Positions 1 through 64,000 of a stretch of 64,000 bases of DNA are shown piece after piece. The notes under the pieces are model-generated. The model was not told the DNA's origin. It searched no databases and saw only the letters and a program-made list of their open reading frames with translations. Within the stretch, counting starts at the first letter, position 1. The number at the start of each line of letters is the position of its first letter. The translations under genes and the position numbers were made by a program. The DNA comes from Blastococcus aggregatus (GTDB lineage: Bacteria > Actinomycetota > Actinomycetes > Mycobacteriales > Geodermatophilaceae): positions 1-64,000 of the forward strand of contig NZ_OBQI01000002.1 in assembly GCF_900221005.1 (NCBI RefSeq). Reading direction: 5' to 3'.

Positions 1-47
1 AAAGGAATCCCAGCCGCAGATCCGAAGACCCACGACACGGGGTATTA

Positions 48-92
48 CTTGGCACTGACTTTCGGCACGCTGTTGAGTTCTCAAAGAGCGGA
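48..92 (-). promoter_or_regulatory. rRNA-operon leader with boxA-like antitermination motif
   Basis: Read on the minus strand this stretch contains CTTTGAGAACTCAACAGCG, with the perfect palindrome TTGAGTTCTCAA at 73-84. The GAGAACTCAA block followed by AGNGTG is the conserved boxA-type element in the leader of actinobacterial 16S rRNA operons, where it serves transcription antitermination and processing. The minus strand runs off the left edge, so a 16S gene would start just outside the window. Positions 1-283 hold no convincing coding sequence. Similar motifs also occur in rRNA spacers, so leader is the preferred but not the only reading. Confidence 0.5.
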
Positions 93-220
93 CGCGCAGA
101 CACTCGACCCTTACGGGCTTCGTCCCTGGCTGGATGTCCAACACTACGCCGGTTTCCGTTGCCCCCGCCAGTGGCGGGTCCCGGTCCGGCAGACCCTCAG
201 GTCCGCGCGGCGCATGGAGA

Positions 221-251
221 ACCATACACGCCCTCCCCGGTGGGTTCGCAA
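221..251 (-). promoter_or_regulatory. candidate promoter for the off-edge rRNA operon
   Basis: On the minus strand a TTGCGA hexamer (246-251) lies about 18-19 bases from a GTATGG/TATGGT -10-like sequence (221-227). A second -10-like TAGTGT lies closer to the leader at 141-146. Either could drive the putative rRNA leader downstream of dapB. Spacing and hexamer matches are only fair, so this is a weak call. Confidence 0.25.
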
Positions 252-283
252 CCCCCCGTCGAGCGGTCCGCGTCACACGGCGA

Positions 284-1504
<1,221 letters not shown>

Positions 1505-1505
<1 letters not shown>

Positions 1506-2866
1506 CAGAGCCGGTCGAGGTCCGACTCGCGGTAGGGGCCGACGACCGCCAGGCACGTGGGCCGGCCGAAGAGCTCGGTGGCCACCTCGCGCACCTGCTG
1601 CTCGTCGACGGCATCCAACCGCCCGAGCACCTCCCGGACCGGCAGGTACTCCCCGTAGGAGAGCTCGCTCTTGCCCAGCCGGCTCATGCGCGAGCCGGTG
1701 TCCTCGAGACCCAGGACCATGCCGCCCTTGAGCTGACCGCGGGCCCGCGCCACCTCTTCGCCGGTCAGCCCCTCGGCGGCGACGCCGTCCAGACCCGCAC
1801 GGATCAGCCGCAGCACCTCCGGCACGCGCTTCTTCGAGCAACCCGCGTAGACGGAGAAGGCGCCCGAGCCGGCGTAGTGGGTGAGCGCGGAGCCGACGCT
1901 GTAGACCAGGCCCCGCTTCTCGCGGATCTCCTGGAACAGCCGCGAGCTCATGCCACCACCGACCGCCGCGTCGAGGACGGCTGCGGCATAACGCCGCTCG
2001 TCGAGCCGCGCCAGGCCGGGCGTGCCCAGGAGCAGGTGCGTCTGCTCGGTGCGTCGCGCGATGAGCCCGGACGAGCGCGCCGGGCGGTCGGTGCCCGGCT
2101 CCCCCAGCCGGAGCGGCGCCGGTCCCCCGTCCCCGCTCAGGCGGTTCCCGAAGGCGGCCGTGACCAGGTCGAGGACCTGCTGGTGATCGACCCGGCCGGC
2201 GGCCGTGACGACCATCCTGGGCATCGCGTAGCGCTGCCGGTACCAGCCGTCGACGTCGTCCCGGGTCAGCTCCTCGATCGACTCCACGGTGCCCAGCACC
2301 GAACGCCCCAGGGGCGTGTCGCCGAAGAGCGTCTCGGAGAACAGGTCGTGCACGGCGTCGGCGGGCTCGTCGTCGCGCATGGCGATCTCCTCGAGCACCA
2401 CCGTGCGCTCGGACTCGAGGTCGGCCGCCGTGTTGGTCGCGTCGGTGACCAGGTCGGCGAGCAGGCCGACGGCCAGCGGCAGGTCGCTGGCGAGCACGTT
2501 CGCGTAGAAGCAGGTGTGCTCCTTGGCGGTGAAGGCGTTCATCTCGCCGCCGACCGCGTCCATCGCCGTGGCGATCTCCAGCGCGCTGCGCGACGTCGTC
2601 CCCTTGAACAGCAGGTGCTCGAGGAAGTGCGACGACCCGGCCACGGCCGGCGTCTCGTCCCGCGAGCCGACGTCCACCCAGATGCCCAGGGTCGCCGAGA
2701 GGACGCCGGGCATCGTCTCGGTGAGGACGCGCAGGCCCCCCGGCAGTTCGGTGCGCTCCACCCGGCCGCCGACCTCGTCGAGGTCGAGCAGCCGGGTCAC
2801 CCCGACGGCAACCGGGGCGGGTGCCTCAGCACCCGCCCCGGTCACCGTGATGTCAGGCGTTGTCAC
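1505..2866 (-). CDS. M16-family zinc metallopeptidase (pitrilysin/MPP-like)
   Basis: A 453-residue peptidase of the insulinase/mitochondrial-processing family. The inverted zinc motif HFLEH is at about residues 80-84 (HxxEH: two zinc His and the catalytic Glu), and the distal zinc Glu lies in the [12 protein letters not shown] segment about 75 residues later. The length fits a single two-domain M16B subunit, and the C-terminal half keeps the GLVYSVGS motif typical of the family. The GTG start overlaps the pnp stop (2863-2866). The pnp-M16-dapB order is conserved in actinobacteria. The physiological substrate is unknown; the protein has no signal peptide, so it is probably cytosolic. Confidence 0.93.
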
Positions 2867-5121
2867 TCACCCGCGGGTGCAGCGGCATCGACCGGGGCAG
2901 CAGCCTCGGCGCCTCCGGCGTCGCCCTCGGCGACCGGCACGAGGCTGATCTTGCCGCGGGCGTCGATGTCGGTGATCTCCACCTGCATCTTGTCGCCGAC
3001 GTTGGCCACGTCCTCGACCTTGTTGATCCGCTTGCCGCCACCCAGCTTGCTGATGTGCACCAGGCCGTCGCGGCCGGGCAGCAGGGAGACGAACGCGCCG
3101 AACGGCGTGGTCTTGACGACCGTGCCGAGGAAGCGCTCGCCGACCTTGGGCAGCGTCGGGTTGGCGATGGCGTTGATCCGGTCCACCGCGGCCTGGGCCG
3201 AGGGGCCGTCCGAGGCGCCGACGTAGATCGTGCCGTCGTCCTCGATGGTGATGTCGGCGCCGGTCTCGTCCTGGATCGCGTTGATCATCTGGCCCTTCGG
3301 GCCGATGACCGCGCCGATCTTGTCGACCGGGATGCGCACCGTGGTCACCCGCGGGGCGTAGGGGCTCATCTCGTCGGGGGCGTCGATGGCCTCGTTCATC
3401 ACGTCGAGGATGTGCAGCCGGGCCGCGCGGGCCTGGGTCAGCGCACCGGCGAGGACGTCGGAGGGGATGCCGTCGAGCTTCGTGTCCAGCTGCAGCGCGG
3501 TCACGAAGTCACGGGTGCCGGCGACCTTGAAGTCCATGTCACCGAACGCGTCCTCCGCACCCAGGATGTCGGTCAGCGCGACGTACTCCGTCTTGCCGTC
3601 GACCTCGTCGGAGACCAGGCCCATGGCGATGCCGGCGACGGGCGCCTTCAGCGGGACACCGGCGTTGAGCAGGGCCAGCGTCGAGGCGCAGACCGAACCC
3701 ATCGACGTCGAGCCGTTGGAGCCCAGCGCCTCGGAGACCTGCCGGATCGCGTAGGGGAACTCCTCGCGGTCGGGCAGCACCGGGACGAGCGCCCGCTCGG
3801 CGAGCGCGCCGTGACCGATCTCGCGGCGCTTGGGCGAGCCCACGCGACCGGTCTCGCCGGTGGAGTACGGCGGGAAGTTGTAGTTGTGCATGTAGCGCTT
3901 GCGGCTGACCGGCGACAGCGTGTCCAGCTGCTGCTCCATGCGGAGCATGTTCAGCGTGGTGACACCCAGGATCTGGGTCTCGCCGCGCTCGAACAGCGCC
4001 GAGCCGTGCACGCGCGGGATGACCTCGACCTCGGCCGACAGGGGCCGGATGTCGGTGAGACCGCGGCCGTCGATGCGCACCTTGTCGCGGAGGATCCGCT
4101 GGCGGACGACCTTCTTGGTCAGTGCGCGGAAGGCGCCCGAGATCTCCTTCTCGCGGCCCTCGAACTGGCCGGCGAGGGAGGCCTTGACCTCGTCCTTGAG
4201 CGCGTCGGTGGCGTCCTCGCGCTCGGCCTTGCCGGCGATCTGCTGCGCCTGGGCCAGCTTGTCACCGAGCTGCGCCTCGACGGCGGCGTAGACGTCGTCC
4301 TGGTAGTCCAGGAAGCGGGGGAAGTCGGCGACCGGCTTGGCGGCCTTCTCGGCCATCGCGGACTGCGCGTCGCACAGCGCCTTGATGAACGGCTTGGCGG
4401 CCTCGAGGCCCTGGGCCACGACCTCCTCGGTCGGGGCGGGAGCGCCACCGGCGACGAGCTCGATCGTCTTCTCGGTGGCCTCGGCCTCGACCATCATGAT
4501 CGCGACGTCGCCGTCCGGGAGGACGCGACCGGCCACGACCATGTCGAAGACGGCGTCCTCGAGCTCGGTGTGGGTCGGGAAGCCGACCCACTGGCCGTTG
4601 ATGAGGGCGACGCGGGTGGCGCCGATCGGGCCGGAGAACGGCAGGCCCGAGAGCTGGGTGGACGCCGAGGCGGCGTTGATCGCGACCACGTCGTAGAGGT
4701 GCGCCGGGTCCAGCGCCATGACGGTGATGACGACCTGGACCTCGTTGCGCAGGCCCTTGGCGAAGGTCGGGCGCAGCGGGCGGTCGATCAGGCGGCAGGT
4801 GAGGATCGCGTCCTCGGAGGGGCGGCCCTCGCGACGGAAGAACGAGCCGGGGATGCGCCCGGCGGCGTACATCCGCTCCTCGACGTCGACCGTCAGCGGG
4901 AAGAAGTCGAACTGCTCCTTGGGCTGGCGGCCGGCCGTGGTGGCCGACAGCAGCATGGTGTCGCCCATGGTGACGACGACGGAGCCGGCGGCCTGCTTGG
5001 CGAGCCGGCCGGTCTCGAAGGTGACGGAACGGCTGCCGAAGCTGCCGTTGTCGATGACCGCGGTGGCGGTGGTGACGCCGTCCTCGGCGTCGAACTCTGC
5101 GGTGATGGTGGGTGCGGACAC
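2863..5121 (-). CDS. pnp: polyribonucleotide nucleotidyltransferase (PNPase)
   Basis: Phosphorolytic 3'-5' exoribonuclease that also makes RNA tails; in actinobacteria it can be linked to ppGpp metabolism. The 752-residue protein has two RNase PH-like domains, a KH domain ([12 protein letters not shown]) and a C-terminal S1 domain ([20 protein letters not shown]). The [10 protein letters not shown] catalytic-core signature is present in the first PH domain. GTG at 5121 is preceded by AGAAGGA at good spacing. The gene lies downstream of rpsO with about 300 bases of structured RNA between them, as in Streptomyces, where RNase III cleaves the intergenic hairpin and PNPase autoregulates. The same regulation here is inferred from layout. 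Confidence 0.97.
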
Positions 5122-5271
5122 GTGTCCTTCTCTCTTCTTCGTCGCATCGGCCTCGTGCCGACCTGCGACTCCTCTGACGGCCAGTCCGGGAACTGGTTGC
5201 CGTCCTGCGTCCGGGGCGACCGGTGCTCGATCGAAGCCCTCGGGATCTGGTTCCCCGTTCGCGGGGAGCCC

Positions 5272-5291
5272 ACTCCTCCCGGTGGAGGAGT
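5272..5291 (-). promoter_or_regulatory. pnp: hairpin in the rpsO-pnp intergenic RNA
   Basis: ACTCCTCC and GGAGGAGT form a perfect 8-bp stem around CGGT, about 150 bases upstream of the pnp start. The 305-base region 5122-5426 has no gene but is rich in inverted repeats. In Streptomyces the equivalent rpsO-pnp spacer is an RNase III target controlling pnp mRNA stability; the same role here is inferred. Confidence 0.4.
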
Positions 5292-5358
5292 CTGCCCGGG
5301 GGCCACTACCGAGGACCGGCCCTCGAGGGACGCGTCCGGCGGCTGGCCGGTTCTCCGC

Positions 5359-5376
5359 GTGCGGCGGGTGCCGCAC
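5359..5376 (-). promoter_or_regulatory. second perfect hairpin in the rpsO-pnp spacer
   Basis: GTGCGGC and GCCGCAC form a perfect 7-bp stem with a GGGT loop, directly downstream (minus strand) of the rpsO terminator hairpin. It could reinforce termination or be part of the processed pnp leader. Confidence 0.35.
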
Positions 5377-5377
5377 G

Positions 5378-5419
5378 AGGAAGGGGACCGTCCCGGAGTG
5401 ATCCGGGAGCGGCCCCCTC
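5378..5419 (-). terminator. rpsO terminator-like hairpin
   Basis: On the minus strand, about 8 bases after the rpsO stop, a long GC-rich stem (TCCGGGAGCGGCCCCCTC against GAGG..GGGGACCGTCCCGGA, loop GTGA) forms with one or two imperfections. It lacks a strong U-tract, as is usual in high-GC actinobacteria. It probably attenuates readthrough into pnp. Confidence 0.55.
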
Positions 5420-5426
5420 GTGATGC

Positions 5427-5696
5427 CTAGCGGCGCAGGCCGAGGCGCTCGATGAGCGACCGGTAGCGGTTGATGTCGGTCTTGGCCAGGTAGTTCAGCA
5501 GCCGGCGGCGGCGGCCGACCAGCAGCAGCAGGCCACGACGGCTGTGGTGGTCGTGCTTGTGCATCTTGAGGTGCTCGGTCAGGTCGCTGATCCGGCGGGT
5601 CAGCATCGCGACCTGGACCTCGGGCGAACCGGTGTCGTTCTCGACCGTCGCGTAGTCGGTCATGATCTGCTTCTTGAGCGCGCTGTCGAGCGCCAT
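5427..5696 (-). CDS. rpsO: 30S ribosomal protein S15 (uS15)
   Basis: An 89-residue protein of the standard S15 length. It keeps the family core: [21 protein letters not shown], then the [21 protein letters not shown] segment that contacts 16S rRNA helices 20-22, and the C-terminal [12 protein letters not shown]. It binds early in assembly of the 30S platform. The ATG start is the only one that gives the canonical N-terminus [12 protein letters not shown]. It lies between ribF and pnp, the usual actinobacterial arrangement. Confidence 0.98.
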
Positions 5697-5833
5697 GTTC
5701 GCCTCCGGGGCGGGTCACGTGTGGCCCCCGGTCTGAATCACGAGGGCAGGCTTCACACACGCCGGGTCACCCCGGCGGAACCCCAGGCTACCAGCGTGGC
5801 CCGCGGCGCCGTCCCGAGTGGGCCCGCAGGGGC

Positions 5834-6793
5834 TCACACACCCAGGATGCGGCGGGTGTCCTCGACGTCCTTGGCCATGGCCACGACCAGCGCCTCGACG
5901 TCGGCGAACGCCGCCATCGGCCGCAGCCGCGAGACGAACTCGACGCCCACGTGCTCGCCGTAGAGGTCGCCGTCGTAGTCGAGGACGAAGGCCTCGACGG
6001 TCCGCCGACTGCCCTGGAAGGTGGGGTTGCTCCCGACCGAGATCGCGGCGGGGAACCGCTCGCGGCTGGCCCCTCCGCGTGGGTCGCGGGTCACGAGGTG
6101 CCCGGCGTACACGCCGTCGGCGGGGATCGCGGTGTACGGCGGGCTCTCGACGTTCGCCGTCGGGTACCCCAGGTCGCGCCCGCGCCGGTCACCGCGGACG
6201 ACGATGCCGTCCACGCGGTGCGGGCGCCCGAGGGCGCGGGCGGCGGCGACCAGGTCACCGGCCGCGACGCAGGCGCGGATGTAGGTCGAGGAGATGGTCA
6301 CGTCGCCGGAGTCCGACGAGTCCTCCGCCAGCGGCACGCCCTCGACGGCGAAGCCGAACCGGCGACCTTCCGCGGTGAGCGTGCTGACCGTGCCGGCCGC
6401 CTTGTGGCCGTAGGTGAAGTTCTCCCCCACCACGACCTGGGCCGCGTGCAGGTGCTCGACGAGGACCGTGTGGGTGAACGTCTCCGGCGGCAGCCGCATG
6501 AACTCGGGGGTGAACGGCAGCACGCACATGGCGTCGACGCCGAGCCCCGCCACCAGCTCGGCCTTGCGGTCCAGGGCCGTGAGGATCGCCGGGTGCGAGC
6601 CGGGGCGGACGACCTCGGCGGGGTGCGGGTCGAAGGTGAGCAGCAGGGACGGCCGCCGCATCGCCCGCGCCCGCGCGACCGCGGCGCCGATCAGCTTCTG
6701 GTGCCCCCGGTGGACGCCGTCGTACATGCCGATGGTGACCACGGTGCGGCCGAGATCGGCCGGGGTGGCCTCCAGGCCTCGCCAGCGCTGCAC
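5834..6793 (-). CDS. ribF: bifunctional riboflavin kinase / FAD synthetase
   Basis: Converts riboflavin to FMN and FMN to FAD. The 319-residue protein has an N-terminal nucleotidyltransferase domain with the GMYDGVHRGHQ motif (HxGH class, about residues 22-32) and VVGENFTYGHKAAG. The C-terminal flavokinase domain has the GRDLGYPTANV and ADGVYAG signatures. Start GTG at 6793 gives the normal N-terminus a few residues before the first strand; longer readings run into antisense of ilvE. It lies upstream of rpsO, as in many actinobacteria, downstream of truB with two genes inserted between. Confidence 0.96.
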   Translation of the reverse strand: MQRWRGLEATPADLGRTVVTIGMYDGVHRGHQKLIGAAVARARAMRRPSLLLTFDPHPAEVVRPGSHPAILTALDRKAELVAGLGVDAMCVLPFTPEFMRLPPETFTHTVLVEHLHAAQVVVGENFTYGHKAAGTVSTLTAEGRRFGFAVEGVPLAEDSSDSGDVTISSTYIRACVAAGDLVAAARALGRPHRVDGIVVRGDRRGRDLGYPTANVESPPYTAIPADGVYAGHLVTRDPRGGASRERFPAAISVGSNPTFQGSRRTVEAFVLDYDGDLYGEHVGVEFVSRLRPMAAFADVEALVVAMAKDVEDTRRILGV

Positions 6794-6822
6794 GTGTGCG
6801 ACGTCCTCCGGTCCGGTGGGGT

Positions 6823-7962
6823 TCAGCCGATGCGGTGCAGCCAGCCGCGGGTGTCGGCCACCCGCCCGTGCTGGATGTCGAGCAGCGCCTCGCGCAGCCG
6901 CATGGTCAGCGGGCCGGGGGTGCCGTCCCCCACGGTGAAGTCGCCGGTGCGCGCCTTGACCTCGCCGACCGGCGTGATCACCGCGGCGGTGCCGCAGGCG
7001 AAGGACTCGGTGACCGTGCCGTCGAGCGCGCCGCTGCGCCACTCCTCGAGGCTGACCTTCCGCTCGGTGACCCGGTGGCCGAGCTCGCGGGCGACGGTCA
7101 TGAGCGAGTCGCGCGTGATGCCGGGCAGCAGGGTGCCGGAGAGCTCGGGGGTGACGAGTTCGGCGTCCTCGCCCGAGCCCAGGACGAAGAAGAGGTTCAT
7201 CCCGCCGAGCTCCTCGATGTACCGCCGCTCCACGGCATCCAGGTAGACGACCTGGTCGCAGCCGAGCTCGCTGGCCTGCTGCTGCGGCCGCAGGCTGGCG
7301 GCGTAGTTGCCGGCGCACTTGACGTCGCCCGTGCCGCCGGGTGCGGCGCGGACGTAGTCCTCGGAGACGAAGACCGAGACCGGGTGCACGCCGCGCGGGA
7401 AGTAGGCGCCGGCCGGGCTGGCGATGACGAGGAACAGGTACTCGTGCGCGGGGCGGACACCCAGGAAGGACTCGCTGGCCAGCATGTAGGGCCGCAGGTA
7501 GAGCGTCTGGTCGGGGCCGGTGGGCACCCACGCGCGGTCGGCGTCGACGAGCGCGTCGACGGCGGCCAGGAAGGCCTGCTCGGGGACCTGCGGCATGGCG
7601 AGCCGATCGGCGCTGCGGGCGAACCGCGCGGCGTTGGCCTCGGGGCGGAACGTCGCCACGCTGCCGTCGGGCTGGGCGTAGGCCTTGAGCCCCTCGAAGA
7701 TCGACTGGGCGTAGTGCAGGGCGGCCGTGCCGGGGTCCATGGGCAGCGGGCCGTACTGGGTGAGGCGCGCGTCGTACCAGCCGCGCCCGCTCTCGTAGCG
7801 GGCCACGAACATCGAGTCGGTGAAGTGGCGCCCGAAACCGGGGTCGGCGAGCACGGCCTCCCGCTCGGCGGCGGGGCGACGACGCACGTCCTCCACGACG
7901 ACCGGAACGTCCTCGGTGAACATGCGCGAGGCGGTACGGCTGTCGCTCAGCGTGTCGGTCAT
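6823..7962 (-). CDS. ilvE: branched-chain amino acid aminotransferase
   Basis: PLP-dependent class IV transaminase acting on leucine, isoleucine and valine and their 2-oxo acids. It has 379 residues, the long actinobacterial form. The PLP lysine lies in GDVKCAGNYAASL, and the FEGLKAY and YLRPYMLASE segments are typical of the fold. The C-terminal ESFACGTAAVITPVG motif binds the cofactor phosphate. ATG 7962 is preceded by GGGAG. It lies 29 bases upstream of ribF, probably an accident of compact gene order rather than a shared pathway. Confidence 0.96.
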   Translation of the reverse strand: MTDTLSDSRTASRMFTEDVPVVVEDVRRRPAAEREAVLADPGFGRHFTDSMFVARYESGRGWYDARLTQYGPLPMDPGTAALHYAQSIFEGLKAYAQPDGSVATFRPEANAARFARSADRLAMPQVPEQAFLAAVDALVDADRAWVPTGPDQTLYLRPYMLASESFLGVRPAHEYLFLVIASPAGAYFPRGVHPVSVFVSEDYVRAAPGGTGDVKCAGNYAASLRPQQQASELGCDQVVYLDAVERRYIEELGGMNLFFVLGSGEDAELVTPELSGTLLPGITRDSLMTVARELGHRVTERKVSLEEWRSGALDGTVTESFACGTAAVITPVGEVKARTGDFTVGDGTPGPLTMRLREALLDIQHGRVADTRGWLHRIG

Positions 7963-8030
7963 GGCTCCCACCTGCGTGTGCGGAATCGGGCACCCGGCGT
8001 CCACCGGGCCCGCCTCACACTATCCCCGCC

Positions 8031-8063
8031 TCCGGCGGCGGCCGGGAGCCGACCGCCGCCGGA
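8031..8063 (-). terminator. terminator hairpin of the MhuD-like gene
   Basis: TCCGGCGGCGG and CCGCCGCCGGA form a perfect 11-bp stem with an 11-base loop, beginning four bases after the stop codon of the minus-strand gene at 8068. No U-tract follows. It separates this gene from ilvE, so ilvE probably has its own promoter in 7963-8030. Confidence 0.6.
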
Positions 8064-8067
8064 CCGG

Positions 8068-8406
8068 TCAGCCCTGGTTCTCCTGGTTGGCCGTGGGGCC
8101 GGCGTACTCGAGGACCTCGTAGGTCCAGACGTGCGCCGAGTGCGGCGCCGCCGGGGCCAGGGTGTCGCCGCCGCCGTCGTGGGCCCGGTCGAAGTCCTGG
8201 CTGGACTGCCATGCCTCGTAGGCCTCGTGGCTGCTCCACCGGGTGTAGACGAGGTACTGGTCGGTGCCCTCCAGCGGGCGCAGCAGCTCGAACCACTCGA
8301 ACCCCGGCGTGGACTCGACAGCCCCGGCCCGTCCGCGGAAGCGCTCCTCGAAGCGGTCCTGCTTGTCCTTCGGCACGGTGACCGCGTTGATCTTCACGAC
8401 GCTCAT
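8068..8406 (-). CDS. MhuD-like heme-degrading monooxygenase (ABM fold)
   Basis: A 112-residue dimeric ferredoxin-like (antibiotic biosynthesis monooxygenase) protein. The N-terminus MSVVKINAVTVP, the ESTPGF motif and RWSSHEAYEAWQ closely resemble mycobacterial MhuD, which cleaves heme to mycobilin and releases iron. The equivalents of MhuD Asn7 and Trp66 fall exactly at residues 7 and 66, and a histidine at 76 matches the heme-ligating His within one position. So heme degradation is a good prediction rather than only the generic fold. It stands between truB and ilvE with its own terminator hairpin, likely monocistronic. No iron-box operator was identified. Confidence 0.8.
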   Translation of the reverse strand: MSVVKINAVTVPKDKQDRFEERFRGRAGAVESTPGFEWFELLRPLEGTDQYLVYTRWSSHEAYEAWQSSQDFDRAHDGGGDTLAPAAPHSAHVWTYEVLEYAGPTANQENQG

Positions 8407-8448
8407 GGGCTCCCCGTTCCCGTGACGGAGCTGCCTCAATCCCCCCGA

Positions 8449-9366
8449 TCAGCGCGGCGGGAAGCCGACCGCCACGCGCGCCGTCGTCCCGGCGTCCTCG
8501 ACCAGCGCGACCAGCCGGCCGTCGGGGTCCACGGCCGCGTGCAGTCCCGGGGCGCCGGTGGCGGGGATGCGCTGCCCGTACCCCACGGCGACGGCCTCCG
8601 GGGCTGTGAGCGGGCGCTCGGGGAAGACGAGACGGGCGGCGTCGGTCAGCCCGACCGCCCCCGCTCCCCCGCCGGCGGCCAGCGCGGCGCCCGCGTCCTC
8701 GACCGGCGCGGCCTGGCCCAGCGTGAACGGGCCGGAGGCCGTGCGCCGCAGCGCGGTGAGGTGGCCACCCACCCCGAGGACGGCCCCGGCGTCGCGGGCG
8801 ATCGCCCGGATGTAGGTGCCGGCGGTGCACTCCACGGTGACGTCGACGTCGACCAGGTCGGGCTCCGGGCGGGTGATGCGGTGGACGTCGAGGCGGTGGA
8901 CGGTCACCGAACGCGGCTCCAGGACGACGTCCTCCCCCGCGCGCACGCGGTCGTAGGACCGGCGGCCGTCGACCTTCACCGCGCTCACCGAGGACGGCAC
9001 CTGCTGCAGCGGGCCGGTCTGGGCGGCGAGCGCCGCGCGGATCGCGTCGTCGTCGACCTCCGCCGTCGAGGCGGTGGTGAGGACCTCGCCCTCGCGGTCG
9101 TCGGTCACCGTGGACTGCCCCAGCCGGATCGTCGCCTCGTAGGTCTTGTCGTGGCCGCCGACGTACCCGAGCAGGCGGGTCGCCGTCCCCACGCCGAGGA
9201 CCAGCAGGCCGGTGGCCATCGGGTCGAGCGTGCCCGCATGCCCGACCTTGCGGACCGAGAGCACCCGCCGCGCCCGGGCGACGACGTCGTGCGAGGTCAT
9301 CCCGCCGGGCTTGTCGACCAGCAGGAGACCGGGCGGGACATCGGCGTCGGGGCGTCTCGGGCTCAT
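8449..9366 (-). CDS. truB: tRNA pseudouridine-55 synthase
   Basis: Makes pseudouridine 55 in the T-loop of tRNAs. The 305-residue protein starts with LLLVDKPGGMTSHDVV and carries the catalytic-aspartate motif HAGTLDPMATG (about residues 43-53), later TYEATIRLG and the PSSVSAVKVDGRRSYDRVRAG segment; the C-terminus continues into a PUA-like region. ATG 9366 gives the usual short N-terminal tail. It belongs to the rimP-nusA-infB-rbfA-truB-ribF-rpsO-pnp cluster, interrupted here by several unrelated genes. Confidence 0.97.
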   Translation of the reverse strand: MSPRRPDADVPPGLLLVDKPGGMTSHDVVARARRVLSVRKVGHAGTLDPMATGLLVLGVGTATRLLGYVGGHDKTYEATIRLGQSTVTDDREGEVLTTASTAEVDDDAIRAALAAQTGPLQQVPSSVSAVKVDGRRSYDRVRAGEDVVLEPRSVTVHRLDVHRITRPEPDLVDVDVTVECTAGTYIRAIARDAGAVLGVGGHLTALRRTASGPFTLGQAAPVEDAGAALAAGGGAGAVGLTDAARLVFPERPLTAPEAVAVGYGQRIPATGAPGLHAAVDPDGRLVALVEDAGTTARVAVGFPPR

Positions 9367-9385
9367 CGTTCGACTCTCGCGGCAC

Positions 9386-10699
9386 TCACGCCGTAACGGT
9401 CGCAGGTGCGGTGAGCCACCGGTCACCGGCCACCCGCACGAGGACGCCGACCAGCCGGAACGCGATGAACAGGCACAGCCCCGTCCACACGCCGGCCAGG
9501 CCCCAGTCCAGCGGGCCGGACAGCAGCGACAGCGGCAGGAAGCCGACGACGGCCGAGCCGATGGTCAGCGTGCGCAGGTACCCGACGTCGCCGGCGCCCA
9601 TCAGCACGCCGTCGAGGGCGAAGACCACGCCGGCCAGCGGCTGCATGGCGGCGAGGAACCACCACACGAGCAGCGCCTGGTCGACGACGGCGGGGTCGTC
9701 GGTGAACAGGGGCGGGAGGACGCCGCGCAGCGCGAGCAGCAGCGCCGCCACCCCGGTCCCGGTGGCCAGGCCCCACAGCGCCACGCGGCGGGCGGTCGCC
9801 CGCGCCTCGGCCGGGCGGCCGGCGCCGAGCGCGTGACCGACCAGCGTCTGGGCCGCGATGGCGTAGGCGTCGAGCACCAGGGCCAGGAAGAAGAAGAGCT
9901 GCAGCGCGATCTGGTGCGCGCCCAGCTGGGCCGTGCCGGTGCGGGCGGCGACGCCCGCGGCCACGAGGAAGGACACCTGGAGCACCGCGGCCCGCAGGAG
10001 GAGGTCGCGGCCGATGACCAGCTGCGACAGGACGGCGCCGAACCGGGGGCGCCACCCGGCGCCCTCTCGCACCAGAGCACGGAGGAACAGGGCCGCGGTC
10101 ACCGCCTGACCCAGCACGTTGGCGACGGCGGAGCCGACCAGTCCCCACCCGGCCGTGTGCACCAGCAGCGGGCACAGGACCAGGCTGAGCAGGCTGCCGG
10201 CGAGCACGAACCGGACCGGACGGCGGAGCTCCTGGACCCCGCGCAGCCAGCCGTTGCCGGCGAGGGAGATCAGCAGCAGGGGGAGGCCGAGCGAGGCGAC
10301 CCGCAGCCACTCCTCCCCCGCCTCGGCCACCGGTCCGGCCCCGCCGGCCAGCAGACGCGTGAAGGGCCCGGCGGCGACCTGGAAGAACGCGAGCACGACC
10401 AGGCCGAGGCCCGCGGCCAGCCACGTCGCCTGCACGCCCTCGGCGACGGCGCCGGCGCGGTCCCCCGCGCCCGCGCGGCGAGCGGCCCGCGCCGTGGTGC
10501 CGTAGGCGAGGAAGTTGAGCAGCGCCGCGGACCAGGCCAGCAGGCCGCCACCCACCGCCAGCCCCCCGAGCGCGACGGTGCCGAGGTTGCCGACGACCGC
10601 CGTGTCGACCAGCAGGTACAGCGGCTCGGCGGCGAGGACGACCAGCGCCGGCAGCGCGAGCCCCAGGACCGAGGGCGGTCCGGAGAACCGCGATGTCAC
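9386..10699 (-). CDS. MATE-family efflux transporter (DinF-like)
   Basis: A 437-residue integral membrane protein with about 12 hydrophobic segments in two related halves, the MATE/DinF arrangement. It starts SVLGLALPALVVLAAEPLYLL, typical of the first helix of this family, with VDTAVVGNLGTVALGGLA following. It would export drugs or metabolites by Na+ or H+ antiport; the substrate is not predictable. GTG start overlaps the nrnA stop (10696-10699), so the two are probably co-translated, an arrangement repeated in actinobacterial rbfA-truB regions. Confidence 0.9.
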   Translation of the reverse strand: MTSRFSGPPSVLGLALPALVVLAAEPLYLLVDTAVVGNLGTVALGGLAVGGGLLAWSAALLNFLAYGTTARAARRAGAGDRAGAVAEGVQATWLAAGLGLVVLAFFQVAAGPFTRLLAGGAGPVAEAGEEWLRVASLGLPLLLISLAGNGWLRGVQELRRPVRFVLAGSLLSLVLCPLLVHTAGWGLVGSAVANVLGQAVTAALFLRALVREGAGWRPRFGAVLSQLVIGRDLLLRAAVLQVSFLVAAGVAARTGTAQLGAHQIALQLFFFLALVLDAYAIAAQTLVGHALGAGRPAEARATARRVALWGLATGTGVAALLLALRGVLPPLFTDDPAVVDQALLVWWFLAAMQPLAGVVFALDGVLMGAGDVGYLRTLTIGSAVVGFLPLSLLSGPLDWGLAGVWTGLCLFIAFRLVGVLVRVAGDRWLTAPATVTA

Positions 10700-11715
10700 A
10701 GCGCGGTGAGCTGGTCGCGCAGGGTCGCGATCGTCCCCTCGCGGTCGAGGTGCGAGGTGTAGCCGGCGGCCAGGGTGTGCCCACCGCCGCCGAGCTCCAT
10801 CGCCACGCGGGCCAGGTCGGTGCCGCCGCGCGAGCGCATCGAGACCGACCAGGAGCCGTCGTCCTGACCCTTGAGGACGACGGCGACGTCGGCCTCCTCG
10901 GCGGCCCGGACGACGTCCACCAGGGCCTCGAGCTGCTCCCCGGGCAGCCCGTGCTCGGCCGCCTCCGCGGTGCTGGACCAGGTCCACACCAGGCCTCCGC
11001 CGACGTCGGGCTCGAGGACGGCGCGGCCGGTGACCACCGACAGCAGGCCCAGCCAGCCGAACGGCGCGGTGTCGAACAGCCGCCGGCTGATCGCGGCGTG
11101 GTCGATGCCCGTGGCGAGCAGGCGGGCGGCCAGTTCGTGGGTCTGCGGCCGGGTGTTGCCGAACCGGAAGGAGCCGGTGTCGGCGGCCAGCCCGGCATAG
11201 AGGCAGGTCGCCAGCTGCCGGTCGATGGCGACGCCGAGGTCGTCGAGGAGATCGGCCACGAGGGTCACGGTCGCGGGCGCCCCGGGGTCAACCAGGCGGA
11301 GCTCGCCGAAGCCGGGATTGCTGGCGTGGTGGTCGATCACCACGGAGGTGCCCGCACTGTCGAGCAGCACGGCGATCTCGCCGAGCCGGCCCGGCGAGGC
11401 GGCGTCCAGGCTGACGAAGACGTCCGGCGCGGACGGCAGCGCCGACGAGGGCACCAGCCCCTCGGCGCCGGGCAGCCAGCCCAGCGAGGCCGGGAGGGTG
11501 AACTCGCCGGGGAAGGTCGGCAGGACGCGTGCTCCGCGCCGGCGCAGCCCCTCGGCGAGGGCCAGCGTGCTGCCCAGGGCGTCGGCGTCGGGATTCACGT
11601 GTCCGGAGAGGACGACGGTGGCGCGGGACTCGGCGGCCTCGGCCAGGACGCCGGCCACGGTGCGGGACGCCGCAGCCAGGCGTGCGGTGGCCGCGGCGGT
11701 GGGGGGAACGGCCAT
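10696..11715 (-). CDS. nrnA: DHH/DHHA1 phosphoesterase: nanoRNase / pAp phosphatase
   Basis: A 339-residue RecJ-like phosphoesterase. The DHH domain shows SGHVNPDADALGS (DxD metal ligands), VSLDAA and the signature VIDHHASN; the C-terminal DHHA1 domain ends in the GGGGHTLAAGY substrate-binding motif. Family members degrade 2-5 nt RNA oligomers and dephosphorylate 3'-phosphoadenosine 5'-phosphate, and in actinobacteria also c-di-AMP/pApA. It follows rbfA and the small acidic protein at 11719 by three bases, completing an RNA-turnover operon. Confidence 0.93.
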   Translation of the reverse strand: MAVPPTAAATARLAAASRTVAGVLAEAAESRATVVLSGHVNPDADALGSTLALAEGLRRRGARVLPTFPGEFTLPASLGWLPGAEGLVPSSALPSAPDVFVSLDAASPGRLGEIAVLLDSAGTSVVIDHHASNPGFGELRLVDPGAPATVTLVADLLDDLGVAIDRQLATCLYAGLAADTGSFRFGNTRPQTHELAARLLATGIDHAAISRRLFDTAPFGWLGLLSVVTGRAVLEPDVGGGLVWTWSSTAEAAEHGLPGEQLEALVDVVRAAEEADVAVVLKGQDDGSWSVSMRSRGGTDLARVAMELGGGGHTLAAGYTSHLDREGTIATLRDQLTAL

Positions 11716-11718
11716 GGG

Positions 11719-11961
11719 TCAGGCGTCCGGTCCCGGGTCGGCGACCGGCGGAGCGTTCTCCTCCTCGGTGACCGTGCCACCGCCCACCGGGTAGGTGCTG
11801 CCGTCGTCCGGCTCGTCGGCGGCGATGCTGGGCGCCTCGCCGATCTGACCGCGCTTGCCGCCGTCGGTGGGGTCACCGGTGCCGTCGACCTTCTTGTCGC
11901 CCAGCATCGACGTGCCCTGGCCCTCGTCGGGCTCGTACGGGTTCGGGTCGTCCTGACTCAC
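11719..11961 (-). CDS. small acidic, probably disordered protein
   Basis: An 80-residue Asp/Glu/Pro/Gly-rich protein with no membrane segment, no cysteine and no recognised domain. The start GTG overlaps the rbfA stop (GTGA at 11958-11961) and the stop is three bases before nrnA, which supports a real co-translated gene. Composition and length suggest an intrinsically disordered partner. I do not recognise a family. Confidence 0.6.
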   Translation of the reverse strand: MSQDDPNPYEPDEGQGTSMLGDKKVDGTGDPTDGGKRGQIGEAPSIAADEPDDGSTYPVGGGTVTEEENAPPVADPGPDA

Positions 11962-12491
11962 AGCGCACTCCTGGTCCGGGCGGGGAGGTCCTCGGCACCG
12001 TCATCGGCAGGGCCGGACGCGGACGTGTCCTCGGCCGGCACCTCGTGCTCGGCCTCGTCGTCGTCCTCGTCCTCTCCCGGCTTGCGGTAGGGGTCGGCCT
12101 CACCGGCGTACTGGGCACCCTCACGGGCGCGGGCGAGCTCGGCGTCGGCGTGCCGGGCGCGCTCGAGCGCCTCCTCGAGCTCGCGCGCGGTGTCCGGGAC
12201 GATGTCGGCGATGAACTCCAGGGTCGGCACGAACTTGATGCCGGTCTGCTTGCCCACGGTGGAGCGGAGCACGCCGGTGGCGCTGGCCAGGGCGGCGGCG
12301 GAGTCGGCGATCTGCGTCTCGTCGCCGTAGACGGTGTAGAAGATCGTCGCCTCGCGGAGATCGCTGGTCACCCGGGCGTCGGTGACGGTCACCATGCCCA
12401 GTCGCGGGTCCTTGATCGACGTCTCGATCGCAGCGGAGACGATCTGACGGATGCGCACTGCCAGCTTGCGTGCGCGGGCCGGGTCAGCCAT
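11958..12491 (-). CDS. rbfA: 30S ribosome-binding factor RbfA
   Basis: Late 16S rRNA maturation factor that binds the 5' helix of the 30S subunit. Residues 1-120 contain the KH-like core: RKLAVRIRQIVSAAIE, KDPRLGMVTVTDARVTSDLREA and the GIKFVPTLEFI strand. The C-terminal ~55 residues form an acidic, low-complexity tail (EDEDDDEAEHE), longer than in E. coli but common in actinobacteria. It lies downstream of infB and the YlxP-like gene in the usual order. Confidence 0.96.
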   Translation of the reverse strand: MADPARARKLAVRIRQIVSAAIETSIKDPRLGMVTVTDARVTSDLREATIFYTVYGDETQIADSAAALASATGVLRSTVGKQTGIKFVPTLEFIADIVPDTARELEEALERARHADAELARAREGAQYAGEADPYRKPGEDEDDDEAEHEVPAEDTSASGPADDGAEDLPARTRSAL

Positions 12492-12563
12492 GACGGACCT
12501 CCTCGAGAGGGCGCACCGGACGGGTCCGGGGCGCCGGGGCGGACAGGAATCGGGAACAACGGC

Positions 12564-12863
12564 TCAGTCGGTGTCCGAGTGGAGTTGACGGTGCGTCGAC
12601 AGCAGCGTCACCTCCGGCCGCTCGGCCAGCAACCGCTCGCAGGCATCGAGGACGTCGGCCACCTGACCGGCGTCGCCGGACACGGTCGCCAGACCGACCA
12701 GCGCCCTGCGGTGCAGCTCCTGGTCGCCGACCTCGGCGGCGGAGACGGCGAAGCGGCGCCGCAGCTCGGCCACGATCGGCCGCACCACGGCGCGCTTGCC
12801 CTTGAGCGAGTGGACGTCGCCCAGCAGGAGGTCGGCGGTGAGCGTGCCGGTGAACACGCTCAC
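12564..12863 (-). CDS. YlxP-like DUF503 protein
   Basis: A 99-residue protein starting VFTGTLTADLLLGDVHSLKGKRAVVRPI, the DUF503 signature; the middle RRALVGLATVSGD is also characteristic. DUF503 proteins sit between infB and rbfA in many Gram-positive bacteria and are thought to help ribosome biogenesis or translation, but the biochemical role is unsettled. GTG at 12863 is 23 bases after the infB stop. The fold is a small ferredoxin-like domain by analogy. Confidence 0.92.
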   Translation of the reverse strand: MSVFTGTLTADLLLGDVHSLKGKRAVVRPIVAELRRRFAVSAAEVGDQELHRRALVGLATVSGDAGQVADVLDACERLLAERPEVTLLSTHRQLHSDTD

Positions 12864-12885
12864 CGCCTCCCTGCTGCGAACGGAC

Positions 12886-15804
12886 TCAGACGCGCGGGAT
12901 CTCGCGCATCTCGAACGTCTGGATGACGTCCTCGGCCTTGATGTCGTTGAACGACCCCAGGCCGATACCGCACTCGTAGCCCTCGCGGACCTCGGTCGCG
13001 TCGTCCTTGAACCGGCGGAGGGACTCCACCGTCAGGTTGTCGGCGACCACGTTGCCGTCACGGAGCAGACGCGCCTTCGAGTTGCGGACGATCGTCCCGG
13101 AGCGGACCAGCGAACCGGCGACGTTGCCGATCTTGGGAACGCGGAAGACCTCGCGGACCTCCGCGGTCCCGAGCTGGACCTCCTCGTACTCGGGCTTGAG
13201 CATGCCCTTGAGAGCGGCCTCGATCTCGTCGATGGCCTGGTAGATGACCGTGTAGTACCGGACGTCCACACCCTCGCGGTTGGCGAGCTCGGTGGCCTGA
13301 CCCTCGGCCCGGACGTTGAAGCCCAGGACGATGACGTCGTCGGCCAGCGCCAGGTCGATGTCGCTCTTGGTGATGCCACCGACGCCGCGGTGGATGACCC
13401 GCAGCGAGATGTCGTCCCCGACCTCGATCTTCATGAGCGCCTCTTCGAGCGCCTCGACGGTGCCCGAGTTGTCGCCCTTGATGATCAGGTTGAGCTGACG
13501 GTTCTCCTTGAGCGCGGCGTCGAGGTCCTCGAGGCTGATCCGCTTGCGCATGGAGGCGTTCTGCGCGTTGCGGATGCGGGCCTGGCGGCGGTCGGCGATC
13601 TGGCGCGCCGTCCGGTCCTCCTCGACGACCAGGAAGGTGTCGCCGGCACGCGGGACGGAGGTCAGGCCGACGACCTGCACCGGCCGCGACGGCAGGGCTT
13701 CCTTGAGCTTGTTGCCGTGCTCGTCGAGCAGCGACCGGACGCGACCGTAGGCGTCGCCGGCCACGATCGAGTCGCCCTGGCGCAGCGTGCCGCGCTGGAC
13801 GAGCACCGTGGCGACGGGGCCCCGACCCTTGTCCAGCTTGCCCTCGATGACGACACCCTGCGGGTCCTGCTCGGTGTTCGCGCGCAGGTCGAGCGAGGCG
13901 TCCGCGGTCAGCAGGATCGCCGTGAGGAGCTCGTCGAGGCCCTGACGGGTGGTCGCGGAGACGTCGACGAACATCGTGTCGCCGCCGTACTCCTCGGCCA
14001 CCAGCCCGTACTCGGTGAGCTGCTGACGGATCTTGGCGGGGTTGGCCCCCTCCTTGTCGATCTTGTTGACCGCGACCACGATCGGCACCTCGGCGGCCTG
14101 GGCGTGGTTGAGCGCCTCGACCGTCTGCGGCATGACGCCGTCGTCGGCCGCGACCACGAGGACCACGATGTCGGTGACCTTCGCGCCACGGGCACGCATC
14201 GCGGTGAACGACTCGTGACCGGGGGTGTCGATGAAGGTGATCGGCCGCTCGTTGTGCTCCAGCTCGGTGACGATCTGGTAGGCGCCGATGTGCTGGGTGA
14301 TGCCACCGGCCTCCTTCGAGACCACGTTGGCGTGCCGGATGGCGTCGAGCAGCTTGGTCTTTCCGTGGTCGACGTGACCCATGACCGTGACCACCGGCGG
14401 ACGGGACTCCCAGTCGCCCTCTTCGCCCTCTTCGTCGCCGAAGGTGAGGTCGAAGGTCTCCAGCAGCTCGCGGTCCTCGTCCTCGGGGCTCACGACCTGG
14501 ATGACCCAGCCGATCTCGGCACCGAGGAGCTGCAGCGTCTCGTCGTTGACCGACTGCGTCGCGGTGATCATCTCGCCCAGGTGGAACAGGGCGGTGACCA
14601 GCGCGGCCGGCTCGGCGTTGATCCGCTCGGCGAGGTCGGTCAGCGAGGCGCCGCGGGGCAGCCGGACGGTCTGCCCGTTGCCGCGCGGGAGCATGACGCC
14701 GCCCATGCTGGGCGCCGCCATCGAGTCGAATTCCTGACGCCGCTGCTTCTTGCTCTTGCGACCGCGGACCGGGCCGCGACCGCCGGGACGGCCGAAGGCA
14801 CCCGCGGTGGTGGCACCGGAGCCACCACGGCCGCGGCCACGCGGGCCACCGCCACCACGGAAGCCACCACCGGCGGGCGCGCCGGCACCAGGAGCGCCGC
14901 CACCACCGCCGGGGCGGAAGCCGCCGCCGCCGCCGGGACCACCGGGACGACCACCGCCGCCGGGACCACCGGAACGGCCGCCGGGACCACCGGGGCCACC
15001 GGGACGGCCGCCGGCCGGGCGACCGGGAACCATGCCCGGGCTCGGCCGCTGCGGCATCATGCCCGGGTTGGGACGCGGGCCACCGGCACCGGGAGCCGGG
15101 CGGGGACCGCCGGCGCCGGGCGCGGGACGCGGGCCGCCGGGGCCGGGACGCGGTCCACCGGGACCGGCCGCCGGACGAGGACCGCCCGGAGCCGGACGGG
15201 CGCCGGGCGCCGCGGGGCCGGGACGGGGGCCCGCACCGGCGGCGGGAGCGCCGCCGGCCGCAGCGGCCGGAGGTGCGGCCGGGCGGGGGGAGCTGAACGG
15301 GTTGTTGCCGGGACGCGGGGCCGGACGAGGTCCGGGCCGCGGGCCGGCGCCGGCCGGTGCACCGCCGCCGGCCGCAGCCGGACGCGGGGCGGCCGGGCGG
15401 GCCGCCGGGGGCTGCTGCACGGGCGCGGAGGCCGCGGGAGCCTGCTGCGCAGGAGCCGGAGCGGCCGGAGCCGGGGCGGCCGGAGCCGGGGCCTGGGCCG
15501 CCGGAGGCTGCTGCACGGGCGCGGGCGCCTGCGGGGCCGGAGCGGCCGGGCGCGGACCCGGAGCCGGAGCGGACGGACGAGCCGCCGCCGGGCCCGGACG
15601 GGCGGTCACCGGCGCGGGCGCGCTCGGGGTCGCGGCGCCGGTGGCGGCACCGAGGGCCTCGCGGAGCCGACGGGCCACGGGGGCCTCGACGGTCGACGAG
15701 GCGGACTTCACGAACTCGCCCTGCTCCTTGAGCGTGGCGAGCACGGTCTTGCTGTCGACACCGAACTCCTTGGCGAGTTCGTGTACGCGGGCTTTGCCTG
15801 GCAC
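12886..15804 (-). CDS. infB: translation initiation factor IF-2
   Basis: GTPase that places initiator tRNA on the ribosome. The 972-residue protein has an IF2_N domain (residues 1-50, [19 protein letters not shown]), then about 300 residues of Ala/Pro/Gly/Arg low-complexity sequence ([13 protein letters not shown] repeats). The G domain follows with G1 GHVDHGKT, G3 DTPGH and G4 NKID, then domains II-IV. The long disordered N-terminal region is typical of actinobacteria. GTG 15804 gives the canonical [11 protein letters not shown] start. The plus-strand 1019-residue open frame over it is an artefact of GC-rich codon bias. Confidence 0.98.
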
Positions 15805-15890
15805 GGGTCTCCTCTTTGTGAGGCCGGCGGCTTGCCCGCTCGACCTCGTCGTTAGTGGCGCATGGTCATCGTGAGAACTTCACGGCTGAG

Positions 15891-16301
15891 TCATCCGACT
15901 TGCGTCCTGTCGACATGCGGACCGGCCGAGTGCCGGTCCGACGTGGAACTTCCGGAAGTGGTGAGCGCGGCACCGCCGCCCTGCTCCACCTCTGTACTGC
16001 TGCCCGTCCGGGTTCGCGTCCCTGCGCCCTCCGAGGAGGATCCGTGGACGTGCTCCCGGAGCGGACCGGCCTCCAGCTGGCTGCCTCCGGGGAGGCGCAG
16101 TGCCCGGTTGAAGGCCCGGCGTCGCTCCGCTGCGAGCAGGCACCCCGGAGTGGGGTGCACCGACGCCCCCCTCCCGGGGAGCCGCCGCCGCGGGTCCGGG
16201 ACCAGGATCCCGGACGAGACGACGACACGCAGCAGATCGGTGACCGGAGCGCGGCGCCGGCAGCCCACACAGGTGCGCACCGGGATCGACGTTTCGGCCA
16301 C
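15891..16301 (-). CDS. YlxR-like DUF448 nucleic-acid-binding protein
   Basis: A 136-residue protein with the YlxR signature PVRTCVGCRRRAP near the N-terminus and LPGRGASVHPTPGCLLAAERRRAFNRAL further on. YlxR proteins bind RNA and have been reported to affect RNase P or transcription in firmicutes. The C-terminal ~55 residues are unrelated low-complexity Ser/Gly/Thr sequence, possibly an out-of-family extension. GTG 16301 is nine bases after the nusA stop. It lies between nusA and infB, the conserved position. Confidence 0.88.
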   Translation of the reverse strand: MAETSIPVRTCVGCRRRAPVTDLLRVVVSSGILVPDPRRRLPGRGASVHPTPGCLLAAERRRAFNRALRLPGGSQLEAGPLREHVHGSSSEGAGTRTRTGSSTEVEQGGGAALTTSGSSTSDRHSAGPHVDRTQVG

Positions 16302-16309
16302 CCTGCACT

Positions 16310-17428
16310 CTAGCGCGTCGTCGGTCCCCGATGTTCCACACGTCGGGGTGGGGGCCGATGAGCGCTCGGCCGTCCCCCCGTGGAGGGAGCCGGCGCACCC
16401 GAGCGCAGCGGCGCCCGGCCCACTCCCGGAGAGGGCTCGGCGGCGGCGTCGTCGGCCTGGGCGTCGCTGCGGATGTCGATCCGGCAACCGGTCAGCCGGG
16501 CGGCGAGACGGGCGTTCTGGCCCTCCTTGCCGATGGCCAGCGACAGCTGGTAGTCCGGGACCACGACCCGCACGGCCTTCGCCTGGGCGTCGACGACGCG
16601 GGCCTCGGTGACGCGGGCCGGGCTCAGCGCCTGGGCCACGTACGTGGCCGGGTCGTCCGACCAGTCGACGATGTCGATCTTCTCGCCGTGCAGCTCGCTC
16701 ATGACGTTGCGCACCCGCTGGCCCATCGGGCCGATGCAGGCGCCCTTGGCATTGAGCCCGGGCACCGTGGTGCGGACGGCGATCTTCGAGCGGGCGCCCG
16801 CCTCCCGGGCCACCGCGACGATCTCGACGCTGCCGTCGGCCACCTCGGGCACCTCGAGGGCGAACAGCTTGCGGACCAGGTGCGGGTGGCTGCGGGAGAC
16901 GGTCACCTGCGGGCCACGGAAGGTGCGGGCCACCGAGACGACGTAGGCCTTGATGCGGCTGCCGTGGGTGTAGTCCTCCCCGGGCACCTGCTCCGTCGAG
17001 GGCAGCACCGCCTCCACCTTGCCGATGTCGATCAGCACCGTGCCCTGCACGTTGCGGCGGTCGTGCGCCTGCACGATGCCGCTGACGATGTCGCCCTCCT
17101 TGCCGGCGTACTCACCGAAGGTCTGCTCGTGCTCGGCGTCGCGCAGCCGCTGCACGATGACCTGCTTGGCGGTGCTGGCGGCGATCCGGCCGAAGTCGGT
17201 GGGCGTGTCGTCCCACTCGCGCACGACCTCGCCGTCGGCACCCAGCTCCTGGGCCAGGACGGCGACCTCGCCGCTCTTGCGGTCCACGTGGACGCGGACG
17301 TGCTTGGCGGCGCCGTCTGCGTGCCGGTAGGCGGTGACCAGGGCGCTCTCGATCGCCTGGATGACCGTGTCGGCGGGGATGCCCTTCTCCCCCACGACCG
17401 CCTTGAGCGCGGTGACGTCGATGTTCAC
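16310..17428 (-). CDS. nusA: transcription elongation/antitermination factor NusA
   Basis: RNA polymerase-binding factor controlling pausing, termination and rRNA antitermination. The 372-residue protein has the N-terminal polymerase-binding domain, an S1 domain ([25 protein letters not shown]) and two KH domains ([14 protein letters not shown] and [18 protein letters not shown]). It lacks the acidic C-terminal repeats of E. coli, as in other actinobacteria, and ends in a Pro/Arg-rich tail. GTG start overlaps the rimP stop (17425-17428). Its boxA ligand may be the rRNA leader seen at the left edge. Confidence 0.97.
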
Positions 17429-18108
17429 TGTGCTCCTCCTCGCGCCTGGGGCGCGTTCCCCGGCGCGACGTCGTCGTCGAGCTCGGGGTCGTCCATGTCG
17501 TCGTCGATCAGCTCGTCGTCGATCAGTTCGTCGTCGAGCAGGTCGTCCTCATCCGTGTCGGTGCCGGGGACGACGTCGTCCTCCGGGGTGGGGCGGCCGA
17601 ACTCCACCTGCACGCGCCCGTTGCCGAGCTCGGTCCAGGGCACGTGCCGCGGAGTCGGCGGGCGCTTCTTCGCGCCGGGCTTGCCCTGCGCCTCGACCGC
17701 GACCGTCACGCCGCCGTCCTCCACCGCGGTGATGCGGCCGGTGACCTCGTCGCCGGCCGGCCCCACGGTCACGGTCACGAGGCGGCCGAGGTTGCGCCGC
17801 CAGTGCCGCTGCTCGGTGAGCGGCCGGTCGACGCCGGGGCTGGTGACCTCCAGGACGTAGGGCGTGCGGCCCATGCCGTCGTCCTCGCTGTCGAGGACCT
17901 CGGACACCGCGCGGCTGACCTCGGCGATGTCGTCGAGGGTCACCCCGGAGTCCCGGTCGACGACCACCCGGACGACGCTGCGACGGCCCGCGGGGGTGAC
18001 CACGAGCTCCTCGAGGTCGTATCCGGCCCCCTCGACGACGGGCTCGATCCACCCGGCCAGCCGGGCGGCGGCGGGGTCGGTGCGGGCGGTGCTCCGAGAG
18101 GCGGACAC
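17425..18108 (-). CDS. rimP: ribosome maturation factor RimP
   Basis: Needed for 30S subunit maturation. The 227-residue protein has the RimP N-terminal domain ([31 protein letters not shown]) and the motif [14 protein letters not shown] before the C-terminal SH3-like domain. The last ~50 residues are extremely acidic and contain a near-perfect tandem DDELI repeat, an extension beyond the usual ~160-180 residues. First gene of the nusA operon, so a promoter is expected in 18109-18375. The acidic tail may be strain-variable. Confidence 0.95.
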
Positions 18109-18375
18109 TGCTACCTCCTCCTGGCTCGGGCGGCCGCAGGGTGCGGTGCGCGTCCCCGGACCCGTTCCGGCACAGCCGGGCGGGGGTTCCGAGGGGAAGA
18201 GGTCAGGTTACCGCCCGGCGCGGGGGCCCGGGACCGGGCACCGGTGCCGCCGCCCGCCCGCTCCGGTGGGGCGCGAGGTGCGGGCGGGACTCCCCTGACC
18301 GGCGGGCCGACGCGGAACTCGCCCGGCGCCGACCGTGCCGACCCCGGCCGCCGACGGCTGCGAGGATGGGCCCCG

Positions 18376-18861
18376 ATGTCCTCCCTCCCTCCCCCCGGCC
18401 CCCGGGGCTTCTCCCGGCGCACGCTGCTGGCCACCTCGGCCGCCGGACTGGCGCTCCTCGCCGCGGGCTGCACCTCGTCCCGGACGGAGCAGCGGGAACG
18501 GGTGACCGGGGAGCAGGCCGACCAGCTGCTGGGCCAGGTCGGCGTGCAGGAGACGCTCGTGGCGGCGTACACGGCGGCCGGCGCCGCCGACCCGGGTCTC
18601 GCCGGGGAGGTCGCGGAGCTCGCCGCCCAGGCCGGCGAGCAGCTCGCGCGGTTGCGGGCAGCGGCCCCGGGGGCGACGCCGTCGGCGGTCTCCCCCGGCT
18701 CGCCGCCCTCCCCGGGCGAGGCCCGCTCGTGGCTGCGCGCGCAGGTCGCCGCGGCGGCCACCTCCCACGCCACCGCCTGCGTGAACCAGTCCGGCGCGCG
18801 GGCCGCGCTGCTCGGCTCGATCTCCGCCGGACTGCGCGGACAGGACGGACGACTGGCATGA
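18376..18861 (+). CDS. lipoprotein with Arg-rich leader, DUF4439 neighbour
   Basis: A 161-residue exported protein. It starts with FSRRTLLATSAAGLALLAAGC, a signal peptide with a twin-arginine-like SRRT stretch and lipobox LAAGC, so Cys at about residue 33 would be lipidated. The rest is Ala-rich and helical and has no metal motif that I can identify. The next gene, a DUF4439 ferritin-like protein, starts 12 bases after its stop; the two helical proteins probably work together. The start was chosen to place the leader at the N-terminus. It is divergent from rimP across 267 gene-free bases. Confidence 0.7.
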   Translation: MSSLPPPGPRGFSRRTLLATSAAGLALLAAGCTSSRTEQRERVTGEQADQLLGQVGVQETLVAAYTAAGAADPGLAGEVAELAAQAGEQLARLRAAAPGATPSAVSPGSPPSPGEARSWLRAQVAAAATSHATACVNQSGARAALLGSISAGLRGQDGRLA

Positions 18862-18873
18862 CGGGAGCCCGGA

Positions 18874-19347
18874 ATGGCTGACGACGGCGCCGACGAGGGC
18901 GCCCAGGACCTGGCCGCGGAGAACGCCGCGCTCGGCCTGGCACTGGAAGCCGCGCACGCCGCGGTCTGGGGCTACGGCGTGGTGGGTGCGGCGCTCGAGC
19001 CGGGGGCGCGGGGCGCGGCGGGCAGCGCCGAGGCCGCCCACCGCGACGTCCGCGACCGGGTGATCACCCTGCTGGCCGAGCGCTCGGTGGAGCCGGCCCC
19101 GGCCGAGGGCGCCTACGCCCTGCCCTTTCCCGTGCTCTCCGCGGTCGACGCGGCGACACTGGCCGTGGTCCTGGAGGACGGCACCGCCACCGCCTGGGTG
19201 CGCGTGCTCGACCAGGCCGCCGGGTCCGGCACCCGCGAGCTGGCCCTCGAGGCGCTCAGCGGCGCCGAGGTGCGCGCCGTGGGCTGGCGGACCGCCGCGG
19301 GCCAGACGCCGGTCACCCGGGCCCTGCCGGGGTTGCCGCCGGGTTGA
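18874..19347 (+). CDS. DUF4439 ferritin-like protein
   Basis: A 157-residue Ala-rich helical protein of the DUF4439 type. Its pattern LALEAAHAAVWGYGVVGA followed by RDRVITLL is characteristic of this actinobacterial ferritin-like family. The AAHAAVWGYG segment would supply a helix-borne Glu/His pair, but the full di-iron ligand set is not obvious. No signal peptide, in contrast to the lipoprotein just upstream. Function is unknown. A hairpin 10 bases after the stop probably ends this two-gene transcript. Confidence 0.75.
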   Translation: MADDGADEGAQDLAAENAALGLALEAAHAAVWGYGVVGAALEPGARGAAGSAEAAHRDVRDRVITLLAERSVEPAPAEGAYALPFPVLSAVDAATLAVVLEDGTATAWVRVLDQAAGSGTRELALEALSGAEVRAVGWRTAAGQTPVTRALPGLPPG

Positions 19348-19357
19348 GCGGTTCGGC

Positions 19358-19376
19358 CGGCGGCTCTGCGCCGCCG
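19358..19376 (+). terminator. terminator-like hairpin after the DUF4439 gene
   Basis: CGGCGGC and GCCGCCG form a perfect 7-bp stem around TCTGC, ten bases past the stop codon, followed by TTG rather than a true U-tract. Moderate support only. Confidence 0.4.
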
Positions 19377-19471
19377 TTGCAGTGGACCTCAAGTGCGGCA
19401 CAAGCGGCCGGTCCCACGCTGCAGGCGACGGGGTACGCACACCCCGTCCCGCCCGCACGAGGAGACCACCC

Positions 19472-20200
19472 ATGAGCCCCATCGCGCACCGCCCCGCCGG
19501 CCCCGCGCTGCTGGACCTGCCCGGCCAGACGTCCGTGGCCGAGGGCCCCCTGGACCTCAACGGCATGTACCTGGCCCACCACGCCTTCCGCCGGGACCTG
19601 GCGTCGTTCGCCCGCGCCGCCGCCGGTACGCCCGTCCCCGAGCGCGAGGTGTGGCGGGCACTGGGCGTCCGGTGGGAGCGCTTCGGTCACGTCCTGCACC
19701 ACCACCACTCCGCCGAGGACGAGGTGCTGTGGCCGCAGCTGCTCGACCTCGTCGATGGCCAGGGCGATGCCGACGGGCGCGCGACGCTGGAGGCCATGGA
19801 GACCGAGCACCACCTCATCGACCCCCTGCTGGCCGGCTGCGCCGAGGGCTTCGCCGCGATGGCCGAGCGCCCGGAGGAGGGAACGCGGCAGCAGCTGGCC
19901 GGGTGCGTCGGCCGGACCCGGGAGGTGCTGGCCCACCACCTGCGTCACGAGGAGGAAGAGGCCCTCCCGATCGTGCAGCGGTTGCTGTCCCAGGAGGGCT
20001 GGGACGCGGTCGAGGAGGCCGCGGGCTCGGGCACGAGCATCCAGCGGATGCGGTTCCTCGTGCCGTGGATCGCCGACGGCCTCACCCGCCCGCAGCTGGA
20101 CGCGGCGTTCGCCAGCGTCGGCAACGTCTTCCGCGTCGTGCTCTGGGGAACCCGGCGCCGCTATGCGCGGGAGACGTCCCTGGCCTTCCGGTTCGCCTGA
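19472..20200 (+). CDS. hemerythrin-like (HHE) domain protein
   Basis: A 242-residue cytosolic protein. His and acidic residues fall in the hemerythrin pattern: MYLAHHAFRRDL, then HVLHHHHSAEDEVLWPQL (HxxxE), ETEHHLIDPLLAG and HHLRHEEEEALPI. These would bind a non-heme di-iron centre that senses or carries O2 or NO. The C-terminal ~60 residues (FLVPWIADGLTRPQLD...FRVVLWGTRRRY) form a conserved extension of this actinobacterial subtype. ATG 19472 has GAGGAGA upstream. It ends nine bases before the convergent PBP gene. Confidence 0.85.
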   Translation: MSPIAHRPAGPALLDLPGQTSVAEGPLDLNGMYLAHHAFRRDLASFARAAAGTPVPEREVWRALGVRWERFGHVLHHHHSAEDEVLWPQLLDLVDGQGDADGRATLEAMETEHHLIDPLLAGCAEGFAAMAERPEEGTRQQLAGCVGRTREVLAHHLRHEEEEALPIVQRLLSQEGWDAVEEAAGSGTSIQRMRFLVPWIADGLTRPQLDAAFASVGNVFRVVLWGTRRRYARETSLAFRFA

Positions 20201-20209
20201 GGGGACACC

Positions 20210-22102
20210 TCAGCCCAGCGCACCCAGGAAGGCGTCGGCGACGGCCACCGCGGCGCCGCTGGACTGACCGGCCTCGACCAGGACGGCGAAGGCGATCGGC
20301 CCGCCGGCCCCGTCGAGCCGGTAGCCGACGAACCAGCCGTGGGAGTCCGGCGGGGTGTTGGTCCCGAACTCTGCTGTCCCCGTCTTGCCGAACACCTCGC
20401 CGCGGTCGGCGAGCGCGGCGGCGGTACCGGTCAGCACCACCTGCCGCATCATCGGGCGCAGCGCGTCGAGGACCTGCGGACCCGGGCCCGAGGGCACCGC
20501 CCCGGCCGGCTCTGCGCCGACGACCTCGACCGGGGCGACCGGCGTGCCTCCGGCGATACCGGCGACCACCAGCGCCATCTGCGCCGGGCTCATGAGCACC
20601 TGCCCCTGGCCGATCATGTTCGCGGCCTTGGTCGTGCCGGTGCTGTCGGCGGGCACGCTGCCGGAGAAGACGTCGACCGGCAGCTGCCAGTCGGTGCCCA
20701 CCCCGAACGCGGCCGCCGCGTCGGCCAGCGCGCCCTCGGGGAGCTGCATCCCCTGCTGGATGAAGGTCGTGTTGCACGACTCGGCGAAGGCCTCGGTGAA
20801 GGGCACGGTGCCGAGGTCGAACTGGTCCTGGTTCTCGAACTCGCGGCCCTCGACCACCGTCGTCCCCGGGCACGGGACGGCGCTGTCCGGGGTCACCGTC
20901 CCGGCGGAGAGCAGCGCCGTGGCGGTGATCGCCTTCATGCTCGAGCCGGGCGGGAAGCGGCCAACCAGGGCGTTGCCCGCGTCGGCCACCTCGTTGGAGG
21001 AGACGGCGAGGAGCTCACCGGTGCCCGGCCGGACGACGACGATGTGCGTGGGGCGCGGCTCGGCGGCCACGGCGGCGTCGGCGGCGTTCTGGACCGCCGG
21101 TACGAGGGGGGTCTGCACCGGCTCGCCGGGCACGGGATCGACGGCGGCGATCTCGCGGCCCTCGTCCCCGATGGTCTCGTCGAGGGCGGCCACCCGGACG
21201 GCGAAGCCCGGGGTGCCGGCCAGCTGGTCCTGGTAGACCCGCTGCAGCCCGGAGGTGCCGAGCTGGTCGCCGGGGGCGTAGCGGGGCTCGCCGTCCTCGG
21301 CGGACTCCTCGAGGATCTCGGCGGTCGCCGCGCCGACCCGGCCGATCAGCGCCTCGGCGAACTGGGCCGACGGCGCCAGCAGCCGCGTCCGGGTCGGGAA
21401 GACCGCGCCGGGCAGGTCGAAGACCTGGGCGCGGATCGCCTCGAAGGCGGGGCGGCGCAGCGTGATCACGGGGACGAACTGGCCGGCCGGAGCGGCCTGG
21501 ACGTCGGCGGTGATCGTCGCGGCCTCGATGCCCGTGGCCGCCGACAGGGCGCCGGCCAGGGCCGGCAGGTCGGTCACCTGAGCGGGATCGACGCCCACGT
21601 CCACCACCTCGGTGAGGGTGAACAGGGGCGCACCCGACGCGTCGGTGAGGGCGGCGCGCTCCGGGAGGGCGCGGCTCAGCACCAGATGCTGCCCCTCGGC
21701 GAGCTCGGGGTGCACCACGGTGGGCTCGGCGACGACCACCCAGGAGTCCTCCCCCTCCTCGAGCCGCAACGTGGCCTCGTAGCTCCAGTCAGGGGCGGCG
21801 ACCAGGTCCCAGGTCGCGGTCCAGGCGGCGGTGGCGGTGCCGTCCTCCACGGTGACGGCGCCGAGCTCGGCGGCCAGCGTCGCATCGGGCAGGTCCGTGG
21901 CCGCCTGCTCCAGGAACGTCGTCGCGGCGTCGGGATCCGTGGTGGCCGCCGCGGCGGCTGCGGCGTCCCCGTCGGCCCAGTCGTCGAGGAACGCCTGCGC
22001 GGCCTGCCGCGCCTCGTCCTCTCCCCCGCCCGAGCAGGCGGCCAGGACGGGGCCGGCGAGCAGGACGGACGTCAGCAGGAGGGAGCCAGATCTCGCGCGC
22101 AC
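20210..22102 (-). CDS. penicillin-binding lipoprotein (class B, MecA_N/transpeptidase)
   Basis: A 630-residue D,D-transpeptidase anchored outside the membrane. The signal peptide ends in a lipobox (AGPVLAAC). An NTF2-like MecA_N domain (about 30-145) precedes a PBP dimerisation domain and the transpeptidase domain. The catalytic triad motifs are present in order: SSMK, SCN and KTGT. It resembles the mycobacterial PBP-lipo group and would cross-link peptidoglycan; such enzymes can have low beta-lactam affinity, which is not testable here. GTG start gives the complete leader. It stands alone between convergent neighbours. Confidence 0.92.
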   Translation of the reverse strand: MRARSGSLLLTSVLLAGPVLAACSGGGEDEARQAAQAFLDDWADGDAAAAAAATTDPDAATTFLEQAATDLPDATLAAELGAVTVEDGTATAAWTATWDLVAAPDWSYEATLRLEEGEDSWVVVAEPTVVHPELAEGQHLVLSRALPERAALTDASGAPLFTLTEVVDVGVDPAQVTDLPALAGALSAATGIEAATITADVQAAPAGQFVPVITLRRPAFEAIRAQVFDLPGAVFPTRTRLLAPSAQFAEALIGRVGAATAEILEESAEDGEPRYAPGDQLGTSGLQRVYQDQLAGTPGFAVRVAALDETIGDEGREIAAVDPVPGEPVQTPLVPAVQNAADAAVAAEPRPTHIVVVRPGTGELLAVSSNEVADAGNALVGRFPPGSSMKAITATALLSAGTVTPDSAVPCPGTTVVEGREFENQDQFDLGTVPFTEAFAESCNTTFIQQGMQLPEGALADAAAAFGVGTDWQLPVDVFSGSVPADSTGTTKAANMIGQGQVLMSPAQMALVVAGIAGGTPVAPVEVVGAEPAGAVPSGPGPQVLDALRPMMRQVVLTGTAAALADRGEVFGKTGTAEFGTNTPPDSHGWFVGYRLDGAGGPIAFAVLVEAGQSSGAAVAVADAFLGALG

Positions 22103-22133
22103 GTCCGCAGCGTTCCAGACGGACCCGACCGTT

Positions 22134-23012
22134 CTAGAACAGCACGCTGGAGAACTGCCCGACCTCGCGGAAGCCGACCCGGCGGTAGGCGGCGCGCGCC
22201 GCGAGGTTGTAGTCGTTGACGTACAGGCTGACCACGGGGGCGAGGGCCGACCGGGCGTACTCCACGACCGCGGCGGTGCCCGCAGCGCCGATGCCCCGGC
22301 CGCGGTACGCGGGGGCGACCCACACGCCCTGCACCTGGCAGGCCGCTCGGCTCACCGCCCCGATCTCGGCCTTGAACACCACCCGGCCGTCCTCGATCCA
22401 GGCCAGCGCCCGCCCGGCCCGGACGAGCTCGGCCAGCCGCGCCCGGTACCCGGCCCCGCCGTCGAGGCGCAGGGGGCTGACCCCGATCTCCTCGGTGAAC
22501 ATGGCGACCGCCGCGGGGAGCAGCACGTCCAGCTCGTCTTCCCGCACCGGGCGGACCCGCGTCTCGGGCGCGACGGCCGCCGGGCCGTCGATGGCCATCA
22601 GCGGCTGGCGGGGGCGGTGGTCCCGAGGCGGGCCCCAGGAGGGCGCCAGCAGCTCCCACAGCGGTGCCACGGAGGCCGCCGACCCGACGATCGTGCTGCA
22701 CCGGCGGCCGCCGCGGCGGGCCCGCTCGGCGAAGGCCACGGCGGCGGCGTGCTCCGCACCGGGCACGGCGAAGGGGATGAGATTGGCGCCGGCCAGGCAG
22801 ATCGCCTCCAGCGACCGCCCGGACCCGAAGCCCCACAGCGGCGCACCGACGGCGCCCTGGGCGGTGCCGGTGAGCTCGACCCGTCCCGCCAGCACGCAGG
22901 CCGCCACCGGGTCGGTCGCCAGCAGCCGGTGGACGGCGGACTCGTCGGCCTCGTCCAGGACGCGGGCCGTCGGGGTGGCGGGGTGGGCGGATGACCCTGG
23001 CGATCTCAGCAC
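22134..23012 (-). CDS. DUF4081/GNAT-family N-acetyltransferase
   Basis: A 292-residue protein with an N-terminal DUF4081-like half and a C-terminal GNAT acetyltransferase. The acetyl-CoA loop reads VWVAPAYRGRGIGAAG, with YVNDYNLAARAAYRRVGF as the terminal motif. Homologues lie next to ispG (gcpE) in mycobacteria and other actinobacteria, and the same pairing is seen here. Substrate unknown. GTG 23012 is preferred because the longer reading (to 23084) would overlap ispG by 44 bases and adds a Pro/Arg-rich stretch; the start is uncertain. Confidence 0.85.
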   Translation of the reverse strand: MLRSPGSSAHPATPTARVLDEADESAVHRLLATDPVAACVLAGRVELTGTAQGAVGAPLWGFGSGRSLEAICLAGANLIPFAVPGAEHAAAVAFAERARRGGRRCSTIVGSAASVAPLWELLAPSWGPPRDHRPRQPLMAIDGPAAVAPETRVRPVREDELDVLLPAAVAMFTEEIGVSPLRLDGGAGYRARLAELVRAGRALAWIEDGRVVFKAEIGAVSRAACQVQGVWVAPAYRGRGIGAAGTAAVVEYARSALAPVVSLYVNDYNLAARAAYRRVGFREVGQFSSVLF

Positions 23013-23040
23013 GGGCAGGCAGCGGGCGGGTACGGGCCGG

Positions 23041-24201
<1,161 letters not shown>

Positions 24202-24327
24202 GCAGCCAGTATCCCCCGCGGGACGCTCGATGCTGGTGGCGCGGTTGTGACATGAGCGGCCGGCGGGCTCCCGCGCCGTGGTGATTCGCCGTCGACGACC
24301 GCCTCGGCCCGCCTACATTCCCGCCCC

Positions 24328-25683
24328 ATGACCCTGGATCCCACCGGCGCGGACGTGGCGACGACCGCCGCCGTCGTCGTCCTGCTCTTCGCCGTCATGT
24401 ACGCCGTCGCGGGCAGCCCCCTGGGGCGTCTGATCGGCGTCCGGCCCGAGTACCCGTTCCTGTTCAACCCCACGGGTGTCCGGGCGATCAGCGTCGTGGT
24501 CGCCTACCCGGCGCTGCTGGTCGCGGTCTGGGGGCTGACCTACGGACTGGTCGCACCGCACGTGCAGACCACTGCCCTGCCGTCGCAGGCCGGGTTCGCC
24601 GCCGCGGGCGGCGTGCTGGTGCTGACCGCTGCCCGGTTCGCCCGGTTCGTCACCTTCCTGATCGGCGGCCGGACCGCCGTCGAGGGCGAGCTCTCGCCCG
24701 ACGAGATCATCCCGGCCGACGCGGTGGGCGACGACGTCGACCTGGCGCACGCGCTGGAGGCCGCCCGGCGCGGCGAGTGGCAGCAGGCGGCCGCCCTGCT
24801 CGGCGCGACGGGCGACGCCGACGTCCGCTACGAGCGGCTCTGGATCCTCGCCCAGGAGTCGGTCCACGACTCGCAGTGGGTCGAGGAGTGGTTCGCCGCG
24901 CGCCCGGACGAAGCGACGGTGCACGCCGTGCGGGCGGAGTTGGCGTTGCAGCGGGCGTGGGCCGCCCGCGGCGCCGCGTACGCCGACCAGACCGGCGAGC
25001 AGCAGCTCCGCGCCTTCTCCACGGGACTGGACCAGGCCGAGCGGCTGGCGAACCGGGCGATCGAGCTGGCGCCCGCGGATCCGGCGCCCTGGGCGACGCT
25101 CGTGCAGATGGCCCGCGGCCAGCAGGTCCCGCAGGAGGAGTTCGAGCGGCGGACGCAGGAACTCTTCGAGCGCAGCCCGCACCACGTGCAGGGCTCTCTG
25201 GCGGTCCTGCAGACCCTCTGCGAGAAGTGGATGGGGTCGACCGACGCGATGTTCGGGGTGGCACGCGAACTGGCCGCTGAGGCACCGGACGGCTCCGCCG
25301 TGTGCCTGCTGCCGGCGATGGCGCACGTCGAGCACCACCTGCACCTCGAGAGCGGTCGCGGGGGCCCGGCCGCTGCGGCCCGGCACATGACCTCCGGTGC
25401 GACGCGCACGGAGCTGCGCGAGTGCGTGACGCGCTGGATGAGAGGGCCGGAGGGCACGCCGATGCCCGGAGCGCGTCTGTTCGGCCACAACATCGCCGCG
25501 TACGCGTTCTGGCTGGCCGACGACCCCGACGGCGCCCGGCCGCACCTGGAGGCGATCGGCCGCAGCCTCAACGAGTTCCCGTGGGAGTACTCGGGAGAGC
25601 CGGGCGAGGTCCTCGGCGTCGCGCGCCGCTGGGCCGGACTGCCCGTCGTCGCCCCGCCGACCGCCGCCCTTCCGCGGTCCTGA
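24328..25683 (+). CDS. membrane protein with TPR-like C-terminal region
   Basis: A 451-residue protein with three predicted membrane helices in the first ~110 residues, followed by ~340 soluble residues. The soluble part is Ala/Glu/Leu-rich with repeated helical pairs (AHALEAARRGEWQQAAALL, RLANRAIELAPADPAPWATL) that look like tetratricopeptide repeats, so it is probably a protein-interaction scaffold at the membrane. I do not recognise a named family. It is divergent from ispG with 126 bases between, and ends four bases before the convergent LysR gene. Confidence 0.6.
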   Translation: MTLDPTGADVATTAAVVVLLFAVMYAVAGSPLGRLIGVRPEYPFLFNPTGVRAISVVVAYPALLVAVWGLTYGLVAPHVQTTALPSQAGFAAAGGVLVLTAARFARFVTFLIGGRTAVEGELSPDEIIPADAVGDDVDLAHALEAARRGEWQQAAALLGATGDADVRYERLWILAQESVHDSQWVEEWFAARPDEATVHAVRAELALQRAWAARGAAYADQTGEQQLRAFSTGLDQAERLANRAIELAPADPAPWATLVQMARGQQVPQEEFERRTQELFERSPHHVQGSLAVLQTLCEKWMGSTDAMFGVARELAAEAPDGSAVCLLPAMAHVEHHLHLESGRGGPAAAARHMTSGATRTELRECVTRWMRGPEGTPMPGARLFGHNIAAYAFWLADDPDGARPHLEAIGRSLNEFPWEYSGEPGEVLGVARRWAGLPVVAPPTAALPRS

Positions 25684-25687
25684 CGCG

Positions 25688-26617
25688 TCAGGCGTAGGAG
25701 GCGGCCTCGGCGACCAGCGCCTCGAGGACGACCTGCACCGACCGCCGGGCGGCCCGGTCGGGGCGCATCAGCGCCTCGACGACCCGGCCCGCGCGCAGGT
25801 CGGCCAGCGGCACCAGTGCCAGCCGGCCCTCGGCCCGGTCGCGGGTCGTGTGGCGCGGCAGCAGGGCGATGCCGTGCCCGCGGGCGACCAGCTTCTCGGT
25901 CAGGGGCAGGTGGGTGGTCCGGCGCACGACGCGCACCGGGCGGCCCGCCTGCGCCGCCAGGGCGGTCAGCACGCGGTCGATGGGGAACTCGGGCGGCGGG
26001 GCGATCCAGTCCTCGTCGATGACGTCCGCCGGGGTGACGCGGTCGCGTCCGGCGAGCGGGTGGTCCAGCGGCAGCGCGACGTCGAGCGGCTCCCGGAGGA
26101 GCAGGCGGACCTCCAGGCCGTCGCGCCGCGGTGGCACGACGTCGTCCGAGCGGTGGGCGACGACGACGTCGTAGTCGGCGGTCAGGCCGGCGAAGTCATC
26201 CTGCAGCACGTCCTCGTCGACGGTCTCCAGGACGACGCCGGGGTGCTGTGCCATGCGGTCGAGCAGGCCGGGGACGAGCAGCTCGCCGGCCGAGTGGAAG
26301 GTGGCCAGCCGGACGGTCCCGCCGACCCCGCCGCGGTAGCGCTGCCAGTCGGCCTCCGCGGTGGCCAGGGCGGTGGAGACGCTCGCCGCGATGCCGGCCA
26401 GTGCCCGGCCTGCGTCGGTCAGCCGCACCCCCCGGCCGGCCCGCTCGACCAGCACGACCCCGAGCCGCCGCTGCAGCACCTTGAGCTGCTGGGAGACCGC
26501 CGAGGGCGACAGGGCCGTGGCGCGGGCCACCGCCGTCACCGACCCGTGCTCGGCCAGCTCGCGGAGCACGGCGAGGTGGGCGACGTCCACCCGACGCCAG
26601 AGCCCGTCCTCGATCAT
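25688..26617 (-). CDS. LysR-family transcriptional regulator
   Basis: A 309-residue regulator. The N-terminal winged HTH reads LAVLRELAEHGSVTAVARATALSPSAVSQQLKVLQRRLG, typical of LysR proteins, followed by a periplasmic-binding-like effector domain. It is divergent from the EamA transporter gene with only 51 bases between the two starts, the usual layout for a LysR regulator and its target. So it probably controls the transporter in response to a small metabolite. No clear T-N11-A operator was confirmed. Confidence 0.9.
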   Translation of the reverse strand: MIEDGLWRRVDVAHLAVLRELAEHGSVTAVARATALSPSAVSQQLKVLQRRLGVVLVERAGRGVRLTDAGRALAGIAASVSTALATAEADWQRYRGGVGGTVRLATFHSAGELLVPGLLDRMAQHPGVVLETVDEDVLQDDFAGLTADYDVVVAHRSDDVVPPRRDGLEVRLLLREPLDVALPLDHPLAGRDRVTPADVIDEDWIAPPPEFPIDRVLTALAAQAGRPVRVVRRTTHLPLTEKLVARGHGIALLPRHTTRDRAEGRLALVPLADLRAGRVVEALMRPDRAARRSVQVVLEALVAEAASYA

Positions 26618-26668
26618 GAAGCGACGCTACATGGTCGATGCACCGCTTTGCGCTTGTCCTTCACCCTG

Positions 26669-27634
26669 ATGGGCCCGACGCTCGACCGCGTGCCCGTCCG
26701 CGACCGACTCCTCGCCTGCCTCGTCGCCGTCTGCTGGGGCGTCAACTTCCCCGCCACCGCCCTGGCCCTCGAGCACTTCCCGCCGCTGTTCATGGTCGCG
26801 CTGCGGTTCTCCCTGGTGGCGCTGCCCGCCCTGCTGTTCGTGCCCCGCCCGCCGGTGCCGGTGCACTGGCTCGTCGGGGTCGGGCTGGGCATCGGGCTGC
26901 TGCAGTTCGCCTTCCTCTACCTCGGCATGGCCGCCGGGATGCCGAGCGGCCTGGCCTCGCTCGTCCTCCAGGCCTCGGCACCCTTCACCGTCCTGCTCGC
27001 CGGCGTCTGGCTGCACGAGAGGCTGTCCGCCCGGCAGCTCGCGGGCGTCGGCCTGGCCGTCGCCGGGCTGGCGGTGATCGCGCTGCACCGCTCGCAGACC
27101 GCGGCATGGCTGCCCGTCGTCCTGACCCTGTGCGGGGCGCTGGGCTGGGCGATCGGGAACGTCTGCAGCCGGCAGGCGAAGGCGTCGAACGGGCTGCACC
27201 TCACGCTGTGGTCGGCGGTCGTCCCGCCCCTGCCGATGCTGGTGCTGGCGCTCCTGGTCGAGGGCCCCGACCGGATCGGCCGGTCGCTGGCCGACGTCGC
27301 CACCGCCGAGGCCCTGCCGGCCGTCCTGGGCCTGCTCTACGTGGTCGTCGTCGCCACGCTGATCGGGTACGGGGTGTGGAACTCGCTGCTGTCCCGGCAC
27401 CCGTCGAACGTGGTCGCGCCGTTCTCCATGCTGGTGCCCGTGGTCGGCGTGCTCGCGTCGTGGCTGGCCTTCGGCGAGGTCCTGGACCCGGTGGAACTGG
27501 CGGCCGGGGCGCTCGTCGTCGCCGGCGTGCTGATCGGCTCGCGGCCGGCTCAGCCGGCGAGGGTGATCGGGTTGACGATGTCGGCGATGAACAGCAGCCC
27601 CGACAGCACGAGGAAGAGCCCGGCGACCACGTAG
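26669..27634 (+). CDS. EamA/DMT-superfamily metabolite exporter
   Basis: A 321-residue membrane protein with ten hydrophobic segments in two EamA repeats, as in YdcZ/RhaT-like drug/metabolite transporters. The first repeat starts VAVCWGVNFPATALALEHFPPLFMVALRF, a strong EamA signature. It likely exports an amino acid or similar compound and is probably regulated by the divergent LysR gene. GTG 26690 is an alternative start. Its last 85 bases overlap the convergent M50 protease; the final ~25 residues lie beyond the tenth helix and may be readthrough into a non-conserved tail. Confidence 0.85.
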   Translation: MGPTLDRVPVRDRLLACLVAVCWGVNFPATALALEHFPPLFMVALRFSLVALPALLFVPRPPVPVHWLVGVGLGIGLLQFAFLYLGMAAGMPSGLASLVLQASAPFTVLLAGVWLHERLSARQLAGVGLAVAGLAVIALHRSQTAAWLPVVLTLCGALGWAIGNVCSRQAKASNGLHLTLWSAVVPPLPMLVLALLVEGPDRIGRSLADVATAEALPAVLGLLYVVVVATLIGYGVWNSLLSRHPSNVVAPFSMLVPVVGVLASWLAFGEVLDPVELAAGALVVAGVLIGSRPAQPARVIGLTMSAMNSSPDSTRKSPATT

Positions 27635-28974
27635 GCCACGGGCATCAGCCGGGCGATGTCGAAGGGCCCGGGGTCCGGGCGCCCGCGCAGCCGGGCGACG
27701 GTCGCGCGCGCCTTCTCGTACAGCGCACCGGCGACGTGCCCGCCGTCGAGCGGGTAGATCGGCAGCAGGTTGAACAGGAACAGCACCAGGTTCATCCCGG
27801 CCAGCAGCTGGAAGAACGTGCTGATCTTCTCCGTGGTGGTGATCCGGTCCAGCGCGAAGACCTCACCGGAGATCCGGCCGACGCCGACGACGCCGATCGG
27901 CCCCAGCGGGTCGCGCTCCTCCCCCAGGAAGGCGGCCCGGAAGAGCGCCGGGACGCGCTGCGGGATCTCGGCCAGCCGGTCGACCGCCCTGACGGCGTAG
28001 TCGCCGACGAAGCCCGGCACCGCGGTGAGCGGCTGCTGGACGTAGGTCTGCGCCGCCTGGACCCCCACGTAGCCGACCGTGCGGGTGCCGTCGGCCTCGC
28101 CGTCGCCGTCGTCGTCGACGCGGACGGTGTTGGCGATCGGGGTGACGGTGAGGTCGAGCTGCCGCGTGGCGCCGCCCTCCTCGCGCTCGACGGTGAGGAC
28201 GACGGGGGTGTCGATGCTCGCCCGGATGGCGTCCTGGACCTGGCCCCAGCCGGTCGCCTCGTCGTCCTGACCGGTGTCGGCCACCGACGACACCGGGCGG
28301 CCGTCGATCGCGACGACGGTGTCGCCTGCCCGGATCCCGGCGGCGGCGGCGGGCGACGGCTCGGCGTCCTCCGGGCAGGTGCGGGTGGCGGCGTCCGCCG
28401 GCAGCACGCACTCCGGGACCGCGCTGACCGTCGTCGTCGCCCCGGGGATGCCGAAGGCCGTGAGCACGATCGTGAAGAACAGGACCGCCAGCACGAGGTT
28501 GTGGAAGGGGCCGGCGAACATGACGATGATCCGCTGCCACCAGGGCTTCTTGTAGAAGACCCGGTCGCCGTCGGTGGGCAGCACGTCGTCGAGCGCCTGC
28601 CCGCGCACCTCGGCGATGAAGCTGCGCATGCGGGTGGCGCGCTTGCTCTCACCCTCCTCGGCCGGCGGGATCATGCCGACGATGCGGATGTAGCCGCCGA
28701 GCGGGATGCCCTTGATGCCGAACTCGGTCTCACCGAATCGGCGCGAGAACACCGTCGGGCCGAAGCCGACGAAGAACTGCGGCACCCGCATGCCGAACTT
28801 CCGGGCCCAGAAGAAGTGGCCGAACTCGTGGAACCCGATGCTGAACAGCAGGCCGAGGGCGAAGGCGACGATCCCGAGGACCGTCAGCAGGAACCCGCTC
28901 AGCTCAGCCTCCGGCGATGATGCCCCGGGCGTGCTCCCGGGCCCACTTCTCCGCAGCGAGGACGTCCTCGACAC
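27550..28974 (-). CDS. site-2 (M50) membrane metalloprotease, Rip1/RseP-like
   Basis: Intramembrane zinc protease that cleaves anti-sigma factors or signal-peptide remnants. It keeps HEFGH in the first helix (zinc His and catalytic Glu), GGYIRIVGM, a PDZ domain (about residues 200-300; [13 protein letters not shown]) and the LDGGH zinc-Asp motif in the third helix. The only standard start is GTG 28974, which overlaps dxr by 71 bases and adds 25 unusual residues. Rip1-type proteins normally start one or two residues before the helix that here reads [10 protein letters not shown], so a CTG start at 28902, five bases after GGAGG, is possible. Confidence 0.93.
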
Positions 28975-30100
28975 GCGTGGGGGCGCCGAGGTCCGGCGCC
29001 TCGTCGAGGGTACGCGCGACGAGCTGCACGATCCCTGGGAACGACAGCCGACCCGCCGTGAAGGCCGCGACCGCCTCCTCGTTCGCCGCGTTGAAGATCG
29101 CCGGCGCCACCCCGCCGGCCTCCCCCGCCGAGCGGGCCAGCCGCACCGCCGGGAACGCCTGCTCGTCGAGCGGGAAGAACTCCCAGGTGCTGGCCGTGGT
29201 CCAGTCCAGCGCGGGCTGCACGTCGGGGAGCCGGTCGGGCCAGGCCAGGCCGAGGGCGATTGGCAGCCGCATGTCCGGCGGGCTGGCCTGGGCGATCGTC
29301 GCGCCGTCGGCGAAGGTCACCATCGAGTGCACGATCGACTGGGGGTGCACGACGATGTCGATGTCGGCGTACGGGACGCCGAAGAGCAGGTGCGCCTCGA
29401 TCAGCTCGAGGCCCTTGTTGACCAGGGTCGCCGAGTTGATGGTGACGACCGGGCCCATGTCCCAGGTGGGGTGGGCCATCGCCTGCTCGACGGTGACCGC
29501 CTCGAGCTCGGCCGCCGAGCGACCCCGGAAGGGCCCCCCGCTGGCCGTGAGCACCAGCCGGGCGACCTCCTCGCGCGACCCGGCGCGCAGGCACTGCGCC
29601 AGGGCCGAGTGCTCCGAGTCGACGGGGACGAGCTGGCCCGGTGCGGCGGCGGCCAGGACGAGGTCTCCCCCGGCGATCAGCGACTCCTTGTTCGCCAGCG
29701 CGACCGTGCGGCCCGCCCGCAGCGCCGACAGCGTCGGGCCCAGGCCGATGGAGCCGGTGATGCCGTTGAGGACGACGTCGGCGGGGCGGGCGGCCAGCTC
29801 CTCGGCGGCGCGCGGCCCGGCGAGGATCTCCGGCAGGGCGTACTCCCCGCGCGACCACCCCCGCTTCGAGGCCGCGGCGTAGAAGGCCAGCTGCAGGTCC
29901 TGCGCGGCGGTGGCCTTGGCGACGGCGACGGTGCGCACGCCGAGGGCCAGCGCCTGCTCGGCGAGCAGTGCGACGTCCCCCCCGCCGGCGGCCAGGCCGG
30001 TGATCCGCAGCCGGTCGGGGTTCTGGCCGGCGACCGCGACCGCCTGCCGGCCGATCGAACCGGTGGATCCGAGCACGGTGACCTCACGCGGCTGGCTCAT
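28904..30100 (-). CDS. dxr: 1-deoxy-D-xylulose-5-phosphate reductoisomerase
   Basis: Second enzyme of the MEP isoprenoid pathway and the fosmidomycin target. The 398-residue protein has the NADPH motif [11 protein letters not shown] near the N-terminus, the metal-binding [13 protein letters not shown], the flexible loop with MAHPTWDMG and the helical C-terminal domain ([12 protein letters not shown]). ATG 30100 gives the usual N-terminus. The tail overlaps the start region of the downstream M50 protease, the conserved dxr-rip1 pair of actinobacteria. Confidence 0.97.
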
Positions 30101-30264
30101 GCCGGTGATCCTGCCAAGCCGCGCCCCAGGACCTCGGCCTCACCCACCCCATCCGTCACTCCTGCCCCGGAAAGGTGATCCGGGCTCAAGCGGAACGCGA
30201 TCGTGCCGATGGTGCAGATGACGGCCCAGCACCGGACCGCAGATGCCAAGGAAGGCCTCTCCCC

Positions 30265-31155
30265 ATGTCGCAGTTCTCCCCTCGTCGTGCGGTCACCGCC
30301 GCTGGGCTCGCCCTCGGCACCGCCGCCCTCGGCGTGGCGTTCGCCCCTGCCGCCATGGCGGCCCCCTCCGTGACCGTCAGCCAGTCGACCGTCGCCCCCG
30401 GTGCGACCTACACCGTCTCCGGCACGGAGTGCATCTCCCAGGACTCGAACTACGACGCCCTGGGCGTCGTCTTCCTCGCGGTCGGCGCCCAGTCGGCCGA
30501 CGCCGAGCCGGCGGCCGTGAACGGCTCCTGGAGCATCACCCAGACCGCGCCGACGGAGGCCGGGACCTACGAGTTCGCCGCCGTCTGCGACTGGTACACC
30601 GACGGCTTCGACTACCAGAACTTCACGCTCACGGTGGCCACGCCCTCGACCCCGGCCCCGGCCCCGGCGCCGACCCCCGCGTCCGCGCCCGTCGCGCCCG
30701 GCACCCCCCGCGGCCAGGCGGCCATCACCCCCGGCGTCACGAGCCCCGACACGGGCGCCGCGACCGGTGACCGCGCTCCGCTGGGCCAGAAGGTCGTGAA
30801 GGTGCTCACCGGGTTCAAGCCCTTCGAGGTCGTCACGGTCACCCTCAACTCGACCCCGCAGCGGGTGGGCTCGTTCACCGCCGACGCGTCGGGCACCGTC
30901 CGGATCGAGTTCACGGTCCCCGCGGGCACGCCGGTCGGTGACCACACGCTGGTCTACGAGGGCGACAAGGGCACCTACTTCCAGGAGTCCTTCGCCGTGG
31001 CCTCCGCCACGCTCGCCACGACCGGCTCGAGCCAGCTGGCCTCGACCGGTGCCAGCGTCGCCCTGCCGCTGGGCCTGGGCCTGGGCGCCCTCGCCGCCGG
31101 CGGCGGGCTGGTGTTCGCCGCGCGTCGCCGGTCCGCGGGGGCCGTGCAGGCCTGA
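30265..31155 (+). CDS. secreted surface protein with LAxTG-type sortase signal
   Basis: A 296-residue exported protein: signal peptide (residues 1 to ~32, ending AAMAAPSV), two Ig-like modules and a Pro/Ala linker. The C-terminus reads LASTG, a hydrophobic helix and RRR, the three-part sorting signal of class E-type sortase substrates. The first module begins VTVSQSTVAPGATYTVSGTEC, the second FEVVTVTLNSTP. So it is probably covalently attached to peptidoglycan. It is paralogous to the protein at 32749. The LCP gene follows two bases after its stop. Upstream 30101-30264 has no gene. Confidence 0.8.
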   Translation: MSQFSPRRAVTAAGLALGTAALGVAFAPAAMAAPSVTVSQSTVAPGATYTVSGTECISQDSNYDALGVVFLAVGAQSADAEPAAVNGSWSITQTAPTEAGTYEFAAVCDWYTDGFDYQNFTLTVATPSTPAPAPAPTPASAPVAPGTPRGQAAITPGVTSPDTGAATGDRAPLGQKVVKVLTGFKPFEVVTVTLNSTPQRVGSFTADASGTVRIEFTVPAGTPVGDHTLVYEGDKGTYFQESFAVASATLATTGSSQLASTGASVALPLGLGLGALAAGGGLVFAARRRSAGAVQA

Positions 31156-31157
31156 GC

Positions 31158-32129
31158 ATGACCGCACCGCACGATCCCGACGCCGGCCAGGTCCGCCCTG
31201 GCCGGCGTCGGCCGTGGTCCCGGAGGTGGCTCCGGGCAGCCGTCGCGACCGCGCTGCTGGTCCTCCTCGCCGTCGGTGTCGACGCCGCCCTCCTCGCCGC
31301 CCGGATGGGGCAGGTCCAGGTGGACCTCCGCGCCGACGACGGGGACGGCCGCACCTGGGTGCTCGTCGGGCTCGACTCGCGCGAGTCCCTGCCCGCCGGC
31401 GCGGGAGCAGACGCTTTCGGGAGCACCGAGGAGGTCCCGGGCAGCCGGGCGGACGTCGTGCTGGTGGTCCACCGGACCGACGCCGGCACACGGGTCCTGT
31501 CGGTTCCTCGCGACCTGCTGGTCACCGACGGGAGTCACACCGGCCGGCTGGCACTCAGCTGGCTGCGCGGGCCGCAGGCCACGGTCGCCGCACTGTGCGG
31601 GCTGGGCATCCCCACCGACCACCTGGTCACCGTCGACCTCGCCGGTTTCACCGATCTCGTGGACGCCGTCGGCGGGGTGGACGTCGACCTGCCCGGACCG
31701 GTCCGCGACCCGCAGGCAGGACTGCTGCTCACCGGTTCCGGGCGACAGGAGCTGGACGGCGCGACAGCTCTGGCCCTCGTCCGCTCCCGGCACCCGGAGA
31801 TGCCGGCGGACGGCGGCTGGGAGCCGGCGCCCGTCGACCCCGACGGGCGCGCCGCGACGGCGGCCCAGGTGCTCGGGGCACTGCTGGAGCGCGTGGCCGA
31901 CGCCCGCTCCCAGCCCTGGCGCCTGCAGAGGACGGCGTGGGCCGCCTCCGGCGCCATGTCCCTGGACCCCGGCACCTCGCTCGCCGACCTCGCGGCGCTG
32001 GCCGGCACGGAGCTCACCGCGGCCACCGTGCTGCCTGCGAGCCCGCCCGTCGAGGGCGCCCTGCTCCGCCTGCCCACGGCCGGCACGACCGCCGCGGTCG
32101 CCACGGCCGGCCTGGCCTGCGGCGGCTGA
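31158..32129 (+). CDS. LytR-CpsA-Psr (LCP) family protein
   Basis: A 323-residue membrane-anchored LCP protein: one transmembrane helix (about residues 27-48) followed by an external catalytic domain. The domain shows WVLVGLDSRE, DVVLVVHRTDAGTRVLSVPRDLLV and LVDAVGGVDVDLPGP, the LCP pyrophosphate-binding core with Arg and Asp residues. LCP enzymes transfer lipid-linked glycopolymers to peptidoglycan (arabinogalactan or teichoic-acid-like polymers). It is probably co-transcribed with the sortase-anchored protein just upstream, suggesting joint cell-surface assembly. Confidence 0.85.
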   Translation: MTAPHDPDAGQVRPGRRRPWSRRWLRAAVATALLVLLAVGVDAALLAARMGQVQVDLRADDGDGRTWVLVGLDSRESLPAGAGADAFGSTEEVPGSRADVVLVVHRTDAGTRVLSVPRDLLVTDGSHTGRLALSWLRGPQATVAALCGLGIPTDHLVTVDLAGFTDLVDAVGGVDVDLPGPVRDPQAGLLLTGSGRQELDGATALALVRSRHPEMPADGGWEPAPVDPDGRAATAAQVLGALLERVADARSQPWRLQRTAWAASGAMSLDPGTSLADLAALAGTELTAATVLPASPPVEGALLRLPTAGTTAAVATAGLACGG

Positions 32130-32241
32130 CCCGGCGACGCGCGGCCGCCCTGGCCGGTGGCCGCCGGGCACGCCTGGCACTATGAGCGGGTCAGCGTCCT
32201 GCGAGCTGACCAAGGACACAGCAGCGTCGCGAGGAGAGCAC

Positions 32242-32568
32242 GTGAGCGAGCAGACGCACCGGGATCGGATCTCGATCGACGACCCCGGCACCGAGCGGGT
32301 CAACCAGCCCGGGCGCGAGGAGGGCGTGGTCCGCGCCGGTGCGCACCCCGTCGAGCACGAGGAGCCGGCCGACTGGGGCTGGCACGGCGAGACGGGCAGG
32401 AAGGGGCGCTTCGGCGCCTGGATCGCCGTGCTCGTGACGCTCAGCTACCTGATCGGCAACCACGAGGGGCGCGTCGAGGACCTGTGGGTGCTCGGCATCG
32501 CTGTCGTGCTCGTCGTGATCCTGGTCTGGGACATGTTCCGCAGGAAGAACGCCTGGCGCAGCCGCTGA
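32242..32568 (+). CDS. DUF2631-type small membrane protein
   Basis: A 108-residue protein: acidic N-terminal half (PVEHEEPADWGWHGE), then two hydrophobic segments separated by a short loop and a basic C-terminus (DMFRRKNAWRSR). The DWGWHGE motif and overall plan match DUF2631 proteins, found widely in actinobacteria and of unknown function. GTG 32242 was chosen because GAGGAGA lies at proper spacing; an ATG at 32182 is the alternative. A strong terminator hairpin follows 14 bases after the stop. Confidence 0.8.
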   Translation: MSEQTHRDRISIDDPGTERVNQPGREEGVVRAGAHPVEHEEPADWGWHGETGRKGRFGAWIAVLVTLSYLIGNHEGRVEDLWVLGIAVVLVVILVWDMFRRKNAWRSR

Positions 32569-32582
32569 CCGCGCTGCGGTCG

Positions 32583-32625
32583 ACGACGAAGGGCTCGCTC
32601 CGTCCCGGGGCGGGCCCTTCGTCGT
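32583..32625 (+). terminator. strong terminator hairpin after the DUF2631 gene
   Basis: ACGACGAAGGGC (32583-32594) and GCCCTTCGTCGT (32614-32625) form a perfect 12-bp stem with a 19-base loop. It lies between the DUF2631 gene and the secreted protein at 32749, which must have its own promoter in 32626-32748. Confidence 0.75.
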
Positions 32626-32748
32626 TCCGGCACCCGGACCGAGGCCTTCCGGGACACGTCCACGCCGTACTCCGGAGCTGAACGGCCCGGCACCGTACCC
32701 TTCCGCCGGAGCTCGGGCACGCCGGGCCGTGCGCCCGACGGAGTGCCC

Positions 32749-33768
32749 ATGCCCCGCCTGCTCGCCCTGGTCGTCGTACTCGCCGCTGTCGTCGCCGGCC
32801 TGCTCATCCCGGTGACGGACGCCGTCGCCGCCCCGGCGGTGATCGTGTCGCCCACGACCGTCAACCCCGGAGGCTCGTTCACCGTCTCGGGCACCGGCTG
32901 CGGGGGCCCCGACCAGGCCCCGCCGAACACCGAGGAGCACCCCTGGAGGGTGTGGGTGGGCATGGGATGGATCAACGGGACGGTCCCGAGGACCGCTCCC
33001 GACGGCTCCTGGTCGGTGACCTTGCGGACCGACGCCACGCACCCGACCGGATCGGGCTTCGTCGTTGCGCACTGCGACCGTCCGGGCGCCCGGGTCTTCT
33101 CCTACGAGCAGGTGCGGCTGTTCATCATGCCCGCCACGCCTCCGCCGGTCGCTGCGCCGGTTCCGGCGCCGGTCACCCCTCCGGCGCCTCCGCCCGTGGC
33201 CCGCCCGACCGTGCCGCGGAGCTCTGCGCCCGCACCCGCGTCGCCGCCCAGCGCCGCACCGCGGACCACGACACCCACCACGCCACCCTCGTCAGCGGCG
33301 CCCTCCACGTCTCCGGCCAGCCCCGGCCCTTCGGCCGCCTGCACGGACTGCGGGCGGCTGGCCGCCGAGGAGCCACTGGAGGCCGGGGAGCAGCTGAGCC
33401 TGAGCTGGACCGGCTTCCAGCCCGGCGAGCAGGTCACGGTGGTCATGCGCTCGGAGCCCGTCACGCTGGGCACGTTCACGACCGACGCCACGGGCACCGT
33501 CACCGCCGCGCTCCAGCTGCCCGACGAGGCGGAGGCCGGCGCGCACACCCTCACGTTCTCGGGTCCCCTCAGCGGCGACCTCGTCGTCCTGCCGTTCCGC
33601 GTCGCCGCGGCCGATGGTGCGGCGGCCTCCGCGGCCGGCTCGGCCGCCGAGGCCACGTCGGACGACGGGGCGCTCACGCCCTGGCTGGTCGGCGGCGGCC
33701 TCGCCGCCCTGCTGCTCGGAGCCGGCGGCGTCGCGCTGCACCGCCGTCGGACCGCCCCGGGCGTCTGA
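32749..33768 (+). CDS. secreted two-module surface protein, paralogue of 30265
   Basis: A 339-residue exported protein with the same plan as the gene at 30265: signal peptide, a module starting VIVSPTTVNPGGSFTVSGTGC, a long Pro/Ser/Thr linker, a module reading FQPGEQVTVVMRSEP, and a C-terminal hydrophobic helix plus HRRR. It lacks a clear L(P/A)xTG motif before the helix, so it is probably a membrane-anchored rather than sortase-anchored relative. The linker (about residues 125-200) is low complexity. GTG at 32743 is an alternative start. Confidence 0.75.
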   Translation: MPRLLALVVVLAAVVAGLLIPVTDAVAAPAVIVSPTTVNPGGSFTVSGTGCGGPDQAPPNTEEHPWRVWVGMGWINGTVPRTAPDGSWSVTLRTDATHPTGSGFVVAHCDRPGARVFSYEQVRLFIMPATPPPVAAPVPAPVTPPAPPPVARPTVPRSSAPAPASPPSAAPRTTTPTTPPSSAAPSTSPASPGPSAACTDCGRLAAEEPLEAGEQLSLSWTGFQPGEQVTVVMRSEPVTLGTFTTDATGTVTAALQLPDEAEAGAHTLTFSGPLSGDLVVLPFRVAAADGAAASAAGSAAEATSDDGALTPWLVGGGLAALLLGAGGVALHRRRTAPGV

Positions 33769-33777
33769 CCGACAGGG

Positions 33778-34494
33778 TCAGGCGACGGTGACGCCGATCG
33801 CCGCGCCGATGAGGTAGGTGATGCCTGCGGCCGCCGCGCCGAAGAGCAGCTGGCGTCCGGCGGAGAACCACCAGGGCCGCGGGGTGAAGAGCGAGGACAG
33901 CGCCCCGGCGACGACCAGCCCGATGCCGCCGCACAGCAGAGCCGGCCACAGCACCGCGACGCCGAACAGGTAGGGCAGCAGCGGGATCAGTGCACCGACG
34001 CCGAAGGTGACGAAGGAGGAGACGGCGGCCGTCATCGGCGACGGCTTGTCCTCGGGACTCAGGCCCAGCTCGGCGACGACGTGCAGGCGCAGCGCCGTCT
34101 CCGGGTCGCGGGACAGCTGGACGGCTACCTCGCGGGCCAACGCCTCGTCGACTCCGCGCACCTGCAGCATCTGGGTCAGCTCCCGCAGCTCCCCCTCGGG
34201 ATTGCGCTCGAGCTCGCGCCGCTCCTTCTCCACCTCGCGGTCGAGCTGCTCGTTCTGCGTCTTCACCGAGGTGTACTCGCCGAGCGACATGGAGATCGCG
34301 CCGGCGACCAGGCTCGCGACGCCCGCCAGGACGATCGCCCGAGGTGCCGCGCCACCGCCGCCGACACCGGCCACCAGGGCGGTGTTGGTGACCAGCCCGT
34401 CCATGGCACCGAACACGGCCGCCCGCAGCCAGCCACCGGAGACGTCGGAATGGCTGTGGTCGTGCGCTTCTGCCTGCGGCGTCGACGCGCTCAC
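33778..34494 (-). CDS. VIT1/CCC1-family membrane protein (putative Fe/Mn transporter)
   Basis: A 238-residue protein with the VIT/CCC1 fold: five membrane helices and, between helices two and three, a charged cytosolic region ([18 protein letters not shown] and [12 protein letters not shown]) that binds metal in this family. The first helix has [16 protein letters not shown] and the second [13 protein letters not shown], both signature motifs. It would move Fe2+ or Mn2+ out of the cytosol. The start GTG overlaps the rlmN stop, so the two are probably co-transcribed. The His-rich start (AHDHSHS) is a feature of this subgroup. Confidence 0.87.
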
Positions 34495-35675
34495 GCGTCG
34501 CCCTCGGCACCCAGCTCGACGGGCGGCTCGACCGGCTCCGCCGACGGGGTGGGCAGGGCGACGCTCGGCACGCCGTCGACCTGGTCGGCCGCGGCGAGCT
34601 GGCCGCAGGCGCCGTCGATGTCCTGGCCGCGGGTGTCGCGCACCGTCGTCGGCACGCCGGCGGCGCGCAGCCGGGCGACGAACTCGCGCTGGGCCGGCAG
34701 CGGGCTGGCGTCCCACTTGCTGCCCGGCGTGGGGTTGAGCGGGATCAGGTTGACGTGCGCGAGCTTGCCGGCGAGGAGCTTGCCGAGCAGGTCGGCCCGG
34801 AACGGCTGGTCGTTGACGTCGCGGATCAGCGCGTACTCCACCGAGTAGCGGCGGCCGGTCCGCTTCGCGTAGGCGTCGGCGGCGTCCACGACCTCGCCGA
34901 CCTTCCAGCGGGTGTTGATCGGCACGAGTGTGTCGCGCAGCTCGTCGTCCGGGGCGTGCAGGCTCACCGCGAGGGTGACGTTGAGGCCCTCGTCGGTCAG
35001 CCGGCGGATGGCCGGGACCAGACCGACGGTGGAGACGGTGACCGAGCGCTGTGCCAGGCCCAGGCCGTGCGGGGCGGGGGTCAGCAGCGCGTCGAGGGTC
35101 TTGCGGACGCGGGGGTAGTTGGCCAGCGGCTCCCCCATGCCCATGAAGACCACGTTGGACAACCGCCCGGGGCCCCCGGCGATCTCGCCGTTCGCCATCG
35201 CCGCGGAGGCGGCGACCGCCTGGCCGATGATCTCGGCGGCGGACAGGTTACGGGTCAGCCCCTGCTGGCCGGTGGCGCAGAACGGGCAGGCCATGCCGCA
35301 CCCGGCCTGGCTGGAGATGCAGACGGTGGCGCGGCCGGGATAGCGCATGAGCACGCTCTCCACGAGCGCGCCGTCGTGCAGGCGCCACAGCGTCTTGCGG
35401 GTGCGCCCGTCGTCGGCGGTCTGGTGCCGGACGACGGTCAGCAGGCCGGGCAGCAGCGCCTCGGTGAGCGTCTCGCGGACGGCCGCGGGCAGGTCGGTCA
35501 TCTGCTCCGGGTCGGTGACCCCGCGGTAGAAGTGCCGGGCCAGCTGGTCGGCGCGGAAGGCCGGCTGCCCGAGTTCGGCGACCGCCGCGCGGGCCTCGTC
35601 GCGGGTGAGGTCGGCGAGGTGGCGCGGCGGCTTGCCGCGGCGGGGGGCGTCGAAGACGAGGGGCAGGGCAGTCAT
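34491..35675 (-). CDS. rlmN: dual-specificity RNA methyltransferase RlmN
   Basis: Radical-SAM enzyme that methylates C2 of A2503 in 23S rRNA and A37 in some tRNAs, aiding accuracy and drug tolerance. The 394-residue protein has the radical-SAM cluster motif [17 protein letters not shown], and the conserved [11 protein letters not shown] near the C-terminus, which carries the mechanism cysteine. The C-terminal ~35 residues (Pro/Glu-rich) are non-conserved. ATG 35675 is the family start; longer readings are antisense to ppk2. Confidence 0.95.
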
Positions 35676-35766
35676 GGCGGCTCCATCGTCCCACTCCCCC
35701 GGCCCGTGCAGCCCTCCGGAGACCGAACTCACCCCGTCCGGACGATCCCTGGCAGGGTCTGCGGTC

Positions 35767-36537
35767 ATGAGCCGGCTCGCGGACGTCGACCTGACCGCCT
35801 CCCTCGACAAGAAGGAGTCGGCCGACCAGCTCGCCGCCGTGCAGCAGCGGCTGACCCATCTGCGCCTGCTGCTGGGCGGGCAGATCGGCCCGGGCGAGCT
35901 GGGCCCGCCGCTGCTGGTGCTCTTCGAGGGCTGGGACGCCTCGGGCAAGGGCGGGGCGATCAAGCGGCTGGTCGAGCCGCTCGACCCCCGGCACGCCCGG
36001 GTCGCGCAGTTCGCCGCGCCCACCTCCGACGAGAAGCGGCACCACTTCCTGTGGCGCTTCTGGCCGGTGCTGCCGGGCTGGGGCGGGATGACCGTCCTCG
36101 ACCGCACCTGGTACGGCCGGGTGCTGGTGGAGCGGGTGGAGGGCTTCGCCACCGAGGAGACGTGGCGCCGGGCCTACCGGGAGATCGTCGACCTGGAGAC
36201 GACGCTGGCGGCCGAGGGCACGGTGCTGGTCAAGTTCTGGATGCACGTCTCGGCCGAGGAGCAGCTGCAGCGCTTCGAGTCGCGCCGGGCCGACCCGTAC
36301 AAGGCCTGGAAGCTGACCGACGAGGACTGGCGGAACCGGGAGAAGCGGCCCGAGTACGAGGCTGCGGTCGAGGAGATGCTCGAGCGCACCGACCACCCGG
36401 CGGGCCCGTGGCACGTCGTCGCCGCGGAGGACAAGCGCTGGGCACGCGTGTTCGTGGTCCGCACCGTCTGCGAGGCGATCGAGCGCGCCCTCGCCGCGCG
36501 CGGCATCGACGCCGATCCGCCGCTGACCGGCGGCTAG
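35767..36537 (+). CDS. ppk2: polyphosphate kinase 2 family protein
   Basis: A 256-residue PPK2, probably phosphorylating ADP or AMP/GMP at the expense of polyphosphate. Walker A reads [17 protein letters not shown], the Walker B/lid region has [18 protein letters not shown], and the C-terminal DEDWRNREK is characteristic. It resembles class II/III PPK2; nucleoside-phosphate preference cannot be decided from sequence here. The last four bases overlap the convergent TrmH-family gene. It is divergent from rlmN across a 91-base spacer. Confidence 0.9.
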
Positions 36538-37175
36538 CCGATCCGCGCGTGCTGGCGGACCCAGGCGTGCATCGCGATGCCGGCGGCCACGCCCACGTTG
36601 ATCGACCGGGTCGAGCCGAACTGCGCGATCGAGACGGTGAGCGAGGCACCGGCCCGCGCCTCCTCCGTGAGCCCGGGCCCCTCCTGCCCGAACAGCAGCA
36701 GGCAGCGCTCGGGCAGGACGGCGGTCTCGATCGGCACGGCGCCGGGGTGGTTGTCGACGGCGACCACCGGCACCCGCTCGGCGGCGGCGAAGGCCAGCAG
36801 CTCGCCGACGTCGGCGTGGTGGCGCAGGTGCTGGTACCGGTCGGTGACCATGGCGCCCCGCCGGTTCCACCTGCGGCGGCCCACGATGTGCACCTCCGCG
36901 GCGAGGAAGGCGTTGGCCGTGCGCACCACCGTGCCGATGTTCGCGTCGTGCCCGAAGTTCTCGATCGCCACGGAGAAGCCGTGCCGACGGTGGTCGAGAT
37001 CGGCGACGATCGCCTCGACGGTCCAGTAGCGGTACCGGTCGACGACGTTGCGCCGGTCGCCCCCGGCGAGGAGCTCGGGGTCGTAGCGCGGGTCCTCCGG
37101 CCAGGGGCCCACCCAGGGGCCGACACCGACCGTCGTCCCCCAGTCGGTGGGGCCGGGCAGCTGGTCGTCGGGCAC
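36534..37175 (-). CDS. TrmH (SpoU)-family RNA 2'-O-methyltransferase
   Basis: A 213-residue SPOUT methyltransferase. The trefoil-knot motifs appear in order: NIGTVVRTANAF, LLFGQEGPGLT and SINVGVAAGIAMHAWVRQ. So it methylates a ribose 2'-OH in rRNA or tRNA with S-adenosylmethionine; no N-terminal substrate-binding domain characteristic of RlmB or TrmH is obvious, so the target is unclear. GTG 37175 opens 18 bases from the divergent DUF952-GNAT gene. Confidence 0.87.
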   Translation of the reverse strand: MPDDQLPGPTDWGTTVGVGPWVGPWPEDPRYDPELLAGGDRRNVVDRYRYWTVEAIVADLDHRRHGFSVAIENFGHDANIGTVVRTANAFLAAEVHIVGRRRWNRRGAMVTDRYQHLRHHADVGELLAFAAAERVPVVAVDNHPGAVPIETAVLPERCLLLFGQEGPGLTEEARAGASLTVSIAQFGSTRSINVGVAAGIAMHAWVRQHARIG

Positions 37176-37192
37176 GCAGGCAGGATCGCAGG

Positions 37193-38305
37193 GTGGCTGC
37201 CGACGTCTACGTCCACCTGATCGAACCCGCTGCCTGGCGGGCGGCGCTGGAGCTGGGCGCGGTGCGCCCGCCGTCGCTGGACGCCGTCGGGTTCGTGCAC
37301 CTGTCGACGCCGGAGCAGGTGCACCTGCCGGCGGAGGCGCTCTTCCCCGGCCGGCGCGACCTGGTGCTGCTCGTCGTCGACCCGGCCCGGCTGACCGACC
37401 CGGTGCGGCTCGAACCCGGCCGGCCCGAGGACCCGGCCGGGATGCTGTTCCCGCACCTCTACGGCCCGCTGCCGACGCGCGCCGTCGTCGCCGTCGTCCC
37501 GTACCGGCCGCCGGTGCAGCCGGTGCTGCCCTCCCCCGGCGATCCGCTCGCCCGGGCGCTGGCGCTGTACACGTCGCTCCCGGTGCGCCGGGCCGTCGGC
37601 GTGGGTGACGTGCCCGGCGGCGTGGTGGTGCTCGATCCCGACGTCCCCGCCTCCCACGACAACAACCGGCTGCTGCTGACCTCCCCGGTCGACGCCGCGA
37701 CCGTGACCGCGACCGCCGAGGAGGTCGGCGGCAACGCCGGCTGGCCGTACCGGGCAGCGCTGCTGGGCTGGCCTGGCGCCGCCCCGGTCGCGGCGGAGCT
37801 GGGACGGGCGGGCTGGGAGGTGGAGCAGCTCGTGCTCATGGCCCGCTCCCCCGCCGACCCGCAGCCGGCAGCGACGCAGCGGGTGGAGGTCGTCGCGCAG
37901 ACCGAGGTGCACGACCTGTGGGAGCGCTCGTGGCGCCGGAACCTCGCGACGACCGGCGCACGGCTGGACGCCGTGGTCGGGCAGCTCGTGGGGCGGGAGC
38001 GGCTCAACGACCTCGTCGTCGCGGTGACCGACCTGGTGGTGCGCGAGGAGGGCCGGGTGGTCGCCGCCGCGCAGCTTCGCGTCGACGGCGCGACCGCCGC
38101 CGTGGAGTCGGTGATGACCGACCCCGGTTCCCGCGGCCGCGGGCACGCCGACGCGTTGCTGGCGCGGGCGCTGGAGCTCGCCGGGACGGCGGGCTGCGAC
38201 CTGGTGGTGCTGGAGGCGTCGGCGGACGACTGGCCGCGCGAGTGGTACGCCCGGCGGGGCTTCGCCGAGATCGGCCGGACCTGGTCGGTCAGCCGCGAGG
38301 CGTGA
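37193..38305 (+). CDS. fused DUF952-GNAT acetyltransferase
   Basis: A 370-residue protein with two apparent parts. Residues 1 to ~105 resemble DUF952 (VYVHLIEPAAWRAAL..GFVHLSTPEQV, PHLYGPLP), a small family of unknown function usually found alone. The rest is a GNAT acetyltransferase: the acetyl-CoA loop reads SRGRGHADALLARALELA and the end WYARRGFAEIGRTW. The link suggests the DUF952 unit supplies substrate recognition. No in-frame stop or start between the two halves, so a real fusion. The first codon is GTG. Confidence 0.8.
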   Translation: MAADVYVHLIEPAAWRAALELGAVRPPSLDAVGFVHLSTPEQVHLPAEALFPGRRDLVLLVVDPARLTDPVRLEPGRPEDPAGMLFPHLYGPLPTRAVVAVVPYRPPVQPVLPSPGDPLARALALYTSLPVRRAVGVGDVPGGVVVLDPDVPASHDNNRLLLTSPVDAATVTATAEEVGGNAGWPYRAALLGWPGAAPVAAELGRAGWEVEQLVLMARSPADPQPAATQRVEVVAQTEVHDLWERSWRRNLATTGARLDAVVGQLVGRERLNDLVVAVTDLVVREEGRVVAAAQLRVDGATAAVESVMTDPGSRGRGHADALLARALELAGTAGCDLVVLEASADDWPREWYARRGFAEIGRTWSVSREA

Positions 38306-38308
38306 GGC

Positions 38309-39415
38309 TCAGACGGGCGCGAGCAGCGACAGCAGCAGGTAGGCGACCGCGGCGGAGGGCAGCAAGGAGTCGAGACGGTCCATGATCCCGCCGTGCCCGG
38401 GCAGCAGGTTGCCCATGTCCTTGATCCCGAGATCCCGCTTGATCAGCGACTCCCCCAGATCGCCGATGGTCGCCGACAGGGCGAGGGCCACCCCGAAGAC
38501 CACCCCGCCCCACCACGGCTCGTGGAAGGTGAAGGTGAACAGGCAGACGCCGACGACCACGCAGGCCAGCACCGAGCCGGCCATCCCCTCCCACGACTTC
38601 TTCGGGCTGATCGACGGCGCCATCGGGTGCTTGCCGAAGAGCACGCCGGCCGCGTAGCCGCCGACGTCGCTGCAGACGACGGTGGCGATGAAGGCCAGGA
38701 CCCGGGCCACGCCGTCGTCGGGGACGGCCAGCAGGACGGCGAACCCGGCGAGCAACGGCACGTACAGGGCGACGAAGACACCGGCGGAGGCGTCGCGCAG
38801 GTAGCCGGCCGGACCGTCACCGAGCCGCCACAGCAGCACGGCCAGCACGGTGACCAGGAAACCGGTGACCAGCCCGGTCGGCCCGCGGGTCCAGGCGAGC
38901 ACCAGCATCGCCGGCACTCCGACGAGCAGCGGCACCAGCGGCGCGCGGAACGCGCCGGCCCGGAGCGCGCGGGTGAGCTCCACGACGCCCACGAGCATCG
39001 CCGCGACGACCAGGCCCACGAACGCCGCGCGCCAGATCAGCAGCGAGGCCAGCACCAGTCCGACGAGGCCGACACCCACGCCGATCGCGGCCTTCAGGTT
39101 CCGCCCGGCCCGGCCGTGCCCGGTCACGGGCTTCTCGGTCTCGGGCAGCTCGCCCGCGGGCACGTCGCTCATCGGCACCTCTTCCACCGGCCCCTGGTCC
39201 GCAGCGGCGGGCGGCACGACCGCCGGAGCCTCCACCGTGGCGTCGGGGGCTGGGGGTCGCGCGGAGACCGGTGGCAGCGGGGGCACCGACCGCGACCGGG
39301 ACACCGGACCGGTGTCCCGGTCGGATCGCCCGCCGGCGGGGCGGGAGCCCGTCGGTGGGAAGGGCGGAGCCTCCGGGCGCAGGGCGCCCGGGCGGTCGGC
39401 GGAAGGGGGTGTCAT
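38309..39415 (-). CDS. cdsA: phosphatidate cytidylyltransferase (CDP-diglyceride synthase)
   Basis: Membrane enzyme making CDP-diacylglycerol for all phospholipids. The 368-residue protein starts with ~110 disordered residues (Pro/Ala/Ser-rich), then about eight membrane helices. The C-terminus carries the family signature: SPKKSWEGMAGS, then LSATIGDLGESLIKRDLGIKDMG and GHGGIMDRLDSL. The N-terminal extension is longer than in E. coli but normal for actinobacteria. It follows frr in the conserved rpsB-tsf-pyrH-frr-cdsA order. Confidence 0.95.
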   Translation of the reverse strand: MTPPSADRPGALRPEAPPFPPTGSRPAGGRSDRDTGPVSRSRSVPPLPPVSARPPAPDATVEAPAVVPPAAADQGPVEEVPMSDVPAGELPETEKPVTGHGRAGRNLKAAIGVGVGLVGLVLASLLIWRAAFVGLVVAAMLVGVVELTRALRAGAFRAPLVPLLVGVPAMLVLAWTRGPTGLVTGFLVTVLAVLLWRLGDGPAGYLRDASAGVFVALYVPLLAGFAVLLAVPDDGVARVLAFIATVVCSDVGGYAAGVLFGKHPMAPSISPKKSWEGMAGSVLACVVVGVCLFTFTFHEPWWGGVVFGVALALSATIGDLGESLIKRDLGIKDMGNLLPGHGGIMDRLDSLLPSAAVAYLLLSLLAPV

Positions 39416-39437
39416 GGGCTCGGTCGGCCGTCGGAGG

Positions 39438-39995
39438 TCAGACCTCGAGCAGCTCGGTCTCCTTGTTCTTCATCGCCTCGTCGACCAGCGCGACGTGCTG
39501 CTCGGTGAGGGTGTCGAGCTCCTTCTCCGCGCGGCGGACGTCGTCCTCACCGGCCTCGCCGTCCTTGGCGATGCGGTCGAGCTCGTCCTTGGCGCGGCGG
39601 CGGATGTTGCGGATCGCCACCTTGGCGTCCTCGCCCTTGGACCGGGCCTGCTTGACCAGGTCGCGGCGCCGCTCCTCGGTCAGCTGCGGGAAGACCACCC
39701 GCAGGATCTGGCCGTCGTTGGTCGGGTTGACGCCGAGGTCGCTGTCGCGGATGGCCCGCTCGATGGCCGTCAGCTGGCTCATGTCGTAGGGCTTGATGAC
39801 GGCCATCCGCGCCTCGGGCACGGTGATCGACGCCATCTGCGGCACGGGCGTGTAGGCGCCGTAGTAGTCGACCATGATGCGGTTGAACATGGACGGTGCG
39901 GCCCGTCCGGTGCGGACGGACCCGAGGTCCTCCCGGGCGACCGACAGGGCCTTGTCCATCCGCTCCTCGGCATCGAGCAGGGTGTCGTCGATCAC
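39438..39995 (-). CDS. frr: ribosome recycling factor
   Basis: Splits post-termination ribosomes together with EF-G. The 185-residue protein has the full three-helix bundle plus the small domain; typical motifs are [27 protein letters not shown] and [29 protein letters not shown] 39995 gives the usual [13 protein letters not shown] start. A hairpin-forming 70-base spacer separates it from pyrH. Confidence 0.98.
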
Positions 39996-40011
39996 GGGTT
40001 GTCCCTCCTGC

Positions 40012-40032
40012 GGCGGCCGGACCGCGGCCGCC
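40012..40032 (-). promoter_or_regulatory. GC-rich hairpin between pyrH and frr
   Basis: GGCGGCCG and CGGCCGCC form a perfect 8-bp stem with a 5-base loop 17 bases upstream of the frr start. It could be an intercistronic stabiliser or a weak attenuator. No stronger statement is possible. Confidence 0.25.
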
Positions 40033-40065
40033 GTCGTCCTGGTCTGTGCGGATCGTGCGCCGGCG

Positions 40066-40836
40066 TCAGGCCGGTTGGCTGATCAGCGTGCCGATCCTCT
40101 CACCTGCGGTCGCCCGGGCGATGTTGCCGTCGCGCAGCAGGTTGAACACCACGATGGGCATCCGGTTCTCCATCGCCAGGCTGATCGCCGTCGCATCGGC
40201 GACCTTGAGCTCGTCGGCAAGCACGGTGGCGTAGTCGAGGTCGTGGTACATCGTGGCCGCCGGGTTCGTCCGGGGGTCGTCGTCGTACACGCCGTCGACG
40301 CCGTTCTTGGCCATCAGCAGCACCTGGCAGCCGATCTCCATGGCGCGCTGGGCGGCGACGGTGTCGGTCGAGAAGTACGGCATGCCGGCGCCGGCGCCGA
40401 AGATGACCAGCCGGCCCTTCTCCAGGTGCCGCACCGCCTTGCGCGGGATGTAGGGCTCGGCGACCTGGCCCATCGTGATCGCCGTCTGCACCCGGGTCTC
40501 CAGGCCCACCTGCTCGCAGAACGCCTGCAGGGCGAGCGCGTTCATCACCGTGCCGAGCATGCCCATGTAGTCGGCGTGTCGACGGTCCATGCCCGCCTGT
40601 GCGAGCTCCGCACCGCGGAAGAAGTTGCCGCCCCCGACGACGACGGCGACCTGCGTCCCCTTGTGCACCACCTCGGCCAGCTGCTCGGCGATGCTGTGCA
40701 CGATGCCGGAGTCGATGCCGACCTTGCCGCCGCCGAAGGCCTCACCGGAGAGCTTGAGCAGCACGCGCTTGTAGCCGCTGCCGTCGGCGGGCTGGAACGC
40801 GGTGGGCGCGGACAGCGGTGCGGTCGTCTCGGTCAA
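40066..40836 (-). CDS. pyrH: uridylate kinase
   Basis: Hexameric bacterial UMP kinase (amino-acid-kinase fold) converting UMP to UDP, allosterically controlled by GTP and UTP in the family. The 256-residue protein has [15 protein letters not shown] at its first strand, [10 protein letters not shown] and the [14 protein letters not shown] segment. The start is TTG at 40836: no ATG or GTG exists in frame before the first strand, and the preceding GAGGGA can serve as Shine-Dalgarno. It is separated from tsf by a strong terminator, so it has its own promoter. Confidence 0.97.
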
Positions 40837-40883
40837 CGCGTCATCCCTCGTTCGACATCAGTGGGTTGATCCTGCCGTACAGG

Positions 40884-40921
40884 CGTCCGGCCCCGCTCCT
40901 GGAGAGGAGCGGGGCCGGACG
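40884..40921 (-). terminator. strong terminator downstream of tsf
   Basis: CGTCCGGCCCCGCTCCT and its exact complement form a 17-bp perfect stem with a GGAG loop, 15 bases after the tsf stop. It is the most stable simple hairpin noticed in the window and ends the rpsB-tsf transcript before pyrH. Confidence 0.85.
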
Positions 40922-40936
40922 TCGGTGCGTGATGCC

Positions 40937-41752
40937 TCAGGCCTGGCCGACCTCGAAGCGCGCGAAGCGCTCCACGGTCATCCCGGCCTCGTCGACGATC
41001 TGCTTCACCGTGCGCTTGGGCTCGGTGATCGACGGCTGCTCGAGCAGGACGAAGTCCTTGAAGTAGGCGTTGACCCGACCCTCGACGATCTTGGTGATCG
41101 CCTGCTCGGGCTTGCCCTCCTCCTTGGCCGTCTGCTCGGCGACGCGGCGCTCGGTCTCGACCGCCTCGGCCGGGACCTCCTCGCGGGTGAGGTAACGCGG
41201 GCGCGCGGCGGCGATGTGCATCGCCAGGCTGCGGGCCGCCTCCTCGGTGCCACCGCTGTACTGCACCGCGACACCGATGGCCGGGGGCAGGTCGGTGGCC
41301 CGCTTGTGCAGGTACGTGGCGACGGTGCCCTCGAAGATCGCGAACCGGCTCAGCACCAGCTTCTCGCCGATGCGGGCGGACTCGCCCTCGACGAGCGCGG
41401 CGACGGTCTGGCCGTCGACGTCGGAGCCGAGCAGCGAGGCGGCGTCGGCCGTCTTGCTCTGCAGGCCGATCTCGAGCAGGCGCTCGGCCAGCTTGATGAA
41501 GTCGGCGTTCTTGGCGACGAAGTCGGTCTCGCAGTCGAGCTCGAGCAGCGCGCCGTCCTTGCTGACGACGATGCCGTTGGTCGTGGAGCGCTCGAGGCGC
41601 TTGCCGACGTCCTTGGCGCCCTTGACGCGCAGGAACTCGACGGCCTTCTCGTAGTCGCCGTCGGCCTCGGTCAGGGCCTTCTTGCAGTCCATCATGCCGG
41701 CGCCGGTGGCGTCGCGGAGACGCTTGACGTCGGCTGCGGTGAACTCAGCCAT
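40937..41752 (-). CDS. tsf: elongation factor Ts
   Basis: Nucleotide-exchange factor for EF-Tu. The 271-residue protein begins with the UBA-like domain ([22 protein letters not shown]) and continues with the core reading [13 protein letters not shown], the helix that displaces Mg2+ in EF-Tu. ATG 41752 has GAGGAAG upstream. Length is typical for actinobacteria. It is the second gene of the rpsB-tsf operon, with a hairpin-containing 98-base spacer. Confidence 0.98.
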
Positions 41753-41802
41753 GTCACTTCCTCTGTAGGTCCGTGGATGCTGCTGGTGGAGCGGACAGGC
41801 GG

Positions 41803-41845
41803 CGGCGCCGCCCCCCTGCCGGTCGACGGGAGGGGGACGGCGCCG
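41803..41845 (-). terminator. intercistronic hairpin between rpsB and tsf
   Basis: CGGCGCCGCCCCCCT and AGGGGGACGGCGCCG pair over 15 positions with one mismatch, a few bases after the rpsB stop. An attenuator between rpsB and tsf is well known in E. coli; here it would lower tsf relative to rpsB. Role inferred from position. Confidence 0.5.
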
Positions 41846-41850
41846 ATCCG

Positions 41851-42786
41851 TCAGACGGCGTTGTTGTCCTTGCCGCCGGTGGTGGCGGGGACGTCCTCGA
41901 CCGGGGCGACCTCGGCGGCGGCGACGGCGGGCGCCTCGGCCGGGGTCTCCGGCAGCGGCGTGGCGGTGGCGTCGTCGGCGGCCGGGGCAGCTGCGGCGTC
42001 ACCACCGGTCAGCAGCTCGCGCTCCCAGTCGGCCAGCGGCTGGTCGCCACCGATGACCGGCTCGGCGCCGTCCTCGCGGCCGGCGTTCGCCTGCGCGGCC
42101 GAGCGGGCCATGAGGCCCTCCGCGACGGCGTCGGCGATCACGCGGGTCAGCACGGCGATGCTGCGGATCGCGTCGTCGTTGCCCGGGATCTTGTAGTCGA
42201 CCTCGTCGGGGTCGCAGTTGGTGTCGAGGATCGCGACCACGGGGATCTTGAGCTTGCGCGCCTCGCCGACGGCGATGTGCTCCTTCTTGGTGTCCACGAT
42301 CCAGATGGCGCTGGGCACCTTCTTCATGTCGCGGATACCGCCGAGGGAGCGGTCGAGCTTGGCCTTCTCGCGGCTGAGGACCAGCTGCTCCTTCTTGGAC
42401 AGGCTGACCAGCACGCCGGTCTGCTCCATGTCCTCGATCTCCTTGAGGCGCTCGAGGCGCTTGAAGACCGTCTGGAAGTTGGTGAGCATGCCGCCGAGCC
42501 AGCGCTGGTTGACGTAGGGCATGCCCACGCGCGTCGCCTGCTCGGCGACGACCTCCTGCGCCTGACGCTTCGTGCCGACGAACAGGATCGAACCGCCGTG
42601 CGCGACCGTCTGCTTGACGAACTCGTAGGCGTTGTCGATGTACCCGAGCGTCTGCTGCAGGTCGATGATGTAGATGCCATTGCGCTCGGTGAAGATGAAT
42701 CGCTTCATCTTCGGGTTCCAGCGACGGGTCTGGTGCCCGAAGTGGACGCCGCTGTCGAGCAGCTGCTTCATGCCGACGACTGCCAT
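41851..42786 (-). CDS. rpsB: 30S ribosomal protein S2 (uS2)
   Basis: A 311-residue S2: [45 protein letters not shown] and [16 protein letters not shown] are family motifs. The C-terminus (about 250-311) is an Ala/Glu/Pro-rich extension typical of actinobacteria. ATG 42786 gives the family start [10 protein letters not shown]. It heads the rpsB-tsf operon; its leader and promoter lie in 42787-43088. Confidence 0.98.
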
Positions 42787-43088
42787 TGCAGCCTCTCTTC
42801 TTGCGCGTACGACCCACGGGGCCGCAACGCATGGTCCGGTTGTCGCGGGCACCGGGTGGCGCCCGCCCTGGCGTCCTGCAGCACCACTCCCCCAGCCCTT
42901 GCGGGCCAGGACCGAGGTGGCAGCTGCCCCGCCGATCGGCGGGAAGAGGACACGCGAAGTCGACCCGTCGGACGGGTCGCACCGGACAGCATACGCGACC
43001 TCCCGAGAGCTCCTCCCCCGCCGCCGGGACCGTCCACAGCCGTGCGCGAGGCGGTTCCGCGGGGGCCGCGGCGGCCCACGCTGGAGCC
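42787..43088. other. 302-base spacer: rpsB leader and divergent promoters
   Basis: No gene seen. A perfect palindrome CGACCCGT-CGG-ACGGGTCG lies at 42961-42979, about 175 bases upstream of rpsB on the minus strand. It could be part of an autoregulatory rpsB leader or an operator; S2 is known to repress its own operon in E. coli, but no homologous structure could be confirmed. Confidence 0.35.
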
Positions 43089-43718
43089 ATGCGCTCAGGG
43101 CTCGCCGTCGTGCTGACGGCCCTCGCCGTCGCGGCCCTGGCACCCGCCCCGTCCACGGCTGGTCCGCTCGCCCCGGACGCGACCGGCCCGCCGGTCGGCG
43201 CCTGGACGGCACCGCTGGGCGGGGAGCCGCCGGTGACCCGGCCGTTCGAGCCACCGGCGCACGCCTACGGCCCCGGACACCGGGGCGCCGACCTCGGGGG
43301 TGCGCCCGGGGCGCCGGTGCTGGCGGCGGGCGACGGCGTGGTCGCGTTCGCCGGGATGGTGGCCGGCCGGCCCGTGGTCAGCATCGACCACGCCGGCGGC
43401 CTGCGGACGACGTACGAACCTGTCGACGCGTCGGTCGGCGCCGGCCAGCGCGTGACCCGGGGCTCCCGGATCGGCACGCTCTCCCCCGGTCACGCCGGCT
43501 GCCCCGCCGACGCCTGCCTGCACTGGGGGCTGCGCCGCGGCGAGGTCTACCTGGACCCGCTGCAGCTGCTCGCGGTACCGCGGGTGCGCCTGCTGCCGCT
43601 GCGGGGGCTCAGGCGATGTCGGCGAGCTTGGTGCGCAGGTGGAGCACGGCCTTGGTGTGCAGCTGGCAGATGCGGCTCTCGGTCACCCCGAGCACGCGGC
43701 CGATGTCGGCGAGGGTGA
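43089..43718 (+). CDS. secreted M23-family peptidoglycan peptidase
   Basis: A 209-residue exported LytM-like peptidase: signal peptide (residues 1 to ~24), then HRGADLGG (HxxxD zinc ligands) and [10 protein letters not shown], where the second zinc histidine would lie. The usual HxH is reduced to LHW, common in actinobacterial members of this family. M23 enzymes cut peptidoglycan cross-links. The gene overlaps the convergent whiG-like gene by 110 bases; the last ~35 residues (Arg/Cys-rich) look non-conserved. The position between rpsB and xerC is conserved in actinobacteria. Confidence 0.82.
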
Positions 43719-44409
43719 GGCCTTCGAAGTAGTAGAGGGAGACGACGACCTTCTCCCGCTCGGGCAGCTGCTCGACCGCGCGGGCCAGCAGCTGGCGGGC
43801 CTCACCGTTCTCCGCCATCGCCTGCGGGTCGAGGGCGCGGGTGTCCTGCAGGGTGTCGCCGAGACGCGGCGAGCCGCCGTCGTCGTCGGTGAGCAGCTCG
43901 TCGAGGGCGACCACGTTGACCAGCGACAGCTGGCCGAGGAACTTGCGGATGTCCTCGACGTCCATGTCCATGGCGTCGGCGACCTCGTCGTCGGTCGGCG
44001 TCCGGTGCAGCTTGGCCTCGAGCTCGGCGACGGTGCGCTCGAACTGGCGGGCCTTCATGCGCACCGACCGCGGGATCCAGTCGGTGTTGCGCAGCTCGTC
44101 GATGATCGCGCCGCGGATGCGGGCCATCGCATAGCTCTCGAACTTGACCTCGCGGGTCGGCTCGTAGCGGGTGATGGCGTCGATGAGGCCGAACGTGCCG
44201 TAGGAGACCAGATCGGCCTGCTCGACGTGTCCCGGGAGGCCGCTGCCCACCCGGCCGGCGACGTACTTGACCAGCGGGGCGTAGTGCAGGATCAGCCGGT
44301 CGCGCAGGGCCGGGGACCGGTCGGCCACGTACTGGGCCCACAGCTGCGAGACGAAGGCGTCGGTGTCCTCGGCCGCGTCGTCGAGCCGGTGGATCGTTGC
44401 CTCAGGCAC
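43609..44409 (-). CDS. whiG: WhiG/FliA-type RNA polymerase sigma factor
   Basis: A 266-residue alternative sigma factor of the FliA/WhiG group: region 2 ([38 protein letters not shown]), region 3 ([17 protein letters not shown]) and region 4 HTH ([29 protein letters not shown]). In Streptomyces WhiG commits aerial hyphae to sporulation; in motile actinobacteria the same family controls flagella. Which applies cannot be decided here. GTG 44409 is preceded by GAGGAGGG. The position beside rpsB and xerC matches other actinobacteria. Confidence 0.87.
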
Positions 44410-44500
44410 GGTGGCCCTCCTCGCTCGCGCTGCGGGCTCGCGCCCCGTTGTCCTGCCTGGTGGTGGCTGCCGCCTGACGCATCCGTACCCCGCCGTCCGT

Positions 44501-45436
44501 TCAGGCCCGTGGATGGGCTTGGGCGTGGACGGCACGGAGTCGCTCGACGGTCACGTGCGTGTAGATCTGCGTCGTCGCGAGGCTAGCGTGGCCGAGCAGC
44601 TCCTGGACGGACCGGAGGTCCGCGCCGCCCTCCAGGACGTGGGTCGCCGCGGAGTGACGCAGCCCGTGCGGACCGATGTCCGGGGCCCCGGGAGCGGCCG
44701 CGACGGCGGCGTGCACGGTGCGGCGGGCCTCGCGGGCGTCCAGCCGGCGCCCGCGCGCGCCGAGCAGCAGCGCCGGGCCCGAGTCGGCTGCCGCCAAGGC
44801 CGGGCGGCCGCGCGTCAGCCAGGCGTCGAGGGCCTTCTCGGCCGGGAGCCCGTAGGGGACGGTGCGCTCCTTGCGGCCCTTGCCGAGCACGCGGAGCACC
44901 CGCCGCCCGCGGTCGACGTCGTCGACGTCGAGGCCGACGAGCTCGCTGACGCGGATGCCGCTGGCGTAGAGCAGCTCGAGGACGACGGCGTCGCGCAGGC
45001 CGATCGGCTCCTCGGCGCCGGCGGCGGACTCGACGACGGCCCGGGCCTGGTCGGGCGCGAGCACGTCGGGCAGCGTGCGGTGGGCCCGCGGGCTGACCAG
45101 CCGGAGGCCGACGTCCTCGGTCGCGTGCCCGGCGCGGTGCAGCCACCGGGTGAACGAGCGGGCCGCGGCGGCGTGCCGGGCGGTCGTGGCCCGGCTGTGC
45201 CCCGTGGTGCGGCCCTGCGCGAGCCAGCTGCGGAGCGCGGCCAGGTCGAGGTGGTCGGGCTGCTCGCCGCCGCGGCGGGCCAGGTGGTCCAGCAGTCCGA
45301 CGACGTCGGTGACGTACGCGCGGACGGTGTGCTCGGAGAGATCCCGCTGGCTGCGCAGGTGCTCCTCGTAGCCGGCCAGCACCTCGGTCAGCGCAGGCGG
45401 GAGGGCGGCGCGCGCGTCTGCCGTCCCGGTGCCCAC
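44501..45436 (-). CDS. xerC: tyrosine recombinase XerC
   Basis: Resolves chromosome dimers at dif. The 311-residue protein has an N-terminal SAM-like core-binding domain (about 10-95) and the catalytic domain with all signature residues: Arg in SGIRVSEL, Lys in GKGRKER, HGLRHS (HxxR), LGHAS and the nucleophile Tyr in TTQIYTH. GTG 45436 gives the family N-terminus. Its place in whiG-xerC-dprA-yifB order marks it as the housekeeping recombinase, not an element integrase. Confidence 0.93.
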
Positions 45437-45467
45437 GGGGGAACCGTCCGTCGGCGCGGGCGGGCGG

Positions 45468-46727
45468 TCAAGGTGCCGCGCCGGAGCCGCCGCCGGCCCG
45501 GACCTTCGGCGGCGGCGCGAGCCGCCACCCGGTGCCGGTCCACTGCACCAGATCGGCGAGTTCGAGGGCCGGCAGGACGCGCAGCACCTCGAGCACGTCA
45601 CAGCCGGCCACCGCCGCCAGCCGCTCGGGGCTCACCCCGCTCCGCACCGGGCAGGCGTCGAGCACCCGGGCGGCGAGGTCGGAGAGCCCGTCCCGCGCGG
45701 TGGCGGGCTTGGACGCGGGCTCGGCGAGGTCGTCGCCGAAGCTCCCGACCGCCTGGATGACGTGCGCCGCCGATGCGACCAGTTGAGCTCCGAGCTCTCC
45801 CTCGCGCAGCAATTCGTGGCATCCCACGCTCATGGCGCTGGTCACCGGTCCCGGGACGACGAGCAGGGACCGCCCGAGGTCGCGGGCCCGACGGGCCGTT
45901 GCCTGGGCACCCGACCGTGCGGCGGCCTCGACCACGACCGTGCCCCGCGTGAGGGCGGCGATCAGGCGGTTGCGGACGAGGAATCGGTGCCGCAGCGGCG
46001 CGGAGCCCGGTGGCCACTCGCTGACCAGCAGGCCCGTCTCGGCGATGCGCGCGAACAGCGCACCGTGCGCCGCCGGGTAGGGGCGGTCCACCCCGCAGGA
46101 GAGCACCGCCACCGTCGGCGCCTCGGCCGCCAGGGCCCCGCGGTGCGCGGCGGCGTCGATGCCGTAGGCGCCGCCGGACACGACCGTCCAACCCCGCTCC
46201 CCCAGCTGGTGCCCGAGCTCGGCCGCGACGTGCTCCCCGTAGGCGGTCGAGGCGCGGGAGCCGACGACGGCCACCGACCGGTCGACGAGCTCGTCGAGCC
46301 GGCCCGGCCCGCGCAGCCACAACGCCAGCGGTGGCACCAGCGCCTTCGTGCGCTCGGTCTGGTGCCGCCGCTCGTCCGGTTCCGCGGCGACCGCGAGGGT
46401 CAGCGCGTGCAGCGGCAGGTGTGGCCACTCGTCGTCCTCGGGGATCACCAGCCGCGCCGCGCAGCGCTCCGCCCGCTGCAGGTCGGCGAGGGTGCCGTCC
46501 TGCTCCGCCCGCGCCCCGATCAGCGACCGCACCGTGTCGGGGGCCCGGCCGTCGCGCAACCGCCGCACGGCCTCGACCGGGCCGTGGTCGTCGACGTAGC
46601 GCCAGAGGTCCACGGTGCCCGGCTCCACGGCGCGGCTCAGCCAGGCACGGGCCCGACGCAGACCCGGGTGCACCGGCCCGCCGGACGCAGCGGCGGCGTC
46701 CTCGAGGTCCTCGTCCAGCGTGGTCAT
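45468..46727 (-). CDS. dprA: DNA-processing protein DprA (Smf)
   Basis: Loads RecA on incoming single-stranded DNA in transformation and is widely conserved beyond competent species. The 419-residue protein has a SAM-like N-terminal region, the Rossmann domain with [30 protein letters not shown] and [12 protein letters not shown], and a C-terminal winged-helix part. The ATG overlaps the yifB stop (46724-46727). Because yifB/comM is broken in this genome, dprA is left without its usual intact neighbour. Confidence 0.93.
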
Positions 46728-48000
46728 GCCGCCACCCTCTGCAGCCGCATGCCGAGGGCCTCGGCGATCTCGTCGGCACCCGGGACGGTGCGGCCGGCGA
46801 GGTCGGCCAGCGTCCACGCGACGCGTTGCACGCGGTCGAAGCCGCGGACCGACAGGGCGCCCCGCTCCAGTGCCCGTTCGGCCAGCGCCAGCGACGCCCG
46901 GGGTGGGGCGAAGCGCCCGCGCAGCAGGCGGCCGGGCACCTGGCTGTTGAGCGTCAGCCCGGTGCCGGCCAGCCGCTGCGCGGCGACCGCCCGTGCCCGC
47001 CGCACCCGTCCGGCGACGACGGCGGTCGACTCCGGCTCCCCCAGCCCGTCCAGCCAGGCGGCGCGCGTGACCGGCGGCAGCTCCACGCGCAGGTCGATGC
47101 GGTCCAGCAGCGGACCCGACAGCCGGGACCGGTAGCGGCGCCGCTCCAGCGGGCTGCAGGTGCAGGCGGCGTCACCGGCCGCGCTGGCGCAGGGACAGGG
47201 GTTGGCGGCGAGGACGAGCTGCGCGCGGCAGGGGAACGTCGCCGACCCGGAGGCCCGCGAGATGGTGACCTCGCCCCGCTCCAGGGGCTGGCGGAGCGTG
47301 TCGAGCACCGCCCGGGGGAACTCGGGGGTCTCGTCGAGGAAGAGGACGCCGCGGTGGGCCCGGCACAGCGCACCGGGCCGGATCTGGCCCGAGCCGCCGC
47401 CGACCAGCGCCGCCATGGTCGCGGAGTGGTGCGGCGCCTCGAAGGGCGGGCGGGTGAGCAGCGGTGCGTCGGACGGCAGCGTCCCGGCGATCGAGTGGAT
47501 GGCGGTGACCTCCAGCGCCGCCTGCTCGTCCAGCGGCGGCAGCAGCCCCGGCAGGCGCTCGGCGAGCATCGTCTTCCCGGCACCGGGTGGCCCGGCGAGG
47601 AACAGGTGGTGCCCGCCGGCGGCGGCGATCTCGACCGCGCGGCGCCCCACGGACTGCCCGACCACGTCACCCAGGTCGGCGGCCGGCGCCGGGGCGGGCA
47701 CGGCTGCACGCTCGTGCCGCGCGAGCACGCGGCGGCCGGCGAGGTGCGCCACCACCTCCTCCAGCGACCGGACGGCCAAGACCTCGATGCCCTCCACCAG
47801 CGCGGCCTCGTCGGCGTTGGCGGCCGGGACGACGACCTGCGGGTGACCGGCCCGGGCCGCGGCCAGCACCGACGGCAGGACCCCGCGGATCGGCCGGACG
47901 GCGCCGTCGAGGCCGAGTTCACCCAGCAGCACCAGCTGGTCGATCGCCTCGCCGGGCACGGTGCCGGCGGCCGCGAGGACCGCGACGGCGAGCGCCAGGT
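46724..48000 (-). pseudogene. yifB: yifB/comM, 5'-truncated by island insertion
   Basis: YifB/ComM is a hexameric AAA+ helicase that helps branch migration during recombination and transformation. The remaining ~415 codons include Walker A AGPPGAGKTMLAERL, Walker B LFLDE and the C-terminal Mg-chelatase-like part down to the normal end. The frame starts in DLALAVAVLAAAG, matching residue ~82 of mycobacterial YifB, and the first ~80 codons are absent; upstream lies unrelated DNA starting exactly with the direct repeat at 47997. GTG 47959 could restart translation but would lack the N-terminal domain. Confidence 0.85.
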
Positions 48001-48025
48001 CAATATGACGGTTAGGACACGTCTA
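47997..48025 (+). repeat. island A boundary repeat, left copy (att-like)
   Basis: AGGTCAATATGACGGTTAGG plus ACACGTCTA. It matches the copy at 53715-53743 with two mismatches in 29 bases; weaker similarity continues for about 120 bases, including GGCGTCACGGACGAA (about 48073-48088 versus 53787-53801). It begins where yifB homology stops, so it is probably an attachment site left by site-specific integration. Confidence 0.7.
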
Positions 48026-48209
48026 AAGCGAACCTCAGCCGGCCGGGCGTGAGCCGCCCGTACCCCCGGGTCAAGGCGTCACGGACGAAGGCATGACCAC
48101 CTGCTCCCTCACCGGGATGGACGCCCGGTCGCAGCTGAGCAGCGGCGTCTTGACCGCAAGTGTTAACCGAAGTCTGGGCAGCCCCCCCCCGGCTCATACG
48201 CAGGTGCGA

Positions 48210-48473
48210 CTAGAGCCCGGCGACATGGGCGCTGATGAGCAGCGTGTTCCCGCAGTGGTCGCAGACCACGGGGATGAACTTCATCCCACGCTCCGTGGTG
48301 TTCACCCCGTCGGGGCCGACCTCGGCGAGCGCGAGCGGCTCGGTCACGGTGAACTCGTCGCGCTTGCAGAGGGTGCAGGTCATGTGGCCCGCCCCCTGCT
48401 TGAGGATCCAGGCGACCGTGCGCTCACGGGCGTCGTCGGGGGAGAGCGGACCGGACTGCGTAGGCATGGGCAT
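48210..48473 (-). CDS. small zinc-ribbon protein
   Basis: An 87-residue protein with two CxxC pairs, CTLC (about residue 30) and CDHC, 38 residues apart, ending CGNTLLISAHVAGL. The ending CxxCGnTxxxxxxxxxGL is a feature of small zinc-ribbon proteins common in actinobacterial and phage DNA, role unknown. ATG 48473 is used; an inner ATG at 48467 and an upstream GTG at 48497 are alternatives. It lies near the edge of island A next to an HTH protein. Confidence 0.65.
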   Translation of the reverse strand: MPMPTQSGPLSPDDARERTVAWILKQGAGHMTCTLCKRDEFTVTEPLALAEVGPDGVNTTERGMKFIPVVCDHCGNTLLISAHVAGL

Positions 48474-48509
48474 AGCTGGCACCGTAGGCCGAGGCACTGA
48501 CAGAAAGCC

Positions 48510-48710
48510 CTAGTCGACCGAGCTGTCCGCCCGCCGGGCGAGGACCGCCGCCAGCTCGTCGAGGGAGTAGAGCGACGCCTCGTCCGGGCTCCAACGGGGC
48601 TCCATCCGGTAGCGGTGTCGCCAGATCCGGAGCGTCGCCGGACGGACCACGGCGTAGGTCGCGGCGTCGGCGGCGGAGAGCAGGACGGGCGTCGGCGGGA
48701 TCGTCACCAC
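48510..48710 (-). CDS. small MerR/Xis-like HTH protein
   Basis: A 66-residue protein that looks like a winged helix-turn-helix of the excisionase/MerR type: SAADAATYAVVRPATLRIWRHRY, then SLYSLDELAAVLARR. The tyrosine/aspartate spacing after RIWRHRYR resembles Xis/helix-turn-helix-17 proteins. It could be an excisionase or a regulator of island A. The start (GTG) is uncertain. It lies 26 bases downstream of the 48737 gene stop on the same strand. Confidence 0.55.
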   Translation of the reverse strand: MVTIPPTPVLLSAADAATYAVVRPATLRIWRHRYRMEPRWSPDEASLYSLDELAAVLARRADSSVD

Positions 48711-48736
48711 CGGATCATCCCGCGCCGTTCACCGCG

Positions 48737-49738
48737 TTAGGGCCGCGTCGGGAACTGACTCAGCCAGAGGGTGTGGGCAGCCAGTAGCGCCGCCCCGGCC
48801 TCCTGGATGGACTGCGCCCGATGGGTCGTCCGCCAGTCGTTGTCGGCGTTGTAGGCGCGGCGCAGCTCCGGGAGTACCTCGTGCGCGAGGTCGAGGGTGA
48901 CCCGGATGCCCTTCTCCGCCCGGGGCGAGGGCTCGTCGTAGCCCGTTTCCCCGAGGGTGCAGGCGAAGCTGCCGTCGGCCCAGAGCTGGATCTGGGCGTC
49001 CAGGCCGACGACGGTGTCCGAGAGCGTGAAGGTGGCCGGCCCGAAGCCCACGGCGTCCCGCATGATCAACGTCAGCAACTCCATGCGGTCCATGTCGATG
49101 CCGCCGGAGAGCGCCGCCGTACGGAAGACCTGGTCCTGGCAGTGGAGGTTGATCAGTTCCAGGATCGTCAGGGTGTCACTCAGCTCCGGCTTGTTGTACG
49201 TGCGCCAGAGCAGCCAGCGGAAGAAGTCGCCATCCCCCATGGTGAGCACCGTGTCCGAGGTGAGCAGCGTCGCTGCTGGGTCAACCGTTCGCACCGTCTC
49301 GGTCAGGTACGGAGTCACCTGACGCTTGACGGAGACGGCGTCCTTGAGCGTCATCAGGACGAGTAGCTTGCCGTCCTCCCCCGTCCTGCTGATGAAGATG
49401 TCGGCGGCGCGCAGCTCCAGGAGCTGCTCCTGGTCCGCCCCCTTGCCGTAAAACTTGATGGCTGCCGGGCTCGTCTGCCGCCAGTACAGGCGGCCGCGGA
49501 CGTGCTCCGGCACTTCTCCGTCCTCCGCGACGACGATCGCCTCGCCGCCACGGAACGGCACCGGACCCGTGAGCCCGACTCGCGTCTCGTCGTCGGTCAG
49601 CGCGCCCCAACCCGAGTTGAGCACCGACCCCCGCGGCAGGCGGTCCTCGTTCATCGCGGCGGCGAGCTGCGAGAGGGACGCCTTGGTGTTCAGCGTGGCC
49701 GGCGTGACCAGGAGTCGGCCACGGGTTACGGGGGGCAT
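48737..49738 (-). CDS. unknown protein, third gene of island A operon
   Basis: A 333-residue soluble protein with no signal peptide or membrane segment; no family recognised. Composition is mixed alpha/beta, with one region reading RLYWRQTSPAAIKFYGKGADQEQLLELRAADIFISRTG and another FFRWLLWRTYNKPELSDTLTILELI, not obviously catalytic. Its ATG overlaps the stop of the membrane-anchored gene at 49738 (ATGA), so the two should be translated together. It may be the effector or sensor partner of that gene. Confidence 0.65.
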   Translation of the reverse strand: MPPVTRGRLLVTPATLNTKASLSQLAAAMNEDRLPRGSVLNSGWGALTDDETRVGLTGPVPFRGGEAIVVAEDGEVPEHVRGRLYWRQTSPAAIKFYGKGADQEQLLELRAADIFISRTGEDGKLLVLMTLKDAVSVKRQVTPYLTETVRTVDPAATLLTSDTVLTMGDGDFFRWLLWRTYNKPELSDTLTILELINLHCQDQVFRTAALSGGIDMDRMELLTLIMRDAVGFGPATFTLSDTVVGLDAQIQLWADGSFACTLGETGYDEPSPRAEKGIRVTLDLAHEVLPELRRAYNADNDWRTTHRAQSIQEAGAALLAAHTLWLSQFPTRP

Positions 49739-50394
49739 CAGTTCGTCCTGTCCAGCTGGAACTTCGTGAGGTTGGGCACCTTGCGTACCAGACGGGCGAC
49801 GAAGTTCCGGAACCGACCCCGAGCGACCACACGGTAGACCACCGGCACCGTCGCGGAGTTTGGAGCGCGGACCACTCGCACCACGCAGTCCGACCAGTTG
49901 GCCGGCGCCTGGTCGGTGAGGTCGAGGTCGAACTCCAGCCCGCGCCGGACGCCCCGCACCTGAGCGAGGTCGGCTGGGGGCGACTTCTCGTGGACGACGT
50001 CGAGGAACTGGCTGCCCAGCTCCAGGCGCGCCGCCGGACTGCCCGATTTGAGGATCGCCCGCACCGCCGAGGCCAGCACCGAGCGGCCGTCCCACTCGAC
50101 CAGCACCTGGAACGGACGCTCGGCCGGGGGGTGCGCGAACCCATGGGTGCCGTTGGGCACCGGCAGCTTGTTCTCGTCGGACCAGGTGAACGTCACCCTG
50201 GGGAGCAGCAGCAGCCGGTTGCCCAGGAAGACGACGAGCACCGCGCTGAGCAGCAGGGAGATGACGTCCGGCACGATCTTCCACGCGAGCCCTTCCAAGG
50301 GCTCGAACAGTGGATCGATCTCGCTCTTGACCCAAATCGTCGCGATGATCCGGGCGACGTCCCAGGACCCGGACTTGACAGCCTCGGAGATCAA
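49738..50394 (-). CDS. membrane-anchored unknown protein, second gene of island A operon
   Basis: A 218-residue protein with a single transmembrane segment at about residues 42-62 (VPDVISLLLSAVLVVFLGNRL), preceded by an ~40-residue amphipathic stretch and followed by a soluble domain. The soluble part contains QVLVEWDGRSVLASAVRAIL and ends LTKFQLDRTN; no known motif. It has ATGA overlaps on both sides (50391-50394 and 49738-49740), placing it in the middle of a tightly coupled three-gene operon. Confidence 0.65.
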   Translation of the reverse strand: MISEAVKSGSWDVARIIATIWVKSEIDPLFEPLEGLAWKIVPDVISLLLSAVLVVFLGNRLLLLPRVTFTWSDENKLPVPNGTHGFAHPPAERPFQVLVEWDGRSVLASAVRAILKSGSPAARLELGSQFLDVVHEKSPPADLAQVRGVRRGLEFDLDLTDQAPANWSDCVVRVVRAPNSATVPVVYRVVARGRFRNFVARLVRKVPNLTKFQLDRTN

Positions 50395-50876
50395 CCCAGC
50401 CGCACCTTGGACCAGGCGACGCGGAGCGCGGAGATCAGCTCGTCAGGCGACGAGTTGTTCCCGGTGATGGAGCCGAAGCGCCCCAGGCGGAAGCGACGGC
50501 GACTCGGCTCGCTGACGGTGATCGCGACGATGTAGATGTCCTCTGCCTCCCGGTTGAGGTAGCGGAGCGCGCCGGAGACGTCGCCGTCGCTGATCAGCTC
50601 CCGGAGTTTCGCCGACACCTCGTCGGCTTCCTCGCCCTCCACCGGGTGCATCCGCCGGTCACGGAACTCGAACCGCTCGACCCTGAAGCCCCGATCGCTC
50701 AGTGCGGCGACCAGTCGCACGAACGCATCGGTGCCGAGGCGCGGCACGTGCAGGGAGGCGTCGTCCGACTCCAGCTCGTCTGGCCCCTTGGCCAGCGGGT
50801 TCTCCACGGCGTCGAGCTGCTCAGACCCGTCCCCGCGATCGCGGAGGACGAGCTGAACGGGGGGCACGTTCGACAT
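50391..50876 (-). CDS. unknown soluble protein, first gene of island A operon
   Basis: A 161-residue protein without a recognised domain. It starts MSNVPPVQLVLRDRGDGSEQL and contains DAFVRLVAALSDRGFRVERFEFRDRR and a C-terminal SPDELISALRVAWSKVRLG helix; overall alpha/beta with high Arg and Asp. ATG 50876 is chosen over a longer open frame because the upstream extension is Pro/Ser/Gly-rich and the coding signal begins here. It leads the three-gene operon; a promoter would lie in 50877-51051. Confidence 0.65.
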   Translation of the reverse strand: MSNVPPVQLVLRDRGDGSEQLDAVENPLAKGPDELESDDASLHVPRLGTDAFVRLVAALSDRGFRVERFEFRDRRMHPVEGEEADEVSAKLRELISDGDVSGALRYLNREAEDIYIVAITVSEPSRRRFRLGRFGSITGNNSSPDELISALRVAWSKVRLG

Positions 50877-51051
50877 ACTGCCCGCCCCTGCTGATGGTTT
50901 CGCCCGGGGGCGATTTTCGCCCGCTAACGATCCAGCGACGGCCGGGACGGCGTCGCCGTAAGTACTGGCTCGGTGGGGCTCGACCCCCGGTCCGCCGCAG
51001 CAGCTCCGCGACGAGGACGGCGGCCGGGGATCGAGGTCTAGTGGGTCACCG

Positions 51052-51470
51052 TCAGGCGCGGACGCCCCGGACGATGTCGAACGCCTTGGACCGGGCGACG
51101 GCGAGATCACACGTCGACCAACCGACCAGGCCGAAAGAGCCCGACTCGACCATGTAGCGCTCCTGGAGCACGGTCACCTGGAGCGCCGTCCGGACGCCGA
51201 GGATCAGCTGCCGGAAGTCGCCGGTGAATACGTCGCTGGTGTCGTTGCTCGTCCCGGTCGTGAACGCCGTACCGACCTGCGACGTCGTGAGCCGGCGGAC
51301 GCCGTCGAGGTAACCGGGGGCGGCAGGTACGCGCCCGAGCCGTCCTTGAGCTTCGCGAGGGTGCGCGCGGTGCGATCGGCCATGATCTGGGCGGTCGGCT
51401 CCTCGTTCACGTCCCGGCAGGACCACTCGTCCGGTGAGAGAACGTCTTCTTATCGCTCTCCAGGGCTTGG
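51052..51470 (-). pseudogene. HK97-type major capsid protein remnant with frameshifts
   Basis: The minus-strand segment reads TTSQVGTAFTTGTSNDTSDV, then FTGDFRQLILGVRTALQVTVLQERY and ends DLAVARSKAFDIVRGVRA, characteristic of the C-terminal part of tailed-phage HK97-fold capsid proteins. Just upstream, AQIMADRTARTLAKLKDGSGAYLPPP belongs to the same protein in another frame; the frames meet in a C5 run near 51318-51322. Another shift is needed near 51440. Only the C-terminal third of a ~300-400-residue capsid is present, so it is a degenerate gene. Confidence 0.7.
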
Positions 51471-51678
51471 ACAGGTCGCCCGGGATCTGCGGGCCGTGGT
51501 CGGGGCAGCCAGCCCGGGTAGATACGCCCGCCGGCAATGCAGCGGGGTGGGCGGCGCCCGTTTTGTCACTGCTGCTCGACCATGTGGATATCTGCGCGCC
51601 AGACCCATCGAACCTGACATTCTGACGCCGTCGGCGAGGTCACCTGCCTCGCGGCCACACAGGCTTCGGAGCGCACGC

Positions 51679-51975
51679 ATGGACTACAACGCGCGGGTCG
51701 AGCTCGACTCCCACGACTTCGACGAGGTGGCCGTGGACGTCCTGATGGACGTCGTCGCCGACCATCGCGGTGTCGTTGCCCGGGCGGTGCATGGCGGCCG
51801 CGTCGAGCTGATCTTCACCGTGCCGGCCGATTCGATCCGGCTGGCGACGGTCACGGCGCTGTCCGTCGTTCTGGCCACCGGGCACGAGGTCTACGCGCTC
51901 GAGGTGCTGCCCACCGACGAGTTCCACCGGCGCACCGACCGCAGAGAGCCGGCCGAGGTCGTCAGCTACCCCTGA
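51679..51975 (+). CDS. small unknown protein of island A
   Basis: A 98-residue protein: MDYNARVELDSHDFDEVAVDVLMDVVADHRGVV, later TGHEVYALEVLPTDEFHRR. It is rich in Asp, Val and Ala and predicted alpha/beta, with a ferredoxin-like feel but no assigned family. It is one of the few plus-strand genes in the island and is monocistronic. ATG 51679 has GAGCGCACGC rather than a strong Shine-Dalgarno upstream. Similar short orphan proteins are typical of phage-derived DNA. Confidence 0.55.
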   Translation: MDYNARVELDSHDFDEVAVDVLMDVVADHRGVVARAVHGGRVELIFTVPADSIRLATVTALSVVLATGHEVYALEVLPTDEFHRRTDRREPAEVVSYP

Positions 51976-52051
51976 CCGCCGGCCGCCGCGCCACCGAAAG
52001 CAACCGCCCCACCTTCCGTCATGGGCGGTGGGGCAGTTGTCGCTTCCGGCG

Positions 52052-53524
52052 TTACGGAAGGCTCTCGCAGGCGAGACCGTCTCTGTCGTTGCCATCGAGT
52101 CCGGCGACGTCTCCGTAGGCGGGGAAGTACCGGTCGAACCAGGCCTGAGCTTGGGCTCGGGTGGAGAAATCGCTGCAGTTCATGGTGTCCCCAGGATTCC
52201 CGACCGACACCGGCGGCGGTGGCGGGGGTGGCGGCGGCGGAGGGAGGGGCGCGGGCCTCGTGACAGGTGGCGGCGGAAGGGGTGCCGGCCTGGGCGCAGG
52301 CGGCGGCGCGGGCACCGCACGAGGAGCGGGGCGCGGTGGGACGACCACCACCGGCGGCTGGTCCCGCGGCGCAGGCTGGGCCACCGGAGGGGGCGGGGTT
52401 GGCGACTGCCGCTCCGGCACATCCACCACCACACCAGCCGGCAGCGGCTCGTTCGGGCAGGCCGACAGCACCGTGGCGATCGCGTTCCTCTCCGCCTGGG
52501 TCATCCACAGGTCATAGGTCGCCTTCACGGCCACCTGCCGGGCAACGTAGGCGCAGCGGTAGGACTTGTTCGGGGGCAGCCAGGTGGCGGCGTCCCCGTC
52601 GCCCTTCTGCATGTTCAGCGGCCCGTCGACGGCCAGCAGGTTCAGCGGATCGTTGGCGAACGCCCGACGCCGGTCCTCCGGCAGCTGCTGGGCGCCCTTC
52701 TGCCAGGCGTCCGACAGCGCCACCACATGGTCGATCTGCACGTCGTCACTGGTGGTCTGCCCGCGCTGAAACGCGATGGTCTTCGGCGAGTACGGGTCGG
52801 CCAGGGTGCCGGTCAGGACCACACAGTTCTGTGTTCCGGGCTTGAACGTCTCGGCGGTCAGGTCCCGCTTCAGGATGTCGTTGCGGGTGTCGCAGCCGTT
52901 GCGGTCGGTGTCGACCCATCCGGAGCCGAACAGGTCACGGTCGTAGCCCGTGCGCGGCGCACGTCCCTTCACCTCGATGGCGGCCAGGGCGGCCAGTGCG
53001 GTCGTCTGGCCGGCTCCGGCGACGGCCTGTTCGACTGCCTGGTCGGGCAGCTGACCAGGCTCGCCGCTGCCTTCGGGGACTACCCGTTCCTCGGCAGCGA
53101 CCAGTGACTCTTCCGCGGCTCGAATCTCGGCTTCCTCGGCCGCTTCCGCCTCCGCGCGTTCGGCCTCGGCCTTCTGGTCGGCTGCGCGTTCGCGCGCCTC
53201 CGCTTCGCGGTCTGCGGTCTCACGGGCGGCCTCTGACGCCGCGCTGGTCGTGTCCGTCGGTGTGGGTGGCGATGCCACGGTGCCCACGATCATCAGTCCG
53301 ACGGCGGCCGCGGCGACGCCACCAGCAACCTTCCGACTGCCGATACCCGGCAGGCGGCCGCGGGCCACCGCCACCAGCCCCACGATCAAGCCGATGAGCC
53401 CGATCATGACGACTCCGCCGGCCCACCCACTCGAAGCGAAACCAGCGATCACCAGCAACAGGGCGAAGCCCCCGGCCGCGATGCCCACGCCGCGCCAGAC
53501 GCGCGCACTCCTGCTACCTGCCAT
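52052..53524 (-). CDS. membrane-anchored HNH (DUF1524-like) nuclease with Excalibur domain
   Basis: A 490-residue protein in clear modules: two transmembrane helices (about residues 15-80), a Glu/Ala-rich coiled coil, an HNH nuclease core of the DUF1524/GmrSD type (DHVVALSDAW then DPLNLLAVDGPLNMQKGD), a Pro-rich linker (about 365-435) and a C-terminal Excalibur calcium-binding motif (GLDGNDRDGLACE). The catalytic HNH histidine and asparagines are intact. The nuclease is probably displayed on the cell surface. ATG 53524 was chosen; longer frames add non-membrane residues. It is common in phages and plasmids of actinobacteria. Confidence 0.8.
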   Translation of the reverse strand: MAGSRSARVWRGVGIAAGGFALLLVIAGFASSGWAGGVVMIGLIGLIVGLVAVARGRLPGIGSRKVAGGVAAAAVGLMIVGTVASPPTPTDTTSAASEAARETADREAEARERAADQKAEAERAEAEAAEEAEIRAAEESLVAAEERVVPEGSGEPGQLPDQAVEQAVAGAGQTTALAALAAIEVKGRAPRTGYDRDLFGSGWVDTDRNGCDTRNDILKRDLTAETFKPGTQNCVVLTGTLADPYSPKTIAFQRGQTTSDDVQIDHVVALSDAWQKGAQQLPEDRRRAFANDPLNLLAVDGPLNMQKGDGDAATWLPPNKSYRCAYVARQVAVKATYDLWMTQAERNAIATVLSACPNEPLPAGVVVDVPERQSPTPPPPVAQPAPRDQPPVVVVPPRPAPRAVPAPPPAPRPAPLPPPPVTRPAPLPPPPPPPPPPPVSVGNPGDTMNCSDFSTRAQAQAWFDRYFPAYGDVAGLDGNDRDGLACESLP

Positions 53525-53714
53525 GCCGTGTGCCCCTGTCCCCCGTGCGAACCTGGACCGTATCGGTCGATGGGTGCAGGGGCCAGGAACCTCTCGGAAC
53601 GACGTGACGTGAGGTAACGAGGCGACACGTCCGTTCGCAACAGGAATAGGGCCCCTGAGCCCCGCCCGCAGCTTCTCTGACCAACTCATCAAGGTGAGCA
53701 GGAAGCGGGGGCTA

Positions 53715-53743
53715 GGTCAATACGACGGTCAGGACACGTCTAT
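53715..53743 (+). repeat. island A boundary repeat, right copy (att-like)
   Basis: AGGTCAATACGACGGTCAGG plus ACACGTCTA, 27/29 identical to 47997-48025. The sequence continuing to its right (to ~53860) is again weakly similar to that right of the left copy. yifB sequence does not resume here, so a further element must follow. Confidence 0.7.
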
Positions 53744-53994
53744 CCGACCTCTCCGACCAGGCGCGGACCGGATGCCCCGGGGTCGAGGCGTCACGGACGA
53801 AAGGCATCACCATCCACTTCTCGCACAGGGGGGACGCGTAGAGACAGCTGAACAGCGAGAACTGTGCGGGCAGTCGTGGGTGACGGTGCGTGGCGGCCAG
53901 CGACCGTGGGAACGGGTCCACTTGCGTGGCCGCACGGTAACGGGCAGTCCCCGGGCCGATACCGTTACGACACCGACCCGGAAGGGACCCTCGC

Positions 53995-54162
53995 ATGGCT
54001 TCACGCCGACGTGGTGCGTACCTCGTCTACCTGCTGCGGGCGAACACGCCCCACCGGCCCCGTCGCCTGCACCGCCTCAGCGACATGGACGGCCAGGGCA
54101 CCGACCTGCTTGAGTGCATCCACAAGGCGCTGACGGACCTGGGACCCAGCATGGCAACTTAA
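53995..54162 (+). CDS. small basic protein ending in the 44-bp repeat
   Basis: A 55-residue Arg-rich protein, MASRRRGAYLVYLLRANTP then HRLSDMDGQGTDLLECIHKAL. The stop codon TAA lies inside the 44-bp direct repeat (54152-54195), so its last few codons are supplied by the repeat. This may mean the original 3' end was replaced on integration. Composition and a leader GAAGGGACCCTCGC suggest it is real, but the evidence is thin. Confidence 0.4.
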   Translation: MASRRRGAYLVYLLRANTPHRPRRLHRLSDMDGQGTDLLECIHKALTDLGPSMAT

Positions 54163-54195
54163 GGACGGTCGCAGCCGATCGCCGCGCGGTGCCAC
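54152..54195 (+). repeat. 44-bp perfect direct repeat, left copy
   Basis: Identical to 63903-63946 over 44 bases, with different sequence on each side; it starts TGGCAACTTAAGGACGG and ends GCGGTGCCAC. The two copies are 9751 bp apart in the same orientation. An attachment-site pair or a recombination scar is the likely explanation. Confidence 0.85.
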
Positions 54196-54728
54196 ACTGG
54201 CGGGGCGGCACGGCGCAGAAGATCCTCGCTGACCACATCGAGACGTACAGCATGCAATCGGGCAGCGCCGGACGCCGTGACCGGCTGCGGGCCGCAGCAC
54301 GGGAGTATGCGACCCCCGCCGTCCCGGCCGCGCTGGTGTGGATATTCGGCGTCCGGCCGCAGGCCGTGGCTGAACTCATCGCCGGGCTGGCGGCGCTGAC
54401 CGCGCTCCTCTTCGCTCTGCTCATCCTGGTGTGGCAGCAGGGCATCCAGATCAGGAACGACCCCCGCTGGAGGACCACGGACCCCGTGGTGACGATGGTC
54501 GATGACCTGCGGGCGAACCTCACGTACTCGTCCGCCCTGTCGCTGTGCCTGGTGGCTGGCCTCGTCGTCGCCGCAGCGACAGCGCCGCAGGCCCCCGAAG
54601 GCCAGCCCGACCCGGGGCTCTCGCTGTGGTGGGCGGTCCCCCTGACGTGGCTGGCCGCGCATCTGGTCGTCGTGTTGATGGGCATTTTGCGCCGCCTGCG
54701 GAGCACGTACTTGGAGCTGACCACCTGA
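54189..54728 (+). CDS. membrane protein with two helical pairs
   Basis: A protein of up to 179 residues (158 from ATG 54252) with strongly hydrophobic segments near WIFGVRPQAVAELIAGLAALTALLF and later SALSLCLVAGLVVAAA and WWAVPLTWLAAHLVVVL, so three to four helices with a short cytosolic loop (RNDPRWRTTDPVVTMVDDL). No family recognised; small multi-helix membrane proteins in defence islands are often effectors. GTG 54189 lies inside the 44-bp repeat, so the start codon could be supplied by the repeat. Confidence 0.5.
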   Translation: MPHWRGGTAQKILADHIETYSMQSGSAGRRDRLRAAAREYATPAVPAALVWIFGVRPQAVAELIAGLAALTALLFALLILVWQQGIQIRNDPRWRTTDPVVTMVDDLRANLTYSSALSLCLVAGLVVAAATAPQAPEGQPDPGLSLWWAVPLTWLAAHLVVVLMGILRRLRSTYLELTT

Positions 54729-54794
54729 CGGCTGCCCGACCACCGAGGCGGGAGACACTGCCCCCATGACCAGCGCGCGTCAGGACCCCGTCAC

Positions 54795-55175
54795 GTGCCC
54801 GGTGATCTCGGTTCGTTCCAATACCGGGTACCGGTTGGTGGGCGAGACCGGATCGCTGGCCGTGAACCTGTACGCGGCGGGCACACCCCCATGCACGGGT
54901 TCGCCTCAAAGCGACCCATCGCCACCGGCGTGGCACAGGTGCGCATCGGAGACGAGCTGCGGGTGGAGCGGCGCGGCGACGGGTGGGTGGCGCTGGACGA
55001 CGAGGGCGTGGTGGGCACCCTCCGGTGGCTGGCCAGCCGGGACGGCAAGCCGGACATGAACGGCCTGATGCTGCGCTTCCCCGCGCACGGCGTCCTGCGG
55101 GTGCGGCAGCTGGTGGTGGGACCGGACGGCTTGGTCAAGGACGTGGGCGGTGAGGTTACGCCTGCTTCCAGGTGA
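54795..55175 (+). CDS. unknown protein, probably frameshifted near 54890
   Basis: The convincing part is residues after ~32: RIGDELRVERRGDGWVALDD, then GVVGTLRW and LRFPAHGVLRVRQLVVGPDG, a small beta-rich domain with no assigned family. The first 32 residues look out of frame. In the next frame 54766-54890 reads CPVISVRSNTGYRLVGETGS then LAVNLYAAGTP and fits better as the real N-terminus. One extra C in the C5 run at 54886-54890 would join the two. So the gene is either 54766-55175 with a frameshift or starts at ATG 54891. Confidence 0.45.
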   Translation: MPGDLGSFQYRVPVGGRDRIAGREPVRGGHTPMHGFASKRPIATGVAQVRIGDELRVERRGDGWVALDDEGVVGTLRWLASRDGKPDMNGLMLRFPAHGVLRVRQLVVGPDGLVKDVGGEVTPASR

Positions 55176-55199
55176 CTTCTTCTCCGAGGGACGGATGCT

Positions 55200-55559
55200 G
55201 TGAAGGGTGACGAGGCCCGGGTGGTGGCGGCCTTCTGCGCCTACCTGACGGCTGACGGCTGGGCCGTCCAGACCGGGGTCAAATGGGTGGACGTGGTGGC
55301 CCGGCGGGACGGGCGGACGATCTACGCCGAGGTGAAGGGCAGGGCGGGGCCGGACACAGGGACGGCGCTCGACATCCTGTACGGGCAGCTGTTGCGGCGC
55401 ATGGAGGGCGAAGACGTGCCCGGCGTTCGCTACGCCGTGGTGGTCCCCGACGTGGCGGTCACTTCAGCGCAGCGGGTCCCGGCATGGGTACGGGCACGGC
55501 TGCGCATCGACGTGTACGTGGTAACCGAGGACGACCAGGTCACTCTGGCGGCAGGGTGA
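55200..55559 (+). CDS. small PD-(D/E)xK nuclease-like protein
   Basis: A 119-residue protein with the restriction-endonuclease core: VKWVDVVARRDGRTIYAEVKGRAG gives Asp and ExK in the right spacing (about residues 29-46), preceded by a helix EARVVAAFCAYLTADGW. This is a minimal nuclease fold, probably metal-dependent DNA cleavage or a VRR-like/restriction accessory role. GTG 55200 has GAGGGACGG upstream. It lies 24 bases after the frameshift-prone gene on the same strand and could be expressed with it. Confidence 0.65.
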   Translation: MKGDEARVVAAFCAYLTADGWAVQTGVKWVDVVARRDGRTIYAEVKGRAGPDTGTALDILYGQLLRRMEGEDVPGVRYAVVVPDVAVTSAQRVPAWVRARLRIDVYVVTEDDQVTLAAG

Positions 55560-55627
55560 CCCGTCAATGTCCGCTAGACGGGACCACCACCTCTGCCACA
55601 TGACGGCCTGGACTGCGTGACCGCAGG

Positions 55628-56290
55628 TTAGGGGGGTGGAGGGGACTTATCCGTCGTGCGACGCGACGAGAAGTGACGGCGGCGACGCTCCGGCGGTTGC
55701 TCCTCCACCATCACCCAGCGGGTCAGCTTCTCCATTTGCACAAAGCTGGCGTCCACCCTGGACAAGGTGAGGCCGGCGTTCTGATCCCACTCATTCGCGT
55801 CGTCCCCCTCGCTGAACTCGAGCCGACCTAGCACGTCCAGCATGGCCCTTGTCACGGCTTCGTTGTGATCAGCCAGCTGCGGCAGCAAGGACCAGACGTT
55901 CGAGTCGCTGACAACGACGCGCGCGGTCCACAGCGCCCGCTCATGGGCCGCAGCGAGCTCGCGGTACATGTCCACGAGGGTCTGAGCCGGTCTTTGCCCT
56001 TCGGGTCGGGCGAAGTGAGCGGCGGCAATCAGTCGGCGCGTAGCACGGGACCACTCCCGGCCGGTGAGCAGCACGTCCACGAGAGCATCGCGCTGCTCGA
56101 CGCGCCGCTTCTCGTGCAGGTCCAGGCGGCGCTGCTCGGCTCCGTGCCGCTGGGTCCAGCGCACGCCCAGCAACGCGAAGCCGCCCGCGATGAGCGCCGT
56201 CACGATGCTGAGCCACCACGGCGCTCCCCCAGTCCCCACGGACGGGGACGCTACGGACAGCTTGCCCTCACGGTCACCCCTCCGCGTCAC
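55628..56290 (-). CDS. single-pass membrane protein, unknown
   Basis: A 220-residue protein with one N-terminal membrane helix (PWWLSIVTALIAGGFALLGV, about residues 24-43) and a charged, helical cytosolic part (RRLDLHEKRRVEQRDALVDVLL). The remainder has no known domain; the C-terminus is basic and Pro-rich. Stands alone on the minus strand between plus-strand genes. Function unknown. Confidence 0.55.
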   Translation of the reverse strand: MTRRGDREGKLSVASPSVGTGGAPWWLSIVTALIAGGFALLGVRWTQRHGAEQRRLDLHEKRRVEQRDALVDVLLTGREWSRATRRLIAAAHFARPEGQRPAQTLVDMYRELAAAHERALWTARVVVSDSNVWSLLPQLADHNEAVTRAMLDVLGRLEFSEGDDANEWDQNAGLTLSRVDASFVQMEKLTRWVMVEEQPPERRRRHFSSRRTTDKSPPPP

Positions 56291-56739
56291 ACCCGGAGAC
56301 CAACGAAGCTAGCGACCCGGCCGGTTGACGACTCCTCCGAGTTGGGGACCTGAGGTTCCGGCCTGTCGCCGGCCAGGTCAGCGAGCAGCGATGGAAAGAA
56401 GGCGGGACGTCACCGGTTTAGTTGACTGCTTGGCCCATCGAGCCGCTCGGTCGCGCGTCGCGCAGGGCGCGGACGTAGGCGTGTGCCCTCCGGACGTCCC
56501 GTTTGGTCTCGCGCGATGGAACGGCGGGTCGCGGTGCGGGGCCCATGACGCCCGGTGACAGGGCCGCTGTAACGCTCGGTCTCAGCGATCAGCCGCTGGC
56601 GCCCCAGCATGAGCGCCGGCGTGTGCAGAGGAGTCAACTCAACACGGGGGCAGTCCCCCGTGTGACAGACCAGGGTCAGCCTCTTCGTCCCGGGGTGAGT
56701 GCCCGCCGCGCGGCCGCCTGGCGAGCCGCCCAGACCCCG
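56291..56739. other. 449-base stretch without a convincing gene
   Basis: Short open frames exist on both strands but overlap one another and show no protein-like composition or start signal. No tRNA, CRISPR or large inverted repeat seen. It may be degenerate element DNA. Confidence 0.5.
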
Positions 56740-57060
56740 TCAGAGTCGGTCGATCCAGGTGTCCTCGTCGCGGCTGTCCCAACTCGACGTCGATCGCGCC
56801 TGCGGCGCAGATGTGGACGCCAGCCGCTCTAGTGCGCGCAGCGCCTCAGCGCGGGTCAGCGACCGCAACGAGTCGACCGGCCGTCCTACGGCGACCTCGA
56901 TGGCCTGCTGCCGCTCGGCCGTAGCAGTGAGGCCGCGGGCGGTCAACGCCTCCCTCAGGGAGTCGACCATCCAGCCGGCGAGAGGCTGCTCAGTGGGGAC
57001 GATGGGCTGATCGGGCTCACTTGGTGGATCCTCGCCGAAGAGTGAGAGGTCGCCTGGCAC
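56740..57060 (-). CDS. small unknown protein
   Basis: A 106-residue acidic protein: GWMVDSLREALTARGLTATAERQQAIEVAVGRPVDSLRSL, then TRAEALRALERLA. It has a helix-loop-helix look similar to SAP-like or helical DNA-binding modules, but no family is certain. The N-terminal part is Pro/Asp-rich. GTG 57060 is the likely start. Confidence 0.45.
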   Translation of the reverse strand: MPGDLSLFGEDPPSEPDQPIVPTEQPLAGWMVDSLREALTARGLTATAERQQAIEVAVGRPVDSLRSLTRAEALRALERLASTSAPQARSTSSWDSRDEDTWIDRL

Positions 57061-57211
57061 GGGCGCAATGCTAGGAGGACGGGACTGCTGCGACTTCAGT
57101 TGACAACTCGTTTTGCGCGACCTTGCCCCCCGGGGAAGATGTCGCTGTGCCCAAAACGCTCCTGCCGTCTGAGAAGGTGATGCTCGTCAGGACCCAGCGA
57201 GCCGCGTGACT

Positions 57212-57231
57212 CTGTCAGCACCTGCTGACAG
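57212..57231. promoter_or_regulatory. perfect palindrome upstream of the methyltransferase operon
   Basis: CTGTCAGCA-CC-TGCTGACAG has 9-bp perfect arms and ends nine bases before the GTG at 57241 and 158 bases before the methyltransferase ATG. The size and position suit a dimeric repressor operator. A transcription terminator is less likely because no U-tract follows. Confidence 0.45.
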
Positions 57232-57240
57232 GCTGGTCGG

Positions 57241-57393
57241 GTGACCACCCTCGCTGCCGCTTCAGAAGGCACTCTGGCGAGGCCTGAAGTGCCACTGTCG
57301 CCAGACCTGCTGGCCCGAGCCGCCGACTACGCCGCGGCCGCCCGAGCGGTAAGCACCTTGTCGGCGACCGCCGTCCGGCTGGGGCTGTCATGA
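57241..57393 (+). CDS. short ORF resembling an integrase N-terminus
   Basis: A 50-residue frame whose middle, LARAADYAAAARAVST, resembles the start of the core-binding domain of tyrosine integrases (typically AADYARASRAxNTRRAY). The following residues SATAVRLGLS do not continue it, so this may be a truncated integrase start or a small gene coupled to the methyltransferase: its TGA overlaps the ATG at 57390 (ATGA). Both readings are tentative. Confidence 0.35.
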   Translation: MTTLAAASEGTLARPEVPLSPDLLARAADYAAAARAVSTLSATAVRLGLS

Positions 57394-59441
57394 CTAGCGG
57401 CGTCACTCCCGACGCGTCCGTTGCGGCCGGTCACCGGACCCGGGCGGCGCTCAACGTCGACCTGCTCAAGGTGCCTGACTTCGGCACCTCTGGCGAACCC
57501 GAGCGGAACATCCTGCGTAGCCCGTTGCGACACCTGGACGCCGAGGCAATTTCTGCGCGGGTCCGCCGTGAGGTCCGCAACCGCGAGGTCCACCTGCCCC
57601 CGGTGAGCACCTACCGCTGGTGGGCCCGTCGTACCGAGTCGGTGAACGGGGCAATCATCGACGCGGTCAACTCTGACCACCCCGGCCGCCTGGTGGTCAG
57701 CGACCCCTTCGCCGGCGGTGGGGTCATCCCTCTGGCCGCAGTAATGCGCGGGCACAGTGTCTACGCCCAAGATCTCAACCCCTGGGCCGCCGCCGGCCTG
57801 GCAGCGATGTTGGACCTGCCCGACCCCGAGTCGCTGCGGGCCGGCGTCGCCGCGCTGTCCCAGCGGGTGCTGGCTCCAGCCCAGGCCGCCTACGGAACCG
57901 TGCTGTCCAACGGAACGCCGGGCCAGGTCTCACACACCTTCCGGGTCGCGGTGGCGGCCTGCACGCACTGCGGCACCAGACAGAAGCTGTTCCCGCATGC
58001 CCTTGTCAGCCTGCTTAGCCGGGTCGAACGCGGTCTCCCCGAGGCCTTTCTGGCCTGCCCGAACGGTCACCTGTTCCAGGGGCACCGGGACCGCACCCGA
58101 CGCTGTCCCACTTGCTCGGTTCTCATCGACCCGGCGGCCACCTACACCCCGCGTCGGGTGGTGACCTGCCCGTGCGGCCACCAGGACCGGCTGGAGGCCC
58201 GCGCCGCCGTCACCGGGCTGGACTGGGAGGTGGTGCTCGTCGAGCGCGCTGGCGGCGGCCGCCGTGAGCTCGGGTTGCCGACGCCTGGGGAACTGAGCGC
58301 CGCGGCTGCCGAGCACAGTCGCCCAACCCGCCAGTTGGGCGCCATTCCGGCCGGGCAAGAAACCGCGGTCCTGCTGCGCCACGGCTTCCGCAACTGGGAG
58401 GACCTCTACCCACGGCGGCAGCGGGCGATGGTGGAGCAACTGCTGGACCTCACCGTCGAGTCGTCGTCCGACCCCGCCGTCGTGGCGGCTCTGCGCCTGG
58501 CGGTAGTGGGTTCGACCGAGATGGCCGGCCTGCTGTCGCGGTGGGACCGCTACTACCTCAAGAGTTATGAGTCAATGGCCGGGCATCGGTTCAACTTCAC
58601 GACCCTGCCGGTGGAGCCCAACGCCTGGGGCACGGTGACCAGCGGTCGCGGAACGACGCTGCGGCGCCTGGTCCAGCTGGTCAAGGCTGCCGAATGGCTG
58701 CAGGGGCGCACAGGCCGGCGCCTGCAGGTGCAGGGTCCTGTTGCGGCCGCGTCCGCCAGCGTGAGTCCGCTGGTGGGTACAGACGTCGACGGGGTGGCGC
58801 TGCAGCGACCCGACGTCCTGGTGGTCGCCGGCAGCTCTCAGCGCCAACTGCTGCCGACGGGATCGGTCGACCTTGTGCTGACCGACCCGCCGTACCACGA
58901 CGACGTGCAGTACGGAGAACTCTCTCAGCCTCTGCAGGCCTGGGCGGGACTGGCCAGCCCGGAGTCCGTCGGGGACGCGGTGGTCAACCGGGCTACCGGC
59001 CAGCTGGTCGCAGCCGGGAGCTACTCGGCACTGCTCAGCTCGATCTTCCGCGAGTCGGCCCGCCTGCTCCGGCCCGACGGCCACCTGATTTTCAGCTTCG
59101 CCAACCGCGACCCGAAGGTGTGGGTGGAGTTGCTTGAGGCGCTGCAGCGCGCCGGCTTGCGCGCGGCCGGCTGCGCAGTCGTGCACAGCGAAAACGAGAC
59201 CGACCACGCCAAGCGCGGGGTGCGTGCCTGCACGCTCGATCTGCTTCTCGATCTGGTGCCTCTGTCCACGAAGCCGGTTGAGCAGCACCGCCCGGCGACA
59301 GCAGCAGGCGACGAGGGACAGTTCCTCGACATTGTCACGCGGTACGTGCTACAGGTCGGCGACCTAGGCACCGGCTGGCACGAGGCCTTCTTGGAGCAAG
59401 CTGCGGCCGCCGCGTTCGTCCAGCCGCGGCGACGCGGTTAA
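57390..59441 (+). CDS. DUF1156-like adenine-specific DNA methyltransferase with zinc ribbons
   Basis: A 683-residue protein. N-terminal VSTYRWWARR (about 72-81) is a DUF1156-type signature; motif I is DPFAGGG (105-111) for SAM and motif IV DPPY (499-502) marks N6-adenine/N4-cytosine methyltransferases. The insert between them holds zinc-binding pairs CTHC (191-194), CP..C (223) with CPTC (239-242) and CPCG (260-263), absent from classical R-M enzymes. It probably methylates one strand of a target site to mark self DNA. It faces, 43 bases apart, the minus-strand SNF2/DUF3883 operon. Confidence 0.82.
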   Translation: MTSGVTPDASVAAGHRTRAALNVDLLKVPDFGTSGEPERNILRSPLRHLDAEAISARVRREVRNREVHLPPVSTYRWWARRTESVNGAIIDAVNSDHPGRLVVSDPFAGGGVIPLAAVMRGHSVYAQDLNPWAAAGLAAMLDLPDPESLRAGVAALSQRVLAPAQAAYGTVLSNGTPGQVSHTFRVAVAACTHCGTRQKLFPHALVSLLSRVERGLPEAFLACPNGHLFQGHRDRTRRCPTCSVLIDPAATYTPRRVVTCPCGHQDRLEARAAVTGLDWEVVLVERAGGGRRELGLPTPGELSAAAAEHSRPTRQLGAIPAGQETAVLLRHGFRNWEDLYPRRQRAMVEQLLDLTVESSSDPAVVAALRLAVVGSTEMAGLLSRWDRYYLKSYESMAGHRFNFTTLPVEPNAWGTVTSGRGTTLRRLVQLVKAAEWLQGRTGRRLQVQGPVAAASASVSPLVGTDVDGVALQRPDVLVVAGSSQRQLLPTGSVDLVLTDPPYHDDVQYGELSQPLQAWAGLASPESVGDAVVNRATGQLVAAGSYSALLSSIFRESARLLRPDGHLIFSFANRDPKVWVELLEALQRAGLRAAGCAVVHSENETDHAKRGVRACTLDLLLDLVPLSTKPVEQHRPATAAGDEGQFLDIVTRYVLQVGDLGTGWHEAFLEQAAAAAFVQPRRRG

Positions 59442-59484
59442 TTACCTAGACAACTGACCCGTCGCTACGGGCATATCGGCCGCC

Positions 59485-60420
59485 TCATACCCAGACGTCC
59501 AGAGGAAGACCAGGGGTGAAGTCGGTGGTGGGCACGCTCAGTCGCACGCTGGTCCAGCGTCCTTGCGGGGACAGGTCGCGGGGCAGCAGCGGCAAGAGGG
59601 TGACGCCGCGGCACCAACCGACTATATGAAGGCTCATATCCGCCTCCCGTCGTACAGCGACGAGGCACCAAGACGGGTCACGCTCGCCAACGGTCGCCTC
59701 GTTCCTTGACAGGAAGAACTCCACCAGCCCGCCGGCGGCGCTGCCAGTGGTCTTGATCTCCATGCGGTGGCGGTGCCCGGTGACGTCGGGGCTGGTGACG
59801 TCGTAGCCAAGCTGGTCGCTCCGAAGGCTGACCTGGTGCACTTGGGCCGCGAGGTCGGGGCGCTGTTGATCATCGCGCAGGTAGCGCCGGCACGCCCATA
59901 CGACGTGCTCCTCCCCCGCCTTGCCGTACTCAGCCAGCAGCGCAGCGTCGAGGGTGCGCCCAAGGGTGAGCAGCAGCGCTTCCCGGCGGGCGGCGTCCGC
60001 CAGTAGCTGACGAAGCGCATCCTGATCGGCGTCAGGGACGTTCTCCCAGCGGACCTCGTCGTCGACGACTGCCGCGTACAGCCACAGTGGGGGCTCACGC
60101 AGCAGCAGCTCGTGCAGCAGGAGCTCGGCGGCAACGTCATCGGGGAGATCCCGGAGCCGCTTCAGCGACTCCGAGGGGATGTGGCGGCCGCCCTCCTCGG
60201 ACACGAGTCGGGAGCGCACCAGCAGCTGATGGCCGGCCTGCAGGTCCTGCGGCCGATACAGCCCCCCGGTGACGAGCTTGCCGTAGCTCTCGATCAACGC
60301 CGAAGTAGTGTTCCCGGTTGGCTCTAGCACCCGGCCGGCGAGGACGGCTGCGTGCAGCTGGAAGGCCGTTGGTGTGGTCCGGCTGCTGCTCGAGGCACCG
60401 GGCGGGGGGCTGGTGATCAC
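59485..60420 (-). CDS. DUF3883-domain PD-(D/E)xK nuclease
   Basis: A 311-residue protein. The C-terminal domain (about 165-290) matches DUF3883: GEEHVVWACRRYL, GYDVTSPD (205-212), MEIKTTG (220-226) and FFLSRNEA (235-242). The GYD and ExK residues fit a PD-(D/E)xK nuclease active site, and DUF3883 proteins are frequent in restriction and defence loci. The first ~160 residues are helical and unassigned, perhaps for partner binding. GTG start overlaps the helicase stop (GTGA at 60417-60420), so it is coupled to it. Confidence 0.7.
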   Translation of the reverse strand: MITSPPPGASSSSRTTPTAFQLHAAVLAGRVLEPTGNTTSALIESYGKLVTGGLYRPQDLQAGHQLLVRSRLVSEEGGRHIPSESLKRLRDLPDDVAAELLLHELLLREPPLWLYAAVVDDEVRWENVPDADQDALRQLLADAARREALLLTLGRTLDAALLAEYGKAGEEHVVWACRRYLRDDQQRPDLAAQVHQVSLRSDQLGYDVTSPDVTGHRHRMEIKTTGSAAGGLVEFFLSRNEATVGERDPSWCLVAVRREADMSLHIVGWCRGVTLLPLLPRDLSPQGRWTSVRLSVPTTDFTPGLPLDVWV

Positions 60421-62306
60421 TCCTCCCCGCGGAGGTGGGCGAACAGGGCGACGAGGTCGTCGTGGGTGTCGATCGCGGGCCCGTAGTCCTCATCGGACGG
60501 CAGCGCCATCGTCGCGATGTCCGGATCGTCGAGCATCTCCCCGAGGCGGGCTGCCTTCTCTTTGATGCGGTCGTCCACCACCTCGTCGATGGTGCCGTTG
60601 CTGACAAGGAAGCTGATGCGTGTGCTCTGGCCGGGCGGCAGGCCGAGTCGATGAATCCGGTCGATGCTCTGCAAGTACTGGCCGGCGTTGAATGTCCGGT
60701 CGAGGTAGATCGCGTCGTGGCAGTCGTGGTGCAGGCTGACGCCCTCGCTCATCGCTGCCGGGTTGGCTAGCAACACCGTGCAGGAAGGGTCATTCCTGAA
60801 GCGGTAGAGCTCGCTCTCGCGGGTGCGCGGGGCCGTCGGGTCACTCATCGCCGGCGGGATGCCCCCGTAGATCAGTGCCGGTTCGTGCAGCGCAAGCATC
60901 CGCTCCAGCGTCTGGAGGTTGCGCACAAAGTTGGTCCATACCAGCGTCTTGCGGCCGGCGGCCGCGTTGTCGGCGACCATCTGGGCCAGGTGGGTGAATT
61001 TGGCCGGGGTCTCGTACTGGTTGTACTGCTGCAGCAAGTCCCACAGCTTGCTGCCCGGCGGAACCTCCAGGGGCGGGTGCCGGAACTCGGACTCATCATC
61101 GGCCCCGGAGCCGGCGGTGAGGAGCTGGGGGTTGGTCGCGGCTTCGAGCAGGTACATGAAGATGTCGCCCATCCGCGCGAAGTTCATGCGGTCGGTCATG
61201 CTGACCTGCATTAGCCCGGCGTATCGGTCGCGTAGTGCTTGGTAGATCTCTCGCTGCAGGTCATCGGGCTCGACCTGAATCACGCGAAGTTGCGGTGGCT
61301 CCAGCTGCAGTTCGCCCTTGCGCGTGCGCACGAACAGCGGCGCGATGGCAGCCGCCACCTGGTGCCCGGCGTCGACGGGGGGCGGATTGACCAGCGCGGC
61401 CGAGGGCAGCACCCGCCGGGCCTGCCCCGGCCACAGGTAGTCCAACAGCGCCACGAGGTCCTGCGGGCTCTGGGGTGCAGGGGTGCCGGTGAGAATGTCT
61501 CGGCGGGCGGCCAGGAAGGCGATGCTCAGGCAGGCGCTGCCGAAGGTGCCGTTCCAGCCGCGTTTCATCCGGTGGGCCTCGTCGAGCAGCACGAGGGTGG
61601 GCCGCTTGGCGACCCACCGGGCGAGGTCCTCGTAGTGCCCGCCGAGTCGGTGGTAGTTGACTACCAGTACTTCGGCGTCGTCGGGCACGTCGTCGACGTA
61701 AGGGGCGACGACGGGCTGCGCTCCGTCCGGGAAGCACTCCGCGACCTCGCCCATCCAGGCCTCGAAGGCTGACAACGGGGCGACGACGAGCATCTGCTCA
61801 ACCCGGCCGGCGGTGCGTTCGGCGTCGTAGACGGCGTATGCGACGGTCGTCTTGCCGGCGCCGGGCACGGAGAAGTTGGCCCCGTTGGGCAAAGACAGCA
61901 GGTGCCCGAGATCCCGGATCTGGAATGTGCGCAGGTCGCGGTTGAAACGGCCGCCGGTAAGGCGGTCGGCGACAGCAGCAGCATCCAGCGGTTCCGGGGC
62001 GGTCAGGGACTGGTCGAGGAGACGGCGCTGGGCGCGGGTCTGCTCCAGAAGAGCCCGGAGCTCGGGCTGCCAGCGGATGCCGACGCCATACCGGGTGCAT
62101 GCAGGACGAAGCCACGACATGTGAGCCAGGAGCCGCTCCAAGGAGAGGAGTACCTGCTGTCCGGGCTGGTCGCCGTCCGCGCCCCACTCGCTGATCAGTT
62201 GCAGCCAGAACCCTTTGGGCACCGGCCCAATGCGACTAGCGAGAACGGCCGGCGGACTGCCGGCCAGTGCCAGGCCGAGCGCCGGGTCAGGCACCGGCGG
62301 GTCCAC
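60417..62306 (-). CDS. SNF2-family helicase/ATPase of the defence module
   Basis: A ~629-residue SF2 ATPase. Motifs in order: I SVPGAGKTT (about 146-154), II LLDEAH (240-245), III LTGTPAP (272-278), V EGVSLHHDC and VI QSIDRIHRLG (546-555), which define the SNF2 group. The ~130-residue N-terminal region is unlike chromatin or RapA-type proteins. Starts are uncertain: TTG 62333, GTG 62306 or GTG 62294 all precede the common core and overlap the upstream ParB-like gene end. It likely translocates on DNA for the nuclease partner coupled downstream. Confidence 0.8.
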   Translation of the reverse strand: MDPPVPDPALGLALAGSPPAVLASRIGPVPKGFWLQLISEWGADGDQPGQQVLLSLERLLAHMSWLRPACTRYGVGIRWQPELRALLEQTRAQRRLLDQSLTAPEPLDAAAVADRLTGGRFNRDLRTFQIRDLGHLLSLPNGANFSVPGAGKTTVAYAVYDAERTAGRVEQMLVVAPLSAFEAWMGEVAECFPDGAQPVVAPYVDDVPDDAEVLVVNYHRLGGHYEDLARWVAKRPTLVLLDEAHRMKRGWNGTFGSACLSIAFLAARRDILTGTPAPQSPQDLVALLDYLWPGQARRVLPSAALVNPPPVDAGHQVAAAIAPLFVRTRKGELQLEPPQLRVIQVEPDDLQREIYQALRDRYAGLMQVSMTDRMNFARMGDIFMYLLEAATNPQLLTAGSGADDESEFRHPPLEVPPGSKLWDLLQQYNQYETPAKFTHLAQMVADNAAAGRKTLVWTNFVRNLQTLERMLALHEPALIYGGIPPAMSDPTAPRTRESELYRFRNDPSCTVLLANPAAMSEGVSLHHDCHDAIYLDRTFNAGQYLQSIDRIHRLGLPPGQSTRISFLVSNGTIDEVVDDRIKEKAARLGEMLDDPDIATMALPSDEDYGPAIDTHDDLVALFAHLRGEE

Positions 62307-63705
62307 CGCTGCCAGGAGTCGCGGGCGGAGCAACGGTCAGCAGCTCGGCCGCGGCACGGTGGAACTCCTGCATGGCCTTCGCGAAGGCCGCGTGATCGAA
62401 CGCCGTGCGCTGCCGTACGTCGGTGTAGGCGCCGGTCGCCTTATCCAGCGACCGGGTCGCTTCCTTCAGGAAGACCATGGGCGCGGTCAAATCGTCCAAG
62501 CGCCGGTTGTCGCGCTGCTTGTTCTCGATCGCCGTAGACAGCGCCCCGTACAAGGCAGCGGCGACAGCCTTACGCGGCAGCTCAAGGGGAGGTCCATCGT
62601 TGGTGGGCAAGGCCACGGTGTCATCGGGACCGGCCTGGGCCAGCAGGGTGTAGAGCCCAGACAGCGTCGGGCCGGCGCCGGTCGTCTCGTCATCGAGGAG
62701 GTCCAGCCCCTCAGGTGCCGCCTCAAAATCGGGGGCGCCGCTGCCGAGCAGCGCGTCGACGTGCGGGGCCAGCGCGCTGACCTCTCGCATGGCCCCCTCG
62801 ACGTAGTTGTCCATGAGCGACGCATCGATCTCACGGAGCTTGCGGTACTCCACGCCTGCGATCACTCCGGCGAGCTGGGCGTCCCGGACCCGAGTAGCCT
62901 CCTCGGGCTTGGTGTTCTTCAGCTTCTGATAGTCCTGATCGATCTCGAGCAGAGCCTGACGCTTGTCGTCGAAGTACGTCCAGGTGACGGCACCGCGGCT
63001 GGCGGTACGGACTTCGCGCATGAGGCCGAGGAGTCGCAGCTCAAGCTGGACCAACTCGCTCGCCTTCTTCTTGTCCGCGGCGCTCTCAGTAAGGTCGGAC
63101 CGGATGCGCCGCCCAACCTCCAGCACCGTGAAGTGACCACTCTCGATCAGGTCCTCAATGAACAGCGCCTGACTTGGGAAGCTGTAGTCCTGCTTGACGT
63201 CCTGGCGCATCTGCAGCAGGAGCTCAAGATCAATGATCTCCTTGGTCGTCGCATCCTGGGGCAGGACGAGGACCTTGACGTAGCTCTTCCGAAGCTCCCG
63301 CAGCGCGACGGCTCGGGTGTTCGCGTTGATGAGCACCCCGGCGGTTGTTATCACGCCAGGATCCAGCTGCCCATCGTTGAGCAGGGCCATCTTTATCCGC
63401 TCGTACCCGGAGGTCTCCTGCAGAATCTTGGTGATCGTTGCTTGTGCCTCCGGCCCGTACGGGTTGCCAGCGACCATGTCTTGCACGTCTTGGGACAGTG
63501 ACTGCAGTTGTGCACTGATGCGGTGGCTATGGGGGTTGAGCAGGACGAGGTCAAGATCCACCGAGGCCACCGGCACGACAAGTTCGCTGCCCTTCCACAT
63601 GATGCTGGCGCTGGTGCCCTGGCCGGCAGCCGTCGCCTGCCTGGCGGCCTCTAGAGCGGCGGCGATGCCATCGCGGCGTGCCTCAGTGGTGATGCTGGTT
63701 TTCAT
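62287..63705 (-). CDS. ParB/Srx-like protein of the defence module
   Basis: A 472-residue protein. Its N-terminal half resembles the ParB/sulfiredoxin nuclease fold: LNPHSHRISAQL (about 56-67) and GVLINANTRAVALREL (123-138), as in proteins that read a substrate pocket through (D/N)GNxR-type motifs. Roughly residues 160-320 are long charged helices, likely coiled coil. ATG 63705 overlaps the stop of the partial upstream gene (ATGA), and its stop lies within the start region of the SNF2 gene. ParB-like proteins accompany DNA modification systems (DndB is related), which suggests DNA recognition. Confidence 0.65.
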   Translation of the reverse strand: MKTSITTEARRDGIAAALEAARQATAAGQGTSASIMWKGSELVVPVASVDLDLVLLNPHSHRISAQLQSLSQDVQDMVAGNPYGPEAQATITKILQETSGYERIKMALLNDGQLDPGVITTAGVLINANTRAVALRELRKSYVKVLVLPQDATTKEIIDLELLLQMRQDVKQDYSFPSQALFIEDLIESGHFTVLEVGRRIRSDLTESAADKKKASELVQLELRLLGLMREVRTASRGAVTWTYFDDKRQALLEIDQDYQKLKNTKPEEATRVRDAQLAGVIAGVEYRKLREIDASLMDNYVEGAMREVSALAPHVDALLGSGAPDFEAAPEGLDLLDDETTGAGPTLSGLYTLLAQAGPDDTVALPTNDGPPLELPRKAVAAALYGALSTAIENKQRDNRRLDDLTAPMVFLKEATRSLDKATGAYTDVRQRTAFDHAAFAKAMQEFHRAAAELLTVAPPATPGSGGPAGA

Positions 63706-64000
63706 GATCGCTCCTGGCCGCTGGTGGAGTTGGTCATGATGCCAGCAGGGTCTGACTGATCTGTAGCCATCGCAGCCAGGTCGGTGAGCCCGCGTTCGGT
63801 GTAGACCCGCCCCTCGAAGGCGCGGATCAGATCGTCGCTCTCGCCGCGCTCCGACCATCCCGTACCCAGCAACACCGCGACCCCCGGCAGGACGAGGTTG
63901 CCTGGCAACTTAAGGACGGTCGCAGCCGATCGCCGCGCGGTGCCACCGTCGCGAGCTACAGCGATCAGAATCGCGTAGCGAGGCCGACCACCGGCGTCCC
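63702..64000 (-). CDS. partial gene at the right edge (C-terminal part only)
   Basis: An open frame enters from the right edge and ends at 63702; the part in view encodes about 98 residues, including RYAILIAVARDGG, LKLPGNLVLPGVAVLLGTGW and IRAFEGRVYTERGLTDLAAM. The 44-bp repeat copy (63903-63946) lies inside it and encodes GTARRSAATVLKLP. No family recognised. Its stop overlaps the ParB-like ATG, so it is the first visible gene of that operon. A TTG at 63908 is the first in-view start-like codon but is probably internal. Confidence 0.5.
   Translation of the reverse strand, partial: DAGGRPRYAILIAVARDGGTARRSAATVLKLPGNLVLPGVAVLLGTGWSERGESDDLIRAFEGRVYTERGLTDLAAMATDQSDPAGIMTNSTSGQERS
63903..63946 (+). 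repeat. 44-bp perfect direct repeat, right copy
   Basis: Identical to 54152-54195. This copy lies within an open minus-strand frame, whereas the left copy lies between a small ORF and a membrane-protein gene. The coding context here suggests it is the native copy and the left one a derived scar, but the reverse is possible. Confidence 0.85.

Follow-up and report, generated by a model that had tools for sequence, protein, structure and literature searches.

The window (the whole stretch of DNA analysed, 64,000 nucleotides) comprises bases 1-64000 of contig C8 (866,574 bases) from an assembly of 4.62 Mb. It contains a minus-strand operon, in the order UP, PARB, SNF2 and NOVC, which lies opposite the plus-strand gene MT:

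MT, 57390..59441, plus strand: 683-aa amino-methyltransferase with motifs of the N6-adenine or N4-cytosine type; its predicted role is protection of host sites.
NOVC, 59485..60420, minus strand: DUF3883/NO VEIN C-terminal PD-(D/E)xK nuclease, 311 aa, predicted to cut.
SNF2, 60417..62333, minus strand: SF2/SNF2 ATPase of 638 aa (listed with a TTG start), the predicted DNA motor.
PARB, 62287..63705, minus strand: weakly ParB-like protein, 472 aa.
UP, 63702..64000 in the window and to 64898 of the contig, minus strand: predicted dead type II endonuclease, 398 aa, the window holding the C-terminal part.

The open reading frames (ORFs) of the initial annotation were present as called, as were the stop-start overlaps of 4 nt each that it had described, i.e., ATGA at 63702-63705 (UP/PARB) and GTGA at 60417-60420 (SNF2/NOVC). 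Additionally, the PARB and SNF2 ORFs share 47 nt (62287-62333), an overlap that the annotation had not listed.

Synteny between the window and same-genus genomes ended at 48001 in all 11 genomes searched (48025 in one). In G408, the one genome tested for this, the adjoining DNA picks up again at C8:138841, which places the operon on an insertion of ~91 kb. The stretch running from 48002 to 64000, and on to C8:138840, has no counterpart at the syntenic site of G408 and begins at the same base in 10 of the 11 genomes; it is a large insertion with several mobile-element features. A tRNA was looked for at its left border and none was found. Just upstream of UP, on the same insertion, lies a gene for a TrwC relaxase with helicase, DnaG_N and Toprim domains (1832 aa; L005:2740-8238, contig 65739-71237), of which the genome holds several further copies (69-79% identical). 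The insertion also carries a minus-strand gene (52052-53692) for a 546-aa protein with a GmrSD_C domain (3.2e-24) and a weak Excalibur match, possibly another candidate nuclease. A 119-aa ORF at 55200-55559, which contains the motif AEVKGR and matches NOV_C below threshold (0.023), is perhaps a small PD-(D/E)xK protein.

The methyltransferase motifs reported for MT were all located, i.e., DPFAGGG (aa 105), DPPY (aa 499) and two CxxC. Five cysteines and the DP.F, G.G and DPPY columns are invariant among 14 aligned homologues, and the PADLOC model MTase_II matched MT at 9.4e-24. Despite these motifs, Pfam gave sub-threshold matches only. The label "DUF1156-like" had to be reduced to a distant likeness: DUF1156 was not among the Pfam matches at E<=1, the NCBIfam model DUF1156_antiphage (NF042963) matched partially at 71.3 bits, below its curated cut-off of 1000, and PADLOC DUF1156_MTase scored 39 bits. 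Relatives of MT (25-47% identity) occur in 9 other genomes of 394, where neither PARB nor SNF2 was seen in the neighbouring DNA, which indicates that MT is independent of the PARB/SNF2 pair. The neighbours of these relatives were a PLD-type protein (1), a protein of 250-283 aa (5) and a UP relative (3). The 250-283-aa protein, which adjoins MT relatives of 28-30% identity in L033, L039, L040, L041 and L043 and has no Pfam family in the two copies scanned, possibly represents another unrecognised endonuclease family. Upstream of MT, a 106-aa ORF (56740-57060) has a relative adjoining MT in one locus, L008, of the 23 searched.

The assignment of SNF2 as an SNF2 ATPase was borne out by Pfam matches above cut-off (PF00176, 2.2e-16; Helicase_C, PF00271, 2.8e-7) and by its motor motifs GAGKT, DEAH, LTGTPAP and DRIHRLG; the Walker A G, K and T and the DEAH columns are invariant in 29/29 aligned proteins. 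Likewise, NOVC belongs to DUF3883 (PF13020, NOV_C; 3.6e-6, 27.4 bits against a cut-off of 22.1), and its active site residues E170, D207, E221 and K223 are invariant in 22/22 aligned proteins. The description of PARB as "ParB/Srx-like", however, is only weakly supported. The window protein matched no Pfam family, and no ParB family was present among the Pfam matches of 41 alignment members and 10 distant homologues. When PARB was compared by hhalign with the ParB_N domains of relatives (18 places), the two aligned on the signature box with P 0.002, at a probability of only 14. Its boxes read NP.SHR and N.NTR, and the NCBIfam model parB_part reached E 0.13 and 0.19 at best, in 2/6 homologues scanned. 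PARB has 182 homologues at E<=0.001. A chromosomal ParB was rejected as its identity, the whole PARB alignment giving an hhalign probability of 0.1 against 13 ORFs from real ParB loci, one of which (from L071) is in the wrong frame. DndB, IbrB and other ParB-like proteins are found in defence loci.

A species-genome collection scanned with the PARB alignment through two peptide patterns yielded 16 loci. SNF2 and NOVC follow PARB in 15 of these, the other (L017) stopping inside PARB at a contig end. Eleven loci (L006-L016) carry an MT of the window's kind and four (L018-L021; three checked by Pfam) a methyltransferase of an Eco57I-type cluster. UP is present in 11 of the 16 (L006-L008, L010-L017) and absent from L009 and the Eco57I-type loci. 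The UP-PARB junction is a short overlap or gap at most loci, and MT runs opposite the operon in the window and L006-L009 and in the same direction in L010-L016. A search with SNF2 at E<=1e-60 identified 9 of 394 genomes of the class, the window's included. In the eight others, PARB was adjacent (8/8), a C5 cytosine methyltransferase lay within ~3.5 kb (8/8), and Vsr and NOVC were found in 7/8 and 3/8, respectively. Five plasmids (of six SNF2 plasmid records) and one phage (of four SNF2 phage records) were also examined; in all of them PARB and SNF2 are accompanied by a DUF3883 protein. The fetched stretch included a C5 methyltransferase in 4/6 of these, and a fifth has one elsewhere on the plasmid; on a Streptomyces plasmid (L026) the stretch fetched contained no methyltransferase, and a transposase follows the core. 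As the methyltransferase beside PARB and SNF2 may be of the C5, Eco57I or window type, the pair is constant and the class of methyltransferase varies. The initial annotation had held that rare co-occurrence would speak against its proposed defence module; the genes recur together and form one conserved unit. Rows inside one family are related, and these counts do not represent independent events.

Among viral sequences, a scan with the PARB alignment gave 23 pattern matches, none of them a relative. A scan with a second alignment (A3) gave 103 relatives, of which 80 were kept and five examined. Two viral contigs (L116:4501-11098 and L117:7-6600) carry a full set of the type found in Streptococcus phage Javan191, comprising a protein in the slot beside PARB that UP occupies in the window, PARB, SNF2, NOVC and a C5 methyltransferase. 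On these contigs the system moves as prophage cargo. The slot protein of Javan191 itself (L027) is DpnII/BanI-like (PF24447, 5.4e-8; PF04556, 6.6e-6; PADLOC REase_II, 2.1e-5) and has 268 relatives (120 listed). A search for an intact relative gave no plasmid match and otherwise chance matches, and the UP profile aligned with the Javan191 protein at a probability of 1.6; the protein was counted as neither dead nor alive.

The gene upstream of PARB, which had been listed as unknown, proved to be a relative of type II endonucleases that has lost its catalytic residues. In a structural comparison, the first seven matches of UP were all type II endonucleases, with BsoBI the best. The overall fold resembles those of BsoBI and BstEII over 242 and 250 aligned residues, although identity is just 6-8% and the catalytic residues present in intact relatives of UP are missing from UP itself. 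On fold and on homology to intact enzymes, its ancestry lies in the type II endonuclease superfamily. Membership of UP in any known Pfam family was rejected, the best matches for 33 members being chance-like. Relatives of UP outside the slot beside PARB retain PD...ExK in 5/5 cases, three of which overlap or adjoin MT homologues. In the UP alignment, by comparison, none of the 44 rows keeps D, E or K (the D column being gap-dependent, E and K fixed by a D.GTA motif), which rules out UP as an intact endonuclease and sets the locus apart from a classical type II pair, i.e., an intact endonuclease beside its methyltransferase. The genome may nevertheless encode an unrelated endonuclease at some other place. 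As judged from dN/dS values of 0.19-0.25 (3 comparisons), UP is under purifying selection. A 47-bp stretch of the UP gene (63900-63946) recurs 9.7 kb away at 54149-54195 (46/47 identical, with an abrupt left edge), perhaps as a leftover of a duplicated UP.

The same pattern was seen in two further slot families. At L022-L025, PARB is preceded by an alphaproteobacterial protein whose relatives are encoded, on many plasmids, after a C5 methyltransferase (the L022 slot protein is 29-30% identical to three of these). The methyltransferase-linked copies (L023, L085, L087, L088) have D, E (D in L088) and K; the slot copies have I or V, I, and a retained K. On L023, the PADLOC type II endonuclease model scored 455 bits for the methyltransferase-linked copy vs. 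67 bits (2.8e-19) for the slot copy. For the intact enzyme, 18 plasmid records held relatives and five were fetched; L085, L087 and L088 were used together with L023, and L086 (split into two CDS) and L089 (which adjoins an IS) were left out. The third family is a winged-helix/HNH-like protein that lies beside PARB at the eight ParB/SNF2 loci found via SNF2. The His and last Asn of the HNH motif are missing in 8/8 of these proteins; relatives elsewhere keep both in 7/7 and the middle Asn in 5/7. These relatives have Vsr nearby (7/7), the same C5 methyltransferase family (6/7, L112 being a short contig) and no PARB (0/7). They come from 17 genomes with relatives of the slot protein, of which eight are the SNF2 genomes and seven were examined, G240 and G157 (weak, partial) being left out; row L113 is missing from one comparison and is the same gene read as L104. 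Sequence comparison thus suggests that catalytic residues disappeared from members of three unrelated endonuclease families, two PD-(D/E)xK and one HNH, that occupy the same slot, i.e., three apparent inactivation histories and not 56 events.

These losses bear on whether UP might still be an active nuclease with an unusual active site, in which case the locus would be a normal type II pair to which accessory ATPases have been added. The title of the BsoBI structure, the top match, refers to hydrolysis catalysed by histidine, and UP has invariant residues H213, R214 and D290; however, the replacement of all three canonical residues throughout the alignment and the parallel losses in two unrelated slot families make this very unlikely. 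UP might instead act as a brake or regulator, occupying sites or blocking an active endonuclease for host protection or expression timing, with ParB-like, SNF2 and DUF3883 proteins independent of it. Intact endonuclease relatives do occur at the same locus in L007, L010 and the alphaproteobacterial L023, where the dead copy might therefore only assist, and selection maintains the dead copies. Against this, an intact relative accompanies just 2/12 UP loci (L007 and L010), a search of the window's genome for relatives of UP found no intact one to regulate, and at most loci short overlaps or gaps link the dead gene to its ParB-like neighbour; we consider a brake unlikely. Alternatively, MT or another protein could give specificity, as in type I and type III systems, with SNF2/DUF3883 cutting and UP a scaffold that reads no site. 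The Eco57I-type loci, whose methyltransferases match the M.Eco57I C-terminal domain, have no UP, and a SNF2-DUF3883 fusion with a COG1743 methyltransferase and DUF499 is already described in extracts of PMC3710099 and PMC7641849. Yet at least three unrelated endonuclease families have supplied slot proteins, and what these families have in common is the reading of specific DNA sequences, not a scaffold; recognition through MT seems to us decidedly unlikely.

We therefore favour, with a probability of about 0.6, the view that a type II pair gave rise to an ATP-dependent restriction-modification system in which UP is a non-cutting site reader. The set is conserved, the motifs of MT, SNF2 and NOVC are intact and, as far as can be read from the protein sequences, UP is an endonuclease fold with a lost active site kept under selection. 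With UP devoid of cutting residues and MT present, the simplest reading is that UP reads, PARB and SNF2 move, NOVC cuts and MT protects. MT would methylate a specific sequence, thereby protecting host sites. UP, which would derive from the kind of endonuclease found beside MT homologues, with fold kept and catalysis lost, would read the same site when unmethylated; that UP and MT share one site is suggested by their gene pairing. On foreign DNA, UP would recruit or activate PARB and SNF2, presumably as a complex, and these would use ATP to load on or move along the DNA. NOVC would be the cutting subunit, and the system would probably serve in anti-phage defence. The unclassified methyltransferase/ATPase/nuclease module of the initial annotation holds together as a conserved unit and is better read as restriction-modification because the upstream gene is a catalytically dead type II endonuclease relative.

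A single universal mechanism is disfavoured, with NOVC missing at 5/8 HNH-type loci, UP at L009 and the four Eco57I-type loci, and an intact endonuclease kept at L007, L010 and L023. DUF3883 is therefore not the universal cutter, and another nuclease must act at the NOVC-free loci, for which Vsr or PARB are guesses. More tentatively, at a little under even odds, the ParB-like/SNF2 pair, with or without DUF3883, may serve as a general chassis for ATP-driven restriction, one that took over type II pairs on at least three occasions by making a dead copy of their endonuclease its reader; this would be a distinct restriction-modification type. Unrelated readers and methyltransferases of different chemistry would then plug into one motor. 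If confirmed, the system would represent a route from simple type II pairs to ATP-dependent restriction and a modular reader/motor/nuclease set whose specificity might change by swapping the reader and its methyltransferase. It would also provide a function for proteins that, at loci of this kind, are now labelled "hypothetical protein" or "ParB partition protein".

The possibility that the locus is an already named defence system was rejected, as neither PADLOC nor NCBIfam matched the whole set. In agreement with the initial annotation, no named defence model covered the locus: among the protein models of PADLOC-DB 2.0.0 there was none for PARB or UP, and the others gave component-level matches (SNF2 to DpdE, DrmD, ZorD and others; NOVC to PDC-S36, 1.5e-15; MT partial or generic). 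A search of the PMC literature, which includes few subscription papers, revealed no paper on this set or on dead endonucleases in this role, and the novelty of the system is provisional. Similar gene contents are found in COG1743(DUF1156)-DUF499-SNF2/nuclease operons, which share a methyltransferase, an SNF2 helicase and DUF3883 or another nuclease (extracts of PMC7641849 and PMC3710099). In those operons, however, SNF2 and nuclease are fused and DUF499 is present, and the same extracts mention no ParB-like protein or dead endonuclease; here, SNF2 and DUF3883 are separate ORFs, and DUF499 was absent from the Pfam matches of the four window proteins and the UP family. Some MORC/GHKL-associated restriction-modification operons contain, as do the HNH-type relatives, a SWI2/SNF2 helicase, HNH or EcoRII-like nucleases, Vsr and cytosine methylases, but they are defined by a GHKL ATPase, and the sections of PMC2292703 available mention no ParB-like partner or inactive endonuclease. 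CglI and NgoAVII (PMC4267653) resemble the proposed system in having a methyltransferase, a site-recognising R protein and a separate helicase/ATPase N protein; R bound at its site stimulates ATP hydrolysis, and CglI offers a precedent for a site reader that sets off the ATPase of another protein. LlaJI (PMC1459862) resembles the mechanism proposed here in the restriction of unmethylated DNA, NTP binding and a split between specificity and nuclease. In LlaJI a McrB-like GTPase is the specificity subunit; for the present locus we propose a dead type II endonuclease in that role and, as motor, an SNF2 ATPase partnered by a ParB-like protein. Two subunits are needed in LlaJI, one without a catalytic centre that sets specificity and a PD..(D/E)xK one believed to cut, which provides a precedent for recognition by a subunit that has no catalytic role while another protein acts as the nuclease.
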